A stretch of 64,000 bases of DNA from Populus alba (taxonomy: Eukaryota > Streptophyta > Magnoliopsida > Malpighiales > Salicaceae): the NCBI RefSeq assembly GCF_005239225.2, contig NC_133287.1, positions 12,257,493 through 12,321,492 of the forward strand, written 5' to 3'. Numbering within the stretch: position 1 is the first letter of the stretch; every line of letters begins with the position of its first letter. This document shows positions 1 to 64,000 of this stretch, piece by piece. A program made the position numbers and the translations under genes. The notes below the pieces were generated by a model, which was not told the DNA's origin, searched no databases, and saw nothing but the letters and a program-made list of their open reading frames with translations.

Positions 1-47
1 CTCTTTCAAAAGACAAATCATCACTTTCACTCAAAAGCCAGGAGAAA

Positions 48-991
48 TGATACAGTTCACCCTTGTGATACGACCCAAGTAAGGTCAGATTCGGATTTTG
101 ACGTAAAAAACGCAACAGTCCAGGTTTACGGCAACAGTCGTAATTATCAATTTGACCGTTGGATTGGGCTAATATTTTATGTGGACTCTCCAAACATGTT
201 TAACTACCTTGGGTTAAAACGTCAGGTCAATCGGATTTCGGGAAGGAACCGCAATACTGGTCAACTGAGGCTGTACAGATTTTGTTATTTACTTCCATTT
301 GACTTGTGGACTTCCTATTTGGTTAAGATTCTTTTCCTACAAGGATGTGGCAGCTTATTTTGGGAATTTCCTAGTTCCATAAGGATCTTTAATGAGCTGC
401 AATATAATCTACAAGTGTGGCGGTGATTCGTTAATGTTTCAGAATCCTTTTCTTATAAGGATTCCTTATTCATCCTAGCTACACAAGGAAAGAAGGGCTG
501 GTGGTATTTAATGACAGATTAGTTATTTTTATTATTTTCTTTAATGTTTGGGCTTCATTAAAACTTTGTTTTGAGCTAGGGTCCAAGGCTTGTTTGGAAA
601 AAGTTATGGGCTTTTCAGTTTAGGGTTTTGGGCCAGTTTTGAGTGGACCTCATATAAGTCCACATAAGGGGTCCATTAGGGTTAACTTTTCAAGAAATAT
701 TTAAACCCATGTAAGCCACAATTTCGGCAACTTTGATGATTATTATTCTGAATTTTTTAGTTTTAACGTGTGAGAGTGATTCTTGCATTCTTCAGTTCTT
801 GAACGAACTGAATCTGACTTATCGAAGATTAACAGGTTTTGTGGCGTCATTCTACCCAGTCCAATAGTGTTGGTGTCTTGGGGCAGGTTTACATTGTGTC
901 CCACTCCTATCAGATCTATTTCGGCTTTCCAGGATCAGATCTCAATCTTGATTGTGGGTTGCGTGACCACTTGCTCATGAGGTTCGCATCA
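48..991 (+). repeat. Solo LTR, family A (plus orientation)
   Basis: This 944-bp LTR begins TGATACAG and ends TTCGCATCA, matching family-A LTRs at 4719, 9782, 45185, 50688 and 62776. The flanks are neither a PBS nor the family PPT, and the 5-bp flanks (AGAAA and CCAAC) do not match. It is therefore an old or rearranged solo LTR. The short ORFs inside it recur in every LTR copy and are not separate genes. Confidence 0.88.
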
Positions 992-1110
992 CCAACATTT
1001 TGAAAAGATTAAAAAATAGATAAAATTGAAATGCTGATTAAAACCACGTAGATCAAAACAAAAGATTGCAATGCAAGCTTACCAAAGGATTGAAGGAAAA
1101 CATAAATGAA

Positions 1111-1358
1111 AAATCACCAACAACGAGTGAAGAAAAGAAAAACCTAGAAATCCATAAGAAGCTTCCTTAAATCAACAAGGAAAGTAGAAGTGTTGATATC
1201 CGCAGGACCAAGGAAACATGTGAAATTGCAAAAAAATCACCCAACAACAACTTATGGTAAGAAAAAACCAAGAAATCCACAGGTAGCTTCCCTGAATCTA
1301 CAAGAAAGTAGAAGTATTGATATCCACAAGAGTAAGGAAACATGCAAAATTGCAAAAA
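1111..1358. repeat. Tandem duplication, two units of about 124 bp
   Basis: Two diverged adjacent units (about 1111-1233 and 1234-1358) share aaatcac, agaaatccat/aca, aaagtagaagt, gttgatatcc and aaggaaacatg in the same order and spacing. Divergence indicates an old duplication. Confidence 0.75.
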
Positions 1359-1625
1359 ATCAAATGTCACTCGACAAGCATCTAGTATCAAGACTTGAAA
1401 AAATGGGTGCCCTATACAGATCCCCCAAATCCTACACTAGGCCAAACCAAAACAACAAATAAAATACCCAAATAATTCTTAAATAATTGTGTTCTCTAGA
1501 CCATGTTGTATTATTATTTTTCCATGTCAGCTATATGAATTTAGTTTAATGTGAGGTATTTTTGAGATGAAGTCATAGATTAGGTAGTAACATGTAGAAA
1601 CTTTTAGTTGAGGAGATACCTTACA

Positions 1626-1817
1626 TTTTAGCTTATTCTAAGCTACACCCATATAGTATTCAATAAGTGTGTTGACATTATCCTTTTGACACCTAAATAT
1701 ACTAAAGAGTAACCTCATGAAATTTTAGCCTATTCTAAGGTACACCCCTATAGTATTCAATAAGTGTGTTGACATTATCCTTCACACCTAAATATACTAA
1801 AGAGTAACCTCTCGAAA
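1626..1817. repeat. Tandem duplication, two units of about 96 bp
   Basis: Units 1626-1722 and 1723-1817 both begin ttttagc and share agtattcaataagtgtg and aatatactaaagagtaacct. They differ by small indels and a few substitutions, so this duplication looks younger than the one at 1111. Confidence 0.8.
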
Positions 1818-2084
1818 TTTGCATACCTATAAAGAAAAGAAAAGGCGAGAAACACAAGTTGCCTGCAATCCAAGGAATGGAAACACAATAAAGAAATTGA
1901 CCAAATAATATGCTAGAGGTTAATCATTTCTTTAGATATAGCTCCTGTTAAATCCAATTTACTAAAATTACCTAAACAATTCAAAAAAGAAAATAAAAAA
2001 GAAAAACCCTTAAAATTGTGTTTTGATCATGGAATTATCTGATAAGCGAGCCTAGTCCTTTCCTAATTAAATGATGAGCATGAG

Positions 2085-2840
2085 TGATGCGAACCTCGTG
2101 ATCACGTGGTCACGCAACCCACACACACAGACACCAATTCCCGGAAAGCCAAGTAAATCAGGTTTGATAGGAGTGTGACACAAAGATAACTTGTACCTAG
2201 GCACCAGCACTATTGGAAACGTAAACCCCCACCCAACGAATATTGATTCGCGAACGAGAAGTATAAGGATGACGCCACGAAGCCAGTTGTTCTTCGATAA
2301 GTTGTTTTCAGTTCTTTAGAGAACCAAGGAAGGGAGATTATCCCACCAACACACAACAATTGCAGCAAAAAAGTTTATTGATATGAAAATTGCGTAACCT
2401 TACATGTTTGTTTATGCCTCTATTTATACTGACTCTAGACTTAAAGAAACCCTAATGGACCCCCCTTAGGTGGACTTATATGAAGCCCACTTACAATTGA
2501 CCCAAATAAGTAATAATAACCCAAAAACTAAGAAGAAAATAATAAAAATAATAAAAATCCGAGAATTACCATCCTAAATATGCTAGAATTAAATTTGTGT
2601 TGCTGCCCCCTTTCCTTTGATGTCCTTGATTAGCTTGGATAAATTTCCTCCTTTGTTGCTGATTTAATTACTTTCCTTCATATGTTAGGAAAAGCATTAA
2701 ATAGTCCTCCCCTCTTTAGGAATAAGATATGGCCAACTTCCTTACTTAATTAGGAGAATAATAAGTTGTTGGCTTTTTATCCTTGTAGCATTAGGAAACA
2801 AAACAAACCTAACAAGGTTGGTATTGGGCTGGACATATCA
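2085..2840 (-). repeat. 3' LTR of element C
   Basis: Read on the minus strand this 756-bp LTR begins TGATATGTCC and ends GAGGTTCGCATCA, with TG...CA termini. Its first three bases on the element strand are TGA and serve as the pol stop codon. The purine-rich stretch GGAACAAGGGG just upstream is the candidate PPT and lies inside coding sequence. Confidence 0.82.
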
Positions 2841-4718
2841 ACCCCTTGTTCCACATGAATTGGGCTCTTCTTGGACCTGAACTAGATGAATTAAAGGCTG
2901 TCCTTCATGCTCCTTAAATGTCCCAAACCCTTCTAGGTCCATCTTGCTCCATAAGTTCTGAACAAGCCCATTCAATGCTTCTCTAAGCTTCTTTGCCCTC
3001 GCTCTTGTGATTGGCCCAATTGGCACCTCCAATGGATCGTTGGCATGATTACGCTTAGTGTTGGGCTGATCCGCATCATCCCCTCTCGCTTCAAAAGGAT
3101 TCGACCTCGAATCATTGCCTACATCAAACAAAGTAAGATCAGAAACATTAAAGGTAGCACTAACAGCATACTCACCTGGCAAATCAACTTTATAGGCATT
3201 GTCATTGATCCTCTCAAGGATCTGAAATGGCCCATCTCCTCGTGGTTGTAGCTTTGATTTCCTATGGGCTGGAAATCTCTCCTTGCGCATATGCACCCAA
3301 ACCCAATCGCCGGGCTGAAAGACAACATGTTTGCGCCCCTTATTGGCTTTGGTCGCATACACACGATTCCTCTTTTCAATCTGTTGCCGCACACTCTCAT
3401 GGAGTGTTTTCACCACCTGTGCTTTACGATTACCATCCAAACTAACCCTTTCATCAACAGGGAAAGGAATCAAATCCATTGGAGTTAAAGGGTTAAATCC
3501 ATACACAATTTCAAATGGTGAAAATTCAGTAGTAGAGTGCACACTACGATTATATGCAAACTCTATAAATGGCAAACAATCTTCCCAATTCTTTAAGTTC
3601 TTTTGAATGACAGCGCGCAGAAGTTGTGTTAAGGTCCTATTAACTACTTCAGTTTGTCCATCTGTTTGGGGGTGACAAGTAGTTGAAAACAACAGTTTAG
3701 TACCCAATTTTCCCCATAACACTTTCCAAAAATAGCTAAGGAACTTAACATCTGTATCAGAAACAATGCTCTTAGGGACCCCGTGAAGTCGTACTATCTC
3801 CCTAAAGAACAAATCAGCAATGTTAGTGGCATCATCGGTTTTATGACATGGAATAAAGTGTGCCATCTTTGAAAACCTATCAACAACTACAAAGATTGAA
3901 TCCCTACCCCGTTTTGACCTAGGTAAACCTAAGATGAAATCCATTGAAATGTCTACCCATGGTTCCTTAGGTACAGGCAAAGTGGTATACAAGCCATGTG
4001 GTTGAGTCCTGACTTTGTTTTCCTACAAGTTATGCATTTATCACATATGCGCTGCACATCTTTTTTCATTTTAGGCCAAAACAAATGCTCATGCAACACA
4101 TCCAAAGTCTTAACAACACCAAAATGCCCCATCAACCCGCCCCCATGTGCTTGACGTACAAGCAATTCACGCATAGAACTTAATGGAACACATAATCGAC
4201 TCTCTTTAAACAAATATCCATCAAGTCTATAAAACTTCCCAAAAGTCGACGTTTCGCAAGCATTGTAAACATTAGCAAAATCACTATCATCCCTGTACAA
4301 TTCTTTTGTGTGTTCAAATCCTAGAAATCTAGCATCCAAAGTTGATAAAAGAACATACATGCACGAAAGTGCATCAGCTACAATGTTTTCCTTTCCTTGC
4401 TTATACTTGATCACATACGGAAAGGTTTCAATAAATTCCACCCATTTTGCCATTTAGGGTAATTCAAAGCTGCCCCATTAAGTTTTTCGCTGAAATACGC
4501 AATGGGCCTTTTATCCTGAATTAACACAGCTCCTATACCAATACCTGACGCATCACATTCAACTTCAAAAGCTCTCGTAAAGTCAGGCAAAGCTAAAACA
4601 GGTGCCGAACAAAGTTCATCTTTCAACAAATTAAAAGCCTTATCTTGTTCATCATTCCATTTGAATCCAACAGACTTTTTAACAATTTCAGTTAAAGGTG
4701 CAGCAATAGTACTAAAAT
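2838..4718 (-). pseudogene. Gypsy pol remnant: RNase H and integrase
   Basis: Read from 4718 downward there is the end of RT with the start of RNase H ([14 protein letters not shown] near 4560), then a deletion that removes the middle of RNase H and shifts frame near 4440. The integrase HHCC zinc region follows ([11 protein letters not shown], then ICDKCITC). After a frameshift near 3975 comes the integrase core with all three acidic residues in context: SMDFILGL, VSDTDVKF and GQTEVVNR. The C-terminal end carries [20 protein letters not shown] and a late basic motif, GPITRARAKKLREAL. I see no classical chromodomain. The late basic motif resembles that of CRM-like elements, but this clade assignment is an inference. 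The gene is dead because of the frameshifts and the missing RT. Confidence 0.9.
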
Positions 4719-5664
4719 TGATGCGAACCTCGTGATCACGTGGTCACGCAACCCCACATCAAGATTGAGATCTGATCCCGGAAAGCCGAAACAGGTCTGA
4801 TAGGAGTGCGACACAATGGAAACCTGCCCCAAGGCACCAACACTATTGGAATGAGTAGAATGACGCCACGAAGCCAGTTAATCTTCGATAAGTCAGATTC
4901 AGTTCGTTCAAGAACTGAAGAATGCAAGAATCACTCTCACACGTTAAAACTGAAAAGTTCAGAATAATAATCATCAAAGCTGCCAAAATTGTGGCTTACA
5001 TGAGTTTAAATAGTTCTTGAAAAGTTAACCCTAATGGACCCCTTATGTGGACTTATATGAGGTCCACTCAAAACTAGCCCAAAACCCTAAACTGAAAAGC
5101 CCATAACCTGATCCAAACAAGCCTTGGACCCTAGCTCAAAGCAAAGTTTTAATTAAGCCCAAACATTAAAGAAAATAATAAAAATAAGTGACTTGTCATT
5201 AAATACCACCAGCCCTTCTTTCCTTGTGTAGCTAGGATGAATAAGGAATCCTTATAAGAAAAGGATTCTGAAACATTAATGAATCCTTGCCACACTAGGA
5301 GATTATATTGCAACTCATTAAAGATCCTTGTGGAACTAGGAAATTCCCAAAACCAGCTCCCACATCCTTGGAGGAAAAGAATCCTAATCAAATAGGAAGT
5401 CCACAAGTCAAATGGAAGTAAATAACAAAATCCGTACAGCCTCTGTTGACCAGTATTGGGGTGCCTTACGGAACTCCGATTGACCTGCAATTTTAACCCC
5501 AAGGTAGTAAGATATGTCTGGAGAGTCCACATAAAATATTAGCCCGATCCAACGGTCGGATTGAGAATTATGAACTGTTGCCGTAAAACCTGGATTGTTG
5601 CGCTTTTACGCCAAAATCCGAATCTGACCTTACTTGGGTCGTATCACAGGGCTGAACCGTATCA
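4719..5664 (-). repeat. LTR of element E1 (3' LTR)
   Basis: This 946-bp LTR begins TGATACGGTTCAGCCC on the minus strand and ends GGTTCGCATCA. It differs from the LTR at 9782 only by a few bases, mostly indels. The left flank AAAAT belongs to element C; no matching duplication exists at the truncated right end of the tandem. Confidence 0.9.
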
Positions 5665-5678
5665 TTCCCTCCCTCTTC
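5665..5678 (-). other. Polypurine tract of E1
   Basis: On the minus strand GAAGAGGGAGGGAA abuts the 3' LTR. The same tract borders LTRs at 10726, 45170, 46140 and 51704. Its codons also encode the pol-like tail EEGGN, so it doubles as the end of a reading frame. Confidence 0.8.
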
Positions 5679-5757
5679 AAGAAGATTCGCCCTCGAATCT
5701 TGATTAGCATTAATGGTGACTTCAGTAGCCTCTTGTTTAAGCCTTCGGAATCCCCTT

Positions 5758-7312
5758 GTTTAATGGTGACTTCTTATCTCGTCCAGACTAAAGGCTGTTA
5801 ATTGTAAGGGCCTCGTGGATCGAATTACCGCCAAAGTTCGACATTGGACCTGTAGAACACTCTCTTTCGCAGGGCGAGTACAACTGATTAACTCAGTCTT
5901 ATTCTCCATCCAGGTCTATTGGGCATCTCTATTCCTATTACCTGGGGAAGTAGTGAAAATGTTGAGCAAATTATGAGATCCTTTCTTTTGGTCAGGTTCA
6001 GATATGAGCACTACCAGGGCTAAAGTGGCTTGGGATCAGGTATGTCTTCCAAAAAAGGAGGGGGGGCTAGGCATAAAAAGGATAGCAGAATGGAACAAGA
6101 TTGCCTTGTTGAAACATATTTGGAACTTGTGCAATGACTCAGACGGCTCAATCTGGTCTACTTGGATCAGATCCAATCTCTTGCGAGGTAGGAATTTCTG
6201 GACAATCAAGGCGCCAGGAAGCTGCTCTTGGGCTTGGGGAAAGATTCTAAAGCTCAGATCCTTAGCATGGCTGAAGATGAAGCACGTCATCGGAGATGGA
6301 ATGACAACTCTCTATGGTTGACAATTGGCATCCTCACAGCCCGCTCGCTGATACCTACGGTGAACGTTTCATCTATGATTCAGGTATGGAACACAACGCG
6401 AGAGTGAACGTGCTGATTAATAACTTAGAATGGAGAATTCCTATCACTCATGCTATTGGCTGGCACCCCATTTTAGAAGCTATTCCTTCCACCTCTACTC
6501 CTAAGGGGCAAAAGGATGAGATTGTTTGGTTGGATTCGCCAAATCAGAGTTTCTCAGTCAAAGTAGCTTGGGAACAACTAAGAATTCATCATCAAATGGT
6601 TGATTGGCATGACATCGTGTGGTTCAAGAATGCTGTCCCAAGACATGCATTCTTTCTTTGGGTGGCTATCCAACGGAAACTCTCAACGCAGGATAGACTT
6701 CATCGGTTTGGTATTCATGGTCCCAATAGGTGCTCACTCTGTCTCTGCAATAATGAAGATCACAACCACTTGTTCTTGAATGCTCCTTTGCGAAAGCATT
6801 ATGGTGGAATGTTTGTGATAGATGCGACATTCCAAGAATGACAAAAAGCTTGGATGAATGGATTCGATTGGCCACTGTCTCTTGGCATGGAAAAAGTTTC
6901 GTCAACTTTTCTCGTAAACTGGGTTTCGCAGCTACAGTGTATTGTATCTGGCAAGAACGGAATGCAAGGATCTTTGCAGATGTGTCTAAAGCTTCGAATT
7001 TGGTTTTTGATCAAATCGAATGTATCATTCGCGATAAGCTTGTTTTGATAAGGAATGTTCAACAAACAGATGAAAACATAAGGATCCAAAGACTTTGGAG
7101 GGTCAATAACATGGACTCTTAATTTGATGTTTAGCTGGTTGTTTTTGTACCCCTAGCATATCTAGTTGGTCCAAGTTTTTGTTTTGTTGTGGCTAGCCTG
7201 TAGCCATTTGTTGGTTTTCGTTTCTGTCCTCATTGTAAATCTTGGGTATGCCCATTATATTCTTTGTATCATTTTCTTTTAATACATAAGTCAGCTTACC
7301 AAAAAAAAAAAA
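5758..7312 (+). mobile_element. 5'-truncated LINE copy L1
   Basis: LINE sequence starts at about 5772, late in the ORF2 RT region, and runs to a poly(A) at 7301-7312. The target duplication GAATCCCCTT is at 5748-5757 and 7313-7322. Bases 5758-5771 are filler; together with the next bases they repeat taatggtgacttc found 50 bp upstream at 5711-5723. ORF2 pieces read as 6004-6321 and 6314-6841, covering the post-RT and zf-RVT-like part (RCSLCLCNNEDHNHLF), with frameshifts near 6315 and 6778. L1 keeps a 7-G run near 6060, where the full-length copies have 6 G and lose frame. Confidence 0.92.
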
Positions 7313-7593
7313 GAATCCCCTTATTGCTAACACCTTTCTCCAACAACACTGTATAGAAGTAGTGACTGACAAGAATTTCAAATAAGCACGCCGCACTAAC
7401 CACTTGCGTACATACTTTTCAATGATAACCACAGCGACTCTCCTTCGTCTTTCATCCTTTTGGCGTTGTACCTCTTTTTCCCATGAAGCTTCAAGATCAT
7501 AGAATAATCTTCTACACTTGTCAACTTCTCGTTCTAGAACCCCCAAACCATGGCTTAGTATTTCGCATCGTTGATCTACAATCCTCCTCTGTT

Positions 7594-7920
7594 TTTTTTT
7601 TTTGGTAAGCTGACTTATGTATTAAAAGAAAATGATACAAAGAATATAATGGGCATACCCAAGATTTACAATGAGGACAGAAACGAAAACCAACAAATGG
7701 CTACAGGCTAGCCACAACAAAACAAAAACTTGGACCAACTAGATATGCTAGGGGTACAAAAACAACCAGCTAAACATCAAATTAAGAGTCCATGTTATTG
7801 ACCCTCCAAAGTCTTTGGATCCTTATGTTTTCATCTGTTTGTTGAACATTCCTCATCAAAACAAGCTTATCACGAATGATACATTCGATTTGATCAAAAA
7901 CCAAATTCGAAGCTTTAGAC
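7594..7920 (-). mobile_element. 5'-truncated LINE copy L2
   Basis: The minus-strand insertion holds the last part of ORF2 and the 3' UTR, ending at the T-run 7594-7603 followed by GGTAAGCTGAC. The target duplication ACAATCCTCCTCTGTT is at 7578-7593 and 7921-7936, which fixes the ends. It interrupts the IQ fragment of E1. Confidence 0.92.
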
Positions 7921-8138
7921 ACAATCCTCCTCTGTTCCCTCTCCCTTAGTGAATACATGACACAGATAGGGGAAAAAAACAAGAAGACGACGACAAGAAT
8001 AGAGTTTTATAGCATGAAGAACATTGATTTAGACTCGAGAATACAAATCTGACTTTTGTTTGGACCAGAACTTATCGAAAAACAAACTAATGCGAGGGTG
8101 ATGAAAATGACTCAAAAAACAGCCAAATATCAAAATAT

Positions 8139-8943
8139 ATATATTTTTTTTTTGGTAAGCTGACTTATGTATTAAAAGAAAATGATACAAAGAATATAAT
8201 GGGCATACCCAAGATTTACAATGAGGACAGAAACGAAAACCAACAAATGGCTACAGGCTAGCCACAACAAAACAAAAACTTGGACCAACTAGATATGCTA
8301 GGGGTACAAAAACAACCAGCTAAACATCAAATTAAGAGTCCATGTTATTGACCCTCCAAAGTCTTTGGATCCTTATGTTTTCATCTGTTTGTTGAACATT
8401 CCTCATCAAAACAAGCTTATCGCGAATGATACATTCGATTTGATCAAAAACCAAATTCGAAGCTTTAGACACATCTGCAAAGATCCTTGCATTCCGTTCT
8501 TGCCAGATACAATACACTGTAGCTGCGAAACCCAGTTTACGAGAAAAGTTGACGAAAACTTTTTTCCATGCCAAGAGACAGTGGCCAATCGAAATCCATT
8601 CATCCAAGCTTTTTGTCATTCTTGGAATGTTGCATCTATCACAAACATTCCACCATAATGCTTTCGCAAAGGAGCATTCGAAGAACAAGTGGTTGTGATC
8701 TTCATTATTGCAGAGACAGAGTGAGCACCTATTGGGACCATGAATACCAAATCGATGAAGTCTATCCTGCGTTGAGAGTTTCCGTTGGATATCCACCCAA
8801 AGAAGAAATGCATGTCTTGGGACAGCATTCTTGAACCACACGATGTCATGCCAATCAACCATTTGATGATGAATTCTTAAGTTTTCCCAAGCTACTTTGA
8901 CTGAGAAACTCTGATTTGGCGAATCCAACCAAACAATCTCCCT
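8139..8943 (-). mobile_element. 5'-truncated LINE copy L3
   Basis: This minus-strand insertion carries about the last 600 bp of ORF2 (8332-8928, zf-RVT-like region with CSLCLCNNEDHNHLF) and the 3' UTR. The target duplication ATATCAAAATAT is at 8127-8138 and 8944-8955. The 198-codon tail is open in this copy, but without EN and RT it is only a relic. Confidence 0.9.
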
Positions 8944-8955
8944 ATATCAAAATAT

Positions 8956-9767
8956 CAAAATATGATGATAGTATAATGGCAGGAACGAAATCAACAGAAA
9001 CAAAACAAGTTTTAAAAGATAACACCAAACAGACCCGTTACGACAAAACAAGACCTAATTCGGGAAACCTAAAGAAACCGATATCCAAATGACCTCGAAT
9101 TTAATTTGTATTATTACAATACTATGAAATCACCAAAAATCAATTTATAGGTCGTTCTCTTATTTCTAGGTACCCAAACTACTTGTATGATCAGTTTGCG
9201 GCAGAATTGATCCTCCAATTAAAACCTCCAGAAGCCGGAATCAAAATATGCCCAAATTTAATATATGGTGCAATCGCATACCCAATACTCAGAATATGAA
9301 GTTTCAATAGATTCCAAGGTGTTTTACCTAGGGTTCACTAAGAGTAGTGTTTTTGCGGCAGAATTGAAACTCGAATTTAAAACCTCAAGCAAATAATATC
9401 AGAATAAGCCCAACTTTGATATATCATGCGATCCCACCCCCAATAGACTGAATATGAAGTTTAAATAGATTCCGAGGTGCTTTGCTTATGGTTCACCAAA
9501 GATTTGTGTTTTTGCGGCAAAAATTGAATGATCCTTCAAATTTCAACTAATCACTCTTTTCTCTATTTCTTTCTGATTTTTTTTTCTTTTTAACAAACTG
9601 ATATGATTAGAGACAGTAACAAGATGAAAACATAAACTTTTTTTTTTTTTTGCTTAGATGACACAGACACGAAAAACAAGAAGGTGGATGCAAACACTGA
9701 AAAACTTAAGGGACACTAAAAAAAAAAACGAAAATAACAGAATGATATGACCTTGTTTCGGAGCCTA
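8956..9767 (-). other. Untranslated leader of E1
   Basis: This is non-coding leader between PBS and the IQ fragment; a further piece lies at 7991-8138. It closely matches the E2 leader (11136-12093) and the first part of the A2 leader at 28762, including phrases such as ggtgaaccataagcaaa on the minus strand. No ORF is supported. Confidence 0.8.
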
Positions 9768-9779
9768 GCTCGGATACCA
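9768..9779 (-). promoter_or_regulatory. Primer binding site of E1
   Basis: On the minus strand TGGTATCCGAGC lies two bases inside the LTR end. It matches the initiator-Met tRNA PBS TGGTATCAGAGC except for A to C at position 8. E2 and E4 carry the same change. Confidence 0.85.
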
Positions 9780-9781
9780 AG

Positions 9782-10725
9782 TGATGCGAACCTCGTGATC
9801 ACGTGGTCACGCAACCCACAATCAAGATTGAGATCTGATCCCGGAAAGCCGAAACAGGTCTGATAGGAGTGCGACACAATGGAAACCTGCCCCAAGGCAC
9901 CAACACTATTGGAATGAGTAGAATGACGCCACGAAGCCAGTTAATCTTCGATAAGTCAGATTCAGTTCGTTCAAGAACTGAAGAATGCAAGAATCACTCT
10001 CACACGTTAAAACTGAAAAGTTCAGAATAATAATCATCAAAGCTGCCAAAATTGTGGCTTACATGAGTTTAAATAGTTCTTGAAAAGTTAACCCTAATGG
10101 ACCCCTTATGTGGACTTATATGAGGTCCACTCAAAACTAGCCCAAAACCCTAAACTGAAAAGCCCATAACCTGATCCAAACAAGCCTTGGACCCTAGCTC
10201 AAAGCAAAGTTTTAATTAAGCCCAAACATTAAAGAAAATAATAAAAATAAGTGACTTGTCATTAAATACCACCAGCCCTTCTTTCCTTGTGTAGCTAGGA
10301 TGAATAAGGAATCCTTATAAGAAAAGGATTCTGAAACATTAATGAATCCTTGCCACACTAGGAGATTATATTGCAACTCATTAAAGATCCTTGTGGAACT
10401 AGGAAATTCCCAAAACCAGCTCCCACATCCTTGGAGGAAAAGAATCCTAATCAAATAGGAAGTCCACAAGTCAAATGGAAGTAAATAACAAAATCCGTAC
10501 AGCCTCTGTTGACCAGTATTGGGGTGCCTTACGGAACTCCGATTGACCTGCAATTTTAACCCAAGGTAGTAAGATATGTCTGGAGAGTCCACATAAAATA
10601 TTAGCCCGATCCAACGGTCGGATTGAGAATTATGACTGTTGCCGTAAACCTGGATTGTTGCGCTTTTTACGCCAAAATCCGAATCTGACCTTACTTGGGT
10701 CGTATCACAGGGCTGAACCGTATCA
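9782..10725 (-). repeat. Shared LTR between E1 and E2
   Basis: This 944-bp LTR is the 5' LTR of E1 (PBS at its low side) and also the 3' LTR of E2 (PPT at 10726-10739). A single LTR serving two interiors is direct evidence for the tandem arrangement. Confidence 0.92.
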
Positions 10726-11135
10726 TTCCCTCCCTCTTCAAGAAGATTCGCCCTCGAATCTTGATTAGCATTAATGGTGACTTCAGTAGCCTCTTGTTTA
10801 AGCCTTCGGAATCCCCTTATTGCTAACACCTTTCTCCAACAACACTGTATAGAAGTAGTGACTGACAAGAATTTCAAATAAGCACGCCGCACTAACCACT
10901 TGCGTACATACTTTTCAATGATAACCACAGCGACTCTCCTTCGTCTTTCATCCTTTTGGCGTTGTACCTCTTTTTCCCATGAAGCTTCAAGATCATAGAA
11001 TAATCTTCTACACTTGTCAACTTCTCGTTCTAGAACCCCCAAACCATGGCTTAGTATTTCGCATCGTTGATCTACAATCCTCCTCTGTTCCCTCTCCCTT
11101 AGTGAATACATGACACAGATAGGGGAAAAAAACAA
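10212..11135 (-). CDS. Chimeric ORF of E2: IQ-motif fragment, pol tail and LTR
   Basis: This uninterrupted 307-codon ORF has three parts. Residues 1 to about 115 look like a captured host gene: an N-terminal charged segment (LEREVDKCRRLFYDLEASW, then a basic run) and two IQ-like calmodulin or myosin-light-chain binding motifs, VVIIEKYVRKWLVRR and SIQCCWRKVLAIRGF, followed by RRLKQEATEV. The spacing and the RRLKQEA tail resemble the last two IQ motifs of plant class XI myosins; this assignment is from memory. Residues of about 119-133 (NQDSRANLLEEGGND) resemble the end of gypsy pol and contain the PPT. The rest is translated LTR. There is no intron, so capture from spliced RNA is plausible. 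An ATG in GTCATG (11111, residue 9) is an alternative start. I cannot tell whether any protein is made. Confidence 0.6.
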   Translation of the reverse strand: MFFSPICVMYSLREREQRRIVDQRCEILSHGLGVLEREVDKCRRLFYDLEASWEKEVQRQKDERRRRVAVVIIEKYVRKWLVRRAYLKFLSVTTSIQCCWRKVLAIRGFRRLKQEATEVTINANQDSRANLLEEGGNDTVQPCDTTQVRSDSDFGVKSATIQVYGNSHNSQSDRWIGLIFYVDSPDISYYLGLKLQVNRSSVRHPNTGQQRLYGFCYLLPFDLWTSYLIRILFLQGCGSWFWEFPSSTRIFNELQYNLLVWQGFINVSESFSYKDSLFILATQGKKGWWYLMTSHLFLLFSLMFGLN

Positions 11136-12093
11136 GAAGATGACGACAAGAATAGAGTTTTATAGCATGAAGAACATTGATTTAGACTCGAGAATACAAA
11201 TCTGACTTTTGTTTGGACCAGAACTTATCGAAAAACAAACTAATGCGAGGGTGATGAAAATGACTCAAACAACAGCCAAATATCAAAATATGATGATAGT
11301 ATAATGGCAGGAACGAAATCAACAGAAACAAAACAAGTTTTAAAAGATAACACCAAACAGACCCGTTACGACAAAACAAGACCTAATTCGGGAAACCTAA
11401 AGAAACCGATATCCAAATGACCTCGAATTTAATTTGTATTATTACAATACTATGAAATCACCAAAAATAAATTTATAGGTCGTTCTCTTATTTCTAGGTA
11501 CCCAAACTACTTGTATGATCAGTTTGCGGCAGAATTGATCCTCCAATTAAAACCTCCAGAAGCCGGAATCAAAATATGCCCAAATTTAATATATGGTGCA
11601 ATCGCATACCCAATACTCAGAATATGAAGTTTCAATAGATTCCAAGGTGTTTTACCTAGGGTTCACTAAGAGTAGTGTTTTGCGGCAGAATTGAAACTCG
11701 AATTAAAACCTCAAGCAAATAATATCAGAATAAGCCCAACTTTGATATATCATGCGATCCCACCCCCAATAGACTGAATATGAAGTTTAAATAGATTCCG
11801 AGGTGCTTTGCTTATGGTTCACCAAGATTTGTGTTTTTGCGGCAAAAATTGAATGATCCTTCAAATTTCAACTAATCACTCTTTTCTCTATTTCTTTCTG
11901 ATTTTTTTTTTCTTTTTAACAAACTGATATGATTAGAGACAGTAACAAGATGAAACATAAACTTTTTTTTTTTTTTTTGCTTAGATGACACAGACACGAA
12001 AAACAAGAAGGTGGATGCAAACACTGAAAAACTTAAGGGACACTAAAAAAAAAACGAAAATAACAGAATGATATGACCTTGTTTCGGAGCCTA
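11136..12093 (-). other. Leader of E2
   Basis: This is about 0.96 kb of non-coding leader between PBS and the IQ fragment, with T-rich runs and no supported ORF. It is colinear with the leader of E1, and its PBS-proximal part is colinear with element A2 (28762 onward). Confidence 0.8.
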
Positions 12094-12105
12094 GCTCGGA
12101 TACCA
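12094..12105 (-). promoter_or_regulatory. Primer binding site of E2
   Basis: TGGTATCCGAGC on the minus strand, two bases from the LTR at 12108. It is one mismatch from the initiator-Met PBS and identical to the E1 and E4 sites. Confidence 0.85.
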
Positions 12106-12107
12106 AG

Positions 12108-12266
12108 TGATGCGAACCTCGTGATCACGTGGTCACGCAACCCACAATCAAGATTGAGATCTGATCCCGGAAAGCCGAAACAGGTCTGATAGGAGTGCGA
12201 CACAATGGAAACCTGCCCCAAGGCACCAACACTATTGGAATGAGTAGAATGACGCCACGAAGCCAG
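12108..12266 (-). repeat. Truncated 5' LTR of E2
   Basis: Only the last 159 bp of the LTR (element sense) remain, ending ...TTCGCATCA at the PBS side. The sequence breaks at 12266 into shuffled fragments, so the outer end and any TSD are lost. Confidence 0.88.
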
Positions 12267-12640
12267 CTTGGGTCTGATATGACTCTCCAGACATATCTTA
12301 CTACCTTGGGTTAAAATTGCAACAATCCAGGTTTACGGCAACAGTCATAATTCTCAATCCGACCGTTGGATCGAGCTAATATCATTAAAAGAAAATGATA
12401 CAAAGAATATAATGGGCATACCCAAGATTTACAATGAGGATGATTCATTATATTGAAAGTCGGATTCATTAATGTTTCAGAATCCTTTTCTTATAAGGAT
12501 TCCTTATTCATCCTAGCTACACAAGGAAAGAAGGGCTGGTGGTATTTAATGACAAGTCACTTATTTTTATTATTTTCTTTAATGTTTGGGCTTAATTAAA
12601 ACTTTGTTTTGAGCTAGGGTCCAGGGCTTGTTTGAATGTT
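12267..12640. repeat. Shuffled patchwork of LTR-A and LINE pieces
   Basis: In order: a plus-strand LTR piece around 12280-12325 (actctccagacatatctt), a plus-strand LTR piece 12326-12383 that lies upstream of the first in a normal LTR, a minus-strand LINE 3' UTR piece 12384-12440 without poly(T), and a plus-strand LTR piece about 12465-12636. The fragments are out of order and in mixed orientation, as in filler created during break repair. Confidence 0.8.
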
Positions 12641-13247
12641 AAAATAGTCTAACACTGCTTTAACACCTCCTTAGATAACTATGGCCAAAGGATTTCCATT
12701 TTATAATATTAGTTTTTAAGGCAGAAAAGCATATTTCATGCCAATGATTAACTATCCGAAAAAATCTTGAAGAAAAATAAAAACTCAGCTTAAAAAAAAA
12801 CACAGGAAAAAGTAGCAATCTTCCAAATAATCGATGCTAAAATACATTGCCATTACCAAGCAAGCCACGAAGAGCTAAAGTAATAGTCTCTAACAATCAG
12901 TAAGAATGAGAAATACTAGACCTTAAATCTTTCTGCAGCACTTATTGTATGGCAACTAGCCATTCACTGTGGCATTCTGCCGTCAAGATTATCAATTTCA
13001 TGTTTAATTTCTAGATTGCGGTGCTAATGACTCATCCTACAATTTCCAAAAGTAGTTTAGAAAAAAGAGTGATAAATAATTAAGATTACCTTGCAGTTCA
13101 TTGTTCAAAATTCCAAAATTATTTTGTAATAAACACACAAATAAAGGATAAGGAACTCTATAATGACCAGTTTGATCATATTTATTTTCCTCTTTGTTAG
13201 CTACTAGCATGCCTGTCCTTGAATACTTCAACTAGTAATTTTGGGCA
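12641..13247. other. Host-like DNA left of LINE L4
   Basis: Single-copy in the window. The SMC3 pseudogene continues on the other side of L4, and the L4 target duplication (13234-13247 and 19655-19668) shows both sides were once contiguous. It could be SMC3 intron or flank. No convincing exon was recognised; a minus-strand ORF of 64 codons at 13037-13231 has no recognisable feature. Confidence 0.5.
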
Positions 13248-13304
13248 GGAATTGACATAGAGAGAGGTTAGAGAGAGGTTAGAGAGGAAAGATTCAAAGG
13301 GGCG

Positions 13305-13856
13305 GTGCTCCAACAGCCATATCTCCGGCGACCACCGTTGGATCAAGCCAAGATTTGGTTATGTTGTGAACTGAACTTTTGTCTACATTCTGAACGGAGG
13401 GATCTTCTAAAGCTGCCGCCGTTTAAGAAATCTGGACAATTGAAATTTTCTGGAAAACCCCCTAGTGCTGTCAGAGTCGCCGGCCCGTTTTGCCTTGTTA
13501 TACTGTTGGATCCGGACTATTTTTTGGTATGTTGTGAACATCTATATTGCCTACATTCTGTCCAGAGGGATCTTCCATATTGGATTCCTCCTGCGGAAGC
13601 CAGCCATTTGAATATTTCTGGAGAAATCCTTCTCGGAACAGTCAGAGCCGCCGGCATATTTCTCATTCTTCCACCGTTGGACCAAGCTTATTTTTGGATA
13701 TGTGATGCATCTGGTTATGATACACATTCTGAACGGTGGAGATTAGAAATTAAGCCTCCAGAAACGTTGTCTACATGTTCAACAGAAGGTCGTCATTCTC
13801 AGGTCAGTTTCGGTATAATTAAGATCTGCGGCGATCCAACCGTTAAACTGTGCTGA
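13305..13856 (+). CDS. LINE ORF0: repeat-containing upstream ORF of unknown function
   Basis: This 183-codon ORF precedes ORF1 and is open at the same length in L8 (56193-56744), where only a few residues differ. It contains three degenerate repeats of roughly 55 residues with the pattern PLDxAxxWLCC...HSxRxDL...PP (PPLDQAKIWLCCELN, LDPDYFLVCCEHLYC, PPLDQAYFWICDASG). The DNA repeats share accgttggatca and acattctgaacgg; a fourth partial DNA repeat lies past the stop. I recognise no domain. It may be a true protein, a regulatory uORF, or only a by-product of 5' promoter repeats. A two-copy comparison cannot decide between these. Confidence 0.45.
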   Translation: MLQQPYLRRPPLDQAKIWLCCELNFCLHSERRDLLKLPPFKKSGQLKFSGKPPSAVRVAGPFCLVILLDPDYFLVCCEHLYCLHSVQRDLPYWIPPAEASHLNISGEILLGTVRAAGIFLILPPLDQAYFWICDASGYDTHSERWRLEIKPPETLSTCSTEGRHSQVSFGIIKICGDPTVKLC

Positions 13857-13983
13857 TTTTTGAATATGTTATACATAACATGTGTATCTTCCTTTGAACC
13901 GTTGGGATGTTTGAACTGATCGGTGTTCCAATCATAGTGTTGGTCGCTTATTAGTGCTTCTTGGACTGAGTTTTTTCTAGTAT

Positions 13984-15575
13984 TTGTATGCTGCCAAATT
14001 GTCTTTGTGTTCTGCTGTCAAATTTGTTCCAATGGTTAGCTCTGACATTGAACAACACAATGGAGTTAAATCTGGACATACTTTACAATTAGAGCTCCAA
14101 GACATGCTAAATAGTCATGACATGAATCCTGTGTTGGGTTCTAAAGGTGATGAGTTGAAGGTTGGGTCTAAGCAACAAGAACAGCTACACCTTAGCCCCA
14201 AATTGAATTTTTTAAATGCTTTGAAGGGCTCTGATGTTGATGAAAATAAGGGTAGGATGTCCCTTGATATGAATCCAGTCCGTAACTTGCATTTTGCTCC
14301 CCCCGCAATAACTGATGGTCGTGTGACAGTAGCTCCTCCACTTGATGTGTTTGAGGATGGCTGTGAACTTTGGAAATCCACTCTAGTTGGTCATTTCGTG
14401 GGTCAGAAATTACCCTATCCTGTTGTTAATTCTATTGCTAAAAGAATATGGGGCTCCCACGGTCTATCCGAAGTTTTATCTTCTGATAATGGATTCTTTC
14501 TCTTCACTTTTGATTCTGTCGATCGCGCCACTAATGTTCTGGAGAGAGCCCCATGGCACATGGCCAACAGACCTTTGGTGCTTAAACGTTGGCATCCGAA
14601 CATGCAATTTTTGAAAGATGATCTGGATAGAGTTCCGGTATGGGTTAAGCTCTACAATGTTCCTCTCGAGTATTGGACTGTTAAGGGGCTGAGTTGTGTA
14701 GCGAGTGCTATTGGGGTTCCCCTTCATGCTGACCTTACTACATTGTTGCGTAAAAGGCTTAGCTACGCAAGAGTTTGCGTTGAGATAGAAGCTTCGAAAA
14801 CGCTGGTGAAGGAAATACGACCTTCGCTGTCCAAAATGGGTTATTCATAACAATTTCAGCGGATTATGAATGGATTCCTTCAAGGTGCAATAATTGCAAT
14901 GTCTTTGGACATACCACAACGATATGTGCTACCAGTAAAGTTGATGATCGTACAATGGGGGCAGAGGGCAAAAGGAAAATAGGAGCTGTGAACTCTAAAC
15001 ATGCAGATAATAAGCAGAATCAGCTTCAATGGCAGGTAGTTGGTAAACGAAATAAGGGTGTTACGATTGGTGAGAATGATTGTTTGGCATCTAAAGAGCT
15101 TAATTGTAATGAGAATGGTTGTTTAGCATCTGCTTTACAGAGTGCTGATTGTAATACGAATGAATCTGCGACATTAGATGTGCCCAATGCTGGTTGTTAT
15201 GAAGATGGAAATCCTACCTCTCCTCTTATTTTGAAGAGCTTACGAGCAGACATGGTGCCGGAGGAAGGGGATGCATGTACTTCTTTAGATCAAAGTTCAA
15301 CCATCTGTAATGCAACCATGAACCCTGTTAGTCATGAGGTGAATGTTGATATTGGAGTTATGGGAGGTGGTACAGGTAAGGAAGATGATGATAAGGAGTC
15401 GACGTCACTGATCCCAACAAGTCCGCAAAGTCCGATTTCTTCTGACGGGGAAACTTTTATTAATCAGTTAGCTAGCAAGGCTAGAGACTCTCTAGAAAAA
15501 AAGAAAACGGGTTCTCCAGGCTTTTCAAAGAAGAGTAAGAAATCTGGCTCCTCGAGGGGGGGCAAGTCAAGGTAA
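13984..15575 (+). pseudogene. LINE ORF1: DUF4283-like and CCHC nucleic-acid-binding protein
   Basis: This plays the Gag-like, RNA-binding role in plant L1 retrotransposition. A likely start is ATG 14032 (MVSSDIEQ), since the 13984 frame is in poor context. The DUF4283-like domain lies around 14355-14800 (VGHFVGQKLPYPVVNSIAKR, PWHMANRPLVLKRW, VPVWVKLYNVPLEYW). An extra A near 14814 shifts frame and ends the first ORF at 14850. The CCHC knuckle CNNCNVFGHTTTIC follows near 14885 in the new frame. The rest is a polar, low-complexity tail ending in a Lys/Ser-rich stretch (KKSKKSGSSRGGKSR) at 15575. L8 lacks the extra A, so the break is private to L4 or an assembly error. Confidence 0.88.
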
Positions 15576-15586
15576 TCCGTGTGTTG

Positions 15587-18500
15587 ATGTTTGGTACTCC
15601 TCTCTATTTCCCTATGATTATTGGATGTTGGAATGTTAGAGGTTTGAATGATCCCATAAAGCATTCAGAACTGCGTCAGCTCATCCATCAAGAGAGGATG
15701 GTTTTTTTTTGGTTTGGTTGAAACTCGGGTTAGAGACAGGAATAAAGATAATGTTTCGCAACTTCTTCTGCGTAATTGGTCATTCTTGTATAATTATGAT
15801 TTCTCTTGTCGTGGTCGTATTTGGGTTTGTTGGAATGCTGATTTGGTGAAGGTGGATGTTCTGGGAATGTCAGACCAGGCTATCCATGTTTCTGTCATGA
15901 TATTAGCTACCAATATCTGTTTTAATACTTCAATCATTTACGGAGACAATAATGCATCTGTACGTGAGGCTTTATGGTCTGATATTGTGAGTCGTAGTGA
16001 TGGATGGGAGTCAACCCCATGGATTCTTATGGGCGACTTTAATGCTATCCGCAACCAGTCAGAGAGGTTAGGGGGGTCTTCTACGTGGGCTGGTCATATG
16101 GACAGATTGGAAACATGTATACGTGAAGCGAAAGTGGATGATCTTCGGTATTCAGGTATGCATTATACTTGGACGAACCAATGTCCTGAGAATATGATTA
16201 TGCGGAAACTAGATAGAGTGCTTGTGAATGAGAAGTGGAATATGCGCTTCCCATTGTCGGAAGCGAGATTCTTGCCTGCTGGTATGTCAGATCATTCTCC
16301 CATGGTGGTAAAAGTCACTGGCAATGTTCAGAACATAAAGAAACCATTCAGATTCTTCGATATGTGGATGGATCATGACGAGTTCATGCCCTTGGTGAAG
16401 AAAGTATGGGATCAGCATTCAGGAGGGTGTCCAATGTATCAACTGTGTTGCAAACTAAGGAAGCTAAAGCAGGAACTTAAACATTTCAATAAGACTCACT
16501 TCTCCAATATTTCCGATAGAGTCAAAGATGCAAAAGATCACATGGATAGGGCTCAACAAGCTCTGCATACAGCGCCTGAGGATCCAACATTGCGTATGCG
16601 AGAAAGAGATGCTGTTCGTAACTATGCTTCTACTGTCAGGGCGGAAGAGTGTTTTTTCAGACAAAAGGCAAGGATACAATGGCTTAGCTTGGGGGATCAG
16701 AATACTAGCTACTTTCACAAATCAGTAAATGGTAGACAGAATAGAAATAAGCTTCTCTCGGTTACAAGGGAGGATGGAGAAGTCGCTGAAGGACACGAGG
16801 CAGTCAAATCAGAAGTAATTGCATACTTCCAGCGTGTATTGGGAGTGAAACAGATGCCTAGGGTCCTGAACGAGGAAGTGATGCAATCGGCAATTATTTA
16901 CAAATTGTCGGCAACTCAACAGCATGTACTAGCACAAGATGTCACAAGAGAGGAGATTAAGCATGCTATGTTTAGTTTGAAAAACAACAAAGCTCCTGGT
17001 CCAGATGGCTTCAACGCAGGTTTCTTCAAAAGAATGTGGCACATAGTGGGGGAAGATGTAATCAACGCTGTTAGCTCCTTCTTCCAGACTCGTAGAATGC
17101 TTAAAGAAATGAATGCTACATCCATTTCCCTTATCCCTAAAGTTGCTAATCCTACGAGGTTGACAGATTTTCGTCCTATATCTTGCTGCAATACAGTATA
17201 CAAATGCATCGCGAAGATTCTAGCTGGGAGAATGAAAGTTGTTTTACCATCCTTAGTAGGTCCGTATCAAACAGCTTTTATCTCTGGACGGAGAATCAGC
17301 GACAATATTCTTTTGTCTCAGGAACTAATGAAAGGCTATCACACAACTACGGGTCCTGCTCGTTGTGCTATGAAAGTAGACCTGATGAAGGCTTATGACT
17401 CTGTTCGGTGGGATTTCGTTGATGCTACGTTGATAAAAATGGGATTCCCTAGAACAGTCATTGATTGGATCATGGTTTGTGTTACATCATGTCAATTCTC
17501 AATCAACGTCAACGGTGAACTTGCGAGTTACTTCCAAGGGGGGAGAGGGCTGAGACAAGGTGATCCATTATCTCCATATTTGTTTGTCCTATGCATGGAA
17601 ATCCTGTCAGGGCTGTTCTGCAATATGAGTGCCAACCAAAACTTCAAGTTCCACTGGAGATGCAAGAAGGACAGAATTTCTCATCTTTGCTTTGCCGACG
17701 ACTTGATGATATTCAGCAAAGGGGATGTACATTCAATCCGTATGATCAAAAATGTACTCACAGAGTTTCAGGTTCTATCAGGTCTATATCCAAATCCAAA
17801 CAAAAGTGACATCTTCTTTGAGCGGTTCGTTAGGAGCTGAGAGGGAACAGATTATCAGTATTCTTGGGTTTAGAGAGGGGGAGCTTCCTATGAAATATTT
17901 GGGAGTGCCTCTTATCTCGTCCAGACTAAAGGCTGTTAATTGTAAGGGCCTCGTGGATCGAATTACCGCCAAAGTTCGACAATGGACCTGTAGAACACTC
18001 TCTTTCGCAGGGCGAGTACAACTGATTAACTCAGTCTTATTCTCCATCCAGGTCTATTGGGCATCTCTATTCCTATTACCTGGGGAAGTAGTGAAAAATG
18101 TTGAGCAAATTATGAGATCCTTTCTTTGGTCAGGTTCAGATATGAGCACTACCAGGGCTAAAGTGGCTTGGGATCAGGTATGTCTTCCAAAAAAGGAGGG
18201 GGGCTAGGCATAAAAAGGATAGCAGAATGGAACAAGATTGCCTTGTTGAAACATATTTGGAACTTGTGCGATGACTCAGATGGCTCAATCTGGTCTACTT
18301 GGATCAGATCCAATCTCTTGCGAGGTAGGAATTTCTGGACAATCAAGGCGCCAGGAAGCTGCTCTTGGGCTTGGGGGAAAGATTCTAAAGCTCAGATCCT
18401 TAGCATGGCCGAAGATGAAGCACGTCATCGGAGATGGAATGACAACCTCTCTATGGTTTGACAATTGGCATCCTCACAGCCCGCTCGCTGATACCTACGG

Positions 18501-19263
18501 TGAACGTTTCATCTATGATTCAGGTATGGAACACAACGCGAGAGTGAACGTGCTGATTAATAACTTAGAATGGAGAATTCCTATCACTCATGCTATTGGC
18601 TGGCACCCCATTTTAGAAGCTATTCCTTCCACCTCTACTCCTAAGGGGCAAAAGGATGAGATTGTTTGGTTGGATTCGCCAAATCAGAGTTTCTCAATCA
18701 AAGTAGCTTGGGAACAACTAAGAATTCATCATCAAATGGTTGATTGGCATGACATCGTGTGGTTCAAGAATGCTGTCCCAAGACATGCATTTCTTCTTTG
18801 GGTGGCTATCCAACGGAAACTCTCAACGCAGGATAGACTTCATCGGTTTGGTATTCATGGTCCCAATAGGTGCTCACTTTGTCTCTGCAATAATGAAGAT
18901 CACAACCACTTGTTCTTCGAATGCTCCTTTGCGAAAGCATTATGGTGGAATGTTTGTGATAGATGCGACATTCCAAGAATGACAAAAAGCTTGGATGAAT
19001 GGATTCGATTGGCCACTGTCTCTTGGCATGGAAAAAGTTTCGTCAACTTTTCTCGTAAACTGGGTTTCGCAGCTACAGTGTATTGTATCTGGCAAGAACG
19101 GAATGCAAGGATCTTTGCAGATGTGTCTAAAGCTTCGAATTTGGTTTTTGATCAAATCGAATGTATCATTCGCGATAAGCTTGTTTTGATAAGGAATGTT
19201 CAACAAACAGATGAAAACATAAGGATCCAAAGACTTTGGAGGGTCAATAACATGGACTCTTAA
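15587..19263 (+). pseudogene. LINE ORF2: endonuclease, reverse transcriptase, zf-RVT-like
   Basis: ORF2 nicks the target and primes reverse transcription from it. The APE-type endonuclease is at 15587 to about 16310, with CWNVRG, VETR, GDFNAIRN and SDHSP visible. The RT runs from about 16960 (NNKAPGPDGFNAGF) through FRPISCCN, KVDLMKAYDSVRWDF and RQGDPLSPYLF to the catalytic FADD at 17691-17702. The C-terminal zf-RVT-like region has CSLCLCNNEDHNHLFFECSF at about 18870-18930. There is no RNase H. Breaks are all small indels: two extra T in the T-run near 15705, one extra T near 17815, one G short near 18195 and one extra G near 18375. L8 and L1 are intact at several of these sites. The start is ATG 15587, 12 bases after the ORF1 stop. 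Confidence 0.92.
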
Positions 19264-19449
19264 TTTGATGTTTAGCTGGTTGTTTTTGTACCCCTAGCAT
19301 ATCTAGTTGGTCCAAGTTTTTGTTTTGTTGTGGCTAGCCTGTAGCCATTTGTTGGTTTTCGTTTCTGTCCTCATTGTAAATCTTGGGTATGCCCATTATA
19401 TTCTTTGTATCATTTTCTTTTAATACATAAGTCAGCTTACCAAAAAAAA

Positions 19450-19654
19450 AATAACATGGACTCTTAATTTGATGTTTAGCTGGTTGTTCTTGTACCCCTA
19501 GCATATCTAGTTGGTCCAAGTTTTTGTTTTGTTGTGGCTAGCCTGTAGCCATTTGTTGGTTTTCGTTTCTGTCCTCATTGTAAATCTTGGGTATGCCCAT
19601 TATATTCTTTGTATCATTTTCTTTTAATACATAAGTCAGCTTACCAAAAAAAAA
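19450..19654 (+). repeat. Second 3' tail of LINE L4
   Basis: Begins ataacatggactctt, the ORF2 end, immediately after the first poly(A), and runs through the 3' UTR to a second poly(A). No target duplication separates it from L4; the only TSD encloses both. It differs from the first tail by one substitution (gttgttc for gttgttt). Confidence 0.93.
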
Positions 19655-19668
19655 AGTAATTTTGGGCA

Positions 19669-22600
19669 ACATTTTATGAGATTCATAAAAGCACTACATG
19701 AATAAACCTTTATGCATGTCAAAGCATCTAACATGTACTGACCTCCACAATTTTTGTCGACCATCATGGAGTTCCTTATCTTAAAAAGTATATTCTGGAC
19801 ATTTTCGTTGCTGATCAATCTGCTGATATTTTCTCAGCTCTTCTTTCTCTAAATCCATTTCCTTCAGCCTCTCATCCAAGTACTGAACAACTGGAATTAC
19901 TTGCTATATTTCATTCCCTGGTTAATTGAGAAAATAAAATTATACAAGCTAAAAACATTCTTAAAAGAAAAACCAAACTCAACTATCCCTTGCCTGTTTC
20001 CTGCATAATTTTTAAACTTTCACAGCGTCTGTGCCACCAATTTCTTTGAATACATCAACACACTCAGAGTCTTTCATCAATGTCAATGGTGTTATCTATT
20101 AAGATTCATGAGAAACAAAAAGGAAATTTTAAAATTAGTAGGAAAAGAATATACATAGTTTTTAGGAAAATTAAGCAATAACAAAAGGTTCAAAGAATCA
20201 AACCATTTTTTGCTGCATTACATAGTACGGATTGGAGCGAGAGAACCCACCACTTTCCACTAAATTCAAAACTTCAGTTTTCCTAAAAAGTTAGTAGACT
20301 TTCTATCATTGATCTTCTAGAAACAAAGCAAAAGGCAGTGAGAAATAGAGTGCATAAAAAGCATAGATTATTTTCTATGAACAAGCAAATTGTTCTACAG
20401 AGATGCAATTCCTCATGACTCTCATACACAACAATATATAAACTTCAATAACAAGATAACTCGCAAAAGTGTATCATCCATTTACTATCACAAAATAGCC
20501 ATCCAACAACTTGCTATTTAAGGTGGCCATCAACAGTGAAGATGGTCCTGGTTAGTTGATGTGGACACTAAACAAGTGAAATAGAGACTTCCAACCCAAC
20601 CCATTTAGGAAGCCATGTGATTAGTACTTAAAAGTGCATGTTTATCAAGGTTTTATATCATCATTTTGCATTTGAAGTATCAATAACTCCTTAACTAAAG
20701 CATGTTTTATAATAACAAGTTTGATACTATAAGATACCTTAATTTATGGTAAATGCTCATTTTAAATGCAGGCCTATCACATAAATCAAAGGATTGATTG
20801 ATGAGTTTAAGTATTGAAAGTGAAAGGACAAAGAGATGGCCAAACTTAGAAAAGAGATGCCGGTGCAGTCCAAACCGGAACATTGCTCGGTAATTGGATC
20901 ATATCTGGAGCTCTAGATCTCGGATTTAGGTCCATTTTATATGGATGGAAAGGTAAGAGAAAGGCCTACAACTTTCATGAGGAGCCCAAGATTTAAAAAG
21001 GCCGTTTTGAAGTCCAAACTGAAGGAACAACGAAGAAGTCCGAAGCTGTCCTGCAGCCCAGACACTATTTAGTGTTCAACCCATATCTTGAGTTCTAGAA
21101 GTCCAAATGACCTCATCTTTTTTTTGTTGGAAAGCTGAGATAATTTCCTAGAACATTCCTGAGGATTCTGGGCAAATTATAATGTTATCAATGATGTTTT
21201 GTTCAGACAAGAAGATAAGGATTATCACCAAAATCAAGATGTGGCCACCCACCCATCAATTAGTCAACAAATCAATAGTTCCAAATTTTGACCTATAAAA
21301 GGAGGCACTTACCATGTATTGAGGCATCTTGGTTTCCAGATCAAGATCATGCTATTGCTTTCTCTCTTTGTATTGCTTATGTCTTGCTTTCATTAATATC
21401 AAGTTTATGCACTTCATTTCCTTTCCTTTACTTAGTTAACCTCTTTCTCATTTATGTTCTTATCTTGTTCATTTATGTTTCTTTCTTTCATTATGTTCAG
21501 CTAAGTTAATTATGTCAAGGTGAAAAGGGTACACTAATGGTGTAAGAATAAGTATAAATATAAACTTAACATGGACCTTAACGTTGGATAATAACATGTT
21601 TTATATTTGTTATCTTGTTCACTTTTAATACTTTGCTTGTTAAATGGTTAATCTAGATTTATGTTGTATAACACTTGGTACAACAAATACTTGGCACTTT
21701 CATAGCTCATACTGTATGGTATAACCGACACCTGAGCTAAGAAAAGAAACTTGATTTGTTGTTAACATAAGTTATAATCATAAATGTCTGCCAACATTTA
21801 CAAGTATTAGCTTTATTCGAATAAGATAACTAATGTAATCATGTTAACAATTTATAATCTGATTGGAACCTCCTTTATGTGTGGTTTCCAATTGAGTAAT
21901 AAGAGTTTATACTATACTTGTTTGAAGTACCATTAGTGAATCCTCTAACGTTGAAATTTGTTTTTATCACTGTTTAATCCTTACATTAATCTTCCAACTC
22001 AAAGTTCTCATTAATTTCTTCATCTACTTCTATTACTACTACTACTACTACTATTATTTTTATTATTATTGTTGTTGTTGTTATTTACATTCTGTAATAT
22101 ATCCCTTTGATCTTTTCATAAACTCAGTATATAGGCTGGAAACCTGTGACCCGATCTTTTGGATCATTCTCAGGTGTAACAACGCCACGTACTGAGTATT
22201 ATAATTATAATTATTGTTATTGTTATTATTATTGTTGTTGTTGTTGTATTGTTATTTATAATTTATACAATTAACCTCTCTGTGGTTCGACCCCGGTCTT
22301 GCCGGGTTATTTATTACTTCGACACTCCTGCACTTGGGAAAAGACATCAAGCTTTTGGTCGTGTCACCATGTGAGTGAGGATTAGGCCTGACAGTAGTTA
22401 AGTTTATGTGACCCACCAAGATCGATAAAGTTGATGATTCCAAGAGGTATTAATTGAAGACAACAGCTTAATAAAAAAATAACCAAATTCATTGATCTAT
22501 GTGATAAAAATATTCACAGAGAACAACACGTAGATTGAGCACTTTCAAATAAGAGTAATCAAGTTTCCTCATCTTTTGAGGGTCAGGAGGGATGAAGAAA

Positions 22601-22873
22601 ATATAAACAAAAAATGTGTGGCTGCAAATATCACTTCTCTATTTCCCCCCTAGTTCTTTTGTAAAGCATTACAATGTTTCCAATTTCATGCATGGATGGA
22701 AGGATAGTGGCAGAATCCTAGATTGTTCCCAATCAATGGTGGCCACAATTTTACTTTCTGAACTACTCAAATAAAATTATGCCTCATGACAAAACAACTA
22801 ATTCAAAAGAAATTATGGAGCATTGTGTGATAAGATTAGTAAAGATAAAGATAAGCTTATATGTTAGAAGAAG
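19669..22873 (-). pseudogene. SMC3: SMC3 pseudogene, copy 1 (intron-containing)
   Basis: SMC3 is the cohesin ATPase subunit. Three consecutive exons of its N-terminal region are visible on the minus strand, in gene order. Exon 20282-20204 encodes [20 protein letters not shown]. Exon 20095-19994 encodes TLMKDSECVDVFKEIGGT and, after a frameshift, ESLKIMQETG. Exon 19903-19743 encodes VVQYLDERL, EKEELRKYQQIDQQRK and an EYTxxDKELHD-like motif with TAA in place of the Tyr codon. Exon edges have AG acceptors and GT or GC donors. The frameshift and stop make it a pseudogene. Solo LTR D (20618-22366) sits in the intron side. DNA at 22470-22873 matches 46975-47390, upstream of a missing SMC3 exon, so two copies of the segment exist. 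Family recall is from memory. Confidence 0.85.
20618..22366 (+). repeat. Solo LTR, family D (1749 bp)
   Basis: The LTR begins TGATTAGTACTT and ends GGTCGTGTCA, with a perfect 5-bp TSD CCATG at 20613-20617 and 22367-22371. A TATA box (TATAAAA, 21294-21300) lies mid-LTR. The 3' part has ACT, ATT and GTT microsatellites (22030-22085, 22200-22250) and the phrase gttcgaccccggtcttgccg, common near plant LTR ends. Orientation is assigned from the TATA box. No internal region remains, so this is a solo LTR. The 73-codon ORF at 21288 is not considered a gene. Confidence 0.88.
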
Positions 22874-23366
22874 TGATGCGGACCAGCCCAGAAACACCAG
22901 CAAGGACCCATTACATGTTCCAAATGGACCCATGACTCGGTCCAAGACAAAAACATTGAAAGACGCATTGAATGCATTGGTTTTCAAGGTTTCCGCCAAG
23001 TCATAATTGGAAGGTCCATTGGAGTATTAAGAGGAGATCCTAGTACATCTTATCCATGTGCAAGAGGGTCCAATACAACCTTATTTGGGCCATGAGATGA
23101 GGACAACAAAGGAAACAAAAGAGTTCTACTACAACTTGGAAACAACATGGTGGCTACCTTTTCCTTTTGTTTCTAGGATTAAGGGGCTGCATGGAAGGCT
23201 ATAAATAAGCCTTCAATCAGTTCTGTACTATTTTAGTTCATTCTCTTCTTCTCATGGCAGAACATGGATTTAATATTAGGGGCTTTATTTTATTTTGTTA
23301 GCTACAGCTCAAGGCTTGTTTGCGCTTAATTAATACTTTGTTTTAAGCTAGGATACAAGGCTTGTT
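22874..23366 (+). repeat. Left part of A2 5' LTR, carrying pol C-terminal codons
   Basis: Begins TGATGCGGACCAGCCC. The frame 22861-23006 reads DADQPRNTSKDPLHVPNGP then MTRSKTKTLKDALNAL, the late basic motif of gypsy pol, so the end of pol lies inside the LTR as in element B. A TATA box, TATAAATA, is at 23200-23207. The last 5 bases, TTGTT, are one copy of the target duplication of element B. Confidence 0.82.
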
Positions 23367-24309
23367 TGATGTGCATCATGGGAATTATAATCCATCTCGT
23401 AAAGCTGAATCTAATATGCAAGAGGATTCAGATGGTCCAATGACAAGAGCGAGAGCGAAACAACTACAACGGGCCTTGACGAATCAAATTGCAATGATTG
23501 AAGCTGCGTCGGAGTTAAAAATTAGCAATCAGTTTGAAATTGGTTCAAGGGTACTTATTTGCCTACAATTGGAACTTGGAGATGGGAAAAGCCCTTAATG
23601 GTTCTTTTCATGCTGGGCTACTTGTATTTGGATTGATAATGCAAGTGAAGGAATTGATGCTGTTTACGGTCAGAACAGTAGATGGATTTGAACCCGAATT
23701 TGAAGTCATCCAATGCATGTGAAAACAAGATTTATGTAGGTAAAATTCAAGTTCAGAACGTGATCTTTCTATATTGTCCAACCATGAGTGCATTGGACTT
23801 TTGTGTCAAAAGTTATGGCTGTTTTAAATTTCGTCTGCATATGTTTTAGAAATGTCAACAAAAAACGTGTGTTAGTTAAATTTGTCTACTTGCTTTATTA
23901 AAAGTCTAGTTTTTAGGCTTGACTTCTGTCATGTTGAATTCACCTAACTTTGGAGGGATGTTCCAAAGATAAATATGTATCAGAATATGAAATAAACACT
24001 TTTGGCCAAGATTTGAAAAACTTAATTCAGAGAATTAAGAGTTGTTCTTCCAAATTCGTTTTGTGAAGAACCCTACCTGACTTATCACTCTTCAATCACA
24101 AAGAGTGTGGCGTCGAAATCCTAGATTGATCTTTGTGGCGTCCAGATCGACTTATCAAAGTATCATTCTAGTTTATCTCCATCTTATTTACCTTAAATCA
24201 CTACAATCCAGCCTAAATACCAAAAGAAAGACAACACAACCAGACCCATCCTTCATCCATTTTCATTATAATCATTGTTGCCGATTTTCAAATCATTCAC
24301 GGCACATCA
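23367..24309 (+). repeat. 5' LTR of element B copy 1
   Basis: This 943-bp LTR begins TGATGTGCATCATGGG and ends TTCACGGCACATCA. It includes the last 76 codons of pol near its start, which have no role at this 5' position. The ORFs at 23362-23722 are duplicates of 3'-LTR coding sequence. Confidence 0.95.
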
Positions 24310-24311
24310 TC

Positions 24312-24323
24312 TGGTATCAGAGC
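24312..24323 (+). promoter_or_regulatory. Primer binding site of element B copy 1
   Basis: TGGTATCAGAGC, two bases after the 5' LTR, perfectly matches the initiator-Met tRNA 3' complement used by many plant LTR retrotransposons. Confidence 0.93.
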
Positions 24324-24406
24324 ATCAGTTGCGATCTAAGACAGGAGCCAAAAACAACAACAACAAGAAGAAAGGTTTGCTGGAACAGAGGTTGACAGAC
24401 TTAACT

Positions 24407-24559
24407 ATGGCTGGAGATAAAGAAGATTTGCCAAGAGGGTTAAGTTTGGAACAGGCACAAATCATGGGCTTACAACGATCTCATGCTGAGATTCGGGATG
24501 AGATGACTGGAATTCGTGAACAGTTGAATACCCTTATGCAAAAGGATGCAAAGAAATAA
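24407..24559 (+). pseudogene. Gag N-terminus of element B copy 1 (frameshifted)
   Basis: ATG 24407 starts MAGDKEDLPRGLSLEQAQ. The frame also reads upstream to 24275 without a better start. One extra A in the run near 24542 (gcaaaagg against gcaaagg in copy 2) shifts frame and ends the ORF at 24559. The next ORF (24546-27635) picks up the rest of Gag with a 14-bp overlap. In copy 2 (minus, 33882) the two parts are continuous, so this is a point defect, an assembly error, or less likely a programmed shift. Confidence 0.85.
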
Positions 24560-27500
24560 TTTGCAACCCCAACCGAGGCAAGCACTTAGGGTGCCACGAA
24601 ATGATATTATAGAAGCTGACGAAGATCCAGATGGGGATGACGAGGCTGATGATAGGGTCAGACCAAGAAGGCAGAATTATAATCCTCCTAATGGTCTCAA
24701 ACTTAAAATTCCACCGTTTAGAGGAAGTAGTTCACCTGAGGAATACTTGGAGTGGATTCAGAAGGTTGAAAAGGTGTTTGAATGGTACGAATATTCTGAA
24801 GAAAGGAAGTGCAAGGTGGCAGCACTTGAGTTTACAGATTATGCTCTTTTATGGTGGGAAAACGTAAAGATTCAGAGGAGAAGGGAAGGAGAGGAGGAGA
24901 TTGCAACATGGGCAACTATGAAAAGAGTGATGAAGAAGAGATTTGTTCCTGATTACTATAAACAGGAGCTATACATCAGACTTCAGACTTTGCGACAGGG
25001 ATCTTTGACTGTGGAAGAGTATGTGAAAGAGTTTGAATTGCTGCTGATTCGATGTGAATTGATGGAACCTCAAGAGCAAACAATAGCTAGATTTCTTGGA
25101 GGGTTGAGAAAGGATATAGCTAATGTTGTTGAGTTACAACCGTACATCTTCCTTGAGGAAGTTATAAAGCTTGCAACCCGAGTAGAGAGGCAGCAGAGAC
25201 GAGGAGGTGTCCGAACTAGTGTAACTACGTCAAGTGCGACAAGGGCTGTTTCTACGCCTACACGAACATGGAGCACACCTAAACGAGATGAGAAGGTGGA
25301 GTTTAGCAAGGGGAATACCAGTTCTGATTCTTTGAAGGGAAAGGAGAAAGTGACAGAACCTCAACATCCTAGGAGGTCTCGAGACATCAAGTGCTTGGGA
25401 CATGGGCATATTGCTTCGGAATGTCCATATAAAAGGGTGATGATTTTGCATGGGGATCATGGAGAGCTGATCAGTGGAGATGAGGTTGAAACTGAAGACG
25501 AAGATGAGGTACAAGTGGCTGAACAAGAAGAGGATTTCGAACCAGTGAAGGGAGATTTGTTGGTTGTTCAACGGGTTCTGAATGCACAAATTGACGTTAG
25601 TGATGAGCAACGCGAGAACATCTTTCATACTCGATGTCAGATTCGAGATAAGGTGTGCGGGATGATCATTGATAATGGAAGTTGCACTAATGTTGCGTCA
25701 ACTACCTTGGTGGAGAAATTGGGTTTAAATACCCTTCCACATCCCAGACCCTATAGTTTGCGATGGCTGAATGAGAATGGGGAGATTCGGGTGACAAAGC
25801 AAGTTCGTGTACCTTTTTCCATTAAAACCTATCACGACGAGGTTTTATGTGACGTTGCACCAATGTCAGCTAGCCATTTGTTGTTGGGTCGTCCATGGCA
25901 GTTTGATAATGATGTGACCTACAATGGACGGAAGAACACTTATTCTTTTATGCTGAATGGAAAGAAGGTGAACTTGTTACCACTGAGTTCTCAACAAGTT
26001 AGAGAGGATCAGTTACGAAGCCAACAAAAGGAGGTGACATCACGAAAGGGGCTGTTGTTAGCCAAAAAAGGAGACATCAAACAAGCATTAGCCACAACAG
26101 GGATTGTTTTCATGGTCTGGGCAAAGCAACTACTACAAGTAGAAGGATTGGACTTACCAAGACAGATTAAGGAATTACTTGAAGAATTTAAAGATGAATT
26201 ACCTAAAAGATTACCACCTATTCGTGGTATTGAGCATCAAATTGATTTGGTGTCGGGAGCTTCACTTCCTAATAGACCAGCATACAGATGTAATCCAGAG
26301 GAAGCGAAAGAGATTCAAAGGCAGGTCGGTGAGCTCTTAGAGAAGGGCTATGTGCGAGAATCACTTAGTCCATGTTCCGTACCTACTTTGCTTGTTCCGA
26401 AGAAAGATGGTACCATGAGGATGTGCATGGACAGCCGTGCTATCAACAAAATAACAGTTAAGTATCGATTTCCTATATCCAGACTTGATGATTTGCTTGA
26501 TGAGTTGCATGGTGCTGTATTGTTTTCTAAAGTCGATTTTCAAAATCGTACTTGGATTACCAAAACACAACGTGGGAAGGATTCAATAATGGTGGTGGTT
26601 GATCGATTCTCCAAAATGTCCCATTTCATTCCTTGTATGAAAACTGACGATGCAGTACATGTTGCTGATTTGTTCTTTCAAGAGATTGTTCGTTTGCATG
26701 GAATTCCTAAAAGCATTGTCTCTGATCCTGATACAAAGTTCTTAAGCCACTTTTGGAAGACTCTTTGGAGGAAACATGGAACAAAGTTACTTTTCAGTAC
26801 GGCATGTCATCCACAAACTGAGGTAGTAAACCGAACTTTATCTTCTTTGTTACGAGCTGTTATACATAAGAATTTGAAGAGTTCGGATACTTGTTTGCCG
26901 ATTGTGGAGTTTGCATATAATCATAGTGTGCATGGGGCTACAAAATTTTCACCATTCGAGGTTGTCTATGGCTTTAATCCTTGTGTTCCTATTGATCTTG
27001 TTCATATTCCAATTGATGAGAGGACATCTATGGATGGAATTAGAAAGGCAGAATTGATGAAGAAACTACATGAGCAGGTTCGACTACATATTGAGGAGAA
27101 AACAACAAAGTATGCTAAACAAGCTAACAAGGGGCGAAAGATGGTCAGGTTTGAACCTGGAGATCTTGTTTGGATTCATATTAGCAAGGGCAGATTTCCA
27201 AGCAAACGTAAGTCCAAGTTGATGCCAAGAAGAGCTGACGGTCCATTTCGTATTATAGAGAAGGTGAATGACAATGCGTATAAGGTAGATCTTCCTGGTG
27301 ATTACAACGTATCAGCTACTTTTAATGTGAAAGACTTATCTCCGTACTTGGATGATGATGACGATTCTGATTTGAGGACAAATCATTTTCAACCCGGGGC
27401 TGATGATGTGCATCATGGGAATTATAATCCATCTCGTAAAGCTGAATCTAATATGCAAGAGGATTCAGATGGTCCAATGACAAGAGCGAGAGCGAAACAA

Positions 27501-27635
27501 CTACAACGGGCCTTGACGAATCAAATTGCAATGATTGAAGCTGCGTCGGAGTTAAAAATTAGCAATCAGTTTGAAATTGGTTCAAGGGTACTTATTTGCC
27601 TACAATTGGAACTTGGAGATGGGAAAAGCCCTTAA
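24546..27635 (+). CDS. Gag-Pol polyprotein of element B with internal deletion
   Basis: A 1029-codon ORF lacking only the Gag N-terminus. In order: capsid region (residues about 55-200; [16 protein letters not shown]); a damaged zinc knuckle near residue 280 where the first half of CX2CX4HX4C is lost ([12 protein letters not shown]; copy 2 has [14 protein letters not shown]); protease near 373 with IIDNGSC in place of the usual DSG/DGG; and RT start at 562-662 ([23 protein letters not shown]). At FSKVDF the frame jumps into integrase ([15 protein letters not shown]). The YMDD box, RNase H, HHCC and the first catalytic Asp of integrase are missing; SDPDTKF and TEVVNR remain. The C-terminus has [19 protein letters not shown] and the basic motif [15 protein letters not shown], and the last 76 residues are encoded by the 3' LTR. 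Confidence 0.9.
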
Positions 27636-28345
27636 TGGTTCTTTTCATGCTGGGCTACTTGTATTTGGATTGATAATGCAAGTGAAGGAATTGATGCTGT
27701 TTACGGTCAGAACAGTAGATGGATTTGAACCCGAATTTGAAGTCATCCAATGCATGTGAAAACAAGATTTATGTAGGTAAAATTCAAGTTCAGAACGTGA
27801 TCTTTCTATATTGTCCAACCATGAGTGCATTGGACTTTTGTGTCAAAAGTTATGGCTGTTTTAAATTTCGTCTGCATATGTTTTAGAAATGTCAACAAAA
27901 AACGTGTGTTAGTTAAATTTGTCTACTTGCTTTATTAAAAGTCTAGTTTTTAGGCTTGACTTCTGTCATGTTGAATTCACCTAACTTTGGAGGGATGTTC
28001 CAAAGATAAATATGTATCAGAATATGAAATAAACACTTTTGGCCAAGATTTGAAAACTTAATTCAGAGAATTAAGAGTTGTTCTTCCAAATTCGTTTTGT
28101 GAAGAACCCTACCTGACTTATCACTCTTCAATCACAAAGAGTGTGGCGTCGAAATCCTAGATTGATCTTTGTGGCGTCCAGATCGACTTATCAAAGTATC
28201 ATTCTAGTTTATCTCCATCTTATTTACCTTAAATCACTACAATCCAGCCTAAATACCAAAAGAAAGACAACACAACCAGACCCATCCTTCATCCATTTTC
28301 ATTATAATCATTGTTGCCGATTTTCAAATCATTCACGGCACATCA
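27404..28345 (+). repeat. 3' LTR of element B copy 1
   Basis: This 942-bp LTR almost matches the 5' LTR. The pol frame enters it at 27404 and stops at 27635. The DNA just upstream (caacccggggctga) is not a good polypurine tract, so the plus-strand primer site is either unusual or elsewhere. Confidence 0.95.
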
Positions 28346-28747
28346 TTGTTTGGATTAAGTTATGGGCTTGTTAGATTAGGGTTTTGGGCTAGTTTTGAGT
28401 GGACCTCATATAAGTCCACATATGGGGTCCATTAGGGTTAATTCTTCAGGAATTATTTAAACCCATGTAAGCCAAAATTTCGGCAGCTTTGATGAATATT
28501 ATTCTGAATTTTTCAGTTTTAATGTGTGAGAGTGATTCTTGCATTCTTCAGTTCTTGAACGAACTGAATCTGACTTATCCAAGATTAACTAGCTTCGTGG
28601 CGTCATTCTACTCATTCCAATAGTGTTGGTGCCTTGGGGCAGGTTTCCATTGTGTCACACTCTTATCAGACCTCTTTCGGCTTTCCAGGATTAGATCTCA
28701 ATCTTGATTGTGGGTTGCATGACCATGTGATCATGAGGTTCACATTA
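28346..28747 (+). repeat. Right part of A2 5' LTR
   Basis: Continues the LTR from TTGTTTGGATTAAG to TTCACATTA, restoring the order seen in the LTR at 36813-37551. The final TCA is changed to TTA. Confidence 0.88.
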
Positions 28748-28749
28748 GT

Positions 28750-28761
28750 TGGTATCAGAGC
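28750..28761 (+). promoter_or_regulatory. Primer binding site of A2 copy 1
   Basis: TGGTATCAGAGC, two bases after the LTR, is a perfect initiator-Met type site, unlike the one-mismatch site in the E elements. Confidence 0.9.
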
Positions 28762-29732
28762 TAGGCTTCGAATCAAGGTCATATCATTCTATTATTTTAA
28801 TTTTTTTTAGTCTTTAGTGTTCCCTTAAGTTTTTCAGTATTCGCGTCCATCTTCTTGTTCTTCGAGTCTGCATCATCTAATAAAAAAAAAAATTATATTT
28901 TATTTGGTTACTGTCTCTAATCATATCAGTTTATTAAAAAGCAAAAAAAGAAGAAAGAAATAGAGAAAAGAGTGATTAGTTGAAATTTGAAGGATTATTC
29001 AATTTTTGTCGCAAAAACACAAATCTTGGTGAACCATAAGCAAACCACCTCAGAATCAATTTAAACTTCATATTCAGTCTATCGGAGGGTGGGATCAAAT
29101 CTTATATCAAAGTTGGGCTTATTCTGATATTATTTGCTTGAGGTTTTAATTCGAGTTTCAATTCTGCCGCAGAAACACTACTCTTAGTGAACCCTAGGTA
29201 AAACACCTTAGAATCTATTGAAACTTCATATTTTGAGTACTGGGTATGCAATAGCACCCCATATTAAATTTGGGATTATTTTGATATCGGTTTCTGGAGG
29301 TTTTAATTGGAGGTTCAATTCTGCTTACATTTGTCTGAATCTTTTTATTTCTATTATATTTGGGTTATCTAGGAGTCAAGTAATTGTTTTCGCTAATATT
29401 CACTTTTTTTTTATTTTGTGTCTTCGTTTCGTCCACAATTCGCACAAATTTGCATTGCTACTCGCAAAATCATAATCATAGTTTCGTTTTGCTTTGTTTT
29501 AGTATATTTTTTTTATTCTTGAGTTTGAAAATTATAATTAGAGTGCGCTGCGAAAGCTACTGACTTTGATTTGTTGATTTCAGTTCCTAAAGAACAAAAA
29601 AAAAAGCAAGTTGTGAGGTAAAAGGCGTAGAGAGCTTAATAGAGTGAAAAGCCTTGATTTTTGTTTTGTGTGATACATGAGAGGTGTGAGGATATATTTT
29701 GTGCAACTAACGAAATTTTGCAAATTCAAAGA
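28762..29732 (+). other. Leader of A2 copy 1
   Basis: About 0.97 kb of AT-rich, T-run-rich DNA between PBS and gag. The first part matches the E leaders. An 85-codon ORF at 29218 is broken in other copies and is not counted as a gene. Confidence 0.8.
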
Positions 29733-30830
29733 ATGTCTGAAAACAACGAATCAACGACACAAAACACTGACATAGCTTTCCAATTGCGATCCATAGGCCA
29801 GCAACTTGAGCTGTTGTCTAGGACATACAAGGATCTGAAAGAGATGGAGATAGCAATGATTCAGGCTAATGTTGTTGAGGATAGAGAAGCCACCATGGCT
29901 AGATTTCTTAATGGATTGAATCGAGACATTGCTAATGTGGTGGAGCTACAGCACTATGTGGAGCTAGAGGACATGGTTCACATGGCGATGAAGATGGAGA
30001 GACAACTTAGGAAGGGGCATGCTTGGCCAGCATTTAATTCGGGTTCATCATCATCTTGGAAGTCGAATCTAAAGAGAGAGAGGGTACTGTCCGCCCAAGA
30101 TCCTTTGGTCCTTCTAGAACTGAACCACCAAAGGGTAAAGTTGATGTCCCTACTGATGCCAAAGATAAATCTAAAACACAACCTAAACGTACTCGTGATG
30201 TTAAATGTTTCAGGTGTCACGAACATGGACATTATGCTTCAGAGTGTTTAAACAAGAGAATCATGATGATTAGAGATAATGGTGATGTGAAATCTGAAAG
30301 TGACAGTTCTGATTGTGAAGGCATGCCACCATTGGAGGATAGTGATGGGGATGAGTTAGCATTACTGGTTGAGGAGTCCTTAATTATAAGGCGAACACTT
30401 CAAGTTCAGGTCAAAGAAGATGATACTAATGAACAAAGGGAGAACATCTTCCATACGCGTTGTTATGTACAAAGCAAGGTGTGTGGTTTAATTATAGATA
30501 GTGGAAGCTGTGTTAATGTTTGTAGTGCCACCCTTGTTAGTAAACTCAATTTGTGTACTGCTAAGCATGCTAAACCATATAGATTGCAATGGCTGAATGA
30601 TAGTGATGAAGTGAAAGTGACTAAACAGGTTGTGGTTCTATTTTTTATTGGGAAATATGTTGATGAAGTTCTGGGCGACGTGATACCAATGCAAGCAAGT
30701 CACATCTTGTTGGGGAGAGACCATGGCAATATGATAGGAAGACAATTCATGGTGGGGTTGAAAATAGATATACTATTGTAAAAGATGGTAAAACCATCAC
30801 TCTTGTACCTCTTACAGCCAAACAGGTGTA
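29733..30830 (+). pseudogene. Gag-protease remnant of A2 copy 1
   Basis: ATG 29733 begins MSENNESTTQNTDIAFQL, as in the fuller copy at 56031. About 0.6 kb is missing in frame: TYKDLK is joined directly to EMEIAMI, which removes the capsid core present at 55310-55930. A frameshift in the GAGA run near 30075 moves the rest into the 30056-30781 frame. That frame has the knuckle CFRCHEHGHYASEC and a protease motif IIDSGSCVNVCSATLV, then ends after LLGRDHGN by a further shift. Deletion and two frameshifts make it non-functional. Confidence 0.88.
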
Positions 30831-31167
30831 TGATGATCAAATAAAGCTAAAAAGTGAGTATAAGGCAATGGGGAGAGAAAATCAAGGTGAGGAACAAGGG
30901 GAGAGAAGACCATCAGATTGGGCTAGAACCCAAACCACTACAACCCATTCGGCCACCCATCTAAACACCAGCAAGGACCCATTACATGTTCCAAATGGAC
31001 CAATGACTCGGTCCAAGACAAAGACATTGAAAGATGTATTGAATGCATTGGTTTTGAAGATTTCCACCAAGTTAGAATTGGAAGGTCCATTGGAGTATCA
31101 AGAGGAGACCCTAGTACATCTTATCCATGTGCAAGAGGTGTCCAATAAAACCTTATTTGGGCCATGA
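30826..31167 (+). pseudogene. Fusion ORF: post-protease linker joined to pol C-terminus
   Basis: A 113-codon frame begins VYDDQIKLK and GRENQGEE-like linker sequence also found at 54114-54380, then after THLNT passes into SKDPLHVPNGPMTRSK, the LTR-encoded end of pol. All of RT, RNase H and integrase is deleted between. The fusion is in frame by chance or selection; I infer no function. Confidence 0.75.
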
Positions 31168-31445
31168 GATGAGGACACCAAAGGAAACAAAAGAATCCTA
31201 CTACAACTCAGAAACAACATGGTGGCTACCTTTTCCTTTTGTTTCTAGGATTAAGGGGCTGCATGGAAGGCTATAAATAAGCCTTCAATCAGTTCTGTAC
31301 TATTTAAGGGGCTGCAGGGGCTTTATTTTATTTTGTTAGTTATAGCCCAAAATACTTTGTTGTAAGCTAGGATCCAAGGCTTGTTTGGATTAAGTTATGG
31401 CCTTTTTAGATTAGGGTTTTGGGCCAGTTTTGAGTGAACCTCATA
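30964..31445 (+). repeat. Truncated 3' LTR of A2 copy 1
   Basis: Starts about 20 bp inside LTR A2 (aacaccagcaagg) and stops at cctcatat, where LTR D sequence takes over. A TATAAATA box is at 31272-31279. A short internal duplication of ttaaggggctgca occurs near 31305. Confidence 0.85.
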
Positions 31446-32480
31446 TCATCATTTTGCACTTGAAGTATCAATAACTCCTTAACTAAAGCATGTTTTATAA
31501 TAACAAGTTTGATACTATAAGATACCGTAATTTATGGTAAATGCTCATCTTAAATGCAGGCGTATCACATAAATGAAAGGATTGATTGATGAGTTTAAGT
31601 ATTGCAAGTGAAAGGACAAAGAGATGGCCAAACTTAGAAAAGAGATGCTGGTGCAGTCCAAACCAGAACATTGCTCAGTAATTGGATCATATCTGGAGCT
31701 CTAGATCACGGATTTAGGTCCATTTTATTTGGATGGAAAGGTAAGACAAAGGCCTACAACAAGATTTAAAAATACCGTTTTGAAGTCCAAATTGAAGGAA
31801 CAACGAAGAAGTCTGAAGCTGTCCTGCAGCCCAAACACTGTTTAGTGTTCAGCCCATATCTTAAGTTCTAGAAGTCCAAATGACCTCATCTTTTTTTTGT
31901 TGGAAAGCTAAGACAAATTCCTAGAACATTCTTGAGGATTCTGTGCAAATTATGATGTTAGCAATGACATCTTGTTCATACAAGAAGATAAGGATTGTCA
32001 TCAAGTCAAGATGTGGCCACCCACTCATCAATTAGTCAACAATTCAATAGTTCCAAATTCTGGCCTATAAAAGGAGGCACTTACCATGTATTGAGGCATC
32101 TTGGTTTCCAGATCAAGATCATGCTCTTGCTTTCTCTCTTTGTATTGCTTATGTGTTGCTTTCATTAATATCAAGTTTATGCACTTCATTTCCTTTCCTT
32201 TACTTAGTTAACTTCTTTCTCATTTATGTTCTTGTCTTGTTCATTCATGTTTCTTTCTTTTTATTCTGTTTAGCTAAGTTAATTATGTCAAGGTGAAAAG
32301 GGTACACTAATGGTGTAAGAATAAGTATAATATAAACTTAACATGGACCTTAACGTTGGATACTAACATGTTTATATTTGTTATCTTGTTCACTTTTAAT
32401 ACTTTGCTTGTTAAATGGTTAATCTAGATTTATGTTGTATATCACTTGGTACAACAAATACTTGGTAACTTTCATAGCTT
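31446..32480 (+). repeat. Fragment of LTR D
   Basis: Colinear with 20658-21710 of solo LTR D with scattered substitutions and small indels. It includes the TATAAAA box and is truncated at both ends. The left join uses TCATAT shared with LTR A2; the right join to element B copy 2 uses a few shared bases (CTT). Confidence 0.88.
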
Positions 32481-32650
32481 GCTTTGTCACCCGAATATCC
32501 CATTCTCATTCAGCCATCCCAAACTATAGGTCTGGGATGTGGAAAGGTATTTTAAACCCAATTTCTCCACCAAGGTAGTTGACGCAACATTAGTGCAAAC
32601 TGTCCATTATCAAATGATCATCCCGCACACCTTATCTTCGAATCTGACAT
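32481..32650 (-). pseudogene. Protease fragment of element B copy 2
   Basis: The reverse strand matches copy 1 from CRFSHTRC-equivalent codons through the protease motif to VTKQ, but several one-base changes (extra A near 32635, extra T near 32615) break the frame. It stops at the truncation point 32480. Confidence 0.7.
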
Positions 32651-33882
32651 CGAGTATGAAAGATGTTCTCGCGTTGCTCATCACTAACGTCAATTTGTGC
32701 ATTCAGAACCCGTTGAACAACCAACAAATCTCCCTTCACTGGTTCGAAATCCTCTTCTTGTTCAGCCAAGTCCTCATCTTCGTCTTCAGTTTCAACCTCA
32801 TCTCCACTGATCAGCTCTCCATGATCCCCATGCAAAATCATCACCCTTTTATTTGGACATTCCGAAGCAATATGCCCATGTCCCAAGCACTTGAAGCACT
32901 TGATGTCCCGAGACCTCCTAGGGTGTTGAGGTTCTGTCACCTTCTCCTTTCCCTTCAAAGAATCAGAACTGGTATTCCCCTTGCTAAACTCCACCTTCTC
33001 ATCTCGTTTAGGTGTGCTCCATGTTCGTGTAGGCATTGAAACAGCCCTTGTCGCGCTTGACGTAGTTACACTAGTTCGGACACCTCCTCGTCTCTGCTGC
33101 CTCTCTACTCGGGTTGCAAGCTTTATAACTTCCTCAAGGAAGATGTACGGTTGTAACTCAACAACATTAGCTATATCCTTCCTCAACCCTCCAAGAAATC
33201 TAGCTATTGTTTGCTCTTGAGGTTCCATCAATTCACATCGAATCAGTAGCAATTCAAACTCTTTCACATACTCTTCCACACTCAAAGATCCCTGTCGCAA
33301 AGTTTGAAGTCTGATGTATAGTTCCTGTTTATAGTAATCAGGAACAAATCTCTTCTTCATCACTCTTTTCATAGTTGCCCATGTTGCAATCTCCTCCTCT
33401 CCATCCCTTCTCCTCTGAATCTTTACGTTTTCCCACCATAAAAGAGCATAATCTGTAAACTCAAGTGCTGCCACCTTGCACTTCCTTTCTTCAGAATATT
33501 CATACCATTCAAACACCTTTTCAACCTTCTGAATCCACTCCAAGTATTCCTCAGGTGAACTACTTCCTCTAAACGGTGGAATCTTAAGTTTGAGACCATT
33601 AGGAGGATTATAATTCTGCCTTCTTGGTCTGACCCTATCATCGGCCTCATCATCCCCATTTGGATCTTCGTCAGCTTCTATAATATCATTTCGTGGCACC
33701 CTAAGTGCTTGCCTCGGTTGGGGTTGCAAATTATTTCTTTGCATCCTTTGCATAAGGGTATTCAACTGTTCACGAATTCCAGTCATCTCATCCCGAATCT
33801 CAGCATGAGATCGTTGTAAGCCCATGACCTGTGCCTGTTCCAAACTTAACCCTCTTGGCAAATCTTCTTTATCTCCAGCCAT
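32632..33882 (-). CDS. Gag of element B copy 2
   Basis: From ATG 33882 (MAGDKEDLPRG) this frame gives about 416 codons. An upstream ATG at 33963 adds a lysine-rich stretch but falls right after the PBS. Visible are an N-terminal coiled region (GLSLEQAQVMGLQRSHAEI), an acidic then proline-rich linker, the retrotransposon gag capsid core ([33 protein letters not shown]), and a complete CCHC knuckle [14 protein letters not shown]. An acidic tail leads to the protease junction, where a frameshift ends it. It forms the virus-like-particle capsid. It is the best gag of this family in the window. Confidence 0.88.
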   Translation of the reverse strand: MAGDKEDLPRGLSLEQAQVMGLQRSHAEIRDEMTGIREQLNTLMQRMQRNNLQPQPRQALRVPRNDIIEADEDPNGDDEADDRVRPRRQNYNPPNGLKLKIPPFRGSSSPEEYLEWIQKVEKVFEWYEYSEERKCKVAALEFTDYALLWWENVKIQRRRDGEEEIATWATMKRVMKKRFVPDYYKQELYIRLQTLRQGSLSVEEYVKEFELLLIRCELMEPQEQTIARFLGGLRKDIANVVELQPYIFLEEVIKLATRVERQQRRGGVRTSVTTSSATRAVSMPTRTWSTPKRDEKVEFSKGNTSSDSLKGKEKVTEPQHPRRSRDIKCFKCLGHGHIASECPNKRVMILHGDHGELISGDEVETEDEDEDLAEQEEDFEPVKGDLLVVQRVLNAQIDVSDEQRENIFHTRCQIRR

Positions 33883-33968
33883 AGTTAAGTCTGTCAACCT
33901 CAATTCCAGCAAACCTTTCTTCTTCTTCTTCTTCTTGTTTTTGGCTCCTGTCTTAGATCGCAACTGAT

Positions 33969-33980
33969 GCTCTGATACCA
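33969..33980 (-). promoter_or_regulatory. Primer binding site of element B copy 2
   Basis: TGGTATCAGAGC on the minus strand, two bases inside the LTR, is a perfect initiator-Met type site as in copy 1. Confidence 0.92.
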
Positions 33981-33982
33981 GA

Positions 33983-34937
33983 TGATGTGCCGTGAATGAT
34001 TCAAAATCGGCAACAATGATTCTAATGAAAATGGATGAAGGATGGGTCTGGTTGTGTTGTCTTTCTTTTGGTATTTAGGCTGGATTGTAGTGATTTGAAA
34101 GTAAATAAAATGGAGGATAGACTAGAATGATACTTTGATAAGTCGATCTGGACGCCACAAAGATCAGTCTAGGATTTCGACGCCCACACTCTTTGTGATT
34201 GAAGAGTGATAAGTCAGGTAGGGTCTTCACAAAAACGAATTTGGAAGAACAACTCTTAATTCTCTGAATTAAGTTTTTCAATTTTGGCCAAAAGTGTTTA
34301 TTTCATATTCTGATACATATTTATCTTTGAACATCCCTCCAAAGTTAGGTGAATTCAACATGACAGAAGTCAAGCCTAAAAACTAGACTTTTAATAAAGC
34401 AAGTAGACAAATTTAACTAACACACGTTTTTTGTTGACATTTCTAAAACATATGCAGATGAAATTTAAAAACAGCCATAACTTTTGACACAAAAGTCCAA
34501 TGCACTCATGGTTGGAGCAATATAGAAAGATCACGTTCTGAAACTTGAATTTTATACCTACATAAATCTTGTTTTCACATGCATTGGATGACTTCAAATT
34601 CGGGTTCAATCCATCTACTGTTCTGACCGTAAACAGCATCAATTCCTTCACTTGCATTATCAATCCAAATACAAGTAGCCCAGCATGAAAAGAACCATTA
34701 AGGATGTTTTCCCATCTCCAAGTTCAACTGTTCAGGCAAATAGCACCCTTGAACCAATTTCAAACTGATTGCTGAATTTTTTAGCTCCGACGCAGCTTCA
34801 ATCATTGCAATTTGATTCGTCAAGACCCGTTGTAGTTGTTTCGCTCTCGCTCTTGTCATTGGATCCATCTGAATCCTTCTTGCATATTAGATTCAGCTTT
34901 ACTCGAGATGGATTATAATTCCCATGATGCACAATCA
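33983..34937 (-). repeat. 5' LTR of element B copy 2
   Basis: About 955 bp, colinear with the copy 1 LTRs but with scattered substitutions and indels, so this insertion is older than copy 1. The outer terminus reads TGATTGTGCATCATGGG, one extra T. Confidence 0.9.
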
Positions 34938-35669
34938 CTTTGTGTATTCATCTAAATACTGTCTTTATTTTTTGGTAATCATCTTACTGTCTTATAACCT
35001 TGAATTCGAGACCTTGGGAGCTTCAGATATAAGTCTCTATAATAGTGGTGTTGGCACAATCGTTCGCTCATTAAGACTTTTCATCTCCCCCCAAGTCTGA
35101 ACGGGTTGCTCGCCATTCCTCCTCCTACTGATGCACAATCTGATCCCACCAAATCAACGCATACTCCGTAAATCTCAATTATCACCAATTTCACCTTTTT
35201 CTGTTCAGAATAGCTATGGCAATCAAAAATCCAATCTACCTTTTTCTCCCACTCCAAATAGCCTCGGCATCGTTTTTACCTTGAAAGGTAGGAATTTTCA
35301 GTTTAATGGTGTCCAAGTCCCCATTCCATATCTTCATAAGTGGCTCATTGCCACGGAAATTCACATTCCTCCTAGCCCTGTTCGGTCCAGACCTGATTCC
35401 TTGGCCAGCTGATGCAAAATCATAGTCATCTTCTCCCGCATCTGCGTTTTCATCAACAAACTCTTCAAAATCAGATCTAACATTCCGTGCAGCCATACGG
35501 ACCGTATTTCCCCGCGTCGATCAGCCCCATATTCTGTTGCTTTATCGAATTCACCTCAATCTTTCAGATCCTTGTACGTCCTAGACAACAGCTCAAATTG
35601 CTGGCCTATGGATCGCAATTGGAAAGCTACGCCAACTTTTTGTGTCGCTGATTCGTTGTTTTCAGACAT
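34938..35669 (-). pseudogene. Gag N-terminal remnant of A2 copy 2
   Basis: ATG at 35669 (MSENNES) starts the frame. The segment VRSDFEEFVDENADAGEDDY is readable in 35236-35496. Several small indels relative to 54403-56031 break the frame, for example near 35560 and 35330. The copy ends at 34938, the element B insertion point. Confidence 0.82.
34966..34978 (-). mobile_element. Possible ultra-short LINE stub
   Basis: tattttttggtaa interrupts the gag sequence tcatctactgtctt, which appears on both sides (34949-34965 and 34979-34993) with small differences. The insert looks like a minus-strand LINE tail (poly(T) then GGTAA). The flank is imperfect, so this is tentative. Confidence 0.5.
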
Positions 35670-36797
35670 TCTTTGAATCTGCAATTTTGGTCAGTAGCAA
35701 AAATATATCCTCACACCTCTCGTGTATCACACAAACAAAAATGAAGGCTTTTCACTCTATTAAGCTCTCTACGCCTTTTACCTCACAACTTGCTTTCTTT
35801 TGTTCTTTAGGAAACTGAAATCAACAAATCAAAGTCAATAGCCTTCGCAGCGCACTCTAAATATAATTTTCAGACTCAAGAATCAATAAATATACTGAAA
35901 ACAAAACTAGGATTACGATTTTGCGAGTAGCAATGCAAATTCGTACGAATTGTGGACGAAACGAAGACACGAAATAAAACAAAAGCGAATGTTAAGAAAA
36001 CAATTACTTGACTCCTAGATAATCCAAATATAGCAGAAACAAAAATATTTGGACAAAACTAAACAGCAAAGATCATGTTTTGAAACTCGAGGCAAATCTA
36101 ACCTATTACGCAATTTTACATAACAGAATTGAAACCCAGACCAAACGATCTCGAAATGACCTCAAATTCAATATTTAGTATTTCAAAACTATGAAAACAC
36201 CAAACCCCTTGTATGATCAGTTTGCGGCAGAATTGAACCTCCAATTAAAACCTCCAGAAACCGATATCAAAATAATCCCAAATTTAATATGTGATGCAAT
36301 CGCATACCCAATACTCAGAATATGAAGTTATTCAATAGATTCCAAGGTGTTTTACCTAGGGTTCACTAAGATGTAGTGTTTTTGCGCAGAATTGAAACTC
36401 GAATTTAAAACCTCAAGCAAAGAATATCAGAATAAGCCCAAATTTGATATATCATGCGATCCCACCCCCAATAGACTAAATATGAAGTTCAAATTGATTC
36501 CGAGGTGGTTTACTTATTGGTTCACCCAAGATTTGTGTTTTCTGCGGCAAAAATTTGAATGATCCTTCAAATTTCAACTAATCACTCTTTTCTCTAATCT
36601 TTCTTCTGATTTTTTTTTTCTTTTTAACAAACTGATATGATTAGAGGCAGTAACAAGATGAAATATAAACTTTTTTTTTTTGCTTAGATGACACAGACAC
36701 GAAAAAGAACAAGAAGATGGATGCAAACACTAAAAAACTTAAGGGACACTAAAAAAAAACGAAAATAACAGAATGAATGACCTTGTTTCGGAGCCTA
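35670..36797 (-). other. Leader of A2 copy 2
   Basis: About 1.1 kb of non-coding leader, colinear with 28762-29732 and with the leader of A2 copy 3 (62320-62775). No gene seen. Confidence 0.8.
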
Positions 36798-36809
36798 GCT
36801 CTGATACCA
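36798..36809 (-). promoter_or_regulatory. Primer binding site of A2 copy 2
   Basis: TGGTATCAGAGC on the minus strand, a perfect initiator-Met type site three bases inside the LTR. Confidence 0.9.
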
Positions 36810-36812
36810 ATT

Positions 36813-37551
36813 TGATGCGAACCTCGTGATCACGTGGTCACGCAACCCACAATCAAGATTGAGATCTGATCCCGGAAAGCGCGAAATAGTCTGATATGAG
36901 TGCGACACAATGGAAACCTGCCCCAAGGCACCAACACTATTGGAATGAGTAGAATGACGCCACGAAGCCAGTTAATCTTCGATAAGTCAGATTCAATTCG
37001 TTCAAGAACTGAAGAATGCAAGAATACTGCTCACACGTTAAAACTGAAAAATTCAGAATAATATTCATCAAAGTTGCCGAAATTTTGGCCTACATGAGTT
37101 TAAATAGTTTCTTGAAAGTTAACCGTAATGGACCCTTTATGTGGGACTTATATGAGGTCCACTCAAAACTGGCCCAAAACCCTAAAATGAAAAGCCCATA
37201 ACCAAAAAGAATGAAAAAAGCCCATAACTTAATCCAAACAAGCCTTGGATCCTAGCTTAAAACAAAGTATGAATTAAGCCCAAACAAGCCTTGGGCTGTA
37301 GCTAACAAAATAAAATAAAGCCCTTATCTCATGGCCCAAATAAGGTTGTATTGGACCCCTCTTCCACATGGATAAGATGTACTAGGATCTCCTCTTGATA
37401 CTCCAATGGACCTTCCAATTCTGACTTGGTGGAAACCTTCAAAACCAATGCATTCAATGCGTCTTTCAATGTCTTTGTCTTGGACCAAGTCATTGGTCCA
37501 TTTGGAACATGTAATGGGTCCTTGCTGGTGTTTCTGGGCTGGTCCGCATCA
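36813..37551 (-). repeat. 5' LTR of A2 copy 2
   Basis: About 739 bp from TGATGCGGACC (37551) to TTCGCATCA (36813). The outer part encodes DADQPRNTSKDPLHVPNGP and the basic pol tail (37329-37571), confirming that A2 LTRs carry pol codons. It is shorter than the 5' LTR of copy 1 because part of the middle, with the TATA box, is missing. Confidence 0.88.
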
Positions 37552-38000
37552 ATCTTGGAGTTCCGTATCATAAATAGTATATTCTAGATATTTTTGCTTT
37601 GCTGCTTGTTAAGCTGCTGATATTTTCTCACTTCTTTCTCTTCATCCCTCTACTTTAGCTTGTCATCCAAGTATAGAACAACTATAATTATTTGCTTTAT
37701 TTCATTCCTTGGTTATCACAGAAAATAAAATTATAACACACTGAAAAACAACCTTGAAAGAAAACCCAATTCAAACTACCCCCCCCCCAACAATAACAAC
37801 AACAACAACAAACAACAAGTTGAAGAGCCAATCAAGACAAAATTAACGTAGTAAAAGACTAAAACTAATCAAACACAAAGGGAGAGAAAAAAAACATAGG
37901 CCAGAAATAAATACAATAACAACATAAACACAATAAAAGAGGAACTGAAAAAATAAAAAAGGAATAAAGAAGAAAAACCAGGAACTAACAAAACGAGCAG
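37552..38000 (-). pseudogene. SMC3: SMC3 pseudogene, copy 2, coiled-coil exon and intron
   Basis: Exon 37694-37552 corresponds to the copy 1 exon at 19903-19743: reverse-strand codons give YLDDKLK, a stop, DEEKEVRKYQQLNKQ and, in another frame, LEYTIYDTEL. The stop and frameshift disable it. The exon is cut by the A2 LTR at 37551. The adjoining intron (37695-38000) aligns with copy 1 through agaaaataaaattata and then becomes AC-rich, with a run of C near 37782. LINE L5 is inserted at its right end. Confidence 0.8.
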
Positions 38001-38296
38001 TTCACTCTGTCTCTGCAATAATGAAGATCACAACCACTTGTTCTTTGAATGCTCCTTTGCGAAAGCATTATGGTGGAATGTTTGTGATAGATGCGACATT
38101 CCAAGAATGACAAAAAGCTTGGATGAATGGATTCGATTGGCCACTGTCTCTTGGCATGGAAAAAGTTTCGTCAACTTTTCTCGTAAACTGGGTTTCGCAG
38201 CTACAGTGTATTGTATCTGGCAAGAACGGAATGCAAGGATCTTTGCAGATGTGTCTAAAGCTTCGAATTTGGTTTTTGATCAAATCGAATGTATCA
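38001..38296 (+). pseudogene. ORF2 C-terminal piece at the 5' end of L5
   Basis: Encodes LFFECSFAKALWWNVCDRC onward and stops at the codons for FDQIECI, where it joins ORF1 codons (KKSKKSGSSRGG). The join is seamless and in the same orientation, with no poly(A) or TSD. Confidence 0.9.
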
Positions 38297-41200
38297 AAGA
38301 AGAGTAAGAAATCTGGCTCCTCGAGGGGGGGCAAGTCAAGGTAATCCGTGTGTTGATGTTTGGTACTCCTCTCTATTTCCCTATGATTATTGGATGTTGG
38401 AATGTTAGAGGTTTGAATGATCCCATAAAGCATTCAGAACTGCGTCAGCTCATCCATCAAGAGAGGATGGTTTTTTTTGGTTTGGTTGAAACTCGGGTTA
38501 GAGACAGGAATAAAGATAATGTTTCGCAACTTCTTATGCGTAATTGGTCATTCTTGTATAATTATGATTTCTCTTGTCGTGGTCGTATTTGGGTTTGTTG
38601 GAATGCTGATTTGGTGAAGGTGGATGTTCTGGGAATGTCAGACCAGGCTATCCATGTTTCTGTCATGATATTAGCTACCAAATATCTGTTTTAATACTTC
38701 AATCATTTACGGAGACAATAATGCATCTGTACGTGAGGCTTTTATGGTCTGATATTGTGAGTCGTAGTGATGGATGGGAGTCAACCCCATGGATTCTTAT
38801 GGGCGACTTTAATGCTATCGCAACCAGTCAGAGAGGTTAGGGGGGTCTTCTACGTGGGCTGGTCATATGGACAGATTGGAAACATGTATACGTGAAGCGA
38901 AAAGTGGATGATCTTCGGTATTCAGGTATGCATTTATACATGGACCGAACCAATGTCCTGAGAATATGATTATGCGGAAACTAGATAGAGTGCTTGTGAA
39001 TGAGAAGTGGAATATGCGCTTCCCATTGTCGGAAGCGAGATTCTTGCCTGCTGGTATATCAGATCATTCTCCCATGGTGGTAAAAGTCACTGGCAATGTT
39101 CAGAACATAAAGAAACCATTTCAGATTCTTCGATATGTGGATGGATCATTGACGAGTTTCATGCCACTTGCGTGAAGAAAGTATGGGATCAGCATTCAGG
39201 AGGTTGTCCAATGTATCAACTGTGTTGCAAACTAAGGAAGCTAAAGCAGGAACTTAAAACATTTCAATAAGACTCACTTCTCCCAATATTTTCCGATAGA
39301 GTCAAAGATGCAAAAGATCACATGGATAGGGCTCAACAAGCTCTGCATACAGCGCCTGAGGAATCCCAACATTGCGGTATGCGCGAAAGAGATGCTGTTC
39401 GTAACTATGCTTCTACTGTCAGGGCGGAAGAGTGTTTTTTCAGACAAAAGGCAAGGATACAATGGCTTAGCTTGGGGGATCAGAATACTAGCTACTTTCA
39501 CAAATCAGTAAATGGTAGACAAAATAGAAATAAGCTTCTCTCGGTTACAAGGGAGGATGGAGAAGTCGCTGAAGGACACGAGGCAGTCAAATCAGAAGTA
39601 ATTGCATACTTCCAGCGTGTTTTGGGGAGTGAAAACAGATGCCTAGGGTCCTTAAACGAGGAAGTGATGCAATCGGCAATTATTTACAAATTGTCGGCAA
39701 CTCAACCAGCATGTACTAGCACAAGATGTAACAAGAGAGGAAGATTAAGCCATGCTATGTTTTAGTTTGAAAACAACAAAAGCTTCCTGGTCCAGATGGC
39801 TTCAACGCAGGTTTCTTCAAAAGAATGTGGCACATAGTGGGAAGATGTAATCAACGCTGTTTAGCTCCTTTTTCCAGACTCGTAGAATGCTTAAAGAAAT
39901 GAATGCTACATCCATTTCCCTTATCCCTAAAGTTGCTAATCCTACGAGGTTGACAGATTTTCGTCCTATATCTTGCTGCAATACAGTATACAAATGCATC
40001 GCGAAGATTCTAGCTGGGGAGAATGAAAGTTGTTTTATCCATCCTTTAGTAGGTCCGTATCAAACAGCTTTTTATCTCTCTGGACGGAGAATCAGCGACA
40101 ATATTCTTTTGTCTCAGGAACTAATGACAGGCTATCACACAACTACGGGTCCCTGCTCGTTGTGCTATGAAAGTAGACCTGATGAAGGCTTATGACTCTG
40201 TTCGGTGGGATTTCGTTGATGCTACGTTGATAAAATGGGATTCCCTAGAACAGTCATTGATTGGATCATGGTTTGTGTTACATCATGTCAATCTCTCAAT
40301 CAACGTCAAACGGTGTGAACTTTGCGGTTACTTCCAAGGGGGGAGAGGGCTGAGACAAGGTGATCCATTATCTCCATATTTGTTTGTCCTATGCAATGGA
40401 AATACCTGTCAGGGCTGTTCTGCAATATGAGTGCCAACCAAAACTTCAAGTTCCACTGGAGATGCAAAGAAGGACAGAATTTCTCAATCTTTGCTTTGCC
40501 GACGACTTGATGATATTTCAGCAAAGGGGGATGTACATTCAATCCGTATGATCAAAAATGTACTCACAGAGTTTCAGGTTCTATCAGGTCTATATCCAAA
40601 TCCAAACAAAAAGTGACATCTTCTTGAGCGGTTTGTTAGGAGCTGAGAGGGAACAGATTATCAGTATTCTTGGGGTTTAGAGAGGGGGAGCTTCCTATGA
40701 AATATTTGGGAGTGCCTCTTATCTCGTCCAGACTAAAAGGCTGTTAATTGTAAGGGCCTCGTGGATCGAATTACCGCCAAAGTTCGACATTGGACCTGTA
40801 GAACACTCTCTTTCGGCAGGGCGAGTACAACTGATTAACTCAGTCTTATTCTCCATCCAGGTCTATTGGCATCTCTATTCCTATTACCTGGGGAAGTAGT
40901 GAAAAATGTGTTGAGCAAATTATGAGATCCTTTTCTTTGGTCAGGTTCAGATATGAGCACTACCAGGGCTATAAAGTGGCTTGGGATCAGGTATGTCTTC
41001 CAAAAAAGGAGGGGGGGTAGGCATAAAAAAGGATAGCAGAATGGAACAAGATTGCCTTGTTTGAAACATATTTGGAACTTGTGCAATGACTCAGATGGCT
41101 CAATCTGGTCTACTTGGATCAGAATCCAATCTCTTGCGAGGTAGGAATTTCTGGACAATTCAAGGCGCCAGGAAGCTGCTCTTGGGCTTGGGGAAAGATT

Positions 41201-42090
41201 CTAAAAGCTCAGATCCTTAGCATGGCCGAAAAGATGAAGCACGTCATCGGAGATGGAATGACAACCTCTCTATGGTTTTGACAATTGGCAATCCTCACAG
41301 CCCGCTCGCTGATACCTACGGTGAACGTTTCATCTATGATTCAGGTATGGACCACAACGCGAGAGTGAACGTGCTGATTAATAACTTAGAATGGAGAATT
41401 CCTATCACTCATGCTATTGGCTGGCACCCCATTTTACAAGCTATTCCTTCCACCTCTACTCCTAAGGGGCAAAAGGATGAGATTGTTTGGTTGGATTTCG
41501 CCAAATCAGAGTTTTTCAGTCAAAGTAGCTTGGGAACAACTCAGAATTCATCATCAAATGGTTGATTGGCATGACATCGTGTGGTTCAAGAATGCTGTCC
41601 CAAGACATGCATTTTCTTTGGGTGGCTATCCAACGGAAACTCTCAACGCAGGATAGACTTCATCGGTTTGGTATTCATGGTCCAATAGGTGCTCACTCTG
41701 TCTCTGCAATAATGAAAGATCACAACCACTTGTTCTTCGAATGCTCCTTTGCGAAAGCATTATGGTGGAATGTTTGTGATAGATGCGACATTCCAAGAAT
41801 GAACAAAAAGCTGGATGAATGGATTCGATTGGCCACTGTCTCTTGGCATGGAAAAAGTTTTCGTCAACTTTTTCTCGTAAACTGGGTTTCGCAGCTACAG
41901 TGTATTGTATTTGGCAAGAACGGAATGCAAGGATCTTTTGCAGATGTGTCTAAAACTTCGAATTTGGTTTTTGATCAAATCGAATGTATCATTCGCGATA
42001 AGCTTGTTTTTGATGAGGAATGTTCAACAAACAGATGAAAACATAAGGATCCAAAGACTTTGGAACAGGGTCAATAACATGGACTCTTAA
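38297..42090 (+). pseudogene. Damaged ORF1 end and ORF2 of L5
   Basis: ORF1 survives only as its last codons (to 38341). ORF2 starts at ATG 38356. Endonuclease motifs CWNVRG and VETR are in frame to 38694, then one-base indels break it roughly every 100-300 bp. The RT box CFADDLMIF is readable near 40490-40520, and the zf-RVT-like region is in pieces to 42090. Compared with L4 there are many added or missing single bases but few substitutions, as expected from uncorrected long-read error as much as from decay. Confidence 0.88.
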
Positions 42091-42287
42091 TTTGATGTTT
42101 AGCTGGTGTTTTTCATCTACCTGTACCCCTAGCATATCTAGTTGGTCCAAGTTTTTGTTTTGTTGTGGCTATCCTGTAGCCATTTTGTTGGTTTTTCGTT
42201 TCTATCCTCATTGTAAATCTTGGGTATGCCCATTATATTCTTTGTATCATTTTCTTTTAATACATAAGTCAGCTTACCAAAAAAAAG

Positions 42288-42580
42288 AATGTATCATTCG
42301 CGATAAGCTTGTTTTGATAAGGAATGTTCAACAAACAGATGAAAACATAAGGATCCAAAGACTTTTGGAGGGTCGAATAACATGGACTCTTAATTTGATT
42401 GTTTAGCTGGTTGTTTTTGTACCCCTAGCAATCTAGTTGGTCCAAGTTTTTGTTTTGTTGTGGCTAGCCTGTAGCCATTTGATGGTTTTCGTTTCTGCCT
42501 CATTGTAAATCTTGGGTATGCCCTTTATATTCTTTGTATCATTTCTCTTTTAATACATAAGTCAGCTTACCAAAAAAAAA
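42288..42580 (+). repeat. Second 3' tail of L5
   Basis: Starts gaatgtatcattcgcgataagc right after the first poly(A) and ends in a second poly(A) just before the TSD. It is the same arrangement as the L4 double tail but with a different start point. Confidence 0.92.
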
Positions 42581-42814
42581 AACAAAACGAGCAGTGATGC
42601 GAACCTCGATATCACGTGGTCACGCAACCCACAATCAAGATTGAGATCTGATCCCGGAAAGCCGAAAGAGGTCTGATATGAGTGCGACACAATGGAAACC
42701 TGCCCCAAGGCACCAACACTATTGGAATGAGTAGAATGACGCCACAAAGCCAGTTAATCTTCGATAAGTCAGATTCAGTTCGTTCAAGAACTGAAAGAAT
42801 GCAAGAATCACTCT

Positions 42815-43477
42815 GTCTCTTTTTTTTCAATTTATGCAGGATAGCTTCATCGTTTGGTATTCATTGTCCCAAATAGGTGCTCACTCGTGTCTCTGCAATA
42901 ATGAAGATCACAACCACTTGTTCCTCGAAATTGCTCCTTTGCGAAAGCATTATGTGGAATGTTGTGATAAGATTGCGACATTCCAGAATGAGAAAAAGCT
43001 TGGATGAATGGATTCGATTGGCCACTACTTCTCTCTTGGCATGGAAAAAGTTTCGTCAACTTTCTTTTCGTAAACTGGTTTCACAGCTACAGTGTAATTG
43101 TATATGGCAAGAACGGAATGCAAGGATCTTTGCAAGATGTGTCTAAAACTTTCGAATTTTGGTTTTTTGATCAAATCGAATGTATCATTCGCAGATAAGC
43201 TTGTTTTGATGAGGAATGTTCAACAACAGATGAAAACATAAGGATTTCAAAGACTTTGGAGGGTCAATAACATGGACTCTTAATTTGATGTTTAGCTGGT
43301 GTTTTTGTACCCCTAGCAATATCTGTTGGTCCAAGTTTTTGTTTTGTTTGTGGCTAGCCTTGTAGCCATTTCGTTGGTTTTCGTTTCTGTCCTCATTTGT
43401 AAATCTTTGGGTATTGCCATTATATTCTTTGTATGTCATTTTTCTTTTAATACATAAGTCAGCTTACCAAAAAAAAA
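42815..43477 (+). mobile_element. 5'-truncated LINE copy L6
   Basis: Holds the last part of ORF2 and the 3' UTR with poly(A) near 43470. The 18-bp target duplication GAATGCAAGAATCACTCT is at 42797-42814 and 43478-43495. About 20 bp of filler with a T-run (42815-42834) precedes the LINE part. ORF2 is broken by many indels. Confidence 0.9.
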
Positions 43478-44289
43478 GAATGCAAGAATCACTCTCTCAC
43501 ACGTTAAAAACTGAAAAATTCAGAATAATAATCAATCAAAAAGCTGCCGAAATTGTGGCTTTACATGAGCTTTAAATAGTTCTTTGAAAAGTTAACCCTA
43601 ATGGAGCCCTTTTATGTGGACTTTATATGAGGTCCACTAAAAAATTGGCCCCAAAACCCTAAACTGGAAAAGCCCATAACCTGATCCAAACAAGCCTTGG
43701 ACGCCTAGCTCAAAACAAATTTTTAATCAAGCCCAAAACATTAAAGAAAATAATAAAAATAACTAATCTGTCATTAAATACCACCAGCCCTTCTTTCCTT
43801 GTGTAGCTAGGATGAATAAGGAATCCTTATAAGAAAAGGATTCTGAAACATTAATGAATCACTGCCAACTTGTAGATTATATTGCAGCTCATTAAAGATC
43901 CTTGTGGAACTAGGAAATTCCAAAGCCAGCTGCCACATCCTGTAGGAAAAAGAATCCTAACCAAATAGGAAGTCCACAAGTCAAATTGGAAGTAAATAAC
44001 AAAATCCGTACAGCCCCTCCGTTGACCAGTATTGCGGTTCCTTCCCGAACTCCGATTGAACCTGATATTTTTAAACCTAAGGCAGTAAGATATGTCTGGA
44101 GAGTCCACAATGAAATATATTATCCCCGATACAACGGTCAGATTTGAGAATTATGATTGTTTCCGTAAACCTGGACTGTTGTGCTTTTTACGCCAAAATC
44201 CGAATCTGACCTTACTTGGGTCGTATCACATGGCTGAACCATATCATTCCCCTCTTCAAGAAGATTCTCCCTCCGAATCTTGAATACGA

Positions 44290-44640
44290 TTAATAGTGAC
44301 TGCAAGTAGCCTCTTGTTTAAGCCTTCAGAATCCCCTTCTTGCTAAAACCTTTCTCCACAATACTGTATAGAAGTAGTGACTGACAAGAATTTCAAATAA
44401 GCACGCCGTACTTACCACTTGCATACATACTAAGAATTATAGCCACAGCGACTCTCCTTCGTCTTTCATCCTTTTGGCGTTGTACCTCTTTTTCCCATGA
44501 AGCTTGAAGATCACAGACTAATCTTCTACACTTATCAACTTGTCGTTCTAGAACCCCCAAACCATTGCTTAGTTTTTCACATCTTTGATCTACAATCCTT
44601 CTCCGTTTCCCTCTCCCTTAGTGAATACATGACAGAGATA
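44290..44640 (-). pseudogene. IQ-motif fragment in E3
   Basis: Nucleotide match to the E2 IQ fragment, including the start context (tgaatacatgacagagatagg on the plus strand), but the first IQ motif is altered (VAIILSMYAS in place of VVIIEKYVRK) and several indels break the frame. This is a decayed copy. Confidence 0.7.
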
Positions 44641-45165
44641 GGGAAAAAAAACAAGACAGACGAAAAAAATAGAGCTTATAACTGGAAGAACACTGATTTA
44701 GATTCGAGATTACGAATCTGACTTTTGTTTGGACCAGAACTTTACCGGGGAAAAAGAAAAAAAAACAAATGCGAAACTGATGAAAAGGACTCAAACAACA
44801 GCCAAGTATAATGGCAGGAACGAAATCAATAGAAACAAAACAAGTTTTGAAAGATAACACCAAACAGACCCGTTACGACAAAACAAGACCCAATTGAGGA
44901 ACCTAAAGAAAACCGATATCCAAATGACCTCGAATTTAATATCTAGTATTAAAATACTATTAAAACACCAAAACTAAATTATAGGTTCGTTCTCGATTAT
45001 TTCTAGGTACCCAAACTCCTTGTATGATCAGTTTGCGGCAGAATTGAACCTCCAATTAAAACCTCCAGAAGACGATATCAAAAATAAGCCCAAAATTTAA
45101 TATATGGTGCTATCTCATCCCCAATACACAAAATATGAAGTTTCAATTGATTCTAAGGTGGTTTT
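44641..45165 (-). other. Leader remnant of E3
   Basis: Matches E2 11140-11640 with indels. No gene. It ends at 45165 where an inverted LTR and its PPT start. Confidence 0.75.
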
Positions 45166-46530
45166 TCTTGAAGAGGGAGGGGAATGATACGGTTCAGCCC
45201 CGTGATACGACCCAAGTAAGGTCAGATTCGGATTTTGGCGTAAAAAGCGCACTGGTCCAGGTTTACGGCAACAGTCATAATTCTCAATCCGACCGTTGGA
45301 TCGGGCTAATATTTTATGTGGACTCTCCAGACATATCTTGCTACCTTGGGTTAAAATTGCAGGTCAATCGGAGTTCGGGAAGGCACCCCAATACTGGTCA
45401 ACAGAGGCTGTACGGATTTTGTTATTTACTTCCATTTGACTTGTGGACTTCCTATTTGATTAGGATTCTTTTCCTCCAAGGATGTGGGAGCTGGTTTTGG
45501 GAATTTCCTAGTTCCACAAGGATCTTTAATGAGTTGCAATATAATCTCCTACTGTGGCAAGGATTCAATTAATGTTTCAGAAATCCTTTTCTTATAAGGA
45601 CATGTTTATTCATCCTAGCTACACAAGGAAAGAAGGGCTGGTGGTATTTACTGACAAGTTACTTATTTTTATTATTTTCTTTCATGTTTGGGCTTAATTA
45701 GTAGTTTGTTTTCAGCTAGGATCCAAGGCTTGTTTGGATCGGGTTATGGGCCTTTTAGTTTAGGGTTTTGGGCCAGTTTTGAGTGGACCTCATATAAGTC
45801 CACATAAGAGGTCCATTAGGGTTAATTTTTCAAGAACTATGTAAACTCATGTAAGCCACAATTTCGGCAGCTTTGATGATTATTATTCTGAATTTTTCAG
45901 TTTCAACGTGTGAGAGTGATTCTTGCATTCTTCAGTTCTTGAACGAACTGAATCTGACTTATCAAAGATTAACTGGCGTCATTCTACTCATTCCAACAGT
46001 GTTGGTGCCTTGGGGCAGATTTTCATTGTGTCGCACTCATATCAGACCTATTTCGGCTTTCCGGGATCAGATCTCAATCTTGATTGTGGGTTGCGTGACC
46101 ACGTGATCACGAGGTTCGCATCAGTAGAATGAATCTTCTTGAAGAGGGAGGGAATGATACGGTTCAGCCATGTGATACGACCCAAGTAAGGTCAGATTCG
46201 GATTTTGGCGTAAAAAGCGCAACAATCCAGGTTTACGGCACACTAGGAGATTATATTGCAACTCATTAAAGATCCTTGTGGAACTAGGAAATTCCCAAAG
46301 CCAGCTGCCACATCCTTGTAGGAAAAGAATCCTAACCAAATAGGAAGTCCATAAGTCAAATGGAAGTAAATAACAAAATCCGTACAGCCTCCGTTGACCA
46401 GTATTGCGGTTCCTTCCCGAACTCCGATTGACCTGAATTTTTAACCCAAGGCAGTAAGATATGTCTGGAGAGTCCACATGAAATATTATCCCGATACAAC
46501 GGTCAGATTGAGAATTATGATTAAAAAACC
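45166..46530. repeat. Inverted and partial family-A LTRs
   Basis: 45166-45184 is a plus-strand PPT (cttgaagagggagggg). 45185-46123 is a full 939-bp plus-strand LTR (TGATACGG...GCATCA). 46133-46154 is a second PPT, then 46155-46240 is the first 86 bp of another plus-strand LTR. 46241 to about 46521 is a minus-strand LTR piece. Together with E3 this gives LTRs facing in opposite directions around one interior. No TSD is visible. The 145-codon ORF at 45135-45572 is PPT plus LTR read-through. Confidence 0.85.
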
Positions 46531-47518
46531 AAAAGCACATTTAACCAATTAAGCACTTCCAGAAAAGATGCTTAAAAAATGACTTTTAAGGAAAAACAAC
46601 GATCACCTAATAAATGGAAAAACAAGCAATTATTTCTAAGATTATCCAATCAAACATTAGAAGGAGGGGGTAGGTTTGGTATATGATTATGCCAAATGAG
46701 GCACCAAATCTGTAAGAGATTAACACAGAGAAGTGCATCGTAGATTGTAAGAGATGTGGTTAACGATAAAAAGATGACAGAATATAGTTGATAAAACCAA
46801 CCACGCTGACTATAGATCCACGCCAGCACAACAAAGAAAATAAAAATATCCGTGAACATTAGGTTTCATAAAAGACAGCAAACCAACATGGAAGCACAAA
46901 AACAAATCTTTTCTAGATGGACAACCAAAACAGTAATGAAATATGTAGCCAATTATAAAACATCCTAATAACAAATTAACCAAATTGGTTGATCTATGTG
47001 ATAAAAATATTCACAAAGTACAACACATAGACTGAGCACTTTTGAATAAGAAAAGAGTAATCAAGTTTCCTTTCATCTTTTAAGGGTCGGGTGGGATGAA
47101 GAAATTAGAGAAAAAAAATTGTACAGAGCACTTCTCTGCCCCCCCCCCCTAGTTCCTTTGTAAAGCATTACAAGGTTTTCAATTTCATGTAGGTTTACAA
47201 GGAGCATTACAAGGATAGTAGCAGAATCCTAGATTGTTATCCCAATCAATGGTGGGCACAGTTTGACTTTCTGAACTACTCAAAGAAAATTATGCCTCAT
47301 GATAGAACAACTAATTCAAAAGAAATTCTGGAGCATTGTGGGAGAGGATTTGTAACGATAAAGATAATATTATATGTTAGAAGAAAAAAATGAACATAAA
47401 ATTAGGATCCTTCTCTTTTCATAATAAGATCCAGACCATTATTTTTTTTTGGTAAGCGAGACCATTATTTACACTCCATACCTTGAAAAAGAAAAGGAAG
47501 TAGGTTATGAAGTATTAC
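46531..47518 (-). other. SMC3 copy 2 intron-like DNA
   Basis: 46975-47390 is colinear with 22470-22870 next to SMC3 copy 1 (tgatctatgtgataaaaatattcac and following), with modest divergence. The rest is AT-rich with no exon recognised. The run of C near 47145 is a low-complexity site. Confidence 0.7.
47445..47458 (-). mobile_element. 14-bp LINE stub
   Basis: ttttttggtaagcg lies between two copies of AGACCATTATTT (47433-47444 and 47459-47470). Poly(T) followed by GGTAAGC is the reverse complement of the LINE 3' end GCTTACC plus poly(A). This is a near-minimal insertion with a 12-bp TSD. Confidence 0.8.
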
Positions 47519-47587
47519 CAGGATGCCATTGTTAGAATTATCAACACAATCTCAATGAAAGCAGATAAAACTTGATGTCCTGCACTG
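47519..47587 (-). pseudogene. SMC3: SMC3 pseudogene, copy 2, upstream exon
   Basis: Reverse strand encodes AGHQVLSAFIEIV, the SMC3 segment just after the P-loop exon region, with a frameshift in the following VFDNSNN-like codons. A GTAATA donor follows. In the family this exon precedes the [10 protein letters not shown] exon of copy 1, so exon order agrees with a single SMC3 segment broken by transposons. Confidence 0.75.
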
Positions 47588-48541
47588 CACATCCCTGTTA
47601 AATAACAACAATTATTAGAAAACAATCTTAAAAAGGGTGACATTGAGAAAAATACCTCAAATCTCATAGATTGGAATGAGAGTGTATGATGAAACATACA
47701 TCAAGTAGTTGATGCCTGTCATAATTGCATAAGTTGTGGAAGAGATCACTCAATACAAAACGAATGGCTACTAAAGAAACGTATTGTAAACCCATAACAA
47801 AATTTTGATATCAATTAACTTCAATAAAATTTTATTGAAAAGGACACCAACAAAACCAAATCAAGGACTTGATAACTCACAATGAAAAAAAAAAAAAAAA
47901 ATCTTGTCAGGCCTGTTATCTCCAACTGTAGAAGACACTTGTAAGAGAAAGCACATGGTAGCTCATTTTAAATGGATCAAGCCAAAGTCAAATAAATTGA
48001 TGAAACAAAGCACAAAAGCAAATTAATAAATTAACCAAGATCCAATCAGTTCCTGAAAGCAAGGAACAACAAGTAAATATATCCCGCACATATATTGTTA
48101 ACATTTCCAGAATTTCATGATTTGAAAAGGATTACACACAAACACATGTATGATGACAAAGTGATGATATACATATTAAATGACCATACTTTTAATAAAT
48201 GACAGATTTATGGAACTACCATGCTCTCTCGGCATGAATCTCGATGTGCTAGATTACATGATGGACAATTTCTTATAGAAGATGCAGGAATTATACATTT
48301 TGTGGAAAGTAGTTTTCTGATGACTTGGTACACACTTTTTACTTCTTTTAAGTAAGATATGGATCATTGAGTAATGGTCAAAACATCTGGTCTCTCTGCT
48401 TGGTTATATAGGTCAAACATTGACGAATCAAATCATGTAAATCCATCAGATGCACATACAAAATATCATCATCAATGTTGCTGTGAGAATGAGACCAAAG
48501 AAAATATGCCTGTTAAAACTGCCAGACTCAAATCAACTCAC
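47588..48541. other. Unassigned DNA between SMC3 and TOUSLED pseudogenes
   Basis: AT-rich with an A-run at 47886-47902. I searched by eye for the last TOUSLED exon (DLIRRCL-like) and other SMC3 exons and found none. ORFs here are short and unconvincing. Confidence 0.5.
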
Positions 48542-49783
48542 CTTCGCCTCATTTGAGATAGTAGGCTTTGTAGGGAATTCAACCCTGCAAGCTTTTATAA
48601 TTGTGCCTTCGCGTAGTATTCGTTCATGAGTTTGGTCATGCCCAAAAGGGCGTCTGCAAAAGAGCATTTGGTAAAATAGAACTCCAGCTGACCAGACATC
48701 ATCCTGCATCCCAAGAAAAGGCATTTTAAAGAAGGTTAAGCAGACAATTATATACGGTGATAACCAACTCTTTGGAATTCTCATGGAGGTCTAAATATAC
48801 TCAATCACTGAACAGGAGGTGAGCAATGAGTCGCTTACCAAAAAAAAGAGGTGAGCAATGAGTCAATGGACCATGATTCCCAAAAAATAGGGACATTCTA
48901 TTTCAGTAAATGCATTTTTATTCTCCTGGCTATGGCTGTGACGTAAATATCATTGATGGGGAGAAAATTTACCTTCAATGATATTAAAGGGTTCTTGGTG
49001 AGCTCAAAGCATGCTAGTGGCAAATACCTAAAATTACAAAAGAAGAAACTGAATCAGAATTGTGCCCATATAGCTAAACTAGAGAAGATTTATCAAGAGA
49101 GTATGAAATAATTGTTTAGGAAATTACTACAAGTGCATTTATTTCTTAAAGCAAAAGATCAAACATTTACAACATCCAAAATCACAGATGAAAAACTTCA
49201 GTGTTTACTTGCCAATAAGTTCCAGCTCCCTGGGATGTAGTTCCATTCCCTGGGATCCAACATCTTCCTCCACTAACTTTTGCGATACTGAATTCATCAA
49301 AAAGAACGTTCCCAGGCTTAAGATCATAATGAATTAATTTTGTGTGCTCTCTTATTCAAGTATACAAGGCCTTGAAATATCTAGACAATAATTGATCCTA
49401 GCTTCTCTTTTTAGGTAATTAAGGAGTAGCTATGCATCAAGATTCTTTACCTAAGTAGAAATGGGTACATGAAAAGAAAAAACAACCCGAGTGTTAGAGG
49501 TTTTCCATAATCCAAATGTTTGGATGTCGCTGATAAGTTGTCAAGGAGTTTAATGTCATACCACTACAGTACTTTAAAATAGTGTAGAATGTATTCTGGT
49601 CAGTTTCAAAAAAGTCAAAAGCCAAATTATGCACCAAGGTCTTTGTGAATATTGTACTCTCGTAGTGCATGCTGTATGTAACTTTGCTTCTTATCCTCAC
49701 TCCATTAAACATTCAGTACCATGTAGCTTACATGCAACATACCTATGCTCCACCAAATCATAAGCCTGTCGGAATTTCTCATT
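48542..49783 (-). pseudogene. TSL: TOUSLED-type kinase pseudogene (intron-containing)
   Basis: TOUSLED is a nuclear Ser/Thr kinase acting in chromatin and replication. Minus-strand exons in order are: about 49783-49500 (AYDLVEHRYVACKLHG, then DQNTFYTILKYCSG in another frame); about 49386-49214 (IHYDLKPGNVLFDEF and TSQGAGTYW); 49027-48973 (YLPLACFELTKNPLISLK); and 48703-48542 (DDVWSAGVLFYQMLFCRRP, FGHDQTHERILRE, EFPTKPTISNEAK, then GTGAGT donor). The catalytic-loop HYDLKPGN is present, but the DFG segment is missing, and stops and frameshifts occur in the first two exons. The Lys of VACK is retained. A possible coiled-coil exon lies near 50480-50550 (REAxERQQK-like), too weak to claim. The final exon is not visible. 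Introns argue against retroposition. Confidence 0.85.
48833..48847 (+). mobile_element. 15-bp LINE stub in a TOUSLED intron
   Basis: GCTTACC plus eight A, exactly the LINE 3' terminus, is flanked by a perfect 17-bp duplication (gaggtgagcaatgagtc) at 48816-48832 and 48848-48864. Apart from the tail it holds only seven bases of LINE. Confidence 0.88.
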
Positions 49784-50687
49784 TCAAATCACTGTAAAAG
49801 GATGTGCCTTTACAATTACCAATATTTGGCAACATAATGAATATATAGTCTTGTCATGGTAAATATGAATTTTCATCAAACATGCAAAGGTTAATGTTTT
49901 CTATTATCAAAATGAAACTACTTGTCGAAGTTTTTGACTTTTATAAACCTCATTAAATCCTCCTTTCCTAAGAAGGATTTAAAAAGGGCATATTAGTGAT
50001 TTAAATTCTGAAAAATTATTTTTCTGGGGTTTGAGGCCAGGACCACATTAGTTCAATATCAGTCTGTCACCTCTAGTGCAACGAGTGGCAATAATAAATG
50101 ATAATTAAACTATTTTCTTCCAAAAAGTCACCCACCTGAGCTAGCAATGAATATACATAAATGTTTGCGGGCAATATATTGCTATACAACCCATCAGCAT
50201 ATAGTAGGCATGCATGATAGCAAACAAGAGGCCTATTAGAAAGTAGATCATAAATATGGCACTAACTTGGAATGCCACAAAAGCTTCAGATAGTTTCTCA
50301 TAGCCAGAGACATACGCTAATAATTTAGAGTATAGACAGCACCATATGCCTTGTGACTGAAGATCACCAAAAGAATCCTTTTTTGATATATAAATGCCTT
50401 AACCATAGTTTGAAACGTGCCAAAAACATGAGAGAAATAGAACGAAAGTTACTGTCAAATATTACAAGAATATGTTTTACCAGATTGTCGCTTCTTCAAT
50501 GGATTTTTTGTTGTCGCTCATAGCCTCTTTGGTCTAATAACTGTCCCTGAAAAATTAAATCATGAAAGAAGAAAACATTTATGACCACCTATATAGGTAT
50601 GGCTGGTTGTAAGTCACCAGTAACAACAAACATGATAGACTTTTGTTGGAGCGTGAAGGATTAATAGTACAGTCCTTAATAATGTGC
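49784..50687. other. Host-like DNA upstream of the TOUSLED pseudogene
   Basis: AT-rich, likely intron of the kinase pseudogene. A weak exon-like match lies at 50480-50550 on the minus strand. The last five bases TGTGC (50683-50687) are the left TSD of the next element block. Confidence 0.5.
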
Positions 50688-51703
50688 TGATGCGAACCTT
50701 CGTGATCACGTGGTCACGCAACCCACAATCAAGATTGAGAATCTGATCCCGGAAAGCCGAAACAGGTCTGATAGGAGTGCGACCACAATGGAAACCTGCC
50801 CAAGGCACCAACACTATTGGAATGAGTAGAGTCTGTGAATGAGCCGCCAACGAAGCCAGGTTAATCTTCGATAAGTCAGATTCAGTTCGTTTTGTTTCAA
50901 GAACTGAAGAATGCAAGAAATCACTCTCACACGTTAAAAACTGAAAAGTTCATAATAATAATCATCCAAAGCTGCCGAAATTGTGGCTTACATGAGTTTA
51001 AATAGTTCTTTGAAAAGTTAACCTAATGGACCCCTTATGTGGACTTATATGAGGTCCACTCAAAACTGGCCCAAAACCCTAAACTGAAAAAGCCCATAAT
51101 CGTGATCCAAACAAGCCTTTCCGGGACCCTAGCTCAAAACAAAGTTTTTTAATTAAGCCCAAACATTAAAGAAAATAAATAAAAATAAGTGACTTGTCAT
51201 TAAATACCACCAGCCCTTCTTTTCCTTGTGTAGCTAGGATATAAGAGAATCCTTATAAGAAAGGATTCTGAAACATTAATGAATCCTTGCCACACTAGGA
51301 GATTATATTTGCACCTCATTTAAAGATTCCTTGTGGAACTAGGAAATTCCCAAACCAGCTCCCACATCCTTGAGGAAAAAGAATCCTAATCAAATAGGAA
51401 GTCCACAAGTCAAATGAAGTAAATAACAAAATCCATAACAGCCATCTGTTGACAGTATTTGGGGCTTTTAGCCTTACCGAACCGAACTTCTCGCTTGACC
51501 TGCAATTTTAACCAAGGTAGTAAAAATATGTCTGGAGAGTCCACATAAAATATTAGCCCGATCAACGGTCGGATTGTCGAGAATTATGACTGTTGCCAGC
51601 ATATGGCTTTCTAACCTGGATGTTTGCGCTTTTCTACGAATTTTTCCAAAATCCATGAATCTGACCTTACTTGGGTCGTATCAACAGGGCTGAAACTGTA
51701 TCA
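50688..51703 (-). repeat. 3' LTR of the recombinant block (E4)
   Basis: Family-A LTR of 1016 bp, longer than the usual 944 because of many scattered one- to ten-base insertions (for example near 50830 and 51600). Such noise is absent from the matching LTR at 62776-63719 of the same block. Confidence 0.88.
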
Positions 51704-52130
51704 TTCCCTCCCTCTTCAAGAAGATTCGCCACTCGAATCTTGAATAGCCAATTAATGGTGGGACTTCAGTAGCCCTCTTGTTTTAAGCCTTCAGAATCCC
51801 CTTATTGGCTAACACCTTTCCTCCAAACAAACACTGTATAGAAGTAGTGACTTGACAAGAATTTCAAATAAGCACGCCGTACTAACCACTTGCGTACATA
51901 CTTTTGAATGATAACCACAGCGACTCTCCTTCTTCTTTCATCCTTTTTGGCGTTGTACCTCTTTTTCCCATGAAGCTTCAAGATCATAGAATAATCTCTA
52001 CACTTGTCAAACTTCTCGTTCTAGAACCCCCAAACCATGGCTTAGTATTTCGCATCGTTGATCTACAATCCTCCTCTGTTCCCTCTCCCTTAGTGAATAC
52101 ATGACACAGATAGGGAAAAAACAAGAAGAC
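51704..52130 (-). pseudogene. IQ-motif fragment in E4
   Basis: PPT, pol tail and IQ fragment as in E2, with indels. The first IQ motif reads VVIIQKYVRKWLVRR, with the canonical Gln, whereas E1 and E2 have Glu. The second motif is frameshifted. This copy may retain the ancestral residue. Confidence 0.75.
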
Positions 52131-53328
52131 GACGACAAGAATAGAGTTTAATAGCATGAAGAACATTGATTTAGACTCGAGAATACAAATCTGACTTTTG
52201 TTTTGACCAGAACTTATCGAAAAACAAACTAATGCGAGGGTGATGAAAATGACTCAAACAACAGCCAACCTATCAAAATATTGATGATAGTATACTATGG
52301 CAGGAACGAAATCAACAGAAACAAAACAAGTTTTCTCTAAGAAAGATAACACCAAACAGACCCCGTTACGACAAAACAAGAACCTAATTCGGGAAACCTA
52401 AAGAAACCGATATCTAAAATGACCTCGACATTTAACAATTTGTATTATTAGAATACTATGAAATCACCAAAAATCAATTTATAGGTCGTTCTCTTATTTC
52501 TAGTACCCGAAACTCCTTGGTTATGATCAGTTTTGCGGCAGAATTGATCCTCCAATTAAAACCTCCAGAAGCCGGCAATCAAAAAGTATGCCCAAATTTT
52601 AATATATGGTGCAATCGCAATACCCAATACTCAGAATATGAAGTTTCAATAGATTCCCAAGTGTTTTTTACCTAGGGTTCACTAAAGAGTAGTGTTTTTT
52701 GCGGCAGAATTGAAACTCGAATTAAAACCTAAAGCAAATAATATCAGAATAAGCCCACTTTGATATATCATGCGAATCCCACGCCTTGGGCGAATGACTG
52801 AATATGAAGTTTAAATAGATTCCGAAAGGTGGTTTGCTTATGGTTCACCAAGATTTGTGTTTTTTGCGGCAAAATTGAATGATCCTTCAAATTTCAACTA
52901 ATCACTTCTTTTCTCTATTTCTTTCTGATTTTTTTTTCTTTTTTTTTTTGGTAAGCTGACTTATGTATTAAAGAAAATGATACAAAGAATATAATGGGCA
53001 TACCCAAGATTTACAATGAGGACAGAAACCGAAAACCAACAAATGGTCTACAGGCTAGCCACAATAAAAACAAAAACTTGGACCAACTAGATATGCTAGG
53101 GGTACAAAAACAACCAGGCTAAACATCAAACAACCCAGTTTTTTTTTCTCTTTTTAACAACTGATATGATTAGAGACAGTAACAAGATGAAACATAAACT
53201 TTTTTTTTTTTTTGCTTAGATGACACAGACACGAAAAACAAGAAGGTGGATGCAAACACTGAAAAACTTAAGGGACACTAAAAAAAAAATGAAAATAACA
53301 GAATGATATGACCTTGTTTCGGAGCCTA
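52131..53328 (-). other. Leader of E4 with LINE L7 inserted
   Basis: Non-coding leader matching E2 11140-12093 with numerous small indels. It is interrupted at about 52941-53139 by LINE L7. Confidence 0.78.
52941..53139 (-). mobile_element. 5'-truncated LINE copy L7 (3' UTR only)
   Basis: Poly(T) then GGTAAGCTGAC through the 3' UTR to aaacatca, where about 10 bp of unexplained sequence (aacaacccag) precedes a repeat of the T-rich target. The target lies in ttttttttcttttt, so the exact TSD cannot be fixed. Confidence 0.85.
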
Positions 53329-53340
53329 GCTCGGATACCA
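53329..53340 (-). promoter_or_regulatory. Primer binding site of E4
   Basis: TGGTATCCGAGC on the minus strand, the same one-mismatch site as E1 and E2, two bases from the LTR fragment at 53343. Confidence 0.85.
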
Positions 53341-53342
53341 AC

Positions 53343-53557
53343 TGATGCGAACCTCGTGATCACGTGGTCACGCAACCCACAATCAAGATTGAGATCTGAT
53401 CCCGGAAAGCCGAAACAGGTCTGATAGGAGTGCGACACAATGGAAACCTGCCCCAAGGCACCAACACTATTGGAATGAGTAGAATGATGCCACGAAGCCA
53501 GTTAATCTTCGATAAGTCAGATTCAGTTCGTTCAAGAACTGAAGAATGCAAGAATCA
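53343..53557 (-). repeat. Internal LTR fragment
   Basis: The last 215 bp (element sense) of a family-A LTR. At 53557/53558 it joins A2 pol codons directly (gaatcact then tttagagaaaatacag). This is the boundary between the E4 and A2 interiors. Confidence 0.9.
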
Positions 53558-54402
53558 CTTTTAGAGAAAATACAGGATCCATGTAACTCATCTAACATGT
53601 CATCAAGCCTAGGGATGGGATGTCTATACTTTACCGTTATGTTGTTGATGGCTCGGCAATCAACACACATCCTCCATGTTCCATCCTTCTTTGGCACAAG
53701 TAGCACGGGTACAGCACACGGGCTCATACTCTCACGAATGTAGCCCTTTTCCATCAGCTCATCAACTTGCCTTTGAAGCTCCTTCGTCTCCTCGGGATTG
53801 CTTCTTTAAGCTGGTCGGTTAGGAATTGAAGCTCCGGGTACGAAATCAATCTGATGCTCTATCCCCGTCAATGGTGGTAATCCGCTAGGAGTATCGTCAG
53901 GGAACACATCATCAAATCCCTGCAACAAAGAAATAGCAACACTAGGCACAATATGATCAAGATCATTAGTATTAAAGTAAGCCTCTTTGTACACAAGTAA
54001 GATCATTGGCTTGTTAGTGAAAAATGCAGATCTGACCTCACCCTCTCTAGCATAAAAATTGGGTTGTTTCTTTAGTTTTTCCACACAATTCTCATCACAC
54101 TTGCTGACTTTCTTCACTCCTCTTGTCTTACCTCCACTCTCGGCCAGATTTGGGTGTTTTTGAGTTGTGGTCGAATGGTTTGATTTGTTTGGAGTGTTGG
54201 CCGAATATTTGCTTGTGTTTGGATGGGTGGCCGAATGGGTTGTAGTGGTTTGGGTTCTAGCCGAATCTGATGGTCTTCTCTCCCCTTTTCCTCACCTTGA
54301 TTTTCTCTCCCCATCGCCTCATGCTCACGTTTTAGCTTTATTTGATCATCATACACCTGTTTGGGTGAAAAGAGGTACAAGAAGTGATGGTTTTACCATC
54401 TT
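53558..54402 (-). pseudogene. A2 pol remnant: linker and start of RT
   Basis: From 54402 down: linker frame with QVYDDQIKLKREHEAMGREN and a Gln/Pro/Thr-rich stretch (54380-54114), then EGEVRSAFFTNKPMILLVYK and LPPLTGIEHQIDFVPGA (54117-53806), then after a one-base shift the RT start [20 protein letters not shown] and [20 protein letters not shown] to FSK at about 53558. The RT palm with the catalytic box, RNase H and integrase are all missing, replaced by the LTR fragment. The 53467-53754 ORF is therefore an RT-LTR chimera. Confidence 0.88.
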
Positions 54403-56031
54403 TTACAATGGTATAAGCCTATTTTTAACCCCATCATGAATTGCCTTCCTATCATATTGCCATGGTCTCCCCAACAAGATGTGACTTGCTTGCATTGGTA
54501 CCACGTCGCACAGAACTTCATCAACATATTTCCCAATCGAAAATGGAACCACAACCTGTTTAGTCACTTTCACTTCACCACTATCATTCAGCCATTGCAA
54601 TCTATATGGTTTAGCATACTTAGCAGTACACAAATTCAGTTTACTAACAAGGGTGGCACTGCAAACATTAACACAGCTTCCACTATCTATAATTAAACCA
54701 CACACCTTTCTTTGTACGTAACAACGCGTATGGAAGATGTTCTCCCTTTGTTCATTAGTATCATCTTCTTTGACCTGAACCTGAAGTGTTCGCCTTATAA
54801 CCAAGGACTCCTCAACTGGTAATGCTAACTCATCCCCATCACTATTCTCCAATGGTGGCATGCCTTCACAATCAGAACTGTCACTTTCAGATTCCACATC
54901 ACCATTATCTCTAATCATCATGATTCTCTTGTTTGGACACTCTGAAGCATAATGTCCATGTCCCTGACACCTGAAACATTTAACATCACGAGTACGTTTA
55001 GGTTGAGTTTCAGATTTACCTTTGGCATTAGTAGGGACATCAACTTTAGCCTTTGGTGGTTCAGTTCTAGATGGACCAAAGGATCTTGGGCGGACAGTGC
55101 CCTCTCTCTTTAGATTCGGCTTCCAAGATGATGACGAACCCGAATTAAACGCTGGTCGAGCATGCCCCCTCCTAAGTTGTCTCTCAACCTTCGTCGCCAT
55201 GTGAAACATGTCCTCTAGCTCCACATAGTGTTGTAGTTCAACCACATTAGCTATGTCCCGATTCAACCCATTAAGAAATCTAGCCATGGTGGCTTCTCTA
55301 TCCTCAACAACATTAGCCCGAATCATTGCTATCTCCATCTCTTTGTGATATTCATCTACTGTCTTATAACCTTGATTCAGACCTTGGAGCTTCAGATATA
55401 AGTCTTTATAATAGTGGTTTGGCACAAATCGTCTCCTCATTAAGACTTTCATCTCCCCCCAAGTCTGAACGGGTCGCTCGCCATTCCTCCTCCTACTGAT
55501 CACAATCTGATCCCACCAAATCAACGCATACTCCGTAAACTCAATTATCACCAATTTCACCTTTTTCTGTTCAGAATAGCTATGGCAATCAAAAATCCAA
55601 TGTACCTTTTTCTCCCACTCCAAATAAGCCTCGGCATCGTTTTTACCTTGAAAGGTAGGAATTTTCAGTTTAATGGTGTCCAAGTCCCCATCCATATCTT
55701 CATAAGTGCTCATGCCACGGAAATTCACATTCCTCCTAGCCCTGTTCGGTCCAGACCTGATTCCTTGGCCAGCTGATGCAAAATCATAGTCATCTTCTCC
55801 CGCATCTGCGTTTTCATCAACAAACTCTTCAAAATCAGATCTAACATTCCGTTCAGCCATACGGACCGTATTTCCCCGTCGATCAGCCCCACTATTCTGT
55901 TGCTTTATCGAATTCACCTCATCTTTCAGATCCTTGTACGTCCTAGACAACAGCTCAAGTTGCTGGCCTATGGATCGCAATTGGAAAGCTACGTCAACGT
56001 TTTGTGTCGCTGATTCGTTGTTTTCAGACAT
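54403..56031 (-). CDS. Gag-protease of A2, best copy
   Basis: From ATG 56031 (MSENNES; the frame opens at 56046) this gives 542 codons. In order: coiled N-terminus (FQLRSIGQQLELLSRTYKD); acidic segment (EEFVDENADAGEDDYDF); capsid core (EAYLEWEKKVHWIFDC, ALIWWDQIVISRR, FVPNHYYKDLYLKLQ); basic linker; CCHC knuckle CFRCQGHGHYASEC; and aspartic protease with IIDSGSCVNVCSATLV and ILLGRPW. It ends early after GVKNRLIPL; copy 1 suggests the frame continued into pol, so a point change or indel near 54405 may have created the stop. It would supply capsid and protease but no RT. It is the likely source family for the E leader and LTR. Confidence 0.88.
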   Translation of the reverse strand: MSENNESATQNVDVAFQLRSIGQQLELLSRTYKDLKDEVNSIKQQNSGADRRGNTVRMAERNVRSDFEEFVDENADAGEDDYDFASAGQGIRSGPNRARRNVNFRGMSTYEDMDGDLDTIKLKIPTFQGKNDAEAYLEWEKKVHWIFDCHSYSEQKKVKLVIIEFTEYALIWWDQIVISRRRNGERPVQTWGEMKVLMRRRFVPNHYYKDLYLKLQGLNQGYKTVDEYHKEMEIAMIRANVVEDREATMARFLNGLNRDIANVVELQHYVELEDMFHMATKVERQLRRGHARPAFNSGSSSSWKPNLKREGTVRPRSFGPSRTEPPKAKVDVPTNAKGKSETQPKRTRDVKCFRCQGHGHYASECPNKRIMMIRDNGDVESESDSSDCEGMPPLENSDGDELALPVEESLVIRRTLQVQVKEDDTNEQRENIFHTRCYVQRKVCGLIIDSGSCVNVCSATLVSKLNLCTAKYAKPYRLQWLNDSGEVKVTKQVVVPFSIGKYVDEVLCDVVPMQASHILLGRPWQYDRKAIHDGVKNRLIPL

Positions 56032-56192
56032 TCTTTGAATTTGCAAAATTTGGTCAGTAGCACAAATATATCCTCACACCTCTCGTGTATCACACAAACA
56101 AAAATGAAGGCTTTTGATAGAGAGAGACAGAACGAAGGATAGAGAGAGAGAGAGGTTAGAGAGAGGTTAGAGAGGAAAGATTCAAAGGGGCG

Positions 56193-56744
56193 GTGCTCCA
56201 ACAGCCATATCTCCGGCGACCACCGTTGGATCAAGCCAAGATTTGGTTATGTTGTGAACTGAACTATTGTCTACATTCTGACCGGAGGGATCTTCTAAAG
56301 CTTCCGCCGTTTAAGAAATCTGGACAATTGAAATTTTCTGGAAAACCCCCTAGTGCTGTCAGAGTCGCCGGCCCGTTTTGCCTTGTTATACCGTTGGATC
56401 CAGACTATTTTTTGGTATGTTGTGAACATCTATATTGCCTACATTCTGTCCAGAGGGATCGTCCATATTGGATTCCTCTTGCGGAAGCCAGCCATTTGAA
56501 TATTTCTGGAGAAATCCTTCTCGGAATAGTCAGAGCCGCCGGCATATTTCTCCTTCTTCCACCGTTGGATCAAGCTTATTTTTGGTTATGTGATGCATCG
56601 GGTTATGATACACATTCTGAACGGTGGAGATTAGAAATTAAGCCTCCAGCAACGTTGTCTACATGTTCAACAGAAGGTCGTCATTCTCAGGTCAGTTTCG
56701 GTATAATTAAGATCTGCGGCGATCCAACCGTTAAACTGTGCTGA
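56193..56744 (+). CDS. LINE ORF0 of L8
   Basis: 183 codons, same start, stop and length as the L4 ORF0, with a handful of substitutions (for example Asn-Phe to Asn-Tyr, Glu to Asp) and no indel. Three PLDxAxxW-type repeats are present. Preservation of the frame in both copies, while ORF1 and ORF2 have indels, is notable but could be chance over 552 bp. Confidence 0.45.
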   Translation: MLQQPYLRRPPLDQAKIWLCCELNYCLHSDRRDLLKLPPFKKSGQLKFSGKPPSAVRVAGPFCLVIPLDPDYFLVCCEHLYCLHSVQRDRPYWIPLAEASHLNISGEILLGIVRAAGIFLLLPPLDQAYFWLCDASGYDTHSERWRLEIKPPATLSTCSTEGRHSQVSFGIIKICGDPTVKLC

Positions 56745-56919
56745 TTTTTGAATATGTTATACATAACATGTGTATCTTCCTTTGAACCGTTGGGATGTTT
56801 GAACTGATCGGTGTTCCAATCATAGTACTGGTCGCTTATTAGTGCTTCTTGGACTGAGTTTTTTCTAGTATTTGTATGCTGCCAAATTGTCTTTGTGTTC
56901 TGCTGTCAAATTTGTTCCA

Positions 56920-58416
56920 ATGGTTAGCTCTGACATTGAACAACACAATGGAGTTAAATCTGGACATACTTTACAATTAGAGCTCCAAGACATGCTAAAT
57001 AGTCATGACATGAATCCTGTGTTGGGTTCTAAAGGTGATGAGTTGAAGGTTGGGTCTAAGCAACAAGAACAGCTACACCTTAGCCCCAAATTGAATTTTT
57101 TAAATGCTTTGAAGGGCTCTGATGTTTGATGAAAATAAGGGTAGGATGTCCCTTGATATGAATCCAGTCCGTAACTTGCATTTTGCTCCCCCCGCAATAA
57201 CTGATGGTCGTGTGACAGTAGCTCCTCCACTTGATGTGTTTGAGGATGGCTGTGAAACTTTGGAAATCCACTCTAGTTGGTCATTTCGTGGGTCAGAAAT
57301 TACCCCTATCCTGTTGTTAATTCTATTGCTAAAAGAATATGGGGCTCCCACGGTCTATCCGAAGTTTTATCTTCTGATAATGGATTCTTTCTCTTCACTT
57401 TTGATTCTGTCGATCGCGCAACTAATGTTCTGGAGAGAGCCCCATGGCACATGGCCAACAGACCTTTGGTGCTTAAACGTTGGCATCCGAACATGCAATT
57501 TTTGAAAGATGATCTGGATAGAGTTCCGGTATGGGTTAAGCTCTACAATGTTCCTCTCGAGTATTGGACTGTTAAGGGGCTGAGTTATGTAGCGAGTGCT
57601 ATTGGGGTTCCCCTTCATGCTGACCTTACTACATTGTTGCGTAAAAGGCTTAGCTACGCAAGAGTTTGCGTTGAGATAGAAGCTTCGAAAACGCTGGTGA
57701 AGGAATACGACCTTCGCTGTCCAAATGGGTTATTCATAACAATTTCAGCGGATTATGAATGGATTCCTTCAAGGTGCAATAATTGCAATGTCTTTGGACA
57801 TACCACAGCGATATGTGCTACCAGTAAAGTTGATGATCGTACAATGGGGGCAGAGGGCAAAAGGAAAATAGGAGCTGTGAACTCTAAACATGCAGATAAT
57901 AAGCAGAATCAGCTTCAATGGCAGGTAGTTGGTAAACGAAATAAGGGTGTTACGATTGGTGAGAATGATTGTTTGGCATCTAAAGAGCTTAATTGTAATG
58001 AGAATGGTTGTTTAGCATCTGCTTTACAGAGTGCTGATTGTAATACGAATGAATCTGCGACATTAGATGTGCCCAATGCTGGTTGTTATGAAGATGAAAA
58101 TCCTACCTCTCCTCTTATTTTGAAGAGCTTACGAGCAGACATGGTGCCGAAGGAAGGGGATGCAACCATGAACCCTGTTAGTCATGAGGTGAATGTTGAT
58201 ATTGGAGTTATGGGAGGTGGTACAGGTAAGGAAGATGATGATAAGGAGTCGACGTCACTGATCCCAACAAGTCCGATTTCTTCTGACGGGGAAACTTTTA
58301 TTAATCAGTTAGCTAGCAAGGCTAGAGACTCTCTAGAAAAAAAGAAAACGGGTTCTCCAGGCTTTTCAAAGAAGAGTAAGAAATCTGGCTCCTCGAGGGG
58401 GGGCAAGTCAAGGTAA
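56920..58416 (+). pseudogene. LINE ORF1 of L8
   Basis: The first frame (from 56872, likely start ATG 56920) breaks at an extra T near 57126; further shifts lie near 57256 and 57304. From 57277 the frame is open for 379 codons through the DUF4283-like region, the CCHC knuckle CNNCNVFGHTTAIC and the Lys/Ser-rich end. Relative to L4 there are two in-frame deletions in the tail (near 58160 and 58272). L4 is intact where L8 is broken, and the reverse. Confidence 0.88.
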
Positions 58417-58427
58417 TCCGTGTGTTG

Positions 58428-61400
58428 ATGTTTGGTACTCCTCTCTATTTCCCTATGATTATTGGATGTTGGAATGTTAGAGGTTTGAATGATCCCATAA
58501 AGCATTCAGAACTGCGTCAGCTCATCCATCAAGAGAGGATGGTTTTTTTTGGTTTGGTTGAAACTCGGGTTAGAGACAGGAATAAAGATAATGTTTCGCA
58601 ACTTCTTCTGCGTAATTGGTCATTCTTGTATAATTATGATTTCTCTTGTCGTGGTCGTATTTGGGTTTGTTGGAATGCTGATTTGGTGAAGGTGGATGTT
58701 CTGGGAATGTCAGACCAGGCTATCCATGTTTCTGTCATGATATTAGCTACCAATATCTGTTTTAATACTTCAATCATTTACGGAGACAATAATGCATCTG
58801 TACGTGAGGCTTTATGGTCTGATATTGTGAGTCGTAGTGATGGATGGGAGTCAACCCCATGGATTCTTATGGGCGACTTTAATGCTATCCGCAACCAGTC
58901 AGAGAGGTTAGGGGGGTCTTCTACGTGGGCTGGTCATATGGACAGATTGGAAACATGTATACGTGAAGCGAAAGTGGATGATCTTCGGTATTCAGGTATG
59001 CATTATACTTGGACGAACCAATGTCCTGAGAATATGATTATGCGGAAACTAGATAGAGTGCTTGTGAATGAGAAGTGGAATATGCGCTTCCCATTGTCGG
59101 AAGCGAGATTCTTGCCTGCTGGTATGTCAGATCATTCTCCCATGGTGGTAAAAGTCACTGGCAATGTTTCAGAACATAAAGAAACCATTCAGATTCTTCG
59201 ATATATGTGGATGGATCATGACGAGTTCATGCCCTTGGTGAAGAAAGTATGGGATCAGCATTCAGGAGGTGTCCAATGTATCAACTGTGTTGCAAACTAA
59301 GGAAGCTAAAGCAGGAACTTAAACATTTCAATAAGACTCACTTCTCCAATATTTCCGATAGAGTCAAAGATGCAAAAGATCACATGGATAGGGCTCAACA
59401 AAGCTCTGCATACAGCGCCTGAGGATCCAACATTGCGTATGCGAGAAAGAGATGCTGTTCGTAACTATGCTTCTACTGTCAGGGCGGAAGAGTGTTTTTT
59501 TCAGACAAAAGGCAAGGATACAATGGCTTAGCTTGGGGATCAGAATACTAGCTACTTTCACAAATCAGTAAATGGTAGACAGAATAGAAATAAGCTTCTC
59601 TCGGTTACAAGGGAGGATGGAGAAGTCGCTGAAGGACACGAGGCAGTCAAAATCAGAAGTAATTGCATACTTCCAGCGTGTATTGGGAGTGAAACAGATG
59701 CCTAGGGTCCTGAACGAGGAAGTGATGCAATCGGCAATTATTTACAAATTGTCGGCAACTCAACAGCATGTACTAGCACAAGATGTCACAAGAGAGGAGA
59801 TTAAGCATGCTATGTTTAGTTTGAAAAACAACAAAGCTCCTGGTCCAGATGGCTTCAACGCAGGTTTTCTCAAAAGAATGTGGCACATAGTGGGGGAAGA
59901 TGTAATCAACGCTGTTAGCTCCTTCTTCCAGACTCGTAGAATGCTTAAAGAAATGAATGCTACATCCATTTCCCTTATCCCTAAAGTTGCTAATCCTACG
60001 AGGTTGACAGATTTTTCGTCCTATATCTTGCTGCCAATACAGTATACAAAATGCATCGCGAAGATTCTAGCTGGGAGAATGAAAAGTTGTTTTACCATCC
60101 TTAGTAGGTCCGTATCAAACAGCTTTTATCTCTGGACGGAGAATCAGCGACAATATTCTTTTGTCTCAGGAACTAATGAAAGGCTATCACACAACTACGG
60201 GTCCTGCTCGTTGTGCTATGAAAGTAGACCTGATGAAGGCTTATGACTCTGTTCGGTGGGATTTTCGTTGATGCTACGTTGATAAAAATGGGATTCCCTA
60301 GAACAGTCATTGATTGGATCATGGTTTTGTGTTACATCATGTCAATTCTCAATCAACGTCAACGGTGAACTTGCGGGTTACTTCCAAGGGGGGAGAGGGC
60401 TGAGACAAGGTGATCCATTATCTCCATATTTGTTTTGTCCTATGCATGGAAATCCTGTCAGGGCTGTTCTGCAATATGAGTGCCAACAAAAACTTCAAGT
60501 TCCACTGGAGATGCAAGAAGGACAGAATTTTTCTCATCTTTGCTTTGCCGACGACTTGATGATATTCAGCAAAGGGGATGTACATTCAATCCGTATGATC
60601 AAAAATGTACTCACAGAGTTTCAGGTTCTATCAGGTCTATATCCAAATCCAAACAAAAGTGACATCTTCTTGAGCGGTTCGTTAGGAGCTGAGAGGGAAC
60701 AGATTATCAGTATTCTTGGGTTTAGAGAGGGGGAGCTTCCTATGAAATATTTGGGAGTGCCTCTTATCTCGTCCAGACTAAAGGCTGTTAATTGTAAGGG
60801 CCTCGTGGATCGAATTACCGCCAAAGTTCGACATTGGACCTGTAGAACACTCTCTTTCGCAGGGCGAGTACAACTGATTAACTCAGTCTTATTCTCCATC
60901 CAGGTCTATTGGGCATCTCTATTTCCTATTACCTGGGGAAGTAGTTGAAAAATGTTGAGCAAATTATGAGATCCTTTCTTTGGTCAGGTTCAGATATGAG
61001 CACTACCAGGGCTAAAGTGGCTTGGGATCAGGTATGTCTTCCAAAAAAGGAGGGGGGCTAGGCATAAAAAGGATAGCAGAATGGAACAAGATTGCCTTGT
61101 TGAAACATATTTGGAACTTGTGCAATGACTCAGATGGCTCAATCTGGTCTACTTGGATCAGATCCAATCTCTTGCGAGGTAGGAATTTCTGGACAATCAA
61201 GGCGCCAGGAAGCTGCTCTTGGGCTTGGGGAAAGATTCTAAAGCTCAGATCCTTAGCATGGCCGAAGATGAAGCACGTCATCGGAGATGGAATGACAACC
61301 TCTCTATGTTTTGACAATTGGCATCCTCACAGCCCGCTCGCTGATACCTACGGTGAACGTTTCATCTATGATTCAGGTATGGAACACAACGCGAGAGTGA

Positions 61401-62117
61401 ACGTGCTGATTAATAACTTAGAATGGAGAATTCCTATCACTCATGCTATTGGCTGGCACCCCATTTTAGAAGCTATTCCTTCCACCTCTACTCCTAAGGG
61501 GCAAAAGGATGAGATTGTTTGGTTGGATTCGCCAAATCAGAGTTTCTCAGTCAAAGTAGCTTGGGAACAACTAAGAATTCATCATCAAATGGTTGATTGG
61601 CATGACATCGTGTGGTTCAAGAATGCTGTCCCAAGACATGCATTTCTTCTTTGGGTGGCTATCCAACGGAAACTCTCAACGCAGGATAGACTTCATCGGT
61701 TTTAGTATTCATTGTCCCAATAAGTGCTCACTCTGTCTCCGCAATAATGAAGATCACAACCACTTGTTCTTTGAATGCTCCTTTGCGAAAGCATTATGGT
61801 GGAATGTTTGTGATAGATGCGACATTCCAAGAATGACAAAAAGCTTGGATGAATGGATTCGATTGGCCACTGTCTCTTGGCATGGAAAAAGTTTCGTCAA
61901 CTTTTCTCGTAAACTGGGTTTCGCAGCTACAGTGTATTGTATCTGGCAAGAACGGAATGCAAGGATCTTTGCAGATGTGTCTAAAGCTTCGAATTTGGTT
62001 TTTGATCAAATCGAATGTATCATTCGCGATAAGCTTGTTTTGATAAGGAATGTTCAACAAACAGATGAAAACATAAGGATCCAAAGACTTTGGAGGGTCA
62101 ATAACATGGACTCTTAA
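58428..62117 (+). pseudogene. LINE ORF2 of L8
   Basis: The endonuclease domain is fully open (58428 to about 59160) with CWNVRG, VETR, GDFNAIRN and SDHSP. After that, one-base indels break the frame about a dozen times to 60960, although RT motifs are readable (NNKAPGPDGFNAGF, RQGDPLSPYLF, CFADDLMIF at about 60539-60565). The zf-RVT-like C-terminus is in 61022-61705 and 61593-62117, broken by an extra T near 61702. The 6-G run near 61055 matches L4, not L1. Confidence 0.9.
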
Positions 62118-62319
62118 TTTGATGTTTAGCTGGTTGTTTTTGTACCCCTAGCATATCTAGTTGGTCCAAGTTTTTGTTTTGTTGTGGCTAGCCTGTAGCC
62201 ATTTGTTGGTTTTCGTTTCTGTCCTCATTGTAAATCTTGGGTATGCCCATTATATTCTTTGTATCATTTTCTTTTAATACATAAGTCAGCTTACCAAAAA
62301 AAAAAAAATGAAGGCTTTT

Positions 62320-62775
62320 CACTCTATTAAGCTCTCTACGCCTTTTACCTCACAACTTGCTTTCTTTTGGTTCTTTAGGAACTGAAATCAACAAATCAAA
62401 GTCAATAGCCTTCGCAGCGCACTCTAAATATAATTTTCAGACTCAAGAATCAATAAATATACTGAAAACAAAGCAAAACAAAACTAGGATTACGATTTTG
62501 CGAGTAGCAATGCAAATTCGTACGAATTGTGGACGAAACGAAGACACGAAATAAAACAGAAGCGAATGTTAAGAAAACAATTACTTGACTCCTAGATAAT
62601 CCAAATATAGCAGAAACAAAAATATTTGGACAAAACTAAACAGCAAAGATCATGTTTTGAAACTCGAGGCAAATCTAACCTATTACGCAATTTTACGTAA
62701 CAGAATTGAAACCCAGACCAAACGATCTCGAAATGACCTCAAATTCAATATTTAGTATTGCAATACTATGAACTA
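62320..62775 (-). other. Truncated A2 leader between L8 and the 5' LTR
   Basis: Continues the leader interrupted at 56116 and matches 35760-36190 of A2 copy 2. It breaks at ctatgaacta and passes directly into the LTR, so roughly 0.6 kb of leader with the PBS is deleted. Confidence 0.85.
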
Positions 62776-63719
62776 TGATGCGAACCTCGTGATCACGTGG
62801 TCACGCAACCCACAATCAAGATTGAGATCTGATCCCGGAAAGCCGAAACAGGTCTGATAGGAGTGCGACACAATGGAAACCTGCCCCAAGGCACCAACAC
62901 TATTGGAATGAGTAGAATGACGCCACAAAGCCAGTTAATCTTCGATAAGTCAGATTCAGTTCGTTGAAGAACTGAAGAATGCAAGAATCACTCTCACACG
63001 TTAAAACTGAAAAGTTCAGAATAATAATCATCCAAGCTGCCGAAATTGTGGCTTACATGAGTTTAAATAGTTCTTGAAAAGTTAACCCTAATGGACCCCT
63101 TATGTGGACTTATATGAGGTCCACTCAAAACTGGCCCAAAACCCTAAACTGAAAAGCCTATAACCTGATCCAAACAAGCCTTGGACCCTAGCTCAAAACA
63201 AAGTTTTAATTAAGCCCAAACATTAAAGAAAATAATAAAAATAAGTGACTTGTCATTAAATACCACCAGCCCTTCTTTCCTTGTGTAGCTAGGATGAATA
63301 AGGAATCCTTATAAGAAAAGGATTCTGAAACATTAATGAATCCTTGCCACACTAGGAGATTATATTGCAACTCATTAAAGATCCTTGTGGAACTAGGAAA
63401 TTCCCAAAACCAGCTCCCACATCCTTGGAGGAAAAGAATCCTAATCAAATAGGAAGTCCACAAGTCAAATGGAAATAAATAACAAAATCCATACAGCCTC
63501 TGTTGACCAGTATTGGGGTGCCTTACCGAACTCCGATTGACCTGCAATTTTAACCCAAGGTAGTAAAATATGTCTGGAGAGTCCACATAAAATATTAGCC
63601 CGATCCAACGGTCGGATTGAGAATTATGATTGTTGCCGTAAACTTGGATTGTTGCGCTTTTTATGCCAAAATCCGAATCTGACCTTACTTGGATCGTATC
63701 ACAGGGCTGAACCGTATCA
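62776..63719 (-). repeat. 5' LTR of the recombinant block
   Basis: 944 bp from TGATACGG (63719) to GGTTCGCATCA (62776). It is clean compared with the 3' LTR of the same block. The outer flank is TGTGC (63720-63724). The 177-codon ORF 63206-63739 is LTR translation and is not counted as a gene. Confidence 0.92.
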
Positions 63720-63815
63720 TGTGCCCTTGTTGCTTGCAATAATTACAGAATTTGAGGACAGTTAGGACATAAATTACAACAAAAGGGGGATTGTGTCGAG
63801 CGACTTTCTCTATTC
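63720..63815. other. Host-like DNA between LTR and LINE stub
   Basis: Single-copy in the window, no gene recognised. The last 14 bases (63802-63815) are the left TSD of the stub L9. Confidence 0.5.
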
Positions 63816-63868
63816 TATTCTTTGTATCATTTTCTTTTAATACATAAGTCAGCTTACCAAAAAAAAAA
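63816..63868 (+). mobile_element. 53-bp LINE stub L9
   Basis: Contains tattctttgtatcat... to GTCAGCTTACC and poly(A), the last bases of the LINE 3' UTR. The 14-bp TSD GACTTTCTCTATTC is at 63802-63815 and 63869-63882. Confidence 0.93.
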
Positions 63869-63882
63869 GACTTTCTCTATTC

Positions 63883-64000
63883 CTAAGCAATTGCAAGGGT
63901 TTACAAAAACAAGAGCTAAAATCCACCGATATATCTACATTTAAACCACGTCCAAAATTGATGTTGTTAAGCCATTTATCATCTTCCTATGATTAAATAT
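63883..64000. other. Unassigned right edge
   Basis: AT-rich, single-copy in the window, no ORF or repeat recognised. Confidence 0.4.

Follow-up and report, generated by a model that had tools for sequence, protein, structure and literature searches.

Our analysis of a 64-kb window of Populus alba DNA (the window being the whole stretch that was analysed) makes it very probable that the element at positions 9782-12266 belongs to a non-autonomous LTR retrotransposon family of the Ty3/Gypsy type, most likely a family of Populus. That is, an ancestor from the A family would have lost gag and nearly all of pol, gained a cassette with a piece of host myosin XI-I, and moved in trans, with the chimeric open reading frame (ORF) of the cassette being mainly a passenger. 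The original prediction of an LTR retrotransposon family carrying a host IQ fragment, captured once and then propagated, is supported by the anatomy of the element, by its matches to myosin XI-I and by 101 relatives outside the window.

Structure of the E elements in the window

The minus strand is the sense strand of the element at 9782-12266, which we call E2. The positions of its parts and of the other copies are listed in Table 1. The A-type LTR, PBS, A-like leader and PPT that had been predicted could all be located on this strand. E2 thus has the marks of an LTR retrotransposon, namely direct LTRs bounded by TG and CA, a PBS by the 5' LTR, and a PPT by the 3' LTR, and its anatomy is established. 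The PBS is presumably of the initiator-Met type. The tandem repeat pair of the leader lies at 11523-11853 and is present in A-type leaders too.

Table 1. Features of E2 and of the other IQ-bearing copies in the window
Feature	Position	Strand	Remarks
Complete LTR, TG..CA	9782-10725	minus	doubles as 3' LTR of E2 and 5' LTR of E1 (tandem)
PPT GAAGAGGGAGGGAA	10726-10739	minus	directly abuts the LTR; from sequence
Last pol codons (DSRANLLEEGG)	10726-10760	minus	retained up to and through the PPT
Chimeric ORF	10212-11111	minus	ATG at 11111, stop at 10212 inside the LTR; 299 codons
Myosin XI-I IQ6 and tail start	10782-10859	minus	residues ~85-110 of the ORF
Myosin XI-I IQ3	10860-10937	minus	residues ~59-84 of the ORF
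58 codons without recognised donor	10938-11111	minus	helical, charged; residues 1-58
E-specific 5' non-coding part of cassette	11112-11391	minus	common to IQ copies; without match in the A-type leaders of the window
A-type leader	11392-12105	minus	contains a 175-base repeat twice (79%)
PBS TGGTATCCGAGC..	12088-12105	minus	read from 12105 downward; 2 bases off the LTR end
5' LTR remnant of E2	12108-12266	minus	159 bases; inverted LTR pieces beyond
E2 IQ-bearing match	10728-11300	minus	reported copy
E1 IQ-bearing match	5667-5760, 7313-7593, 7921-8138	minus	99-100% identical to E2, interrupted
E1 3' LTR	4719-5664	minus	99.3% identical to 9782-10727
E1 internal region	5665-9781	minus	E cassette, split by three LINE-type insertions
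E3	42595-45164	minus	LTR pieces 42595-42814 and 43476-44248; cassette 44250-45164 (87-88%); frame broken
E4	50688-53559	minus	LTR 50688-51705; cassette and leader 51706-52943 (93-95%) and 53140-53341; 5' LTR remnant 53343-53559

E2, at 9782-12266, is incomplete, because it carries one full LTR and only a short piece of the 5' LTR. Two full LTRs are found in the neighbouring E1 alone; these are 99.3% identical to each other, and one of them is common with E2. Beside the truncated 5' LTR of E2, inverted LTR pieces at 12281-12637 represent a local rearrangement.

No pol ORF of at least 150 amino acids was found within 10212-12266, and hence the order RT-RH-INT is absent from the element itself. 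The only grounds for the Ty3/Gypsy assignment, which is accordingly a putative one, are the homology of the pol end and the LTR and leader common to the A elements. As to the pol end, 43 of 51 bases at 10760-10710, a stretch that runs into the first LTR bases, are identical to those at 3113-3063, where the pol of a different element in the window ends, both read on the minus strand, while the peptide matched weakly in tblastn (E 0.32). This result agrees with the predicted replacement of gag-pol and fusion to the last pol codons, but only about 12 pol codons are left before the LTR in E2. In the related element, whose pol ORF lies at 2838-4022, the frame stays open for about 75 codons beyond the point that matches the PPT and LTR start of E.

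The LTR and leader of the E elements are 89-93% identical to two A-type loci in the window. After an A-type LTR and leader at 28346-29324 comes a gag ORF (from 29658 onward), and the Pfam domains Retrotrans_gag and zf-CCHC occur in another ORF of this gag type, at 54403-56073; the A partner is thus present in the window as fragments only. Since E2 possesses no gag-pol and shares its LTR and leader with a coding family, it can be classified as non-autonomous. A tblastn search of the chimeric ORF against the window gave no relation to gag. As candidate sources of the 5' part of the cassette we tried 29301-29800, which is the start of the A-type gag, and 56001-56600, and rejected both, as only short matches were obtained (best E 0.048). 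The window also contains a second gag-pol family at 24528-27635, in which gag, integrase and SH3_Tf2-1 lie in one frame and no reverse transcriptase was detected by Pfam at E 0.001.

The IQ cassette was found at all four of the predicted copies, E1, E2, E3 and E4, with an open frame only in E2. The internal region of E2 (10728-12107) is repeated at 5667-9781 (E1), 44250-45164 (E3) and 51706-53341 (E4). The three LINE-type insertions in E1, at 5761-7312, 7594-7920 and 8139-8949, are each accompanied by a 10-16 base duplication of element sequence (GAATCCCCTT at 5761/7313 by an A run, ACAATCCTCCTCTGTT at 7594/7921 by a T run, and ATATCAAAATAT at 8139/8950). The main match of E3 to E2 contains 119 mismatches and 21 one-base insertions, and the ORF part of E3 contains three stop codons produced by substitution. 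Comparing E4 with E2 over 50688-52943, we counted 41 mismatches, 49 one-base insertions, 13 one-base deletions and 25 longer gaps, and 37 of the 49 one-base insertions copy a neighbouring base. This excess of one-base insertions probably reflects errors of uncorrected (unpolished) long reads, and therefore the broken frame of E4 is poor evidence of decay.

In none of the IQ copies could a target-site duplication be read, and at least one outer end of each is rearranged or truncated. No single transposition event can thus be read from the window, as none of its IQ-bearing copies combines two full, unshared LTRs with a target-site duplication.

Chimeric reading frame and its myosin donor

The frame of E2 had been predicted to be open for 307 codons. 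It is indeed open, but its length is 299 codons from ATG to stop and 315 codons from stop to stop. Likewise, the predicted stretch of about 110 codons with two IQ motifs and a myosin tail proved to contain IQ3, IQ6 and the tail start of myosin XI-I, but the myosin-derived part is only about 52 codons long (10782-10937, ORF residues 59-110), and the preceding 58 codons are not recognisably myosin.

The best matches of the ORF in the PDB were to myosin-5A, at the IQ motifs adjoining the tail, with E values of 1.1e-7 for the whole sequence and 2.2e-5 for the best stretch. We then searched 5.8 billion proteins with a query padded to reach full-length proteins, accepting E values up to 10 among 721 candidates. 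Eight proteins were obtained, seven of which were plant myosins with E values of 1.1e-9 to 3.4e-8, from Nicotiana attenuata, Hevea (three proteins), Manihot, Jatropha and Dovyalis caffra. The eighth was an insect protein with an E value of 7.3. Three of the seven plant proteins are named myosin-15 (P0102, P0105 and P0106), three are hypothetical or myosin motor domain-containing proteins, and one is unnamed. We take plant myosin-15 to be subclass XI-I.

P0102 and P0104 have six consecutive IQ motifs, of which numbers three and six are represented in the element; in P0108 the fourth motif is off the pattern. Two separate IQ motifs were matched in their proper order, and so was the start of the tail, (F/L)RRLKQEA(N/T)E. 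The alignments placed the joint of IQ3 with IQ6 at residues 82-86, where 48 residues corresponding to IQ4 and IQ5 are absent. This gap was seen in the local alignments of the window ORF with all seven plant myosins. With six relatives of the ORF and up to three alignments considered per pair, the gap appeared against 7/7 myosins for P0002 and P0010, 6/7 for P0075, 2/7 for P0016 and P0019, and 1/7 for P0003, and the remaining alignments of these six are confined to IQ3 plus IQ4, to IQ5-IQ6, or to IQ6 by itself. The class of the donor is thus established, and the comparison of sequences suggests that the fragment belongs to the IQ region of myosin XI-I as the third and sixth of six motifs. The donor search, carried out on proteins, led to a host gene class and to no known retrotransposon ORF, and the only other relatives found were the family itself.

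No donor was found for residues 1-58 (best E 1.9 with PDB profiles and 0.015 with Pfam). The Pfam match was obtained with only one of seven members and was to an animal protein, and we take it as a chance match. When the P0016 form of the cassette was used to look for full-length donors, three candidates were obtained, none with an E value up to 10. The AlphaFold model of the ORF, built from 19 sequences, is a single helix over residues 4-127 with a mean pLDDT of 90.5 and a pTM of 0.39. Such a predicted helix would be compatible with a lever arm or a coiled coil, but it is unspecific.

Relatives of the chimera and selection on its reading frame

Searching the same 5.8 billion proteins, we obtained 146 candidates, and 101 of them were relatives outside the window with E values up to 0.001, showing 53-98% identity over 24-92% of the query. 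These are clusters at 90% identity, not insertions, and their counts are no copy number. Two of the 101 are labelled Populus, namely P0022 from Populus trichocarpa and P0039 from Populus alba; the latter and the window ORF align over 264 residues, the LTR-coded part among them, with 79.5% identity when a long gap is counted. Among viral contigs and among prokaryote genome contigs, nine pattern matches each were obtained, and none was confirmed as a relative.

Judged by pattern, the IQ3-IQ6 joint is present in 74, the pol junction in 69 and the first part in 50 of the 101 relatives. The span from the start to the pol junction is covered in 13, two of which (P0026 and P0028) are without the IQ6 piece, and precomputed PF00612 annotation is found on 26 of the 101. 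The pol junction is present in every protein of LTR type A (34) and of LTR type B (11), and the two subfamilies agree in start, joints and long ORFs. We also built a tree of 24 ORFs, of whose 21 inner branches only 3 have good support; in it, the eight rows labelled A are separated from the five labelled B with support of 97/97. The common joints and the co-divergence of the ORF with the LTR type are therefore established. Since the ORF tree agrees with the LTR type and the junction occurs in both types, the chimera predates the divergence of the two LTR types.

As the strict IQ consensus we used [FILV]Qxxx[RK]xxxx[RK]. Two retained IQ motifs had been claimed, but the window copy fits this consensus at neither site: Glu replaces Gln in IQ3, and IQ6 lacks the last basic residue. 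Its Pfam IQ score, 17.3 bits, is below the cut-off of 20.3. In 21 long relatives, strict IQ3 occurs seven times and strict IQ6 not at all, and the last basic residue of IQ6 is isoleucine in 47 of 50 cores. This loss argues against a maintained canonical calmodulin site, while looser binding is compatible with it. Codon 102 (10806-10808) is CGA in E2 and a stop in E3 and E4, and among the 50 cores examined it encodes R, W or Q; four of the 101 relatives end exactly after LAIREF, presumably at a stop. This codon is perhaps a recurrent hot spot for stops, for which cytosine methylation may be the cause.

Comparing E2 with E3 over 115 codons, we found 18 nonsynonymous changes at 269 sites and eight synonymous changes at 76 sites (dN 0.070, dS 0.113), so that this check shows no constraint in close copies. 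The changes amounted to 17/171 in the IQ part, 14/151 in the leader, 32/367 in the 5' cassette, 40/744 in the LTR and 11/174 in the first part, meaning that the IQ part changes like the leader and 5' cassette and more than the LTR, and the first part somewhat less. Between E2 and E4 there are three nonsynonymous and two synonymous changes, one of which produces a stop. The suggested decoy or calmodulin-binding product thus gains no support, because the IQ consensus is lost and close copies are without constraint.

Among the relatives, we formed 612 pairs from the 50 of 101 proteins whose core is uninterrupted, which biases the sample towards intact copies. The IQ core showed greater similarity than the LTR-coded part in 554 of these pairs, but on average less in the two bins of closest pairs (33 pairs), where the distance ratios were 1.37 and 1.54. 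A wider comparison of 64 proteins gave a more similar IQ side in 776 of 995 pairs, with frame-shifted ends mixed in. The majority strings of LTR types A (n=34) and B (n=11) differ at 8 of 102 ORF columns, consisting of 5/52 in the first part and 3/50 in the IQ part, versus 29 of the 92 columns coded by the LTR (Fisher P 3.7e-5 if the columns are taken as independent), and the LTR difference is somewhat inflated because the groups were set by LTR motifs. When the groups were set by the ORF start, the same LTR split was visible by eye where the tail was long enough. Fast evolution of U3 may be an alternative cause of the LTR divergence, and ORF databases favour open copies. Taken comprehensively, the evidence for selection on the chimeric ORF is mixed: close pairs give no sign of constraint, whereas at greater depth the ORF diverges less than the LTR.

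Origin of the chimera and its significance

We consider that most likely one founding chimera arose and was then propagated and diversified. An A-family ancestor would have been stripped of gag and almost the whole of pol; the cassette it gained would have included part of a host myosin XI-I transcript or gene, with IQ3 joined to IQ6; and this cassette would have been fused in frame to the last pol codons by the PPT. The swap of gag-pol most likely occurred during reverse transcription in a mixed particle, by template switching between A-type RNA and host-derived RNA. The chimera would subsequently have been mobilised in trans by A-type Gag-Pol; because the parts needed in cis (LTR ends, PBS, leader and PPT) are kept, we infer copying by the Gag-Pol of A-type elements. 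Capture at the RNA level, trans-mobilisation and a mainly passenger ORF all belong to this inferred course of events. Transduction and abnormal template switching are both described for plant elements in the portion of the literature source consulted (PMC13317346).

The lower A/B divergence of the ORF than of the LTR-coded frame (8/102 and 29/92) speaks against a pure passenger, and with the shared start, joints and long ORFs of both subfamilies and the one-helix model it is what would be expected if the ORF were selected in replicating lineages. Its benefit to the element could then be, for instance, that of a helical product able to bind calmodulin or some other light chain, or to anchor the particle or RNA to actin or to the nuclear envelope. 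We regard this as unlikely, since in close pairs the change in the IQ core equals or exceeds that in the LTR part, E2 and E3 give a dN of 0.070 against a dS of 0.113 and differ by three substitution stops with the IQ part changing like the leader, strict IQ3 is retained in 7 of 21 long members and strict IQ6 in none, U3 may evolve rapidly, and databases of ORFs are biased to open copies. A somewhat more doubtful form of this idea is a working accessory gene in an element devoid of gag-pol, in which a XI-I lever-arm helix (IQ3 and IQ6) and the new 58-residue helix would be held by selection in replicating lineages and would give the RNA or particle access to myosin XI-I and the nuclear-envelope machinery.

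Two further explanations concern the family and the fragment themselves. The copies could be segmental duplicates from one local rearrangement and not a propagated family, as the 99-100% identical tandem of E1 and E2 and the lack of a target-site duplication of an IQ copy in the window might suggest; but E3 and E4, at 87-88% and 93-95%, have different flanks, and the 101 public relatives fall into two LTR types, so that the family extends beyond one tandem and its duplicates and this explanation is very improbable. Even less credible is a non-myosin origin of the IQ part, in which the element itself would have produced a helical, Arg-rich stretch by chance or convergence. A Pfam IQ score below the cut-off and an unspecific single-helix prediction would be compatible with such a stretch, but one kind of plant myosin is matched at two IQ motifs in the right order and at the tail start, and the best PDB matches are myosin-5A at the same kind of site.

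We call the E family a Bs1-like non-autonomous family, mainly passenger in character and unusual in its spread. As in Bs1-like elements, a host gene fragment lies inside the element in the same sense as the LTR, PBS and PPT. Bs1 of maize is presented as the model for LTR elements with host gene pieces, and in the portion of that source consulted it is likewise an LTR retroelement in which host gene pieces form a new hybrid frame; the E family differs in that its donor is myosin XI-I and that the chimera occurs, by pattern, in 69-74 of 101 clusters and in two LTR subfamilies (PMC13317346). Judging from the same portion, the TRIM with a P450 fragment in Arabidopsis and Rider at the sun locus of tomato are also plant LTR elements bearing a host piece, and the TRIM is small and non-autonomous like E, but it is described as a 3'-transduction, whereas in E the host piece is internal, placed between the leader and the PPT and fused to pol codons (PMC13317346).

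The genes captured by LTR elements in rice and sorghum, so far as the consulted part of the catalogue goes, resemble E in lying inside full-length elements, with some duplicated along with them; that catalogue is defined by position in a full-length element, whereas for E the donor, joints and family spread were traced (PMC3726574). Additional ORFs between pol and the 3' LTR of plant elements are similar in being extra ORFs by the 3' LTR in many copies, but the antisense ORFs treated in the part consulted accompany gag-pol and are without similar genes outside elements, whereas the E ORF is in sense, has a host donor and replaces gag-pol (PMC7264820). No publication on an E-type element was found in the titles and abstract openings of the literature searched.

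The E family is thus intermediate, in that its host piece is transduced and yet family-wide. A captured pair of domains with a diagnostic internal deletion has persisted through at least one split of the family, into two LTR types. Having come through this split, the pair is a natural test case for asking whether selection can begin to act on a coding fragment that a non-autonomous element has captured.
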